A stretch of DNA of 43,046 nt from positions 1 to 43,046 of the forward strand of contig CALHLC010000049.1 in the NCBI GenBank assembly GCA_938034385.1, given 5' to 3'. A model generated the notes under the pieces. The model was not told where the DNA came from, made no database searches, and saw only the letters and a list, made by a program, of their open reading frames with translations. Positions 1-43,046 of the stretch are shown here, piece by piece; the stretch's first letter is position 1, and the number at the start of each line of letters is the position of its first letter. Both the position numbers and the translations under genes were made by a program. The stretch comes from an uncultured Bacteriovoracaceae bacterium (GTDB lineage Bacteria; Bdellovibrionota; Bacteriovoracia; Bacteriovoracales; Bacteriovoracaceae).

Positions 1-1
1 G

Positions 2-301
2 CCAGGTACAGTTAAGCCACATAGTAAATTTAAGTGTGAAGTATATATTCTAACTAAAGAAGAGGGTGGAAGACACACTCCGATTTTCAAAGGATATAGA
101 CCACAATTTTATTTCAGAACAACAGACGTTACAGGAGCTATTGAGTTAGCAGCTGGAACAGAGATGATTATGCCAGGAGATAACACTAGCTTTTCAGCAG
201 AATTAATCACTCCAATTGCTATGGAGAAAGGATTAAGATTTGCTATCAGAGAAGGTGGTAGAACTATTGGTGCTGGTACTGTTTCTGAGATCGTTGAATA
301 A
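2..301 (+). CDS. tuf: Elongation factor Tu, C-terminal part (5' truncated by window edge)
   Basis: This is the last 99 codons of EF-Tu, the GTPase that delivers aminoacyl-tRNA to the ribosome. The frame opens at base 2 and ends with TAA at 299-301. It covers most of domain III: the segment [17 protein letters not shown], then TTDVTG, MIMPGDN and the terminal [19 protein letters not shown], all near-universal in bacterial EF-Tu. The GTPase domain lies outside the window. A strong intrinsic terminator follows 28 bases downstream, so tuf transcription ends here and does not run into the lipoprotein genes. Its position just before a tRNA-Trp/secE/nusG neighbourhood is the usual bacterial arrangement, although here about 8 kb separates it from secE. 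Confidence 0.97.
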
Positions 302-328
302 GTTTAAAGATAACTAACTGAAATCACT

Positions 329-358
329 AAAAAAAGGGCCAGAAATGGCCCTTTTTTT
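329..358 (+). terminator. Rho-independent terminator after tuf
   Basis: A GGGCC / GGCCC stem extended by flanking A and T bases, with a short AGAAAT-type loop, is followed by a run of seven T. It lies 28 bases after the tuf stop codon. Confidence 0.92.
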
Positions 359-405
359 GTCTAAAAATTCAACATCATTTGAAACAATTGCATACCTTCA
401 TAGTT

Positions 406-433
406 TTGAGCTCATCCTAAATTAGACTAATAC
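406..433 (+). promoter_or_regulatory. Candidate sigma-70 promoter for the first lipoprotein gene
   Basis: TTGAGC (406-411) and TAATAC (428-433) are separated by 16 bases. The predicted start point near 440 gives a leader of about 39 bases before the ATG at 479. It lies downstream of the tuf terminator, so the gene needs its own promoter. The call is by consensus only. Confidence 0.4.
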
Positions 434-478
434 CAAGTAATAAATGGGCCAATGAGCCTCAAACAAAAGGAAACAAAA

Positions 479-1180
479 ATGAAAAACATTACTTTATTAG
501 CACTAGTACTTTCGTTATTGAGCTGTGGTCAAAAAACAACTAGCTCTGTATCAACAACAACAACTCAGCCATCTGTTGAAGCAACAGTAGGAACTTCTGA
601 AGTACCTGTGGCACCATCAGAGATCATCGTAGCTGAACCAGTTGTAGTTGAAAATGAAGAAACTGGAGAAATCGAAGAAAGAAGAGTAACTACAGATATG
701 AGTGCATATGTTTCTCAACTTCCAAAAAATGAAAAAGCTCTTTATCACTGTGAATTAGAAGTAGAATTTGAAGATACTGGAGTTCAAACTGATCATTACT
801 TACTTTCTTACGAAAATGTTAAAAAAATAAATATTGGTAAATTAAGAATTGGTAAAAAGCATGTTAAGTTTCATATGAGAACTTTAGATCTTGCAAAAGA
901 AAAATTTGCTCACCACCAAGATCACAAAGTTAAAACTAACGAGCTTGTAAACTCTGAAAACTTTAGATTAGGAATGGAAACTGGAGCTCCAAGTTCAGTA
1001 ATCATGGAATTAAGAGAAGGTAAAGTAACTACAAAAGTTAAGAATGAAGAAACTGGAAAGAAAGAAAAAGCAATTGTAACTGAAAGAACTTTTAATCTTC
1101 CTCAGTATAAAGAAGCAATTCATTCAAATGTTGTTGGATGCCAAGCTATCGAGTCTAACGATGTAGAAGAAGTTAAGTAA
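479..1180 (+). CDS. Predicted lipoprotein with Thr/Glu-rich linker, function unknown
   Basis: A 233-residue protein whose N-terminus is a lipoprotein signal: Met-Lys, a hydrophobic core, then Leu-Leu-Ser-Cys with the lipidated Cys at residue 16. The longer frame from 452 was not used because the ATG at 479 starts the signal peptide directly and has AGGA 7 bases upstream. A Thr/Ser/Val/Glu-rich linker follows, then a soluble domain with the segment ALYHCELEVEF and a second Cys near the end (VVGCQAIE). The same layout (linker, x-LY-x-C, late Cys) occurs in the next two genes, so this is probably the first of a tandem paralogous set. A terminator follows. It has no recognised family; envelope location is inferred from the signal alone. 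Confidence 0.8.
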   Translation: MKNITLLALVLSLLSCGQKTTSSVSTTTTQPSVEATVGTSEVPVAPSEIIVAEPVVVENEETGEIEERRVTTDMSAYVSQLPKNEKALYHCELEVEFEDTGVQTDHYLLSYENVKKINIGKLRIGKKHVKFHMRTLDLAKEKFAHHQDHKVKTNELVNSENFRLGMETGAPSSVIMELREGKVTTKVKNEETGKKEKAIVTERTFNLPQYKEAIHSNVVGCQAIESNDVEEVK

Positions 1181-1204
1181 TTAAAAAACAATTATAACTT
1201 GAGA

Positions 1205-1230
1205 AGGCCCTCTTTAAGGGCCTTTTTTTT
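1205..1230 (+). terminator. Rho-independent terminator
   Basis: AAGGCCC and GGGCCTT arms around a TCTTTAA-type loop are followed by eight T, 24 bases after the lipoprotein stop codon. Confidence 0.92.
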
Positions 1231-1318
1231 GCCTAAAAACTAAACAGTCATTGTAAAAAGCATCTTCCAGTCCAATAAATAAAAATATAACGCTAAAATA
1301 TTAGGTAAGGAGAATTAT

Positions 1319-1855
1319 ATGAAACTAATTAGCATAATTGCTTTAACTTTATTAATGTCTTGTGGGAGTGATTCAAGCAAGAAAACAACAAATAATACGA
1401 ATAATAATCTAAAGTCTACGCAGAATATTAAAAATAGGTCTGATGTAGCTAGAAGAATATTAAATAATGCTGAAGAAAATGAGCGCTTTTTATATACTTG
1501 TGAGGAAGTCTCAGAACTTAAATCAAACAGGTCAAAGCAAACTTTAAATAAAGTATATACTTATGAGTTTGATAAGTGTGGTATTTTTAATGTAGGTTTC
1601 CTTTGTCAGAATCATCTGATTGTAAGAGAGAGAACAATTACAAAAGCAAATAGAATAGAAGTTAAGTCTTGGCAAATAGAAGTAGATAGAAATCAACAAA
1701 TTTTTAAAGATGACTTTGAAATAGTTCTAAACTCAACTCAGCAAAGAGCAGGGATTATCTATAGAGATAGAGATAGTGGTCTTAGCTATAAGCAAAGTTT
1801 TTCAGAAGAAGCGAGTAGAATAAATTACCAGAGATATTGCGAAGATAGAATTTAA
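1319..1855 (+). CDS. Predicted lipoprotein, function unknown (tandem family member 2)
   Basis: 178 residues with a clear lipoprotein signal (Leu-Met-Ser-Cys, Cys at residue 15), then a Lys/Thr/Asn-rich linker. TAAGGAG lies 6-7 bases before the ATG. The mature part has RFLYTCEEV and ends with a Cys-containing segment (RYCEDRI), matching the layout of the genes on either side. Extra Cys residues (FDKCGIFNVGFLC) suggest disulfides and therefore a periplasmic or outer-membrane position. The next gene begins 3 bases after the stop, so the two are almost certainly co-transcribed. No known domain is recognised. Confidence 0.8.
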   Translation: MKLISIIALTLLMSCGSDSSKKTTNNTNNNLKSTQNIKNRSDVARRILNNAEENERFLYTCEEVSELKSNRSKQTLNKVYTYEFDKCGIFNVGFLCQNHLIVRERTITKANRIEVKSWQIEVDRNQQIFKDDFEIVLNSTQQRAGIIYRDRDSGLSYKQSFSEEASRINYQRYCEDRI

Positions 1856-1858
1856 TAT

Positions 1859-2365
1859 ATGAAAGCTCTTTTTTGTTCATTATTAACCTTCTTATCGCTT
1901 GACCCATGTGTGGAACAAATTCAGAAAAGAAAACTTAGTCCAAAGGTTGTTATAACTACGACAACCACTGAGCCAACTCAGGTTGATAAAAAATTAAAAT
2001 CTACGAAAGAAATAGCTAAAGATCTTGAAAGCTCTGGAGAGTCAATTCTTTATTTTTGTACATTTGATTATAGTGATTTAAACGGAGAGTCAATTTTGGA
2101 CGTTGTTTACACTACCAAAGTAGTAGATAATAAAAACTACTTATTTGAGAGAGTGATAGACTTAAGCTTGGATAGTAGCTTTTCAAAAATTCAAAAATTT
2201 TCAACAAAAAACTCAATATTACCTGAAGAGATTTTCTTAGTAAGAAACTCATTTGGGAGTTCTATTGGTTTAGCGTATAAAAAAGAAAATAATGGGCTAA
2301 AGATTAGAAATTTTAAGTCTATTCATCAAAACATTTCATCGACATTTTGTACTAGCCAATATTAG
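1859..2365 (+). CDS. Predicted exported protein, function unknown (tandem family member 3)
   Basis: 168 residues, starting 3 bases after the previous stop. The N-terminus is hydrophobic and contains Cys at residues 6 and 17, but Leu-Asp-Pro-Cys is a poor lipobox, so lipidation is uncertain or lost. A run of five Thr followed by a Glu-Pro linker leads to the shared motif SILYFCTFD, and a late Cys (STFCTSQY) closes the protein. These features tie it to the two upstream lipoproteins. Its stop codon overlaps by 3 bases the stop codon of the convergent peptidase gene, with no terminator between them. Function is not known. Confidence 0.7.
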   Translation: MKALFCSLLTFLSLDPCVEQIQKRKLSPKVVITTTTTEPTQVDKKLKSTKEIAKDLESSGESILYFCTFDYSDLNGESILDVVYTTKVVDNKNYLFERVIDLSLDSSFSKIQKFSTKNSILPEEIFLVRNSFGSSIGLAYKKENNGLKIRNFKSIHQNISSTFCTSQY

Positions 2366-4278
2366 AGACCCTCTTTACAAGTTTTTTTTACCAGATCGTT
2401 TTTTGTTTTAAAACAGACATGGATATGATTGTAATGACCTTTGGCTATGCTCTTTGATTTTTGCTTATTTTTTATAGTGAGATCATTAAAAAGAATACCT
2501 GTCCCACCACCCTTTGCAAGCAATTGAATAAGGTTATTAGTCATATCTCTGTCGTAACCAGAGTTTTTATCATTCATATTTACCTTCTGAAATCTCTTTG
2601 AGTCATTTTTTGAAAATGGTCTTATGTCAAAGCATTCACCGCTTTGATGAGCAGAATGCTTTCCAAGGCTTTGAGGATGGTAGACATGACCAAAGCCAAT
2701 ATTACAAGTGTCATCATCTCTAGGGCACATATTGTCTCTCCAATGCTTAGCTATTTGCATGAAAGCACAAACTGATTCTGGCTTTCCCCATTCATCGTTT
2801 GATTCGTCTTCACCTAAATGAGTAGGATAATGATAAGTATTAAAGGGGCCTCTTCTAATAATAGCGGTTGCTTGAATTGGTTTTTTATTATGATCAAGGC
2901 CAGTGTAGATCTGAGTGTCTCTTTCATAAAGAGGAATTTTCATTAAATCATCATTTAAATGAGAATTCGGCTGATAAACTAATTTACCACTTTTGTTACT
3001 AATAGTTACGTAGCTTTTTGATGCTATGTTTTGAGCAAGTAATAATTTTTGTTCCGCGTCGGTTTTATCTGAAAGGTGGTACCTGCGATCACTTTTAAAT
3101 GCATTCATAAGGCTTAAAAAAGTTTTATAATGATCTGTAGGTAGTGGCTGAAGAATATTGAGATTAGACTCCATACAACATGGAGGAGTTAGATCAATCC
3201 ACTTTGAATCTTCTTTTCTACCTTGAAGGTCTTCAATGTCATATAGGTAACTTTTAAAAGTGCAGAGGAGTGTTCCTTTATTAAGATCATTAAAGCAACA
3301 TTTTTCAACATGATAAGTGTTAGCTTTAAGTGTAGGGTCAAAAGATATTCGATATTTTAGGATTTTATTACTTAGGTTTTCTGCTAATTTATTTTTACCT
3401 GTTCCAGTTATAAATAGGGGAGAATCTTTTCGAACTTTAAAAACATATTTGTTTTCGGGGTGAAGATCTAGGGCATTAGCATTGATAAAACCGTTGTTGT
3501 TTTTTTGTGATGGTGCTATATCGTTAGTAAACGAAGTCATATTGATCTTCCCTTTTTCACGAATTTGTCTTTTTCTAAATTGCTCAACTAAAGATTTGTC
3601 TGTGTAAAGAATCTCTATTGGTACAAGGCCATACTTTGAAATATTAATAATGGCTTTGTTGATTTCTTGAGCTTGAATAACGTATTTATATCGAAACTGC
3701 TTTAAACTAGGATATTTCGAAGCTTCAAGTTCCTTTAAGATAGCATGATAGTTATAAAAAACTTTATTAAGCTTACCTGTATCGCTTTCATTCATAAATA
3801 AGGTCTTTGCAATTTCAGTGATTCGTGAGTTGTCTTGAGTCCCAATATTTCTAAGAAAAACATTTTCAATTTTTGAGTTTCTAGGGAAGTAATCATTAAG
3901 AATTTTCTTTGCTAGCTTGATTTTAGATTTATTAAGGTTTTCAAGATCAAAATATAATTGATTAGTTATTTTTTGATCAACATTAACTATAGAGCCAACA
4001 GGTAGAATGCTTTTAATATCAGACTTGGCATTAGAGTCACTCCGTAAGTTCTCATAAGCTTTACCCCATTTTGTATCTTTATATTTACCTCCTGGTAAAT
4101 ACTTATTTGTCGTGAAAAATGGAGGTTGTATCGTTGTCGTTTGTTCACAAAATTCATTCTTTTGACTGAGCCCGAAGGAATCTTTCAGTTTAGAATAATA
4201 CACTTTTTTATCTATGATTTTACCAACTTGAGCCATTAAAAGCTGAGATAAGAATAGAAATAAAAGAGCGAACTTCAT
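2362..4278 (-). CDS. Secreted LAS-type zinc peptidase (MepA-like murein endopeptidase fold), large
   Basis: 638 residues from the ATG at 4278, chosen because it begins a good signal peptide (MKFALLFLFLSQLLMAQ, then VGK). The frame extends 18 codons further upstream, but that stretch would bury the signal. The last ~110 residues carry the zinc/active-site pattern of LAS peptidases (MepA, VanY/DacB relatives): His-Ser-Ala-His-Gln-Ser-Gly-Glu-x-x-Asp-Ile-Arg near residues 540-552 and a Gly-His-Tyr-Asn-His-Ile-His-Val motif near 615-622. MepA-type enzymes cut peptide cross-links in peptidoglycan. The ~500-residue N-terminal part has no recognised domain and is far longer than MepA itself (about 270 aa). 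Several Cys pairs suggest disulfides. A role in remodelling self or prey wall is inference. Confidence 0.75.
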   Translation of the reverse strand: MKFALLFLFLSQLLMAQVGKIIDKKVYYSKLKDSFGLSQKNEFCEQTTTIQPPFFTTNKYLPGGKYKDTKWGKAYENLRSDSNAKSDIKSILPVGSIVNVDQKITNQLYFDLENLNKSKIKLAKKILNDYFPRNSKIENVFLRNIGTQDNSRITEIAKTLFMNESDTGKLNKVFYNYHAILKELEASKYPSLKQFRYKYVIQAQEINKAIINISKYGLVPIEILYTDKSLVEQFRKRQIREKGKINMTSFTNDIAPSQKNNNGFINANALDLHPENKYVFKVRKDSPLFITGTGKNKLAENLSNKILKYRISFDPTLKANTYHVEKCCFNDLNKGTLLCTFKSYLYDIEDLQGRKEDSKWIDLTPPCCMESNLNILQPLPTDHYKTFLSLMNAFKSDRRYHLSDKTDAEQKLLLAQNIASKSYVTISNKSGKLVYQPNSHLNDDLMKIPLYERDTQIYTGLDHNKKPIQATAIIRRGPFNTYHYPTHLGEDESNDEWGKPESVCAFMQIAKHWRDNMCPRDDDTCNIGFGHVYHPQSLGKHSAHQSGECFDIRPFSKNDSKRFQKVNMNDKNSGYDRDMTNNLIQLLAKGGGTGILFNDLTIKNKQKSKSIAKGHYNHIHVCFKTKNDLVKKTCKEGL

Positions 4279-4322
4279 TACTGGCTCTATCGGCAAAAGG
4301 ACCTTAAAAGTTGAAAAATGAG

Positions 4323-4350
4323 TTGACAGCAAAATCCTATACAGTATCTT
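4323..4350 (+). promoter_or_regulatory. Candidate promoter of tRNA-Trp
   Basis: A perfect -35 TTGACA (4323-4328) is followed after 16 bases by TATCTT (4345-4350), giving a start about 25 bases before the tRNA. This supports an independent tRNA transcript, since both flanking genes are on the minus strand. Confidence 0.55.
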
Positions 4351-4380
4351 TGAGAGACTATCATTTTTCCGAAAATTATA

Positions 4381-4457
4381 GGGTGTATAGCTCCAATTGG
4401 TAGAGCGGCTGATTCCAAATCAGTAGGTTGGGGGTTCGAATCCCTCTGCACCCGCCA
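4381..4457 (+). tRNA. trnW: tRNA-Trp (anticodon CCA)
   Basis: Cloverleaf read by eye. The 7-bp acceptor stem is GGGTGTA / TGCACCC (including a T-G pair). The D arm contains TAGCTC...GAGC. The anticodon stem GCTGA / TCAGT encloses the loop TTCCAAA, giving anticodon CCA (Trp). The T arm contains GGTTCGAATCC. The 3' end GCCA includes an encoded CCA. In many bacteria tRNA-Trp lies between tuf and secE. Here it keeps that order but stands alone, with minus-strand peptidase genes on both sides. Confidence 0.96.
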
Positions 4458-4490
4458 TTTAACTTTTCATTTCTTCAGAATAAATTCTAA

Positions 4491-5642
4491 CTATTTATCT
4501 TCCAAGTAGACATACCTATATAAAGCTCTTTCAATAACAGTTCGTGGCAACCACACACTACCATATTTGCAATCATAGTCTTCGTAGTATTTATCGCATC
4601 GATCTCCAAAAGAGTTTCGAATGAGTAACTCGCATCTTGATTTTTTCGAATTCCATCTTTGTCCAACAAGGGTCACCGCATGGTTGGTTTTATCTTTGCA
4701 GACTAAAAAATTTGGGCTTAAACCATGTGATGTTCTAATTTTTTTAGCAGTTTCAGAGCTTGTAAAATTGGTTAAGTAACTATCTTTTGGTTCCTTACTA
4801 AGAGCAGAAGCACAAATTGAAATACCAATTGCTTTCTTTTTTTTACTTATGAGATGTGAAATTTGATCAATGAAATTACTGGAGATTTTTTCCTTTGAAA
4901 AACTTTGAACTTTAAATGGGATTTGTTCAAAGAAATGACAATATTTTTTGAAATACTGTTCATAATTAATATTTTCATTGAGAAGCTCACTTAGTTCTGC
5001 AGATGAAAAATCATACTCAGAGCCAAGTTCATTTTGCAAGTCGATTCTAAATTCAGCTAGCACTTTATCATTGATGTCTATGGTGATTTTTTTCTGGTCT
5101 CCTGTGACTTCTTTTTGAATTTCCTTAAATAAAGTCAAAATCTTTTTGATTCGAGAAGATTTTTTTGAGTTAGACTTCTTATCGACTTTATATCGATGAG
5201 CAATTTTTTTAATGAAATCAATACGATCTCTAAAAACATGGTTATCTAAACTACAAAGTTGATTTTTTTGAGAAAAAATTAAAGTTAGATCAGCATGGCC
5301 ACCGTTAAGAGAAGTGAGTTTATCTTTTAGCCCAAGCTTTAAGGTCTCTCTTTGATACAGAAATGCTAGCTGTGATGGGGCGACGAAATCAGAACCTTCT
5401 TCACAATATTCACTATTAATCAGGTTTGCTGAAGAGTGAGCAAAGCAGGTTCCAGTACCTGTTTGATCAGAAGGGCAAGATTTTAAAAATCTATTCTCTT
5501 CGTTAAGATTAATATATCGACAATTTTTTTTAGATTGTATTTTTTGAATAATAGGTTGGTATTGATCAAACAGCATACTTAGGTTTGAGTTTGCATTTAA
5601 CTTGGTCGAAACAAGAAAGATAAATAAAGTTAAGCGAATCAT
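4491..5642 (-). CDS. Secreted papain-like (C1 family) cysteine peptidase
   Basis: 383 residues. The N-terminus is a signal peptide (MIRLTLFIFLVSTKLNANS). The catalytic pattern of papain-fold peptidases is visible: nucleophile Cys66 in TGTGTCFAHSSANL (compare GSCWAFS), His321 in NHAVTLVGQ, and Asn343 in LIRNSFGDRCDKYY. The middle 200 residues are Lys-rich and unlike classical cathepsins, perhaps a propeptide-like or substrate-selecting insertion. The gene ends 34 bases beyond the tRNA-Trp gene on the opposite strand and is divergent from the cytochrome-like lipoprotein. Probable role: exported protein degradation. A predatory use is inference from the organism type only. Confidence 0.8.
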   Translation of the reverse strand: MIRLTLFIFLVSTKLNANSNLSMLFDQYQPIIQKIQSKKNCRYINLNEENRFLKSCPSDQTGTGTCFAHSSANLINSEYCEEGSDFVAPSQLAFLYQRETLKLGLKDKLTSLNGGHADLTLIFSQKNQLCSLDNHVFRDRIDFIKKIAHRYKVDKKSNSKKSSRIKKILTLFKEIQKEVTGDQKKITIDINDKVLAEFRIDLQNELGSEYDFSSAELSELLNENINYEQYFKKYCHFFEQIPFKVQSFSKEKISSNFIDQISHLISKKKKAIGISICASALSKEPKDSYLTNFTSSETAKKIRTSHGLSPNFLVCKDKTNHAVTLVGQRWNSKKSRCELLIRNSFGDRCDKYYEDYDCKYGSVWLPRTVIERALYRYVYLEDK

Positions 5643-5805
5643 TTAAGTCTATTTTAAGAGAGATCTATAAAAAGATGTGCATAGGGTAAAAAACTTGATT
5701 CAATTCAAGGGGAAAATAGGCAATAAAAAAAGTCGGATTTGCAGCAAATATTGGTCATTTTTTGCGAATTTCAGATAAAAGCAGAATGAGTGCTAAAATA
5801 AGATA

Positions 5806-6351
5806 ATGAAATACTTCGTACTTATTTTGATCCTGTCTTTTGCATCTTGTTTGAGCAAAGTCTCATCGTCTCTTGGTGAAAAAGAAAATCTTAGGATTGA
5901 AGAGGCAAGCAATAGTTCAGACAAAAGAACCACTACTACTTCAAGAGTTTTGTCCCCAAGTACTACTACCTCTACCACCACGACTTCAAGTTCAACTAGC
6001 TCGTCTAGTTCAACTTCAACCAGTTCTACGACTTCTACAACACTAGAAAAGACCGTAACATTTAATCAGTTTAAAAGAGTTATTACAGACCATTGTATTG
6101 GCTGTCATAGAGCTGGAGGACAAGCTAATACAATGGAGTTTGATAATATACAAGGCTTCATAGATGCCCAATATGTAATTAAGGGCCAATGGGAAGGATC
6201 TCCATTATTGTATAGGTCAAAGTTTTATGATGATGATCCAGATAGTGACCAAGATAAAGTAGATGAAGCAAGACAGGATATGCCAAGAAGCAATAATACT
6301 TATGATGAAGATGATTATAAGTTATTAAAACAATTTATCTTAGAACTTTAA
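5806..6351 (+). CDS. Lipoprotein with Ser/Thr linker and c-type haem-binding domain
   Basis: 181 residues. The signal ends in Phe-Ala-Ser-Cys (Cys at residue 15). Roughly residues 38-80 are an almost pure Thr/Ser linker, typical of a tether to the outer membrane. The C-terminal ~100 residues contain one haem c attachment motif, CIGCH, and a later Met (ARQDMPRS) that could be the sixth iron ligand, as in planctomycete-type cytochrome c-like domains. It would be exported and matured in the periplasm as a single-haem electron carrier or sensor. The gene is divergent from the cysteine peptidase, and its stop overlaps by 3 bases the convergent DUF2914 gene. No redox partner is nearby. The Shine-Dalgarno sequence is weak. 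Confidence 0.78.
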   Translation: MKYFVLILILSFASCLSKVSSSLGEKENLRIEEASNSSDKRTTTTSRVLSPSTTTSTTTTSSSTSSSSSTSTSSTTSTTLEKTVTFNQFKRVITDHCIGCHRAGGQANTMEFDNIQGFIDAQYVIKGQWEGSPLLYRSKFYDDDPDSDQDKVDEARQDMPRSNNTYDEDDYKLLKQFILEL

Positions 6352-7430
6352 AAAAGATCTACTGAGTAACTAGATCGATCTATAGAATCAGCTTTTATAA
6401 CATTTAAATTGATACTCCCAACTTCTCTGTTATCTTTAGTTAAGACCGATGCTCGCCATTTTCCGGGAGAAAAGTTCTTTTTATAAGTAACCCCTCGAAA
6501 GCCACCAGATCTACCACCAACAATTTTTACTGGGATAACATCACTCTCACTCCATTGCCCATTCACTTTTGTGCTCCATTTAACCACGACCGAATCAGAG
6601 AAAGTGTTCGGAGAATAGATAGCAAAGAATAAATGAATAATAGAATCTTGATCAGCATAAAAGTCTTGATCTCCTTTATGCCAAAACTTCCACCATGGTT
6701 TTTGATGATAGCATCTATATTGATAATTTGATTTTTCAATTTTTTGATAGATCCCTATATCTTTTATGGCTACAGGTATTGGAGGTAGAACTTTTAAAAT
6801 ATAAAAAAGTAAGAAGAATAAACATGCAAAGCTTGATGGTAGCGTAAATTCATTAAACACTGACTTTTTCAATATCTTTTGGAAAAGAAAGCTCAAAAGA
6901 GCAATAAGGCAAATACTTACAAGAAGACCTAGGAAAAAAGAAGTTTTACCTACTTCTCCTAAGAAGATAGGAGTGAGGTAACTAAAATAAGAAACAATAC
7001 ATATCCCAACTAATAATGATTTAAAGTATTTACCGAATTTCACGAAGGCAGGCATTTCATTGGCAATCATAAAAGCAACAATTACAGACAGAAAAATAAA
7101 GGAATTTAAAACAGATGAGCTCTTAAAATAAAAAATTGTAAAAACACTCAAAAGACTCCCAATAGAGAAGTGAAAAATGAGGTCATAATACTTCACAAAA
7201 AGTTGGAATAACTTAGAATTTTTAAAGCGATTGTTTTCTAAATCAATGAAAGAGTAAATAAGTAGGGAGCAGGCAAAAAATAAATATAGCCCTTGGCTAA
7301 TTAAATTATAACGATCATCAACTTCACCGATGGTGATTACATCAAATAAGAAACCACCGAGAAAAAAGATGATGTCCCAATGCTTTTTAAATGATCCTAC
7401 TAGATGTTGAATGTTATTTTGACCGGACAA
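6348..7430 (-). CDS. Polytopic membrane protein with C-terminal DUF2914 domain
   Basis: 360 residues. About seven or eight hydrophobic segments fill residues 15-215. A soluble C-terminal domain follows with the DUF2914 signature: VKWSTKVNGQW, then IVGGRSGGFRG, then FSPGKWRASVLTKDNREVG. DUF2914 proteins are widespread in proteobacteria but have no defined function. The start is TTG at 7430. AAAGGA lies 8 bases upstream inside the exonuclease gene, and the two genes overlap by 31 bases, which points to translational coupling. No other Met occurs before the second third of the protein. Confidence 0.75.
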   Translation of the reverse strand: MSGQNNIQHLVGSFKKHWDIIFFLGGFLFDVITIGEVDDRYNLISQGLYLFFACSLLIYSFIDLENNRFKNSKLFQLFVKYYDLIFHFSIGSLLSVFTIFYFKSSSVLNSFIFLSVIVAFMIANEMPAFVKFGKYFKSLLVGICIVSYFSYLTPIFLGEVGKTSFFLGLLVSICLIALLSFLFQKILKKSVFNEFTLPSSFACLFFLLFYILKVLPPIPVAIKDIGIYQKIEKSNYQYRCYHQKPWWKFWHKGDQDFYADQDSIIHLFFAIYSPNTFSDSVVVKWSTKVNGQWSESDVIPVKIVGGRSGGFRGVTYKKNFSPGKWRASVLTKDNREVGSINLNVIKADSIDRSSYSVDLF

Positions 7431-8182
7431 TGATCTGATCCTTTTATTTTATATAAGTATTCACACTTTTTAATATTTTCTAAGAACTCTTTATTAGTGA
7501 AGAAGTAATCAATCCGCCACCCAACATTTCTCTCTCTGCATCCACCTCTATAGCTCCACCAACTATAAACATCTTTTTTTTCAGGATTGAGCTCACGAAA
7601 ACAATCTCTGTAACCATGTTTATAAAACTTATCTATCCATTCTCGCTCGATTGGTAAAAACCCCGTTGTTTTCTTATTAGTCTTTGGGTTTTTTAAATCA
7701 ATTTCATGATGAGCAGTATTATAATCACCACAAATTAAAATGGGTTTTTTATGTTCTTTTTGAAGCTTATTAGAGAGCTTTCTAATCTCTTCAGAGTATT
7801 CAAGCTTATAGGGAACTCTTCCATGGTCTCGTTGGCCATTAGGGAAGTAGCAATTAAGTAAAATATATTTTTCAAAATGATGAATTAAAGTCCTACCTTC
7901 GATAGCGAACTTTTTTTTCTTTAATCCAATTTGAGTTTCAAGAGGCTTTTTCTTAGTTAAAGTCATTACTCCAGAGTAGCCTTTCTTTTTTGTACTAGAA
8001 TGAGAAATTGCCGTGTACTTTTTATGGTTTAAAAGTTCTTCAGGGATATCTTCACGGTTTGCTTTGATCTCCTGGAGGCAAATTACATCAAAATTACTTT
8101 TATTTAGCCAGGATAAGAACCCTTTTTTAGAAACAGCTCGAATTCCATTCACATTCCAAGTAACAATATTAAGTTTTGACAT
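7400..8182 (-). CDS. xth: Exodeoxyribonuclease III (AP endonuclease)
   Basis: 260 residues, normal length for the ExoA/Xth group of the exonuclease-endonuclease-phosphatase superfamily. Motifs in order: ITWNVNGIRA-type start (here IVTWNVNGIRA, residues 6-16), LQEIKA with the metal-binding Glu38, SGVMTL, CGDYNTAHHEIDL with the catalytic Asp/Asn, the WWSYRGGCRERNVGWRIDYFF block, and the final SDHCPV with the general-base His. It cleaves DNA 5' to abasic sites and removes 3' blocks in base-excision repair. It is cytoplasmic. The gene leads a two-gene overlapping unit with the DUF2914 membrane gene. Confidence 0.95.
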   Translation of the reverse strand: MSKLNIVTWNVNGIRAVSKKGFLSWLNKSNFDVICLQEIKANREDIPEELLNHKKYTAISHSSTKKKGYSGVMTLTKKKPLETQIGLKKKKFAIEGRTLIHHFEKYILLNCYFPNGQRDHGRVPYKLEYSEEIRKLSNKLQKEHKKPILICGDYNTAHHEIDLKNPKTNKKTTGFLPIEREWIDKFYKHGYRDCFRELNPEKKDVYSWWSYRGGCRERNVGWRIDYFFTNKEFLENIKKCEYLYKIKGSDHCPVKITFNI

Positions 8183-8249
8183 GTTTTTGATTGTAGGTAA
8201 TCATAGATCGAGTTCAAAACGCAGTGCAACATTTATTTTATTCGATTTT

Positions 8250-8272
8250 TTGTCTATTTATATGTATATAAT
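8250..8272 (+). promoter_or_regulatory. Candidate promoter region of the secE-nusG operon
   Basis: A consensus TATAAT lies at 8267-8272 with TG two bases upstream. The -35 region is poorly defined (T-rich). The start point would be about 65 bases before secE. No terminator separates it from the genes downstream until after rpsG, so it may drive a very long transcript. Confidence 0.35.
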
Positions 8273-8341
8273 TTGAATTTCCGATAATTAAGAGTAGTTT
8301 CAATTAATTGAAATATAGTTATTTATCCATTTGGAGGAGCT

Positions 8342-8746
8342 TTGAGCACTAACACCCGAAAAACAAATACATCAAAGTGGTTAAACGCAAGTGTTGCAAT
8401 TACTTGTGTTGTTTTATTATTTCTTTGTACAAGATTTTTTAAAATCATTGGTGAATGGTTTGAACTAGAAGTTAAGATCGGTTCTTACTCAGTCATCTCA
8501 CAAGTTGCATCAGTTTTAATTGCACTTGGAACATTTATTTACATTCAAAAAAATCAACAAGTTTCTACTTTTTTAAAAGACTCTTTTACTGAAGTTGTTA
8601 AGGTTGTTTTCCCTGATAGAAACGAAACATTATCTATGACTTGGAAAGTGATGATACTAGTAACAATTTGTGGATTTGTATTAGGTGTTTTCGATTATTT
8701 CTCAACTTGGTTTTTAAGTTTATTACCTGGTTGGTTTTTAGGATAA
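8342..8746 (+). CDS. secE: Preprotein translocase subunit SecE
   Basis: 134 residues with three membrane segments, near the E. coli length and unlike the short one-span SecE of many other bacteria. The conserved C-terminal region is present: FTEVVKVVFPDRNETLSMTWKV followed by a hydrophobic span. SecE clamps SecY in the inner-membrane protein channel. The start is TTG at 8342 with GGAGGAG ending only 2 bases before it, a tight spacing, and no better start is available. nusG begins 6 bases after the stop. This is the standard secE-nusG pair that heads the ribosomal/RNA polymerase cluster. Confidence 0.93.
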   Translation: MSTNTRKTNTSKWLNASVAITCVVLLFLCTRFFKIIGEWFELEVKIGSYSVISQVASVLIALGTFIYIQKNQQVSTFLKDSFTEVVKVVFPDRNETLSMTWKVMILVTICGFVLGVFDYFSTWFLSLLPGWFLG

Positions 8747-8752
8747 ATTATT

Positions 8753-9478
8753 ATGAGTGAAGAAAATAATTCTGTTGATGGTGAAGCACAAGTTGAAACA
8801 ACTGAAGTTGTAGAAACTGTAAACCAAGAATCAGAAGTAAAGCAAGTTTCGGTTGAAGCAAGTAGTGATGAAGTTGAAGTTGCTACAAGTGATGACGAAG
8901 AAACTGAAGAAGAAGTTGACCGAGGTCCGCTAGCTCGAGGAGATTCTCCAGAGTTCAAGTGGTACGTGGTACATGTCTTCAGTGGATTTGAGCACCGAGT
9001 CAAGAAAACTCTTGTAGATAGAATTGTTAATCATAAGATGACTGAATATTTTGCTGAAATCTTTTTACCTGAAGAAGACGTTACTATTAACGTTAAAGGT
9101 AAGAAGAGAAACATGAAAAAGAAGTTTTTCCCAGGTTACCTGATCGTGAAAATGATCCTAAACGATAAAACTTGGCATTTGGTTAAGAATACTGATAAGA
9201 TCACGGGCTTTGTAAGTGGTGATAAATCTAAACCTAGTCCTATAAAAGAAGAAGAGGCAGCTTTTCTACTTGGTCAGGCTAAAGAAGGTTTCAAGACGAA
9301 AAAGACTCTTTCAAGCTTTAGCGAAGGTGATTCGGTTAAAGTTATTGAAGGTCCGTTTGCTTCATTTGTTGGAACTGTTGAGATGGTAAATGATAAAGGG
9401 AAATTGAAAGTAAATGTTTCAATTTTTGGTAGACCAACACCAGTGGAGTTAGATGCTTCACAAGTAGAAAAAGCATAA
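8753..9478 (+). CDS. nusG: Transcription termination/antitermination factor NusG with acidic N-terminal extension
   Basis: 241 residues against about 180 in most bacteria. The NGN domain starts near residue 68 (FKWYVVHVFSGFEHRVKKTL) and includes the FFPGYLIVKM core and the TDKITGFVSG loop. The KOW domain occupies the C-terminus (FSEGDSVKVIEGPFASFVGTVE). Residues 1-66 are an acidic, Val/Ser/Thr-rich tract with no Met that could serve as a later start. AGGA lies 9 bases before this ATG, overlapping the secE stop, so the extension is very likely translated. NusG links RNA polymerase to Rho or the ribosome. What the acidic arm does is unknown. Confidence 0.96.
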   Translation: MSEENNSVDGEAQVETTEVVETVNQESEVKQVSVEASSDEVEVATSDDEETEEEVDRGPLARGDSPEFKWYVVHVFSGFEHRVKKTLVDRIVNHKMTEYFAEIFLPEEDVTINVKGKKRNMKKKFFPGYLIVKMILNDKTWHLVKNTDKITGFVSGDKSKPSPIKEEEAAFLLGQAKEGFKTKKTLSSFSEGDSVKVIEGPFASFVGTVEMVNDKGKLKVNVSIFGRPTPVELDASQVEKA

Positions 9479-9498
9479 AAAGTTATTTGGAGTAATAT

Positions 9499-9927
9499 AT
9501 GGCAAAGAAAGTTTCAGGTTTTATTAAATTACAAATTGAGGGTGGTAAAGCAAATCCATCTCCACCAATTGGTCCAGCTCTTGGACAAAAAGGTGTAAAT
9601 ATCATGGATTTTTGCAAGGCCTTCAATGCAAAAACTCAAAAAGATGCTGGGACAGTTTTTCCAACTATCATTACAGTTTATTCTGATAGATCATTTACTT
9701 TTATTACTAAGACGCCACCGGCTTCTTATTTAATTAAAAAAGATCTTAAGCTTAAATCTGGTGCAAACAAACCAGGTCATGAAGTAAGAGCAACTATTAA
9801 TGAAGATCAAGTAACGAAAGTTGCTGAAGTGAAAATGCCAGATTTATCTGCAGCAGATATTGAGGCAGGTAAAAGAACTGTTGAAGGTTCATGCCGATCA
9901 ATGGGATTAAAATTAGATTATAAATAA
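9499..9927 (+). CDS. rplK: 50S ribosomal protein L11
   Basis: 142 residues, the usual size. The N-terminal domain has [30 protein letters not shown]. The C-terminal RNA-binding domain ends with GSCRSMGL, the conserved loop contacting 23S rRNA in the GTPase-associated centre. TTGGAG sits 8 bases before the ATG. It lies 20 bases after nusG and in the standard order with rplA. Confidence 0.98.
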
Positions 9928-9933
9928 AACATC

Positions 9934-10000
9934 TGGCCATAAAGGCCAATATTTGACGACGGGAGATAAGACTTAGTGAGCTTATCGATTGGACCGGGAG
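9934..10000 (+). promoter_or_regulatory. Candidate L1-binding operator in the rplK-rplA gap
   Basis: The 79-base gap holds two hairpins. The first is TGGCC/GGCCA (9934-9948). The second is GATAAG/CTTATC (9965-9970 with 9981-9986), flanked by GGGAG on the left (9961-9965) and GATTGGACC on the right (9987-9995). The GGGAG-helix-GACC arrangement resembles the L1 site in 23S rRNA and known L1 mRNA operators, and it abuts the rplA Shine-Dalgarno (GGGAG, 9996-10000). Autogenous control of rplA is inference. Confidence 0.35.
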
Positions 10001-10006
10001 AGAAAA

Positions 10007-10705
10007 ATGAAAAAACGATCAAGAAAGTACGCAGAAGTTGCTACAAAAATTGACCCTGCAAAAAATTACTCAATTAAAGATGCTATCGCACTTGTAAAAA
10101 CAGCAAGCTTTGCAAAGTTTGATGAATCAATTGACTTAGCTTTTAGACTTGGAGTTGATCCAAGACATGCTGATCAAATGATTAGAGGTGCAATCGTTAT
10201 GCCTGGTGGAACTGGGAAAAACGTAAGAGTAGTCGTTATCACTTCTGGTGAGAATATTAAAAAAGCCGAAGAGGCTGGAGCTGACTTAGTAGGTAGTGAA
10301 GATGTTATTGCTAAGATCCAAGGTGGATGGCTTGATTTTGATAGAGTTATCGCTACTCCAGATATGATGGGAAAAGTAGGTAGAGTTGCAAGAGTCTTAG
10401 GGCCAAGAGGTTTAATGCCTAACCCGAAACTTGGAACAGTTACTACTGATGTTGCTAAAGCTGTAAGTGAGCAAAAATCAGGTAAGGTTGAATACAGAAC
10501 AGATAAGACTGGGATTATTCACGTACCAATTGGTAAAAAATCTTTTGATGAAGCTAAGATCATGGATAACTTTAATGCCATCACTAGTGCAATTGTGAAA
10601 GCAAAACCTGCTAGTGCAAAAGGTGTTTTCCTTAAATCATTAACTATTAGTACAACTATGGGCCCTGGTATCAGTATTGATACTTTTGAGGCGTTAAGTA
10701 TATAA
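10007..10705 (+). CDS. rplA: 50S ribosomal protein L1
   Basis: 232 residues from the ATG at 10007, which has GGGAG 6 bases upstream. The frame also opens at a TTG six codons earlier, but that adds a non-conserved charged stub and would overlap the ribosome-binding site. Conserved L1 segments are [56 protein letters not shown] and [15 protein letters not shown]1 forms the mobile stalk near the ribosomal E site and often represses its own operon. Confidence 0.97.
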
Positions 10706-10710
10706 CAAGA

Positions 10711-10775
10711 AACTTGGGGTTGAAGAAAGTCGGCTAAAGCGTAAGCTTATTAAGTCCTACCGAAACTCCCCTCTA
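10711..10775 (+). ncRNA. Ribosomal protein L10 leader
   Basis: The 89-base gap before rplJ carries the signature of the L10(L12)4 autoregulatory leader: a G-rich arm (CTTGGGG, 10713-10719), an internal GCTAAAGCGTAAGCTTA helix, the conserved TAAGTCCTACCGAAAC strand (10751-10766) and a closing CCCC arm. Binding of L10-L7/L12 to such leaders represses rplJL translation in many bacteria. Identified by motif, not by covariance search. Confidence 0.8.
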
Positions 10776-10794
10776 AAATAAAGAGGAGGTAACA

Positions 10795-11427
10795 ATGCTT
10801 ACAAGAGCAAAAAAAGAAGAGATTGTTGCAGGCCTAAAGACAAGTATTGAAGAATCAAAAGCTGTCTTTCTAACAAATTTAATTGGTGTCGGAGCAAATG
10901 ACTCTGTCGCTATTAGAAGAAAAGTTAGAGAAGCTGATGGTAAGGTCATTGTGACTAGAAATACATTGTTTAAAAGAGCCGCTGCAGGAACTCACTTAGA
11001 AGATCTTTTTAAAGATGTAAAAGGTCCTCACGCAATCGCATTTGCTTTTAAAGACGCTCCAGGAGTTGCGAAAGTAATTTATGAAGCTGGAAAAGAAAAT
11101 GACTTGATTGATTTCAAAGGTGGTTTTTTAGGTGATAAGGCCTTAAGTGCTGCTGAAGTCGAGCAACTTGCCCAACTTCCATCAAGAGATGAGATGCTTG
11201 GAACAGTTCTAGCTACTATGATGGCACCTGTCTCAGCGTTTGCAAGAGTATTACATGCAATCAATGAGAAAAAAGCTGAAGGAGCACCTGTTGAAGCTGC
11301 ACCTGCTGCTGAGGAAGCACCAAAAGAAGCTGCTGCTGAAGAGGCACCGGCTACAGAGGCAAAGACTGAAGAAGTAAAAACTGAAGACGCTGGTACAGAC
11401 GCACCGGCCGATGAGAACAAAGAATAA
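10795..11427 (+). CDS. rplJ: 50S ribosomal protein L10 with extended acidic Ala/Glu-rich tail
   Basis: 210 residues; most L10 proteins have 165-180. The rRNA-binding N-terminal domain is standard (LTRAKKEEIVAGLK, AVFLTNLIGVG, KVIVTRNTLFKRA, KGPHAIAFAF), and the L12-binding helix follows (LATMMAPVSAFARVLHAINEKK). Residues ~165-210 are an Ala/Glu/Pro/Thr-rich acidic extension. The rplJ SD (GAGGAGG) lies just downstream of the L10 leader. L10 anchors the L7/L12 stalk that recruits translational GTPases. The tail continues where the L12-binding helix ends, so it may lie near the stalk; its role is unknown. Confidence 0.96.
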   Translation: MLTRAKKEEIVAGLKTSIEESKAVFLTNLIGVGANDSVAIRRKVREADGKVIVTRNTLFKRAAAGTHLEDLFKDVKGPHAIAFAFKDAPGVAKVIYEAGKENDLIDFKGGFLGDKALSAAEVEQLAQLPSRDEMLGTVLATMMAPVSAFARVLHAINEKKAEGAPVEAAPAAEEAPKEAAAEEAPATEAKTEEVKTEDAGTDAPADENKE

Positions 11428-11448
11428 TATTAAATTAGGAGAAATAAT

Positions 11449-11817
11449 ATGAGTTTAACAAATGATCAATTAATGGAACACATTTCATCAATGTCTGTAA
11501 TGGACCTTGCAAATCTTGTAAAAGAAATGGAAGAGAAGTTTGGCGTATCTGCTGCACCTGTTGCAGTTGCTGGTGGAGCTGCTGGTGGCGCTGCTGCTGA
11601 AGCAAAGACTGAGTTTGATGTAGTACTTAAAGCTGCAGGAGCGAAGAAAATTAACGTAATTAAAGAAGTTAGAGCAATTACTGGTCTAGGTCTTAAAGAA
11701 GCAAAAGATATGGTTGAAGGTGCACCTAAAACATTAAAAGAAGGTGTATCTAAAGATGAAGCTGAAGAAATGGTTAAGAAGCTTCAAGCAGCTGGTGCTG
11801 AAGCAGAACTTAAGTAA
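11449..11817 (+). CDS. rplL: 50S ribosomal protein L7/L12
   Basis: 122 residues, normal length. The N-terminal dimerisation helices ([29 protein letters not shown]) are followed by an Ala/Gly hinge and the C-terminal factor-binding domain ([36 protein letters not shown]). TTAGGAG lies 7-8 bases before the ATG. Codon choice is strongly biased, as expected for the most abundant ribosomal protein. A perfect hairpin follows the gene. Confidence 0.98.
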
Positions 11818-11834
11818 TTAGTTTGTAATTTTAA

Positions 11835-11870
11835 AAATCAAGGCAAAGATTAAGTTCTTTGCCTTGATTT
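11835..11870 (+). promoter_or_regulatory. 15-bp perfect hairpin between rplL and rpoB (processing site or attenuator)
   Basis: Bases 11835-11849 and 11856-11870 are exact reverse complements around a 6-base TTAAGT loop. Only three T close the downstream arm and no T-run follows, so this is not a canonical terminator. In E. coli the rplL-rpoB gap contains an attenuator and an RNase III cleavage site. This hairpin sits in the same place and could set the ribosomal-protein to polymerase ratio. Confidence 0.8.
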
Positions 11871-11919
11871 GCATTTGGGTTAAGTAAGAGAATATTAAAA
11901 TTTTTTAGGAGTCATTATA

Positions 11920-14900
11920 ATGGCCAATGTATTCGGATTAAATCAGTGGTTTAGAAAGAACTTTAAAAAGTGTGATTACGCGCTTGAGACACCAAGCTTG
12001 ATGAAGCTTCAGTGTTCTTCGTATGAGCAGTTTTTACAAAAAGATGTAGAGCCGGAAAAAAGAGAGGATAAAGGACTTCAAGGAGTTTTTTCATCTGTTT
12101 TTCCTGTTTATGATTTCAACAACACAGTTTGTTTGGAGTTTGTTTCTTATTCACTTGAAGATAGTAAATATACCGTAAAAGAGTGTAGAGCTCGAGGTTT
12201 ATCTTACGAATCACCTTTGAAAGTTACAGTTAGATTATTATTTTTTGAACAAAATGAAGATGATGATGAAAACACTGAAAAGAAAATTTCTTCTATTAAA
12301 GAACAAGAAATTTATCTAGGAAATATTCCTCTTATGACTGAGACTGGATCGTTTGTTTATAACGGAACAGAAAGAGTTATCGTTTCTCAGTTACATAGAT
12401 CACCAGGTATTGTTTTTGAACATGATGGTGGAAAGAAGCACTCTAGTGGGAAAATTTTATTCTCATCTAGAATTATTCCTCATAGAGGATCATGGTTAGA
12501 CTTTGAGTTTGATCATAAAAATGTATTGTTTGCTAGGATTGATAGAAAAAGAAAAATTCACGCAACGGTAATTTTTAAAGCAATGGGTTATTCTAATGAA
12601 GAGATCATGGATTTCTTTTATCAAAAAGAACTCATTCATTTAAAAGAAAATGATTTCAAACGAGAGCTGGATTTTACTTTAATGCTAGGATCTCGGGCGA
12701 GTGAAGATATAATTGATCCTAAGACATCTAAGCCGATTGTATTAAGAGGTAAGAAGATTACTAAGCTTACTCTTAAAAAGTTAGCTGATGCTAAGATTAA
12801 AAAACTTCCTATAGATGTGACAAACGTTGTTGGAAAGGTTTCTTCAAAAGATATTTACGATGATGAAACTGGTGAAGTTATTGTTTCATGTAATGAGACT
12901 CTAACTGAGGCAATTATCTTTGATTTAATTACTAAGAAAATTAAAACAATAGAAGTTTTATACATTGATAATGTAAATTTTGGTGATCAAGTTAGAAATA
13001 CACTTTTATTAGATAAAACCGGCTCTAGTGATGATGCTTTAGTTAAAATCTTTGAAAGATTAAGACCTGGCGAGCCGCCAACAGTTGAAGCAGCTGAAAA
13101 TTTATTTAATAGTTTATTCTTTGATGAAATGAAGTATGACCTCTCTAAAGTTGGTCGTATGAAAATTAATTATAAGTTTGGAATGGATATTCCGGTTTCA
13201 AGAACGGTTTTAACAAAAGACGATATTATTAGAACAGCCCAGTATTTAGTTGATTTAAATAATGGTAAAGGAAAAGTTGATGATATTGATCACCTTGGTA
13301 ACAGAAGAGTTAGAGCTGTTGGTGAGTTATTAGAAAATCAGTTTAGAGTTGGTCTAGTAAGAATGGAGCGATCTATTCGAGAGAGAATGGCCATTCAAGA
13401 ATTAGAAGGAATGATGCCGCATGATTTAATTAATCAAAAGCCGGTAGCTGCTTCAATTAAAGAGTTTTTTGGATCATCTCAATTATCTCAGTTCATGGAT
13501 CAAACGAATCCATTATCTGAAGTAACACATAAAAGAAGACTTTCAGCCTTAGGTCCTGGTGGTTTAACAAGAGAGAGAGCTGGATTTGAAGTACGAGACG
13601 TTCACGCTACTCATTACGGTAGAATGTGTCCGGTTGAGACTCCAGAGGGACCAAATATTGGTCTTATTACTTCACTTGCAACTTATGCTCATGTTTCTGA
13701 ATATGGGTTTATTGAAACTCCTTATAAGAGAGTTGATAACAAAGGAAAGATTGCTGATAAAGTTGAATACTTTTCTGCCTTTGAAGAGGAAGGGAAAATT
13801 ATTGCTCAAGCAAATCCAAGTACAATTAAGACAGGAAAGTTTGAAGGAAATTTAATTCCAGCACGAAGAGAGGGTGAACTTGCATTAGTTGATTCTACTC
13901 AAATTGATATGATGGACGTTGCTCCATCTCAAATGATCTCGATTGCAACAAGTTTGATTCCATTTCTTGAACATGATGATGCCAACAGAGCATTAATGGG
14001 TTCAAATATGATGAGGCAAGCCGTACCAGTTCTAAAAACTGATGCGCCTATTGTAGGAACAGGGAGTGAAGCGAAAGTAGCAAAAGATTCTGGAGCGATT
14101 TTATTTGCAAAAAATTCTGGGAAAGTTGTATTTGTTGATTCCAATAGAATTGTTATCCAGAGAAATGATGCTAAAGCTGGAGAGTCAGGAGTTGATATTT
14201 ACAAACTTTTGAAATACCAAAGATCAAATCAAAATACATGTATGAATCAAAAAGCTCTTATTAAAGAGGGTGATTCTGTAAAAGTTGGAGACGTTTTAGC
14301 AGATGGTCCAGCTACTCATTATGGAGATATTGCTCTTGGACAAAACGTACTTGTGGCATTCATGCCATGGGGTGGATATAACTATGAGGATTCAATTCTA
14401 ATTTCTGAAAACCTTCTAAAGCGAGATGTATTTACATCAATTCATATTGAGAGCTTTGAAGTTGAAGCAAGAGATACAAAGCTTGGTAAAGAAGAAATTA
14501 CAAGAGATATTCCCAATATCAGTGATGAAGCTTTAAGTGACCTTGATGAAGCAGGGATGATTAGAGTTGGAGCGATCATTAAGTCTGGAGATATTCTTGT
14601 TGGTAAGATTACTCCTAAAGGTGAGACTCAACTTTCACCAGAAGAGAAATTATTAAAAGCAATTTTTGGAGATAAAGCAGGGGATGTTAAAGATACATCT
14701 TTAAGAGTTCCATCATCAGTTAGAGGGACAGTTATTGATTTAAATGTTTTCACTAGAGAAGGTGTTGAATTAGATACTAGATCTAAAGCTATTATTGAAG
14801 AAGAAACAAAGTTAATCAGAAGAGATGAGAAAATCGAGATTAATGCAATCAAGAGTTTTGCTGTTAAGAAAATCGTTAAGATGCTTAAAGGTGAAGTGAC

Positions 14901-16044
14901 TGTAGATGCTTTAGTTTCAGAAGATGGTTCTCAAGAATTGCTTACTAAAGGTTCTGAAATCACTGAAGCAGCTCTTTTCAATGTTCCTTTTGATCTTATT
15001 GGATTCTTACCTCTAAACCCAGCTTCAGAGGAAAAATTAACTGAATACTTTGCTGACGTTAGAAACGATATTCAAAAAGTAAGAGCAAAAGCAAATGATG
15101 AAATTGCAAAATTCCATAAAGGGGATACTTTACCTCCAGGAGTTATCAAAAAGATTGTTTGTTACGTGGCGATTAAGAGAAAGCTTCAAGCTGGTGATAA
15201 GATGGCCGGGAGACACGGAAACAAAGGTGTTATCTCAAGAGTTTTACCAGTAGAGGATATGCCATATTTAGCTAACGGTGATCCAGTTGAGATTGTTTTA
15301 AATCCACTAGGGGTTCCGTCACGGATGAATATTGGACAGCTTTTAGAGCTTCACCTTGGTTGGGCCGGACGTGGTCTTGCTGAGAAAGTTAAAACGCTGA
15401 TGCAAAATAGAAAAGAACTTGATTCTCTAAAAGATTTAATTTCAAAAATCTATAAAGAAGAAGGCGTTGATAAGTGGCTTAAGAAAGCTTCTGATAAAGA
15501 AGTATTAAGAATTGGTAAGCAACTTGAAACTGGTGTTAGATTTTCTACTCCTGTTTTCGATGGAGCTAAAGAGAGTGACATTGAAGATATGCTAGAGCTT
15601 GCTGAGCTTGATAAGAGTGGGAAGACGACTTTATTTAACGGTATCACTGGTGAAGCATTTTCAGAGGAAGTTACTGTTGGAATTATGTATATGCTGAAAC
15701 TTCATCACCTTGTTGATGAGAAGATTCACGCTAGATCTACAGGGCCATACTCTCTAGTTACTCAACAACCTCTTGGTGGTAAAGCACAATTTGGTGGTCA
15801 GAGACTTGGGGAAATGGAAGTGTGGGCATTAGAAGCATATGGTGCTGCTTATACTCTTCAAGAGTTCTTAACAGTTAAGTCAGATGACGTAATTGGAAGA
15901 ACGAGAATGTATGAGTCGATAGTAAAAGGTGAAAAAATATTAGAACCAGGATTACCTGAATCATTTAACGTTTTAGTTAAAGAGCTTCAGGCACTTGCTC
16001 TAGATATTACACTTGAAGAAGCTAACCCAGAACAAATTATATAA
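11920..16044 (+). CDS. rpoB: DNA-directed RNA polymerase subunit beta
   Basis: 1374 residues, close to other proteobacterial beta subunits. The protrusion and lobe include [21 protein letters not shown]. The rifampicin region starts near residue 518 ([21 protein letters not shown], then [10 protein letters not shown]) and has wild-type residues at the positions usually mutated in resistance. [24 protein letters not shown], the [12 protein letters not shown] segment, [11 protein letters not shown] and the C-terminal [24 protein letters not shown] clamp region are intact. TTAGGAG lies 9 bases before the ATG. rpoC follows after 24 bases. Confidence 0.99.
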
Positions 16045-16068
16045 GTATAAAAAATACGAAGGATATAA

Positions 16069-19000
16069 ATGAAAGATTTATTAAATTTCTTTGATAAACC
16101 AAAAGATCCAATTAGCGTTGAAGCTGTTTCGATCAAGATGGCTTCTCCTGATACAATTAGAGAGTGGTCGTATGGTGAAGTAAAGAAACCTGAGACAATC
16201 AATTATAGAACTTTTAAGCCTGAAAAAGAGGGACTCTTTTGTGCTAAGATTTTTGGACCTATCAAAGATTATGAATGTATCTGTGGTAAGTACAAGAGAA
16301 TGAAGCACAGAGGTGTTGTTTGTGAAAAGTGTGGGGTTGAAGTAACTCTATCAAGAGTTAGAAGAGAGAGATGTGGACACATTGATCTTGCTGCTCCTGT
16401 TGCTCATATTTGGTTTTTAAGATCACTTCCTTCAAGAATCGGTGCTCTTTTAGATTTAACTTTAAAAGATTTAGAGCGAGTTTTATATAACGAAGCTTAT
16501 ATAGTTGTTGAATCTGCAACTAAAGATCAAGAAGGTGGATTAGAGATCGGTACAATTTTATCAGAACAAAAATGTACGGAATTAAGAGAAGCTGGAATTG
16601 ATTTTAAAGTTGGAATGGGTGGAGAAGTTATCAAGAGAATGCTTGGAAATATCGATATCGATTTAGAGTATAAAGAAGTTCGAGACGCTCTTAAAGTTGT
16701 AACAACTGCTCTTGGTACTGCAAAACTTATTAAAAGATTAAAAGTTTTAGAATCAATAAGAAGATCAGATAATAATCCTGAATGGTTTATGATGGATGTT
16801 ATTCCAGTATTACCACCAGATTTAAGACCACTAGTTCCACTAGAAGCTGGTCGATTTGCTACTTCAGATCTTAACGATCTTTATAGAAGAGTAATTAATA
16901 GAAATAATCGTCTAAAAAGATTAATGGAACTTAACGCTCCAGAGATTATTATTAGAAACGAGAAGAGAATGCTTCAAGAAGCAGTTGATGCTCTTTTTGA
17001 TAATGGCAGACGAGGTAAAGTATTTACTGGTGCTAATAAAAGACCACTTAGATCTTTATCAGATATGCTTAAAGGGAAGCAAGGTCGATTTAGACAAAAC
17101 CTACTTGGTAAACGGGTAGATTACTCTGGTAGATCGGTTATTGTTGTTGGTCCAACCTTGAGACTTCATCAATGTGGCCTTCCAAAGAAGATGGCATTAG
17201 AACTTTTCAAACCATTTATCTACAATAAGCTAATTGAAAAAGGTCATTGTACAACAATTAAAGTTGCTAAGAAGATGGTTGATAATGAGAAGCAAGAAGT
17301 TTGGGATATCCTTGATGAGGTAGTTAAAGAACATCCAGTAATGCTAAACAGAGCACCTACACTTCACAGACTTGGTATTCAAGCATTTGAACCAGTTCTT
17401 ATTGAAGGGAAAGCAATTAGACTTCACCCATTAGTATGTACAGCTTTCAACGCTGACTTTGATGGTGACCAGATGGCAGTTCACGTTCCATTATCTGTTG
17501 AAGCACAGATTGAAACGAGAGTACTTGCTATGAGTACAAATAATATTTTATCTCCTAAAGATGGAACTCCAATTATTGTTCCTTCTCAGGATATTGTTCT
17601 TGGTATGTATTACATGTCGAGAATTAGACCTTATTCAAGAGGTCATGGAAGTTCATTTGCTTCTAAAGAAGAAGCTCAATTTTCTTATCATACAAATAAC
17701 CTTCACCTTCAAGCACCGATTAAAGTTAGAATCGATGGTGAGATGAAAGAGACTACTGTAGGTAGAACATTTGTTTATGATATTCTTCCAAGTTGTCTGA
17801 ACTATGATGACATCAATAAGATCTTGAATAAAAAAGCGTTAGGGAAACTTCTTGATAAGGCCTATAGAAGTGGTACTGAAAAAGACACAGTTTTATTTGC
17901 AGATGCAATTATGAGAATGGGTTATGAGTACGCAACTAAAGCAGGGATTTCTATTAACGTTAAGGATATGGAAATACCTAAAGAGAAACCTTCAATTATT
18001 CAAGCTTCTCAAGATGAAGTTGATTTAATTACAAATGAATACAACGAAGGTGCGATCACAAATGGTGAGCGATACAATAAGATTGTAGACGTTTGGGCGC
18101 AGACAAATGAAAGGCTTTCAAAAGTTATGATTGAAAACCTATCAACTGATGAGTTTACTGATGAAAAAGGTAATGTAGAAACTGCTCCATCGTTTAATTC
18201 AATTTTTATGATGGCTGACTCTGGAGCCAGGGGTTCTCAGGCTCAAATTAGACAGCTTGCAGGTATGAGGGGATTAATGGCCAAGCCATCTGGTGAGATC
18301 ATTGAGACACCGATTACTTCAAACTTTAGAGAAGGACTATCAGTTCTTCAATACTTTGCTTCATCTCACGGTGCGAGGAAAGGTCTAGCCGATACAGCTC
18401 TTAAGACAGCAAACTCTGGTTATCTTACAAGAAGACTAGTTGATGTTGCTCAAGACGGTATTATCAGACAAGTTGATTGTAACTCTGAAGATGGAATCAT
18501 TCTAACTTCTAGAATTGAATCAGGTGAAATTACTCAACATATTAGTGCAAGAGTTCTTGGTCGTATTGCGATGGAAGATGTTCTTGGAAAAACTGGTGAA
18601 GTAATTTTTAAAAGAAATCACATGTTTGTTGAAGAAGATGTTTCAACAATTGAAGATGAAGATATCGATCAAATTAAAGTTAGATCAGTTATTACCTGTG
18701 ATGAAAAATATGGATTCTGTGCGATGTGTTTCGGACGAGATCTTGCTCGTGGACATTTAGTTAGCCAAGGTGAGGCCGTTGGAATTATTGCTGCTCAATC
18801 AATTGGGGAACCAGGAACACAGCTTACGATGAGAACATTCCACGTTGGTGGTACTGCAACTGCAGGTGCTCAGGTAAATAAATCGGAAGCAAAAACTTCT
18901 GGGATTATAAAGTTAGAAAACGTTAAGAGTGTTGCTAGAGAAGATGGTAGTGACATCATCATGAATAAAACTGGTGAAATTGTTATTAAGACAGAAAATG

Positions 19001-20187
19001 GAATTGAAAAAGAGAGATACCCAGCTGTTTATGGTGCAACTTTATTCTTCAAAGACGGTGATAAGATTGATGTCGGTGGAAAGATTCTTGAATGGGATCC
19101 ATTTGCGATGCCTATTATGTCTGAAGTAACTGGTTCAATTAAGTTAGTAGACTTTATTGTTGGAACAAATATGACTGAGCAAGTTGATATTGTTACAGGT
19201 CTATCTCACAAAGTTATTATTGAATCTAAAGATGCAGCTAAAGCTCCTATGATTACAGTTTGTGGAAGTGATGGAGAACCATTAACAATTCCAGGAACGA
19301 AGAGAACGGCGATCTATCGAGTTCCAGTTCATGCTAACGTTACAGTTAATGATGGTGATGTTGTTGAGGCCGGAGATGTTATTTCAAAGGTTCAAAGAGA
19401 GACAACAAAAACTAAAGATATTACTGGGGGGCTTCCAAGAGTTGCTGAATTATTTGAAGCAAGAAAACCTGGTAACTCATCTCAAATTTCTGATATTCAT
19501 GGAACAGTTGAATATGGTCCAGAAGTAAGAGGGTCAAGACGAATTATTGTTAAGCCTGAAGATCCAACACTTGAATCATTTACATACGCTATTCCTAAGG
19601 GAAGATTTGTTGTTGTAAATGAAGGAGATTATGTAAGACCAGGTGATCAATTAAGTGATGGTCCTGTTAATCCTCATGATATTTTACGAGTTTCTGGAGT
19701 GAAAGCTCTAGCTAGATATATTGTTGATGAAATTCAAGATGTATATAAGCTTCAAGGTGTTGATATCGATGATAAACACATTGAGGTAATTGTAAGTCAG
19801 ATGCTTAAAAAGGTTAGAATAACTGGATCTGGTGATTCATTATTTGTTCCTGGTGATAATATTACTAAAGCAACTTTTAAGTCTGAAAACGAAGCTTTAA
19901 AAGAAGAAGGTTTAGAATTAGCTACTTGTGAGCCATTATTACTTGGAATCACGAAAGCATCACTAACTACTGAATCATTTATCTCTGCTGCTTCTTTCCA
20001 GGAGACGACTAAGGTTCTTACTCAAGCAACGCTTGAGGGTAAGAAAGATCAGTTAAGAGGATTAAAAGAGAACGTAATTATGGGACGTTTAGTTCCTGCT
20101 GGTACTGGGGTGCCGCGTTATGTAGATTTTGAAGCTGAGGTTGAATACGATAAACCTCTTGAAGATGAGTTAAACTTTCAGCTCTAG
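16069..20187 (+). CDS. rpoC: DNA-directed RNA polymerase subunit beta'
   Basis: 1372 residues. The N-terminal zinc-ribbon cysteines are present ([20 protein letters not shown]), as is the second zinc site ([17 protein letters not shown]). The catalytic NADFDGDQ motif spans residues 461-468, with Asp463, Asp465 and Asp467 holding the active-site magnesium. The bridge helix/trigger loop region is [27 protein letters not shown], followed by [33 protein letters not shown] precedes the ATG. Some ORFs in other frames inside this gene are shadows. Confidence 0.99.
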
Positions 20188-20258
20188 TGGCCGGTATTTG
20201 TCATGGAGCATAAAGCGTGTTATTTAAATTCACTGTTTAGAAAAAAGGATATGTGGTA

Positions 20259-21114
<856 letters not shown>

Positions 21115-21140
21115 TTAAATTATTAGAAATTGTTTATATT

Positions 21141-21170
21141 AAAAGCACTCTTATAGGGTGCTTTTTTTTT
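21141..21170 (+). terminator. Rho-independent terminator after rpsG
   Basis: AAAAGCACTC pairs with GGGTGCTTTT (one G-T pair) around a TTATA loop, followed by a T run. It ends about 16 bases before the start of the next gene. Confidence 0.9.
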
Positions 21171-21185
21171 GTCTAAAGGGAATAT

Positions 21186-22004
21186 ATGAATAACAGGCCA
21201 AGACCAAACTTTAATAACTTTACTCCTCCTAAGTTGAACCTGAAATGGGGTGGATTAATAATTCCATTTTTTTTATTATTGTTAGTGATGAAAAGTTGGA
21301 CGGTAATAGATGCGGGTTATAGAGGCGTTGAAATTAGATTAGGAAAAGTTCAAGGAACTTTAGAAGAGGGTTTTCATTTTATTGCACCTTTTATTACAAG
21401 AGTTGAAAAAATTTCTGTTAGAGAGACAAAGATTCAAAGTACTGTTCAATGTTATAGCCAAGATGCTCAGGTTGTAGCATCTACTTTTTCAGTAAACCTA
21501 TATCCTACTAAAACTGAGATCACTGAATTATATCAAGAGGTAGGAAGAGACTTTATTAATAAGCTTGCTCCACAAATTATTGAAGCTTCAATTAAACAGG
21601 TTATTGGTCAGTATAAAGCGGTTGATTTGATTACCAATCGATTGAAGGCAACTCAAGAAATACGAATGAAAATTCTTGAGAGCTTAAAGCAAAAGCGTCT
21701 TAATGTAGTGAACTTTGAATTAGTAAATATTGACTTTGATGATGCATTTGAAAAGGCAGTTAAAGATAAGGTTATTGCAGTTGAGCTTTCAAAGAAGTCT
21801 TTAAACTTATTAGAAAAAGCAAAAAATGATAAGCAAATTAAGATTACTGAAGCAGAGGCAGAAGCTGAGTCTATGAGAATTAGAGCTAATGCATTACAGG
21901 CAAATAGAAACTTAATTGAGTATGAAACTATTATGAAGTGGAATGGAGTGCTTCCTCAGTATATGATGGGAGATTCTGTGCCTTTATTAAATATTAAAAA
22001 ATAA
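21186..22004 (+). CDS. SPFH/prohibitin-like membrane-anchored protein
   Basis: 272 residues. A single membrane segment lies near residues 24-40 after a Pro/Asn-rich start. The SPFH domain follows: [31 protein letters not shown], the strand VRETKIQST, and the [22 protein letters not shown] helix. Then comes an Ala/Glu/Lys coiled coil ([20 protein letters not shown]), typical of prohibitin, HflC/K and stomatin relatives. Such proteins form large membrane rings that organise proteases or lipids. AAAGGGAA precedes the ATG. fusA starts 2 bases after its stop, so the two genes are tightly coupled, which is an uncommon partner for an EF-G gene. Confidence 0.88.
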
Positions 22005-22006
22005 TT

Positions 22007-24091
22007 ATGAGTGATTTAAACCTTTTTAGAAATATTGGAATCATGGCCCATATTGATGCCGGAAAAACGACAACAACTGAGCGGATCTTATATTATACAG
22101 GGATTAATCATAAAATAGGTGAAGTCCATGATGGTGCAGCCACTATGGATTGGATGATTCAAGAACAAGAGCGTGGGATTACTATAACCTCAGCTGCGAC
22201 GACATGTTTTTGGAATAAGCACCAAGTTAATATTATCGATACTCCAGGGCATGTTGATTTTACTATAGAAGTTGAGAGATCTTTGAGAGTTCTTGATGGA
22301 GCTGTAGGTGTTTTTTGCGCTGTAGGTGGAGTGGAGCCTCAATCTGAAACAGTTTGGCGTCAAGCAGATACTTATAAAGTTCCAAGGATAGCTTTTGTTA
22401 ATAAGATGGATAGAACAGGAGCTGATTTTTTTAATGTTATTAATGAACTAAAAGAGAAGCTTGGGAAGAATGCATTAGCAATTCAAATACCGCTTGGTTC
22501 AGAAGAGAACTTTCAAGGTGTTATTGATTTAATAGAGATGAAGAAAGTTCTTTGGACAGATCAATTGGGCGAGAAATATGAAGTTCAAAAACTTGATGAA
22601 GCTGAGCTTGAAGAGGCCAAGAAATATAGAGAAGAACTACTTGAAGGACTTGCTGATCTAAATGATGAGCTTATGGAGAGTTTTCTGGAAGGGAAGGAAA
22701 TAAGTAAAGAGAGTATTAAGAAAGTTATAAGAGAAAATGTTATTGAAAATAACTTAGTACCTGTTTTGTGTGGTAGTGCTTTTAAAAATAAAGGTGTCCA
22801 GACATTGCTAGATGCTGTTGTTGATTATCTTCCAGCTCCAAGTGATTTAAGTGATGTTCAGGGATATTCTATAAAAGATAGAGATAAAGCAATTAGTAGA
22901 AAAAACAGTACCCTTGAAGCTTTTAGTGGGATGGCTTTTAAGGTTGTTTCTGATCCATTTGTTGGGAGACTAACATTTTTTAGAATTTATTCTGGATCTT
23001 TAAAAGTTGGAGAGTCTGTTTTTAATCCACTGAAGAATAAAAAAGAGAGAGTTCAGAAGATATTAAAATTACATGCGAATAAGAGAACTGAGATAAAAGA
23101 AGCTGGGGCAGGAGATATTGTTGCTATTGCTGGCTTAAAAGATACGATTACTGGTGAAACACTTTGTGATCAAAAAAATGGGATTATCTATGATTTAATG
23201 GATTTTCCGGAAACTGTTATTGCTATTGCAATAGAAGCAAAGACTTCATCTGATCAAGATAAATTAATCGAAATTTTAAAAGGCCTGAAAATAGAGGACC
23301 CTTCATTTAATTATCAAGAGAAGAAAGACACGGGACAATTGCTTATTTATGGAATGGGTGAGTTGCATCTTGATATTATTATCGACAGGCTTGATAGAGA
23401 GTTTGGAGTAAAGGTTAATATTGGTAAACCTCAAGTTTTTTATAGAGAGACAATTGAACTTCAAGCTACGCAGAGAGCTGAGTTTAGAAAAGAAGTTGGC
23501 GATAAAATTCAATTTGGAGCGTGTGAAATTTCAGTTTCTCCTATTGAAGGTGATAAAGAGGTTGAATACTTAGAGACCTATAAAGATCGAGCTATTCCTA
23601 AAGAAATATTTGAAGCAATTCAAACAGGTGTTCGGGATGCGATTCCAGGAGGAGCTTTAGCTGGTTATCCATTTCATTCATTAAAAGTAGAGCTTAAAAA
23701 TGTTGAATATGATGAAGAATCCTCTCACGAAGTTGCTTATAAAATTGCGGCAGCTAATTCTTTTAGAAATGCTTGTGTGAAATCAAAAATGCTATTAATG
23801 GAGCCTATGATGAATTTGGAGATTAATACTCCCAATGAATTCTCTGGTGATGTTATTTCAGATATAAATAGTAAAAGAGGAAGAGTCGTTTCTATCGAAG
23901 TCTCTAAGGATGGGAGAGAAGTTATAAAGACAACAACTCCACTTTCAGGACTATTTGGATACAGCACAGACCTTAGGTCTAAAACTCAGGGGAGAGCGAC
24001 TTTTACTATGTTACTTAGTCATTATGAAAAAATGAGTATTTCAAAGACAAAAGAGATTCTAGAAAAAAGAGGGATATTTTATTCAGAATAA
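22007..24091 (+). CDS. fusA: Elongation factor G family GTPase, EF-G2/spdEFG2-like
   Basis: 694 residues with a complete G domain: AHIDAGKT (14-21), DTPGH (78-82), NKMD (132-135), and an intact switch I ([12 protein letters not shown]). Domains II, III ([14 protein letters not shown]) and V are present. Domain IV (about 480-600) lacks the SGGRGQYG-type loop of translocating EF-G and reads [20 protein letters not shown] instead. The end ([18 protein letters not shown], then LLSHYEKM) resembles mitochondrial EFG2 and bacterial spdEFG2, which act in ribosome recycling with RRF. The str-cluster position suggests the general EF-G, so the precise role is open. Two terminators follow. Confidence 0.85.
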
Positions 24092-24093
24092 AA

Positions 24094-24127
24094 AAAAGGC
24101 CAGCAATAAATGCTGACCTGTTTTTCA
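24094..24127 (+). terminator. Terminator after fusA
   Basis: GGCCAGCA and TGCTGACC arms (one mismatch) around an ATAAA loop, with T-rich sequence downstream. It lies within 35 bases of the fusA stop. Confidence 0.75.
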
Positions 24128-24163
24128 ACTACCTTTGTCCTAAAATCCTTGGCCAATAGTTGG

Positions 24164-24188
24164 ATCAATCTTTAAAAGATTGATTTTT
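24164..24188 (+). terminator. Second terminator-like hairpin
   Basis: ATCAATCTT pairs perfectly with AAGATTGAT around a short TAA loop, followed by T5. It could back up the fusA terminator; on the minus strand it lies just beyond the transposase remnant. Confidence 0.65.
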
Positions 24189-24566
24189 CTACTGCTGAAA
24201 AAACCTATTTAGAAATTTTTTCATAGCTCTTCCATAAATGAACTCTCAAAGATTATTCATTCTAGAACTCATACATTTAGATTTAGCCCAAATGTATAAC
24301 AGTAAGGCTAGATCTTTAAAAAAGTAAACTTTTCTAAAGACGGCTCTTTTGAAGTTCTTTTTCAAGATATTCAAAATTTCTTGAGCACTAGTTATTGCTA
24401 TTCAGCAATAACTATAAGCCATCCACGTGAAGTAAAACAGAATCTCTGGATTACCTCGTCTTGTAGTGGCTTTAAACTCAAGATTCTTATTTTAACCTTT
24501 TCTTACCTTAGGTTAGTGACATACGAACCATTAAAAATAAGAGTCTTCGATTAAAGCCCACTCTAA
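24189..24566 (-). pseudogene. Decayed C-terminal end of a DDE transposase (IS4/ISH3-like)
   Basis: On the minus strand, 24476 down to 24189 is 96 codons with only two internal stops, in a region where about eight would be expected. It reads LEFKATTRRGNPEILFYF, TWMAYSYC, then a TGA where transposases of this kind have a conserved Trp. The Arg/Lys-x-x-Thr-Thr-x-x-x-Asn-Pro followed by a hydrophobic stretch ending in Asn/Trp resembles the C-terminus of IS4/ISH3-type DDE transposases. Further upstream (24566-24530) EWALIEDSYF resembles the RWxIExSYR element, separated by stops and a frame change. No intact transposase or terminal repeats are visible. Low-certainty call. Confidence 0.4.
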
Positions 24567-24911
24567 GTAATTGATAAGTTTTTATGTTTATCAATTCGTT
24601 AAAAAATAATAGCACTTGTAGGAGTAATTTTATCAAGAAATATTTAACTAGTTATTTTAATAGTTTCTATAGAATTATATGAAGATAATTATTGTGAATA
24701 ATTAGTAATTAGTAAAAAAAGTGGTCACTTTCAGGCTTGCCTTATTACTCTGAGGGATGAGTAAGTATTAGCAATGATTTTTCTGAGCAAATATTTCTAA
24801 GAGTCTTGAAAATTTTAACTATAAATCGAATTAAAAAGTTGAGAGAGAAGTGACTCAATTTATTGTCATAAAATACAAAAAATCATTTTTTAAATCCCAA
24901 AAAAAAAAGTG

Positions 24912-24938
24912 TTAAGTTTCTGGAATTATTACCGAATA
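24912..24938 (+). promoter_or_regulatory. Sigma-28 (FliA)-like promoter of giant lipoprotein gene 1
   Basis: TTAA (24912-24915), 15 bases, then ACCGAATA (24931-24938). The flagellar sigma factor consensus is TAAA-N15-GCCGATAA. The spacing is exact and the -10 core CCGA is kept. The intervening GGAATTAT is shared with the element at 37295. The start point is predicted near 24945, about 60 bases before the ATG. Confidence 0.65.
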
Positions 24939-25006
24939 AATAACTGGAAAGAAATACAAGTTCTTAATGCTAAATTATTAGAGAACGAAAAAAGGTTGTA
25001 CGTATT

Positions 25007-28000
25007 ATGAAATTAGTTTTATTGCTTATGTTTATTCTTATGTCCTGTGTTGGAACCTTAGAAGATAATGGGAAGAAAGATGATTCTACAGTTAGTTCAC
25101 CTAATCAAGACTTTATATTTAATGGTGCAGAACAAGGGATTGCAGTTTCAAACACTCGATTAGCTGTAAGGTTTTTTCCTGCATTAGGCGGGTCTGGAAA
25201 TTTTAGATATCAACTTCTTGATGAAGGTGGAAATGTTCTTACTGGAGAAGATGGTAATAACTTAGTTAAAGATTCTAATGGGATGTTTCATCTCTCGCAT
25301 GCTGGTTTTGTGTCTGGGACATCAAATAGAGTTTTAGTAAGAGCTATCGATATAGATAGAGAAATCCCTGATGTTAATAATAATTACGTAACAGTTGCTT
25401 TGCCTGCTGGAGATTACCCAGAGTTTAATGGTGTTAAAAGATGTGAAGCTTTTCCTGGAGCCAATGGTGCAACACAATTAAATGTTTTTTGGGATCAAGG
25501 TAGAATTATTCCTGATGCATTTTTTGGGTTTAAACATAATAGTGTTGGTTCATATAAAGTGTATTATTGTGAAAAGTCATTAGGTACGAATTGTCTGTTT
25601 GAAAATACACCTAATAGGGGAGAGATAAATGTAACTAATCCTTTTGATACTCAATTAACAGTTGCAGGGTTGTTGCCAAATTCTAAGTATTATTTTAGAA
25701 CGACTGCATTATCAGTAGGAGACCTTGGTGCAGGGATTCCTGTTTATGAAGAAGAAAATATTGAGTTCGCGGAATGCCAGACAGAAGTTTCTTCTGGTCC
25801 AATTGTTTTCACAGGAATTACAGATGTAATTATTGCTGAGGGTGAAGATGGAATCAATGAAGCTTCAGTTGAGTGGGCCCAAGCTAGCGGTGGATATACT
25901 GGTTATATAGTATATTATCACCCAACAATTGATGCTAATGCTGTTTTTAATTATTTAGATCCTAATGTTCAAAGTGTTACTATTTTAGATCCACTACAAC
26001 AAAGTACTGATCTTGTAGGACTTGACTCATTTACTCATCATGCTTTTCTAGTTAAGGCCTGTCCTGACTTAATTGCAGATCCAAATTGTAACGCTGGAAA
26101 CGATGCTAATGAAAAATTTATTATTAGAGAGATGAAGCCACCTGTTGCAACGTTTGCAGGGATAGCTTTTAGCACTAACGACGTTAATAATCCATCAAAT
26201 GTGTTCCTGAACTTTGTTCCAGCGGACACCAGCTTTGGAGGGATCTTTGATGAGTATAGAGTAATTATTAGTGATGGTACGAATGATTATGATATTACAA
26301 ATTCTGATGCTACAAATAAATTAGGAGTTTTATATCCTTCTGCACCGTCAGACTATTTAGATTTATATCTTGACGGATTTGTAGAAACAAATATTTCGAA
26401 TACTTCCGCTAAACTTAATGGTTTGAAGCCAGGCGTGATTTATCAAGCAGATGTGCAAGCTTGGGTTAGTAGAACTTCTCCTTTACCTATTCAAGGAGGA
26501 AATATCACTATTGCTTATGGAACTACTTCAACTGTACCTGTTCCTGTTAGTAACGATGATACTACAGCACCTCTAGCTTCTGTTATGACCGTAAGTCCAA
26601 TAACAGGAACTTTGAAAGAAACAGAAATTTTAAGATTTGTTTTAACTTATAATGAAAATTTAGTAATTACTGGTACTCCAAGAATTGGTGTTGATATTGG
26701 TGGAGTAACAAAATATGCATCGATGGTTTCTAATACTGCAATGACTATGACTTTTGAATATGAAATTCAAGCTGGAGATAATGATTTAGATGGTATTGAA
26801 TATGATACAAGTACAGTTTCTCTTAATGGTGGGACAATCGCAGATTTATCAGGGAATAATGCAAATCTAAACTTTATCGGAGTTGAACCTCCAGTTGATT
26901 CAATTTTTGTTGATACTATTCCACCTAATCCACCAACAGGTATTGCTATTACTAATGATTGGATTAGTGCTGTTACAGTTGATCAAATGGCTTCCTGGAC
27001 AAACCCCTTAACAGACTTTGCTTTTGCTGAAGTTGGGATTGGATCAAATGGGAGTGGAACTGCAAATACAGTAGCTTTTACAAATGCAATTGCACCTTCA
27101 AATCATACTTTTTTTGCTTTGAATACTGGGCCACTAATCGAGTGTAATGTTGAATATCAAGTAATGGTACGAAGTGTAGATGCTGCAGGATTATTTTCAA
27201 CAGTAGCTGCAAGTGCTCAGACTTTTAAGTTTGACGAAACAGCACCAACCCAAACTACTGTAAATCTTGTAGGAACAACAAATGATATTTTTGTTGCAAA
27301 TGAAGTTAGTTGGGGATCTACAAGTGATAATTGTGGTCCGATTGATCATTATGAAATTGCTATTGGATATGATGATGATGGTGGAGATGGGTTTGGAAGT
27401 GATGATTTAAATAATGTTTTAGACTGGAGTGAAGTCCCTGGTGGCTCTGGAACTGTAAACTATAAAGCTCAAAGTGGTGTTGATGGAATGACTTTCACAC
27501 TAAATGCTAGTGAAGACTTTTATGTTTCTATCAGAGCGGTTGATGAAGCTGGAAATCCTGCTGCTCCAGCGAGTTCGGGATCTTTTCAAGTAGATATTGC
27601 AGGACCAAGCACTCCTTCAAGTCTTGCCATTACGTCTAATTGGATTAGTGGGGCATTACCTTTAATTAGTCCTACTGTTTCATGGACAAATCCAGGTGAC
27701 CCAGATTTTAATCACATCAAAATTGCACTTGGTTCAAGTATTGGTTTAGAAGATATAGAGAGTTTATTAAACATTGGAACTTTTACAAGTTATGCTTGGC
27801 CTAGTCTTAATGCAGGGATTGTAGATTGTAATAAAAATTATCCTAAAGTAATAGCTTACGATACCATCGGAAATCCATCTATTGCTGCAACTGATCCGAA
27901 TGTATGGGTTGCTTGGGATAATGTTGCTCCTACTTTTGCTGGAGGAGATGTTATAGACATTTCTGCTGGTGGTGAGGCTTTACCTGGAACGGCACCAATT

Positions 28001-29656
28001 GCAAATTGGAGTTCAACAACGAGAACAGATAATTGTAATACTATTTCTCATTATGAGATATCGGTTGGATTTGATGATGATGCTGATGGATTTGATGCTG
28101 GAGATGTTGATAACTTATTATCTTTTACTGAAGTCCCAGGTGGGAATACGATAACTCAATATCAGATTGTTGATGGTGTAGATGGATTTTCTCTAGGATT
28201 TGTAGGGAGTATTGATTACTACGTTTCACTACGTATTGTAGATGAAGCAGGAAATATTTCTACAGAGATTACATCATCCACACCATTTATGTTCATTGAT
28301 CCACCTGATCAAATTGCGACTGTTGAGCCAGCAGAGATTGGCGTGACACAAATTGAGCTTGGTTGGGTTGAACCAAATGATAATGGAACAGCTATCACTG
28401 ATTATATTATTGAATATAAAGAAACATCTAGTGGTACATGGTTAACTTATGCTGATGGTATTTCAAATGATCCACGTGTTACTGTAACAGGCTTAACAGC
28501 TCTAACTGAATATGACTTTAGAGTAACGGCTTTTAACGGATCTTATTCACCTGCTTCAGCTCCTGTAACGGAAAAAACATTTCCAAATCACCCATTTTTT
28601 AATGGTAGTGAAAATGCTGCTCTAAATCTTGGAGGATCAACAGATAGTAAAATTGTTGCACTTGAAAATGGTGTTGTTATAAATTTAAATGGAGTGAATG
28701 AAACAACTTTAAATAAAGGTGAAGTTCATCAACTCGCAACAGTTCAAAATGATGTTTTAACTTCTACTAAGAAATTCTTTGTAGCAGGAAGAAGAGGAGC
28801 TGGAGGAGCAACAAGTAAAGGAAATATTGTTTGGAATGTTGCTGCTTGGGCAGGAAGAGAATTTTTATTCAATGGATCTAGAGATCCAGCACATATTTAT
28901 ACAGTCTTTTCTTTTGAGGATACAAATTTAATTGAAGTATATAGAGATGGAACATTAGAAACTTCTATTACTATTAATGAAGATGATTTCCATACTTTTA
29001 CACTACCAAATGATGGTTCTTATCATGTTATAAGTACTGGTGTCATTACAGGATATGTATACTCTGAAGATGCTGCAGCCAATAGAGTAATTGATCCTTA
29101 TCCAGTAATGCCTTTATCTAAAGATATTATTGGATATCAATCAGGTAGTGGGCAATATAATGTTGTTGTAGATAATACTTCTTATGAAGAGTATCAATCA
29201 AACTCAGCTAGTCCTGCTACGGGAACATTTTCAAACTCTACATATACTTCATTAAGTGGTGGTGGGTCTTTTTATACTGGAGAAGTTTCGAGAGTAATCG
29301 GACAAAATGAAATGACTGCAAGAAGTACCGCTGATGGTAATGGTAACTGTTCTGCCTCACATATTCCTATGATTAAAATGAGAAAGAACTATGCGATAAA
29401 CATTGCTGCTGAATATATTGCATTTGGGTCTGATAAGCCAGCTGTCATTACTTATAGAGAGCCTGGTGGATCAAATCAAACACTGACACTGACAAAAACT
29501 GGTGGTCATGCCCTTGCTCCTTATAAAGGTAGGCTAGTAAATCTAGCTGAAGGAACCACTTTCGAGTCAAATGAAAGAATAGGTGCTTGGTATGAACCAT
29601 CAAATGATAATGGTGGATCCAATGATGATGAAACACTTATGTATGGATTTGATTAG
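25007..29656 (+). CDS. Giant multidomain lipoprotein, Fn3/Ig-like repeats, variable C-terminal module (paralogue of 37403 gene)
   Basis: 1549 residues. The lipobox is Leu-Met-Ser-Cys (Cys14), then an acidic linker. Residues ~135-500 hold Fn3-like units (for example LTVAGLLPNSKYYFRT). Residues ~515-635 form an Ig-like domain with DIGGVTKY and AGDNDLDGIEYD. Residues ~634-1093 repeat an A-B-A-B module pair in which B carries acidic, dockerin-like loops (DDDADGFDAGDVDN). A classical Fn3 domain spans ~1100-1190 (TDYIIEYKETSSGTW, TGLTALTEYDFRVTA). Residues ~1195-1549 are a beta-rich module I do not recognise. Residues 1-1093 are colinear with the gene at 37403. It is probably anchored in the outer membrane and could act as an adhesin. 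The next gene follows after 17 bases. Confidence 0.85.
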   Translation: MKLVLLLMFILMSCVGTLEDNGKKDDSTVSSPNQDFIFNGAEQGIAVSNTRLAVRFFPALGGSGNFRYQLLDEGGNVLTGEDGNNLVKDSNGMFHLSHAGFVSGTSNRVLVRAIDIDREIPDVNNNYVTVALPAGDYPEFNGVKRCEAFPGANGATQLNVFWDQGRIIPDAFFGFKHNSVGSYKVYYCEKSLGTNCLFENTPNRGEINVTNPFDTQLTVAGLLPNSKYYFRTTALSVGDLGAGIPVYEEENIEFAECQTEVSSGPIVFTGITDVIIAEGEDGINEASVEWAQASGGYTGYIVYYHPTIDANAVFNYLDPNVQSVTILDPLQQSTDLVGLDSFTHHAFLVKACPDLIADPNCNAGNDANEKFIIREMKPPVATFAGIAFSTNDVNNPSNVFLNFVPADTSFGGIFDEYRVIISDGTNDYDITNSDATNKLGVLYPSAPSDYLDLYLDGFVETNISNTSAKLNGLKPGVIYQADVQAWVSRTSPLPIQGGNITIAYGTTSTVPVPVSNDDTTAPLASVMTVSPITGTLKETEILRFVLTYNENLVITGTPRIGVDIGGVTKYASMVSNTAMTMTFEYEIQAGDNDLDGIEYDTSTVSLNGGTIADLSGNNANLNFIGVEPPVDSIFVDTIPPNPPTGIAITNDWISAVTVDQMASWTNPLTDFAFAEVGIGSNGSGTANTVAFTNAIAPSNHTFFALNTGPLIECNVEYQVMVRSVDAAGLFSTVAASAQTFKFDETAPTQTTVNLVGTTNDIFVANEVSWGSTSDNCGPIDHYEIAIGYDDDGGDGFGSDDLNNVLDWSEVPGGSGTVNYKAQSGVDGMTFTLNASEDFYVSIRAVDEAGNPAAPASSGSFQVDIAGPSTPSSLAITSNWISGALPLISPTVSWTNPGDPDFNHIKIALGSSIGLEDIESLLNIGTFTSYAWPSLNAGIVDCNKNYPKVIAYDTIGNPSIAATDPNVWVAWDNVAPTFAGGDVIDISAGGEALPGTAPIANWSSTTRTDNCNTISHYEISVGFDDDADGFDAGDVDNLLSFTEVPGGNTITQYQIVDGVDGFSLGFVGSIDYYVSLRIVDEAGNISTEITSSTPFMFIDPPDQIATVEPAEIGVTQIELGWVEPNDNGTAITDYIIEYKETSSGTWLTYADGISNDPRVTVTGLTALTEYDFRVTAFNGSYSPASAPVTEKTFPNHPFFNGSENAALNLGGSTDSKIVALENGVVINLNGVNETTLNKGEVHQLATVQNDVLTSTKKFFVAGRRGAGGATSKGNIVWNVAAWAGREFLFNGSRDPAHIYTVFSFEDTNLIEVYRDGTLETSITINEDDFHTFTLPNDGSYHVISTGVITGYVYSEDAAANRVIDPYPVMPLSKDIIGYQSGSGQYNVVVDNTSYEEYQSNSASPATGTFSNSTYTSLSGGGSFYTGEVSRVIGQNEMTARSTADGNGNCSASHIPMIKMRKNYAINIAAEYIAFGSDKPAVITYREPGGSNQTLTLTKTGGHALAPYKGRLVNLAEGTTFESNERIGAWYEPSNDNGGSNDDETLMYGFD

Positions 29657-29673
29657 AAGATAGAGGAAAATTT

Positions 29674-32600
29674 ATGAATGTTGTACGTTTGTTGTTGTAC
29701 TTTTTCTTTGTCTTGCTTGTCTCTTGTAATAATCAAGTAGGAGATGAAGAAGACAATGAAAATAATTTTATAGTGGATCCAAATGACTTGGGTAAAATTA
29801 CCTTTGTTAATGGGAATCTAGACTTTGGTCCTGTGCCTATTGGTACAGTCCATGAAAGATATATTCTAGTTAAGAATACAGGTAGATTAGCTATCAGTAA
29901 TTTTGAAACTTTCTACGATGATGAAGATTTTAGTCTGATTTTTAGATATTCGGGGCAAAGTGCGGAGTTTCCTGGAGCAAATGGAACTTGTACAGATCGG
30001 TTAGAGGTTAATCAGACATGTTTGTTATCAATTGCTTATTTGCCAACAGCATCTGTTGAGCATGATGTTGAATTTAAATTAAAATATAAAGATGGGCTAG
30101 GGTATTCTGAAGCAGCAACAAGAATTAAGTCTGTATCAGGAACAAATGGATCAATTGATGTTCAACCAGATATTGTAAATTTTGGAGACATTGATTTCAA
30201 TGATACGAAGTCTTTAAATGTAGAGGTGAAAAACACAGGAGAATTAGATCTTAGAATTTTAAGTATAATTCTAGAACAAGGGACTGATACTCTTTTTAAT
30301 ATTGACTTTAGTGATCCTTTAACAACTTGTTCTTCAACGGATCAAATTTTAAGCGAAAATGATACATGTAATTTAGTAGTGAAAGTAGATACAAATTTAG
30401 TTTCTGTGTATGATGATTATTTTCATTACTTTGAAATAAACTTTCTTGAGAATCCAACAACGACTGCTGTTTCAACCTTGAGAACAGATGTAAGAGCGGG
30501 TGTTTATTCTCTCGAAGGTGTTTTAGAAACTACTCCTTTAGTAAAGTTTCAAAACTTAATTAGTGGATCTACTAAAAATATAAGCTTTCAACTAAGAAAC
30601 ATTGGACACAACGCCGCTGTAGTAAAAAGTGTTAATTCACCAGCGATGAGTGATTTAAATTTTAATATTGATACTACTGACTGTACAAATTTATCTAATG
30701 AAATATTCGCTGCACCTGGAGAGGTGATTATCCCTCCAAATACAATTTGTATTTTAAATGCGACGATGAGTCCTATTGTTACTTTGGGAACGCAATCATT
30801 CAATTATCCTAATTTAAATTTAAGTTATGATAACTTAAAGACTGGTATAGTTAATACACTTGATATTGCCCTTGAAGGTAATATTATTAAATCAGGCTTT
30901 ATAGAAACTTTTGATGACTTAGATGCCCCAGCAAACAATTGGGTGGTACCTGCTAATACACTCGTTTCAAATGATTCGAGAATTTTTGAAGCGGCGACTT
31001 TTAAAATCAAGCACAGTGGTGATACTCCTGTAACAATTGGAACGTTTAGTTTGTCTGGTCAAGGTAGAGAATATTTATCTGTGACAGAAAGTTGTAATCA
31101 GGTTTTAAATGTTGGAGATGAGTGTACTTTTACAGTGACATTACTGCCGACTTTAACTGTTTACAATACACTTTTAGATACATTGATAAATGCGAATTTA
31201 AAAATTCAATATACAGATGAATCAATTGATCTTTCAAATAATTTTGTTCAAAGAGAAATCGACTTTGCTATAACTGGAAACTTAGATTTAAAGAGTGAAT
31301 TAGTATTTGAAGAATATGACGGAAGTGCCAGTCGATCAGGGGAATCAGTCGCAAATAGTGCATTGTTAGAAAAAATTTATATTAGAAATATTGGTGGAAT
31401 ATCTGAAAGTACTTTTTCTTTACAAATAAGTAATACAACTAATTTTAGTGCTGTGAATACTACTACTGTAGATTCAGATGGCATCAAAAACTGTTTAGAA
31501 TTAATTGCAACTTCAACTGCACTTAATCCTCAGGATCAATGTTTTTATGAAATGAGAGGGCTAGCAGCCGTTAATGGAAACGTAGCGACCAATTTAAATA
31601 TTGTATTTGGAGCAACTTCAGAAGTTTCTGATGTATATGCTCTTGATGTTGAGTTTGTAGATACTGCAAAAATTGCAACTATCGATTCTGAAGCTGGAGA
31701 TAAGGTCACATATATTACTTATGTTGCTGATTATCCAGGAGTTGGATCTTCTACCAGTACAGGGGATGCTTCCGTAACTCGTAAATATTCAACAGCTGCA
31801 ACTGTTGCGACTTCTCAAATTACTTTAAATACTATCTCTACAAACTTTGACTTAGCTGTCGTAGATGGAGGGTTAGGAGCTATAGGTACTCAAGAAACTA
31901 TTACTTTTAGCTTGGGTAATTCTGGAGGGTTTCCTCTTGGGATAAATAGTGTAAGTGTAAGTAGCGGTAGTGCTATATATAAAACTTCATCAGGATGTAA
32001 GACAGGAGCAAATGTTTCTTCAGGTTCGGAGTGTCAAGCCTCTTTTGATGTGAATTACTTAAGTTCGGCCCTTGAGAACTCAGAAATAGAGATTAAATAT
32101 ACACTTGGAGATAAAGTTAGTCCTGATGATGTAAACTTCATTGAATATACATCATATGTGAAAGTTTATTATAAAGGATATGATCCAGCTACGGTTGCAA
32201 ATCTTAATCCTTATGAAGGGGTTTCAAGTATAAGTGAGTTGGAGCTCGCTACTACGGTTGGACCGGATAATACTACTTCTAAAACTTTTAAGATCCAAAA
32301 TGATGGTACTCAAACTGCTACAGATATTCATTATGCATTATTACTAAATGGTAGTATTACAACTTTAACTGGTGGTTCTGGTGAGGAGCTTGTTTTTCCA
32401 GATTATGTAGCGGGAGCTTCTCCTATAGAAGAATATTTACTTAATAATACTGGAACTTGTACAAACGCAGCCGGTAATGACATGAACGCAACTGGTGATT
32501 GTGTTTTTGGGGTTGAATTTAATCCGAATTCTTTAGGGATTACAAATTATGAGGTTCAGCTTAGATATTTTAATGGTGCAACTTACACAACTGAAACGTT

Positions 32601-34380
32601 TGATCTGAAAACTACAGGTTTAAGTCCAGCTAAAATAGATGTTGGCGAAGTATTAGGGAATTTTCCTTTTTATGAGCATGACTTTGAGGGACAAGTAATA
32701 GATCAAACATATACACATGAAATATCACTTACTAATACAGGTGAAACTGATGCCACAAACTTTACTCATGATATGGCAGGAGGATCATTCTTATTTGAAG
32801 ATAATTCTAGTACATCTCCAACTTGTGGGGCAACTATTGCAGCTGGATCAACTTGTTACTTAAATCTAGTATTTAACCCTGTGTTTGCAAATATTGGAGT
32901 GAATGAAAATAAAAACTTTATAGCCACTTATGAAACAGGAGCTATTGCGGGAACGATGCTTACAGAGCAAATAGAGATTAATTCCAAAGGACTTACTGAA
33001 AATATTCGATCCAAGCATTATGGTTGGGATGAAGTTTACTCGATTGGATATAATGAAGCTTATGCTGATGAACTAAATGCTGCTGGAGGGAATTATCTTC
33101 CAGAGAGTTTAGGTTATATTAGCTTTACTTGGTTTTCTATGGATGATGCTGATGGAGATGCTGATAAATACTTTGTTTTCAAATCTAGTAAAGATGATAT
33201 TGATATTTATGCTGACTCACCACATGCAGTAATAAGTAGAGATGGTAGTGCGACTTATACTTATGAAGATAAGAACGTTACCAATACTCCTTTAAAAGTG
33301 TTTTATTATAAAGTTGTTCCTGAAAAAAACGGAGCGATTTCACAAATCTTATCTAGTGATTATCCTATCGCTGACTTGAGGATAATTATCCCAAATAAAT
33401 TTGAATCATTAGTTCATAAGTTTATGATGAATAGGGATATCTGTAAGTCGATGGACTTAGCAGATACAACTCTTGCAAGCTTTGACCCAGATTCAAATGG
33501 GTGTGAATACTTAGACGAAAATAATGCACCAGTAATGGTAAATCATGACTATGACTTATCAGTAGATATGTTTGAAACTAGTGGGCTTTATCAATCTACA
33601 AATGCAATAATTAACTCTTCTCAAGGAGTTCCTCTTGAGATGAATTTTGATAATTCTCTTCTTCATTGTGAATCAAAGAGTGTTACTTACTCATCTTCAG
33701 AATCATTCTTTTCAACGGCATTTGAAAAGTCATTACCTAATAGGTTAGAGCATTCAGTTTATGCTGCTCTTGAAAGTGGAAGTTTCTATGACTCTACACT
33801 ATGTGGATATGATGTGACAGATCCATTAACGGGTAATCAAGTAGATTGTCAGTCGAAGTTTTTAATTGAACAAGCTGCTGGTGGATTAAAAGAATGGACG
33901 ACTTCACAAGTTTCTGGTTTTGGAAAAGGAGAGACAACTACTTATACTTCTTTTACTGATAGCTTAATAAATAATATCGACTATACTAAGCATTTTCAGA
34001 CCGTATCTGGAATCAATACGAAAAATCACCTTGATCCAATTGCTTTAGATAATACATGTCTAAACTTAGCAACTGGAATTGCTGAAAGAGAAGGACCATT
34101 AGGATGTGTAGGAGAGCATTACGCGACTTTTACCGATGATCCAGGATCAGCTGGTCCTAAAGTAATTGATATATCAACAGAGGCTGCAAATACTAGATTC
34201 ATGCTATGGCATTTTAATTCAGACTTATCTGGTCAGAATATTACTGTTAATGCTCAAGCAGGTGGAGGAGCAAGCATAGGTGAAGCTCCACAGAATAATT
34301 CGTCGATTTATACTACTGAATTTGTTCCAAGTGTAACCCCTCGTGGTGGTGCAAGGTGTGTAACTAGAATCGGATATTAA
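29674..34380 (+). CDS. Giant lipoprotein with ~8 ASH/choice-of-anchor-D-like repeats
   Basis: 1568 residues. The lipobox is Leu-Val-Ser-Cys (Cys18), followed by an acidic Asn/Asp/Glu linker. Residues ~40-1100 contain about eight immunoglobulin-like repeats, each with a phrase like FGPVPIGTVHERYILVKNTG or FGDIDFNDTKSLNVEVKNTG. Most repeats have a late Cys-x(8-11)-Cys pair (CSSTDQILSENDTC), the layout of choice-of-anchor-D / ASPM-SPD2-Hydin domains. Residues ~1110-1568 are a distinct Cys-containing domain ending GGARCVTRIGY that I cannot name. GAGGAAAA precedes the ATG. It lies 17 bases after giant gene 1, so the two are probably one transcript from the sigma-28-like promoter, and a strong terminator closes the unit. 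Confidence 0.83.
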   Translation: MNVVRLLLYFFFVLLVSCNNQVGDEEDNENNFIVDPNDLGKITFVNGNLDFGPVPIGTVHERYILVKNTGRLAISNFETFYDDEDFSLIFRYSGQSAEFPGANGTCTDRLEVNQTCLLSIAYLPTASVEHDVEFKLKYKDGLGYSEAATRIKSVSGTNGSIDVQPDIVNFGDIDFNDTKSLNVEVKNTGELDLRILSIILEQGTDTLFNIDFSDPLTTCSSTDQILSENDTCNLVVKVDTNLVSVYDDYFHYFEINFLENPTTTAVSTLRTDVRAGVYSLEGVLETTPLVKFQNLISGSTKNISFQLRNIGHNAAVVKSVNSPAMSDLNFNIDTTDCTNLSNEIFAAPGEVIIPPNTICILNATMSPIVTLGTQSFNYPNLNLSYDNLKTGIVNTLDIALEGNIIKSGFIETFDDLDAPANNWVVPANTLVSNDSRIFEAATFKIKHSGDTPVTIGTFSLSGQGREYLSVTESCNQVLNVGDECTFTVTLLPTLTVYNTLLDTLINANLKIQYTDESIDLSNNFVQREIDFAITGNLDLKSELVFEEYDGSASRSGESVANSALLEKIYIRNIGGISESTFSLQISNTTNFSAVNTTTVDSDGIKNCLELIATSTALNPQDQCFYEMRGLAAVNGNVATNLNIVFGATSEVSDVYALDVEFVDTAKIATIDSEAGDKVTYITYVADYPGVGSSTSTGDASVTRKYSTAATVATSQITLNTISTNFDLAVVDGGLGAIGTQETITFSLGNSGGFPLGINSVSVSSGSAIYKTSSGCKTGANVSSGSECQASFDVNYLSSALENSEIEIKYTLGDKVSPDDVNFIEYTSYVKVYYKGYDPATVANLNPYEGVSSISELELATTVGPDNTTSKTFKIQNDGTQTATDIHYALLLNGSITTLTGGSGEELVFPDYVAGASPIEEYLLNNTGTCTNAAGNDMNATGDCVFGVEFNPNSLGITNYEVQLRYFNGATYTTETFDLKTTGLSPAKIDVGEVLGNFPFYEHDFEGQVIDQTYTHEISLTNTGETDATNFTHDMAGGSFLFEDNSSTSPTCGATIAAGSTCYLNLVFNPVFANIGVNENKNFIATYETGAIAGTMLTEQIEINSKGLTENIRSKHYGWDEVYSIGYNEAYADELNAAGGNYLPESLGYISFTWFSMDDADGDADKYFVFKSSKDDIDIYADSPHAVISRDGSATYTYEDKNVTNTPLKVFYYKVVPEKNGAISQILSSDYPIADLRIIIPNKFESLVHKFMMNRDICKSMDLADTTLASFDPDSNGCEYLDENNAPVMVNHDYDLSVDMFETSGLYQSTNAIINSSQGVPLEMNFDNSLLHCESKSVTYSSSESFFSTAFEKSLPNRLEHSVYAALESGSFYDSTLCGYDVTDPLTGNQVDCQSKFLIEQAAGGLKEWTTSQVSGFGKGETTTYTSFTDSLINNIDYTKHFQTVSGINTKNHLDPIALDNTCLNLATGIAEREGPLGCVGEHYATFTDDPGSAGPKVIDISTEAANTRFMLWHFNSDLSGQNITVNAQAGGGASIGEAPQNNSSIYTTEFVPSVTPRGGARCVTRIGY

Positions 34381-34404
34381 TACTTAGAAATATATTTTTC
34401 TTTT

Positions 34405-34436
34405 AAAAGCCCTCAAGTATTTGAGGGCTTTTTTGT
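34405..34436 (+). terminator. Rho-independent terminator after the giant lipoprotein pair
   Basis: AAGCCCTCAA pairs perfectly with TTGAGGGCTT around a GTAT loop and is followed by a T run. Confidence 0.95.
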
Positions 34437-34483
34437 TTAAAAAATTTCAACTACTAAGATCAAGTATCATTTTTTAATTATTG

Positions 34484-34509
34484 TTTATTTAGGAAGTTAT
34501 GACCCAATA
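34484..34509 (+). promoter_or_regulatory. Weak sigma-28-like candidate for motAB
   Basis: ACCCAATA (34502-34509) differs by one base from the -10 box ACCGAATA of giant gene 1, and GGAAGTTAT precedes it as GGAATTAT does there. The -35 (TTTA or GTTT) is poor. Reported because motAB genes are classic FliA targets. Confidence 0.3.
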
Positions 34510-34530
34510 CAAAAAATGCATGGCAAAAAT

Positions 34531-34565
34531 TAGATTAACAATTATACTATATAAAAGTTAATCTA
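34531..34565 (+). promoter_or_regulatory. Hairpin abutting the motA ribosome-binding site
   Basis: TAGATTAAC (34531-34539) is the exact reverse complement of GTTAATCTA (34557-34565). The right arm touches the AAGGAG Shine-Dalgarno at 34565-34570, so folding could reduce motA translation. The pairing is AT-rich with a 17-base loop, so its stability is modest. Confidence 0.45.
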
Positions 34566-34576
34566 AGGAGTAGTGA

Positions 34577-35371
34577 GTGAATATATTTGCGGTATTGGTG
34601 TTCTTGTCATCAATCTTATATGTATACGTTAGTTTTTTATGGACCTCGAGTAATCAGCCTTTAATTTATTTTGATGCAACAAGTTTGTTTATTGTTCTTG
34701 TTGGTACGATTATCGCGATTGCTTTAAGTGTTGATATAAGAAGATTATTCAAACTATTTATGGTTTTTATTAGAAGGTTTTTCTTTGGAAAAAACTATGA
34801 GTTTAGAACCCTTATTATGGAATTAATGACTTTAACAGAATCTTATAGAAAAGGTGAAAGTCTAAGTGGTTTAATACCTGGAATAACTGATGATTTCCTG
34901 CAAGAGTCTGTTCAAACTATAGATGATGGAATTGTTGAAGGAGAAGATCTTGTAGATTTACTTGAGAGTAGAAATGAAAATCAATTATTAAATAATGAAA
35001 AAGAGGCTAATTTATTCCAGACAATGTCAAAATTTCCTCCAGCGTTTGGAATGATCGGGACTACTATGGGTATGGTTGCTCTACTAGCAAACCTTGCCAC
35101 TTCAGAAGATGCAATCGGGACGATTGGACCAATGATGGCCGTAGCCCTAATTACAACTTTATATGGAGCGATCTTAGCAAACCTTATTTTACTTCCTATA
35201 GCTGAAAATCTTAAAGGTGACTCTGAAGAGATATATGAAAAAAATGTCATTATTATTGAAGGTGTGAAGTTATTATTAAAGAAAACAAACCCAGTTGTTG
35301 TTGCTGAAAAAATGAACTCATTTCTTCCAAAGTCTAAAAGACTTGATTGGAAAGAAGTTATTAACGCTTAA
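34577..35371 (+). CDS. motA: Flagellar motor stator protein MotA
   Basis: 264 residues, GTG start with AAGGAG 6 bases upstream. Four membrane segments are visible: about 3-22, 30-50, then a long cytoplasmic loop, then two C-terminal spans. The conserved MotA/TolQ/ExbB stretch FPPAFGMIGTTMGMVALLANL is followed by IGPMMAVALITTLYGAILANL. The cytoplasmic loop normally contacts FliG. MotA and MotB form the ion channel that drives flagellar rotation in the inner membrane. motB follows after 15 bases, confirming the pair over a TolQ/ExbB reading. Confidence 0.92.
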   Translation: MNIFAVLVFLSSILYVYVSFLWTSSNQPLIYFDATSLFIVLVGTIIAIALSVDIRRLFKLFMVFIRRFFFGKNYEFRTLIMELMTLTESYRKGESLSGLIPGITDDFLQESVQTIDDGIVEGEDLVDLLESRNENQLLNNEKEANLFQTMSKFPPAFGMIGTTMGMVALLANLATSEDAIGTIGPMMAVALITTLYGAILANLILLPIAENLKGDSEEIYEKNVIIIEGVKLLLKKTNPVVVAEKMNSFLPKSKRLDWKEVINA

Positions 35372-35386
35372 TATAAGAAGAAATAA

Positions 35387-36109
35387 ATGAGAAAAAATAA
35401 AGTTAGAAGAAAAAGAATGGAAAGTGACGAAGGTACATGGCTTGTAAGTTATGCAGACATGATGACATTAATTTGTTGTTTCTTTATTCTGATGATGGCC
35501 CTAGCAAATTATGAGCCTGTAGGGTTTACAAAGAAAGTACAAGAACTTTCAAAGCACTTTAATGTCGATAAGTATAAATCATCAGATGTTAAACTAACGA
35601 CTCTTACAGATGAAGTAGCTAGTCATCCAAAGCTTCAAAAGATGACGAAGATTTCAAAAAAAGATGAAAGGTTAATAGTTAGCTTTAGTGGGACTATTTT
35701 ATTTAAAAATGATTTATATGAATTAAATGATGAAATGCTTTCACAACTAGATGCTTTAATTGATTTAATTAAAACACGAGATGATTCGTATAAGATTTTA
35801 ATTGAAGGGCATACTTCAAATTTACCCATTTCTAAAAAGAGTCTGATTTCAAAATGGCATCTAAGTTCTTTGAGAGCTTCGGCAGTTGCTCAAAGATTTG
35901 CATTCTTTGGCTTTAACAATAAGAACATTGTACCAATTGGAAGAGGTTCCACTGAGCCGATTCTAGCAAATCAGGATAAATTTGGTGAAAATATTAAAGA
36001 AAACATTGTTTTAAACGATAGAGTTGAAATTAAGATTCTTGAATCTAAAGAAGTTGAAACAACAGAGAAAAAGAGAAAATTAGGTCTTGGGGTGTATTTT
36101 AAAGATTAA
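35387..36109 (+). CDS. motB: Flagellar motor stator protein MotB
   Basis: 240 residues. The single membrane segment begins GTWLVSYADMMTLICCFFILMMAL and contains Asp24, the ion-binding residue essential in MotB. After a plug/linker region comes the OmpA-like peptidoglycan-binding domain (ILIEGHTSNLPI, LSSLRASAVAQRFAFFGF, RGSTEPILAN, LNDRVEIKI). It is shorter than E. coli MotB (308). The Tyr-Ala-Asp-Met form does not by itself reveal proton or sodium coupling. The PilZ gene starts 2 bases after the stop codon. Confidence 0.94.
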   Translation: MRKNKVRRKRMESDEGTWLVSYADMMTLICCFFILMMALANYEPVGFTKKVQELSKHFNVDKYKSSDVKLTTLTDEVASHPKLQKMTKISKKDERLIVSFSGTILFKNDLYELNDEMLSQLDALIDLIKTRDDSYKILIEGHTSNLPISKKSLISKWHLSSLRASAVAQRFAFFGFNNKNIVPIGRGSTEPILANQDKFGENIKENIVLNDRVEIKILESKEVETTEKKRKLGLGVYFKD

Positions 36110-36111
36110 AA

Positions 36112-37176
36112 ATGATTATAGGCATAATAGATAAAGATAAAGACAGAGGACCTCTCGAGGACTTTTTTAAGCAGCATTCTAAAGACTTTCGATTTTATGA
36201 TAATTTACAAGATGGTGTGCAAAAGGCACTTGATGGAAATGTTCAGTATATTGTTATTGATACGGACAATGAACCGACTGTTTCTATAGATAGGTTGAAT
36301 TTTTTCTCTAAAGAGAATGAAACTCCATGTATTGTTTTGACTTGCAATGCTGCTTTATCGGCAAAGATTAGAATTTCAGCAAAAAATAATTCGTTTTTAA
36401 CTACGGCATTATATGGGGATACGTATCCAGATCTTGATCAAATAATTGATACAAAGAGAAAATTTAAAAATAAGAATAAACATTTTGTAAAAAAGAAAAA
36501 AGTTAGTGAGAAATCCTATTATAATCTGTTCAGTTCTTCTTTAAACATTGGGATTATTTTATTTCTAGTAGGGCTTCTTGGATATTATGCATTCTTACTT
36601 TTTACAGGAAAAATATCAATAAGTGAGGAAAATAAATATTTTGCTTATATTTGGTTTGCTTTGGGCTCTTTAGGGATTCTCAACTCAGCTCTAATATTAA
36701 AAGATTCTAAGAGAGAGCGAACATTGAGCTTTGTTTTTTCGATTTGTTCTTTTGTGTTGATTTTTTTTAAGACAGATTTCTTTACTCCTATGGCCATTAT
36801 TTCAGTTTTGGTTCTTATTGATTACTTTTTACTAAAACCAATTCTCCAGCATATAAGAAATATGATGCATGTAAGAAAGGAACCTAGACATCCTGTTGAT
36901 GGATATATTTATGTAATCTCTTCTCAAAGTTCTGAAAATTTTAATGCTAGATTAGTAGATTTATCTAATTCTGGAGCACTTATAGAATCTCAAGAGATGT
37001 TTATTAAAGGTGAGGAATTAAAAATTAATAATGAGGCGTTTAGTATTTTTGCAGATGTAAAAAGGTCTTATAAATCTGGGGATAGTTATAAAACAGCTTT
37101 AGAATTTAATTTAGTAACAAAAGCTAACTCAAAAGCAATCACAGAGTATATTAAATCAAATTCGATCGAAGTTTAA
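36112..37176 (+). CDS. REC-like / four-TM / PilZ protein, predicted membrane c-di-GMP receptor for the motor
   Basis: 354 residues. The start is similar to a receiver domain (MIIGIIDKDKD, YIVIDTDNEP, CIVLTCN, ~1-120) but lacks the usual phosphorylation context. Four membrane segments lie near 145-165, 177-196, 204-221 and 225-243. A C-terminal PilZ domain follows with both c-di-GMP signatures: Arg255-x-x-x-Arg259 (RKEPRH) and Asp283-Leu-Ser-Asn-Ser-Gly288. It is translationally coupled to motB (2-base gap). Known PilZ brakes such as YcgR are soluble and bind MotA or FliG/FliM. A membrane-embedded version within the stator operon suggests direct stator control, which is inference. Confidence 0.82.
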   Translation: MIIGIIDKDKDRGPLEDFFKQHSKDFRFYDNLQDGVQKALDGNVQYIVIDTDNEPTVSIDRLNFFSKENETPCIVLTCNAALSAKIRISAKNNSFLTTALYGDTYPDLDQIIDTKRKFKNKNKHFVKKKKVSEKSYYNLFSSSLNIGIILFLVGLLGYYAFLLFTGKISISEENKYFAYIWFALGSLGILNSALILKDSKRERTLSFVFSICSFVLIFFKTDFFTPMAIISVLVLIDYFLLKPILQHIRNMMHVRKEPRHPVDGYIYVISSQSSENFNARLVDLSNSGALIESQEMFIKGEELKINNEAFSIFADVKRSYKSGDSYKTALEFNLVTKANSKAITEYIKSNSIEV

Positions 37177-37294
37177 TTTGTTAAAAGCTTCTTACCTATA
37201 ACTGAAATCATAAATGTTACAAAACTCTAATTTGCCAAGAAAAAGTGCCAGAATTCATAAATTTTAGAAATTAAAAAACTACCATTAGCATGGC

Positions 37295-37321
37295 TTAAGT
37301 ATACGGAATTATAGCCGAATA
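37295..37321 (+). promoter_or_regulatory. Sigma-28 (FliA)-like promoter of giant lipoprotein gene 3
   Basis: TTAA (37295-37298), 15 bases, then GCCGAATA (37314-37321). The -10 box shares GCCGA with the FliA consensus GCCGATAA. It lies about 80 bases before the GTG start. The spacer core GGAATTAT matches the copy at 24912. Confidence 0.7.
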
Positions 37322-37402
37322 GCATTTTAGACAGTTTATTATTTGTAATAAGTTTAAAATATATGGGCTAAAGAAAATTTACTTCTTAAAGGTGGTACGT
37401 AA

Positions 37403-40400
37403 GTGGTTAAATCTAAAATTTTGATTTTGATGATGTCATTATTTCTAGTTTCTTGTGTAGGGACAATAGAGGACAATGGAGAAGTAGATAAGTCTACTGT
37501 TAATGATCCTGTCCAAGACTTTGCTTTCTCTGGAATTGAAAGCGGGTTATGGGTTTCAAACACAAAGGCTTCAGTTCGGTTTAGACCGGCAGTTGGAGGA
37601 AGTGGTAATTTTAGATACCAACTCCAAGATGAAGGTGGGAATGTTTTAACGGCCGACAATGGTGGGAATATGGTTAAAGACAGTAATGGTCTTTATCACT
37701 TAACTACATCAGGGTTTCCTTCTGGAACAACACATAGACTATTAGTTCGAGCGATTGATATTGATAGGGATGTTGCAGATACAAATTCAATTTATTATGA
37801 AATAAATCTTCCATCTGATTTATATCCAGACTTTGATGGTATTGATAGATGTGAGCCTTTCCCGGGTGGAAATGGTCAAAATCAATTAAATGTTTTCTGG
37901 AATAAAGGTGGAATTTATCCTAATGGACTATTTGGAAATCTTCCTCATAGTGTTGGTTCTTATAGAATTTATTATTGTGAAAAATCTGAAGGTACTGATT
38001 GTTTAGAAACAAGCTCTCCACAAAGAGGGGTAATGACAATTCTAAATGCAACTCAAGAGCAAGCAACAGTTGCAGGTTTAAGTGCTAATACTGATTATTA
38101 CTTCAGAGTAACTGCTGTTACTGAAGGAGATCCTGCTGATCCAACTTCTCAATTAGAAGAAAACAATATTGAGTTTTCAGAATGTAAAACTCAGATCGCT
38201 TCAGGTCCAATTGTATTTAGTGGTATTGAAGATGTTATTCTTGCTAATGGAGAAAATGGGATAAATGAAGCAACTGCTCATTGGTCACCTGCTACAGGTG
38301 GTTATGTTGGTTATAAATTATTTTATCACCCAGTGATTGATGCAAACTCTACATTTAATTATTTAGATCCAAATATTCAATCTATAACAATTCTAGATCC
38401 TCTTGCAATTAGTCAAGCGATGATTGGTTTAGACTCATTTACTTATCATGCATTCTTGATGAAGGCTTGTCCTGATCTCATTGGTGATCCAACATGTGGT
38501 GCTGGTAATGATGCAAATGGAACATTTATTATCAAACAAACAAAACCACCAATTGCAGTTTTTGCTGGGATTGATAATGCGACGAATGACGTAACTAATC
38601 CATCAAATGTTTATTTAAATTTTGTTCCTGCTGATACATCTACTGGTGGGATCTTTGATGAGTATAGAGTAATTATTAGTGATGGAACGAATGATTATGA
38701 TATTACGGATTCAAATGCTACAAATAAATTAGGTGATATCTATGGAGCCGCTGGTCCAGACTATGCTGATTTATATTTAGATGGATTTGTTCCTTCAAAT
38801 ATTACTTCAACTTTTGCCAAATTAAATGGATTAAAGCCTGGAGTAATTTATCAAGCTGACGTTCAAGCTTGGGTTGATAGAACTTCTCCTTTACCTATCT
38901 CAGGTGGGAATATTTCTATAGAATATGGTTCTCAAACAACTGTTCCTGTTGCAGTTAGTAATGATGATACTACTCCACCTCTTGCTGCTGGAATGACTGT
39001 TACTCCACCAAGTGGAATTTTAGTTGAAAATGATGTTTTAACACTTGTTTTAACTTATAACGAGTCACTAGTTATTACTGGTCAACCAAGAATAGGAATT
39101 GATGTTGGTGGCGTTACGAAATATGCTGACATGGTTTCAAATACATTAAATTCTTTAACTTTTGAATATACCGTAGTTGCAGGAGATAATGACCTTGATG
39201 GGATTGCATTTGATACTAATGCAGTTTCTCTAAATGGTGGATCTATTGCCGATCTTTCAGGAAATAATGCTAACTTAAACTTTGTAGGTGTTGCTCCTGT
39301 TGTTTCAGCTATCTTTGTAGACACTACTCCTCCAAACCCTCCTACAAATATTACTTTTAGTAAACCATGGTTAAGTAGTGTGATTATCGATCAAACTGCA
39401 ACTTGGACAAATCCAACTTCAGATTTCTCTTTTGCTGAGATTGGTGTTGGATCTGCTGGTAGTGGAGTTGCTAATGCGGTAGCTTTTACAACTGCAAGCT
39501 CTACTAATACTCATGCATTTCCAAATATTAATGCAAGCTTAACAGAATGTTTTCAAGAATACCAAGTAGTCGTAAGAAGTGTTGATGCAGCTGGATTAAA
39601 ATCAAGCATTGCTTCAAGTATAGCAACATTTAAATATGATGCTACTGCACCTCAAACTCCAACTACTTCTTTAATTGGAAACACTTCAGATATCTTTGTT
39701 GCTAATGAAGCAAGTTGGACTGCTGTTACAGATTCATGTTCTCTTGATCATTATGAAATTGCAATTGGTAGAGATGATGATGCTGATGGTTTTGGAAGTG
39801 ATGATATAAACAATACTCTTGATTGGACTGAAATTCCAGGTGGAACGGCCACTACTCAGTATAAAGCTCAAAGTGGTGTTGATGGGATGACTTTTTCTCT
39901 TAACGCAGTTGATGATTTTTATGTGACTATTAGAGCGGTTGATGAAGCTGGAAACTATTCAGCTCCAGGTTCTAGTGCTCCATGGAAAGTTGATATTGCT
40001 GGACCTAGTACACCTACCAACCTTGCTATTGCAACTCAATGGGTAAGTGGGGCGTTGCCAGTTGCAAGTCCTAGCGTTTCTTGGACGAATCCAACTGAGC
40101 CAGATTTTGATCATATTGAAATTGCTCTAGGGACAAATATTGGCGACGAAGATTTAGAAGCAATGTTAAATATTGGAACATTTACAAGTCATACTTGGAC
40201 GGGATTAAACTCAATTGTTGAATGTAATCATAATTATCCAAAAATTTTAGCTTATGATGATATTGGAAATCCATCTATTGCAGCAACTGATCCAAATGTT
40301 TGGTTTGCTCATGATAATACTGCTCCTACTATGACAGGTGGAGATATAGATATCTCTGCTGGTGGTGAGGACTTAGCTACTAACAAAGCTCCTCTTGCGA

Positions 40401-42667
40401 CATGGTCATCTGTTACAAGAACAGATAATTGTAATGCCATTGATCATTATGAATTAGCTATTGGTTATGATGATGATGCTGATGGTTTTGATGTAGGTGA
40501 TGCAGAAAATCTTATGAGCTTTAAAACAGTTCCTGGTGGAGATATTACTTCTCAGTATCAAATGGTAAATGGTGTTGATGGGTTTAATTTTACTCTTGTT
40601 GCAGGTTTTGATTATTATATAAGTGCAAAAGTTTATGATAAAGCTGGAAACGTATCTACTATTTTTAGTGCATCTACTCCTTTTAGTTTTGCTGTTGATA
40701 ATACTCCTCCTGTACCTACTATAACGACAACTTCTCCAAATCCAGTGAATACTCCAACTTTTCCTATCACCATAACATTTTCAGAGGATGTTAGTGGGTT
40801 TACTGTTTCAGATTTATTTATAAATAATGGTACGGCAAGTAACTTTGCTGGTGGACCAACTGTATTTACTGCAGATATAAGTGCATCAAACTTTGGTACA
40901 GTTTCAGTTGATATTCCTCTTGGAGCAGCTCAAGACGCTGCCGGGAATCCAAGTACTGCGGCTACTCAGTTTACAATTATGTATGCTTCTACTGAACCAA
41001 TGAAAACTGTATGGCAAACATCTGGTGCAAATGAAACGATAACTTTGCCATTTGTTAATGGCGGAACTTATGATCTTCTTATTGATTGGGGAGATGGATC
41101 TCCTGATAGCGTAGTAACATCTGGAAATGATCCAAATCGAATCCATACTTATGCCACTGCAGGTTCATATACAGTTACAATGTATGGAATAGCTACTCAT
41201 TGGAGATTTAATAATGGTGGAGACAAGTTAAAAATATTTTCAGTTACAGATCTTGGAGATATGGGTTGGGTAAACCTCTATGGAGCTTTCTATGGATGTA
41301 GTAATCTAACAAGTGTTAGTGGAGGAAAAACTGGCAATGTTACGAACATGGCCAATATGTTTAGAGCGGCAGCGATTATTAATCCAGATACAAGTAGTTA
41401 TGACACTTCCAAAGTAACGACCATGCATGCAATGTTTTATCAATCTCCATTTGCAAATCCAGATACTTCTGGATGGGATACTTCGAAGGTAGTTAGTATG
41501 GCATATATGTTTGGATACGCAAAAGCTGCAAATCCTGATACTTCTGGATGGGATACTTCAAGTGTTACAGATATGTATTACTTATTTTATGATGCTGAGA
41601 CGGCTAACCCTGATGTTTCAGGATGGGATGTTTCTAAAGTTACAGAATTTACAGGTATCTTTGGAAATGCCGATGTTGCTAATCCTAATGTAACAAATTG
41701 GAATGTATCAAATGGTGTGAATTTTACGAGTATGTTTTATAGAGCACCTGTTGCTCAACCAAATACAAGCTTATGGAATACTGCAAAAGCTGTAAGTATG
41801 TCGAATATGTTCAATGGAGCAACTGTTGCTAATCCAGATACTTCTGGATGGGATACATCGAAAGTTACCACAATGTTAAGTATGTTTGCTTATGCTCCAG
41901 CTGCTAATCCAGATACTAGTGGTTGGGATACGTCGAAAGTAAATAATATGCAGAATATGTTCCTTGGAGCAACAAGTGCTAATCCAGATACTTCAGGTTG
42001 GGATACTTCTTTAGTGACTACGATGAATCAAATGTTTTATAATGCCTCTAGTGCTAGTCCGGATACTAGTGGTTGGAATACTGCCAAAGTTACAAACATG
42101 AATAGAATGTTTAGAAATGCAACAAGTGCTAACCCAAATACAAGTGGTTGGGATACAGCTAAAGTTACAACTATGCATGAGATGTTTTATAATGCTGTAA
42201 GTGTAACCCCTGATACTTCTGGTTGGGATACATCTCTTGTTACAAAAATGAGACATATGTTTTATAAATGTGGTTCAGCAAATCCGGATACGTCTGGCTG
42301 GAATACGGCAAATGTTAATGATATGTATGGAATGTTTAATAGAGCAGGTAGTGCAAACCCAGATACATCTGGTTGGGATACTAGTAAAGTAACTAATATG
42401 TATACGATGTTTTATAAGGCAGGTAGTGCAAATCCGGATACCTCTGGTTGGGATGTAGGTCTTGTTACAAACTTTAATTATATCTTCTATCAAGCGTATT
42501 CGCTATCTAACCTGAACTATAGTAACTTTTTAATAATGGTTGATAATACGACTACAATGACTAATTTGATTACTAGATCGCATTCTAAATATCAGCCTGG
42601 AGCAGTTGCTGCAAGAAATGCCTTGATTGCAGATGGTTGGAATATTGTGGATTTAGGTCCTGAATAG
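37403..42667 (+). CDS. Giant lipoprotein with Fn3/Ig-like stalk and 15 BspA/DUF285 repeats
   Basis: 1754 residues, GTG start with AAAGGTGG 7 bases upstream. The lipobox is Leu-Val-Ser-Cys (Cys18). Residues ~1-1093 are colinear with the 25007 protein: the same Fn3-like units, Ig-like domain and A-B-A-B modules with acidic DDDADGFD loops. An Ig-like domain follows (~1098-1194: TTTSPNPVN, DVSGFTVSDLFINNG), then the PKD-like cap typical of BspA surface proteins (LLIDWGDGSPDSV, HTYATAGSYTVTMYG). Residues 1327-1701 are 15 repeats of 25 aa, consensus NPDTSGWDTSKVTNMxxMF. BspA relatives bind fibronectin or other bacteria. Likely a surface adhesin on a long stalk. It sits downstream of motAB-PilZ with its own promoter. 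Confidence 0.88.
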   Translation: MVKSKILILMMSLFLVSCVGTIEDNGEVDKSTVNDPVQDFAFSGIESGLWVSNTKASVRFRPAVGGSGNFRYQLQDEGGNVLTADNGGNMVKDSNGLYHLTTSGFPSGTTHRLLVRAIDIDRDVADTNSIYYEINLPSDLYPDFDGIDRCEPFPGGNGQNQLNVFWNKGGIYPNGLFGNLPHSVGSYRIYYCEKSEGTDCLETSSPQRGVMTILNATQEQATVAGLSANTDYYFRVTAVTEGDPADPTSQLEENNIEFSECKTQIASGPIVFSGIEDVILANGENGINEATAHWSPATGGYVGYKLFYHPVIDANSTFNYLDPNIQSITILDPLAISQAMIGLDSFTYHAFLMKACPDLIGDPTCGAGNDANGTFIIKQTKPPIAVFAGIDNATNDVTNPSNVYLNFVPADTSTGGIFDEYRVIISDGTNDYDITDSNATNKLGDIYGAAGPDYADLYLDGFVPSNITSTFAKLNGLKPGVIYQADVQAWVDRTSPLPISGGNISIEYGSQTTVPVAVSNDDTTPPLAAGMTVTPPSGILVENDVLTLVLTYNESLVITGQPRIGIDVGGVTKYADMVSNTLNSLTFEYTVVAGDNDLDGIAFDTNAVSLNGGSIADLSGNNANLNFVGVAPVVSAIFVDTTPPNPPTNITFSKPWLSSVIIDQTATWTNPTSDFSFAEIGVGSAGSGVANAVAFTTASSTNTHAFPNINASLTECFQEYQVVVRSVDAAGLKSSIASSIATFKYDATAPQTPTTSLIGNTSDIFVANEASWTAVTDSCSLDHYEIAIGRDDDADGFGSDDINNTLDWTEIPGGTATTQYKAQSGVDGMTFSLNAVDDFYVTIRAVDEAGNYSAPGSSAPWKVDIAGPSTPTNLAIATQWVSGALPVASPSVSWTNPTEPDFDHIEIALGTNIGDEDLEAMLNIGTFTSHTWTGLNSIVECNHNYPKILAYDDIGNPSIAATDPNVWFAHDNTAPTMTGGDIDISAGGEDLATNKAPLATWSSVTRTDNCNAIDHYELAIGYDDDADGFDVGDAENLMSFKTVPGGDITSQYQMVNGVDGFNFTLVAGFDYYISAKVYDKAGNVSTIFSASTPFSFAVDNTPPVPTITTTSPNPVNTPTFPITITFSEDVSGFTVSDLFINNGTASNFAGGPTVFTADISASNFGTVSVDIPLGAAQDAAGNPSTAATQFTIMYASTEPMKTVWQTSGANETITLPFVNGGTYDLLIDWGDGSPDSVVTSGNDPNRIHTYATAGSYTVTMYGIATHWRFNNGGDKLKIFSVTDLGDMGWVNLYGAFYGCSNLTSVSGGKTGNVTNMANMFRAAAIINPDTSSYDTSKVTTMHAMFYQSPFANPDTSGWDTSKVVSMAYMFGYAKAANPDTSGWDTSSVTDMYYLFYDAETANPDVSGWDVSKVTEFTGIFGNADVANPNVTNWNVSNGVNFTSMFYRAPVAQPNTSLWNTAKAVSMSNMFNGATVANPDTSGWDTSKVTTMLSMFAYAPAANPDTSGWDTSKVNNMQNMFLGATSANPDTSGWDTSLVTTMNQMFYNASSASPDTSGWNTAKVTNMNRMFRNATSANPNTSGWDTAKVTTMHEMFYNAVSVTPDTSGWDTSLVTKMRHMFYKCGSANPDTSGWNTANVNDMYGMFNRAGSANPDTSGWDTSKVTNMYTMFYKAGSANPDTSGWDVGLVTNFNYIFYQAYSLSNLNYSNFLIMVDNTTTMTNLITRSHSKYQPGAVAARNALIADGWNIVDLGPE
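41381..42505 (+). repeat. 15 tandem 75-bp coding repeats (BspA/DUF285)
   Basis: Units start every 75 bases from 41381 to 42431 without a single phase change. Each encodes Asn-Pro-Asp-Thr-Ser-Gly-Trp-Asp-Thr-Ser-Lys-Val plus a Met-x-x-Met-Phe segment. Units 4-6 are the most diverged (NPNVTNWNVSNG, QPNTSLWNTAKA). DNA identity between units is lower than protein identity, so the array is not a recent expansion. Confidence 0.93.
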
Positions 42668-42691
42668 AATAAAGCATTTCATTTAAATACC

Positions 42692-42726
42692 AAAAGGCGA
42701 GAAAATCAGTTTTCTTGCCTTTTTTG
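42692..42726 (+). terminator. Rho-independent terminator after giant lipoprotein gene 3
   Basis: AAAAGGCGAGAAAA pairs with TTTTCTTGCCTTTT (one G-T pair) around a TCAG loop and runs into T-rich sequence. Confidence 0.93.
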
Positions 42727-42770
42727 TTTTAGGAAGATTTTTCCTGTTTTCTAAAAAATATTCTTCTCAA

Positions 42771-42797
42771 TTAAGCTAAATGATTTTTTCACGATAA
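42771..42797 (+). promoter_or_regulatory. Sigma-28 (FliA)-like promoter of the right-edge gene
   Basis: TTAA (42771-42774), 15 bases, then CACGATAA (42790-42797), six of eight bases matching GCCGATAA. It lies just after the terminator and 28 bases before the ATG at 42825. Confidence 0.6.
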
Positions 42798-42824
42798 GTA
42801 ATCAGACCATAACGGAGATTATTT

Positions 42825-43046
42825 ATGAAGTTAATATTACTTAGTTTGTTTTTTGTATCAACGTATTCATTTTCCAAAAGCCTGGTAGTGACCAGTGTTC
42901 AAGAAAAAGTAGATGTATTTGTTAAAAACTCAGATACGAATAAGTTAGTAAAGATTGGGGTTACTCCTTTAAAGATAAACTATTCAGAGATTGTAGATAA
43001 TTACTCTCGAAGTGATAACTTCATGCTTGTTATGCAGAAAGAAAAG
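42825..43046 (+). CDS. Exported protein with PEGA-like start (3' truncated by window edge)
   Basis: The first 74 codons of a gene cut by the window end. ATG at 42825 with CGGAG 7 bases upstream. The signal peptide is MKLILLSLFFVSTYSFS without a lipobox Cys, so probably periplasmic. The following segment VTSVQEKVDVFVKN and IGVTPLKI resembles the start of a PEGA domain (surface-layer/extracytoplasmic beta fold). Only the N-terminus is visible, so function cannot be given. Its FliA-like promoter groups it with the giant lipoproteins. Confidence 0.72.
   Translation, partial: MKLILLSLFFVSTYSFSKSLVVTSVQEKVDVFVKNSDTNKLVKIGVTPLKINYSEIVDNYSRSDNFMLVMQKEK

Follow-up and report, generated by a model that had tools for sequence, protein, structure and literature searches.

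Putative FliA-type promoters before giant lipoprotein genes in a Bacteriovoracaceae lineage that appears to have lost the flagellum

Three sites in the window (the whole 43,046-nt stretch of DNA analysed, contig CALHLC010000049.1 of an uncultured Bacteriovoracaceae bacterium) are very probably FliA-type promoters, to judge from their sequence, and they stand before two giant lipoprotein genes and a third gene for an exported protein. It is highly probable, from motif statistics and gene content, that these sites are read by the FliA (sigma-28) RNA polymerase, and that a FliA regulon has here outlived the flagellum and now serves mostly exported proteins and lipoproteins under the gating of FlgM. 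The genome, designated G000, belongs to the Bacteriovoracaceae, measures 2.67 Mb and is 99.3% complete; G001, G002 and G003 are its three genus mates, G003 being the sister genome.

As shown in Table 1, the three TTAAG-N15 sites lie where the earlier note had placed them, each ahead of a gene whose start codon is at 25007, 37403 or 42825. The spacing of all three is that of E. coli sigma-28 (TAAA-N15-GCCGATAA). Sites 1 and 2 fit the strict form TWAAG-N15-CCGAWWA fully, while site 3 has ACGATAA instead of CCGAWWA, without the CCGA core. lipoA and lipoB are probably carried on one transcript. A GTACGTA leader right before the start codons is common to lipoA, lipoC and their relatives in G003 (window 24990-25006 and 37390-37402; L156). 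The C-terminal third of lipoC holds many repeats of the form NPDTSGWDTSKVTxMxxMF, of a surface-protein type, and lipoA is without them.

Table 1. Position of the promoters, genes and terminators of the window, and of the FliG-like proteins of relatives
Feature	Coordinates	Strand	Remarks
FliA-type promoter 1, TTAAG-N15-CCGAATA	24912..24938	+	ends 68 nt before lipoA start; score 13.2 of 13.2
lipoA, 1549-aa lipoprotein	25007..29656	+	lipobox MSC; fibronectin type III domain
lipoB, 1568-aa lipoprotein	29674..34380	+	ASH/Hydin-type Ig repeats; starts 17 nt after lipoA
Strong intrinsic terminator between lipoA-lipoB and motAB	34405..34432	+	12-pair stem, T-rich tail
motA, second non-flagellar MotA clade	34577..35371	+	upstream FliA-type site absent
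motB	35387..36109	+	MotB plug and OmpA peptidoglycan-binding domain
PilZ-domain membrane protein	36112..37176	+	2 nt after motB
FliA-type promoter 2, TTAAG-N15-CCGAATA	37295..37321	+	ends 81 nt before lipoC start; score 13.2 of 13.2
lipoC, 1754-aa lipoprotein, lipoA paralog	37403..42667	+	57% over N-terminal 260 aa
Intrinsic terminator 3' of lipoC	42692..42723	+	
FliA-type promoter 3, TTAAG-N15-ACGATAA, weaker	42771..42797	+	ends 27 nt before third gene
Third exported gene, 5' part	42825..43046	+	cut by contig end
633-734 aa protein, FliG-like C-terminal domain	L224:9078-10976 (G003); L218:8177-10378; L215:10732-12756; L214:10900-13020; L219:11132-13096		

Motif counts were taken from genome-wide pattern searches and from a 598-kb sample of stretches, in which counts per spacing were too small to be useful. 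A pattern with one mismatch was not enriched over the reversed pattern. In the genome-wide search, the strict form has 19 exact matches in G000, while the same two half-motifs at 25 other spacings give 77 matches, or 3.1 per spacing (Poisson 8.5e-10 for 19 at N15), and about three of the 19 are expected by chance. With the window's two strict sites left out, 17 matches stand against 3.1 (Poisson 3e-8), and the strict form is in this respect informative. The genus mates are similar, with 15 matches at N15 versus 3.0 at other spacings in G001, 9 versus 2.6 in G002 and 19 versus 4.0 in G003; in six flagellate relatives the N15 enrichment ratios are 1.5 to 3.8, below those of G000, G001 and G003. 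Among 530 sampled G000 upstream regions, one reaches the score of sites 1 and 2, and six reach that of site 3.

Conservation was seen around the sites themselves. In G003, the ortholog of lipoA (85% identity across the N-terminal 261 aa) is preceded by TTAAGTTTCTGAAATTATTACCGAAAA at an equal distance from the start, and the island conserved between G000 and G003 is limited to the promoter and ribosome-binding region, with diverged flanks. A separate giant lipoprotein gene in G003:C10 has TAAAG-N15-CCGATTA upstream; among the giant-lipoprotein homologs, an independent FliA site stands out clearly upstream there and in G017, is weaker in G013 and is absent in G015. As for site 3, contig C51 ends in a second genomic copy of the third gene, before which TTAAG-N15-ACGATAA is retained though the spacer differs, and the counterpart at the same place in G003 reads TCAAG-N15-TCGATAA; site 3 is weaker taken alone but has comparative support. 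The two copies of the third gene (window 42790-43046 and the C51 end, L230 in G000) are near-identical, both at contig ends, and part ways immediately before the -10 element, which suggests a recent duplication together with an assembly break.

These observations bear on the alternative that the sites match by chance, in intergenic DNA rich in A and T, with sites 1 and 2 resembling each other merely through the duplication of the paralogous lipoA and lipoC. When three mismatches are allowed, the E. coli consensus is no commoner in the window than in shuffles (61 matches versus 48.5 ± 7.4, an uninformative result, and site 1 is not among the matches). However, the enrichment of the strict motif at N15, which persists with the window excluded, and the confinement of the G000-G003 conservation to the promoter and ribosome-binding region both speak against coincidence, and we regard this explanation as improbable.

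The genes behind the strict sites point to what a FliA regulon would serve here. Sixteen of the 19 sites in G000 sit 7-154 nt upstream of a start codon, and the remaining three fall inside reading frames; a lipobox is present in 11 of the 16 downstream genes, and to the eye another four seem to encode exported or membrane proteins. When one fixed rule was applied to targets outside the window, the C31 target being left out, 8 of 13 were lipoproteins versus 9% of sampled genes (Fisher 8e-6). The link to lipoproteins rests on this strict genome-wide list because in the 598-kb sample, for which a looser matrix and crudely called gene starts were used, lipoprotein enrichment was not visible (0 of 6 among upstream regions scoring at least 12). 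It was claimed earlier that the giant lipoproteins come under shared FliA-type control, and membership of their sites in a genome-wide set enriched for lipoproteins favours that claim.

Meanwhile, the gene content of G000 sets FliA apart from its usual setting. Flagellin was not found in G000, and neither FlhA nor FliG_C was found in G000 or in G001-G003; FlhA is present in most family members, and FliG in the tested flagellate relatives. The genomes analysed are draft assemblies, in which the loss of FlhA and FliG agrees across all four and the flagellar loci of G000 look cleanly excised; remnants of flagellar loci are present in G000. FliA of G000 reaches 276 bits where the cut-off is 190, its regions 2 and 4.2 hardly differ from those of flagellate relatives, and FlgM is above its cut-off in all four genus genomes. 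In flagellate G005 the neighbourhood of FlgM reads flgI-flgJ-flgM-flgN-flgK-flgL-csrA-fliW, versus flgM-csrA-fliW in G000 (FliW identity was confirmed, the other names being assigned by eye), and the keeping of CsrA and FliW with FlgM was seen in two genus members. On this gene content, the lineage has lost the flagellum and retained FliA and FlgM throughout the genus, and because flagellin, FlhA and FliG are absent while FliA and FlgM are kept, the regulon is read as one for export and lipoproteins rather than for co-expression with a flagellum.

Several further observations concern the same genes. FlgM, CsrA and FliW stand side by side (L183, G000:C6:15000-27000, 5635-6871), though flagellin, the usual partner of FliW, is absent. 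FlhF is kept beside FliA (L188, G000:C22, 6544-7668), with a nucleotide-binding loop that looks degenerate (CSPRSCGQTS), and may no longer be a GTPase. FlhA is also absent, with FliA above its cut-off, in other genomes of the phylum (G031, G039, G047, G048, G049 and G054), and the flagellum may have been lost there repeatedly with FliA retained. In the relatives G005, G013 and G029, extra FliG_C-domain proteins, mostly short (about 136-191 aa), occur besides FliG itself.

The motif might be read, in place of FliA, by some other sigma factor or regulator whose core is similar. Further sigma-70 family members do occur in these genomes, and sites 1 and 2 have extra spacer bases in common (GGAATTAT), possibly an activator site; against this, FliA is the only sigma-70 family member listed for G000 above the FliA/WhiG cut-off, its DNA-reading regions are unchanged, and the consensus matches sigma-28 of both Bdellovibrio and E. 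coli. Reading by a factor other than FliA therefore seems unlikely.

The earlier note had proposed a motile-phase regulon tying the giant lipoproteins to the flagellar motor, with a weaker FliA candidate before motAB. It is true that motAB lies between the sites and that its best scores are against flagellar stator models. However, flagellin, FlhA and FliG were not found, and the best site upstream of motAB-PilZ in G000 scores 9.3 of 13.2 (p~0.62), a level that does not support a FliA-type site. motAB was accordingly rejected as a FliA target in G000, having no site above chance and being separated from lipoA-lipoB by the 12-pair terminator. The MotA of the window shares 40-47% identity with a second MotA of G003:C10, G013, G015 and G017, and only about 30% with the usual MotA of relatives; in alignment, it has insertions in common with the second-MotA group, and its ALEK glutamate is replaced while the arginine is kept. 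It thus appears to belong to a second clade and not to be the usual flagellar stator, and the motile-phase reading retains hardly any credence. The tie between motAB and FliA fails in G000 and may hold elsewhere, as the third gene heads a FliG-like operon and FliA-type sites occur near motA or motAB in two genera, namely upstream of a PEGA-FliG-like-MotAB operon in G017 and of motA in G013.

Giant lipoproteins and second-clade MotA occur together across relatives: of the 12 genomes tested for both, five have both and seven have neither, with no exceptions. In all four of G003, G013, G015 and G017, second-clade MotAB is found near a PEGA/TPR protein of the third-gene family and a FliG-like protein of 633-734 aa, with giant lipoproteins in the region; linkage of this kind is seen in several genera. 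In G003 the ortholog of the third gene encodes a TPR protein of 200 aa, among whose homologs a PEGA domain is found, and the gene for the FliG-like membrane protein is next downstream. In the 633-734 aa protein, a signal peptide and a single membrane segment are accompanied by a C-terminal domain that is helical; a profile of this domain against PDB finds FliG in 9 of 11 hits (best E 5e-8), and hhalign against local FliG gives E 3e-5 (72%, about 170 columns). Pfam gives weak MgtE_N hits and not FliG; the MgtE_N fold is related to that of FliG. A single-sequence AlphaFold model of the C-terminal part of the 633-aa protein had a mean pLDDT of 44.5 and was set aside, and homology of its N-terminal half to FliF, suspected by eye, was not supported (hhalign E 0.32).

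On these data it is a fair hypothesis that the giant surface lipoproteins are tied to a non-flagellar rotor and stator. The fuller proposal is put forward tentatively and is doubtful in its entirety: the cluster might be a non-flagellar rotary machine, with MotAB as stator, the FliG-like protein as membrane-bound rotor, the PEGA/TPR protein and the giant lipoproteins, placed under FliA control and moving lipoproteins along the surface or powering gliding or prey attachment. That it powers gliding is speculation. A description of such a MotAB/FliG-like/PEGA/giant-lipoprotein cluster was not found in paper searches of an open-access library.

For the window, the preferred reading, that of a FliA regulon outliving the flagellum, would work as follows. 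FliA polymerase would read promoters 1-3, its DNA-reading parts being nearly unchanged after the loss of the flagellum, and the regulon would be small, of about 20 strict sites per genome, taking in the lipoA-lipoB operon, lipoC and the operon starting with the third gene. Most likely FliA would be held in check by its anti-sigma factor FlgM until a signal in the life cycle brings about the removal of FlgM; because the flagellar export channel is absent and FlgM cannot be pumped out, removal is proposed to take place by, for example, degradation. Once FlgM is removed, the surface proteins and lipoproteins of one cell phase would be turned on. With FliA and FlgM outliving the flagellum in a predator lineage, the motility role of FliA becomes separable from its probable role in surface proteins, and the question arises of how FlgM is relieved where no export channel exists. 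In addition, the linked stator and FliG-like protein would supply a concrete surface-motor candidate for the Bdellovibrionota, whose gliding motor has been described as unidentified (PMC13104615).

The closest comparison is with Bdellovibrio bacteriovorus, in which 92 of 140 attack-phase promoters carry the mapped consensus TTAAG-N16-CCGATA (Karunker et al. 2013, PMC3627812). A link to these promoters had been suggested earlier and agrees with the present sites, which resemble that consensus with a spacing one base shorter. The regulon is likewise widened in Bdellovibrio to cell-surface and uncharacterised genes (PMC3627812), whereas the flagellum is present and co-regulated there; here the flagellum has gone, the spacer is usually shorter by one base, and the targets are mostly lipoproteins and exported proteins. 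In Legionella oakridgensis, according to one account, the flagellar regulon is missing while FliA and FlgM are kept and working, FlgM apparently being degraded and not exported (Tlapak et al. 2017, via PMC5655016). The likeness lies in the loss of the flagellar regulon, the keeping of FliA and FlgM and the driving of non-flagellar genes by FliA (PMC5655016); the differences are that the lineage is unrelated, that no mention is made there of a giant lipoprotein or stator cluster, and that CsrA and FliW lie beside FlgM here.

The flagellar MotAB-FliG motor shares with the present cluster MotA, a MotB with a peptidoglycan-binding domain and, in the linked genes of relatives, a FliG-like domain, but here the flagellum is missing, the FliG-like domain forms one protein with an exported segment that spans the membrane, and MotA is without the ALEK glutamate. 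Myxococcus AglRQS-Glt and Bacteroidota GldLM are similar in coupling an ion-driven stator-type motor to surface proteins without a flagellum, gliding by the present cluster being hypothetical. To our knowledge, a FliG-like partner is not known for either system. Myxococcus AglR also differs from the MotA of the window in falling within the generic (ExbB/TolQ) clade (PMC12505986).
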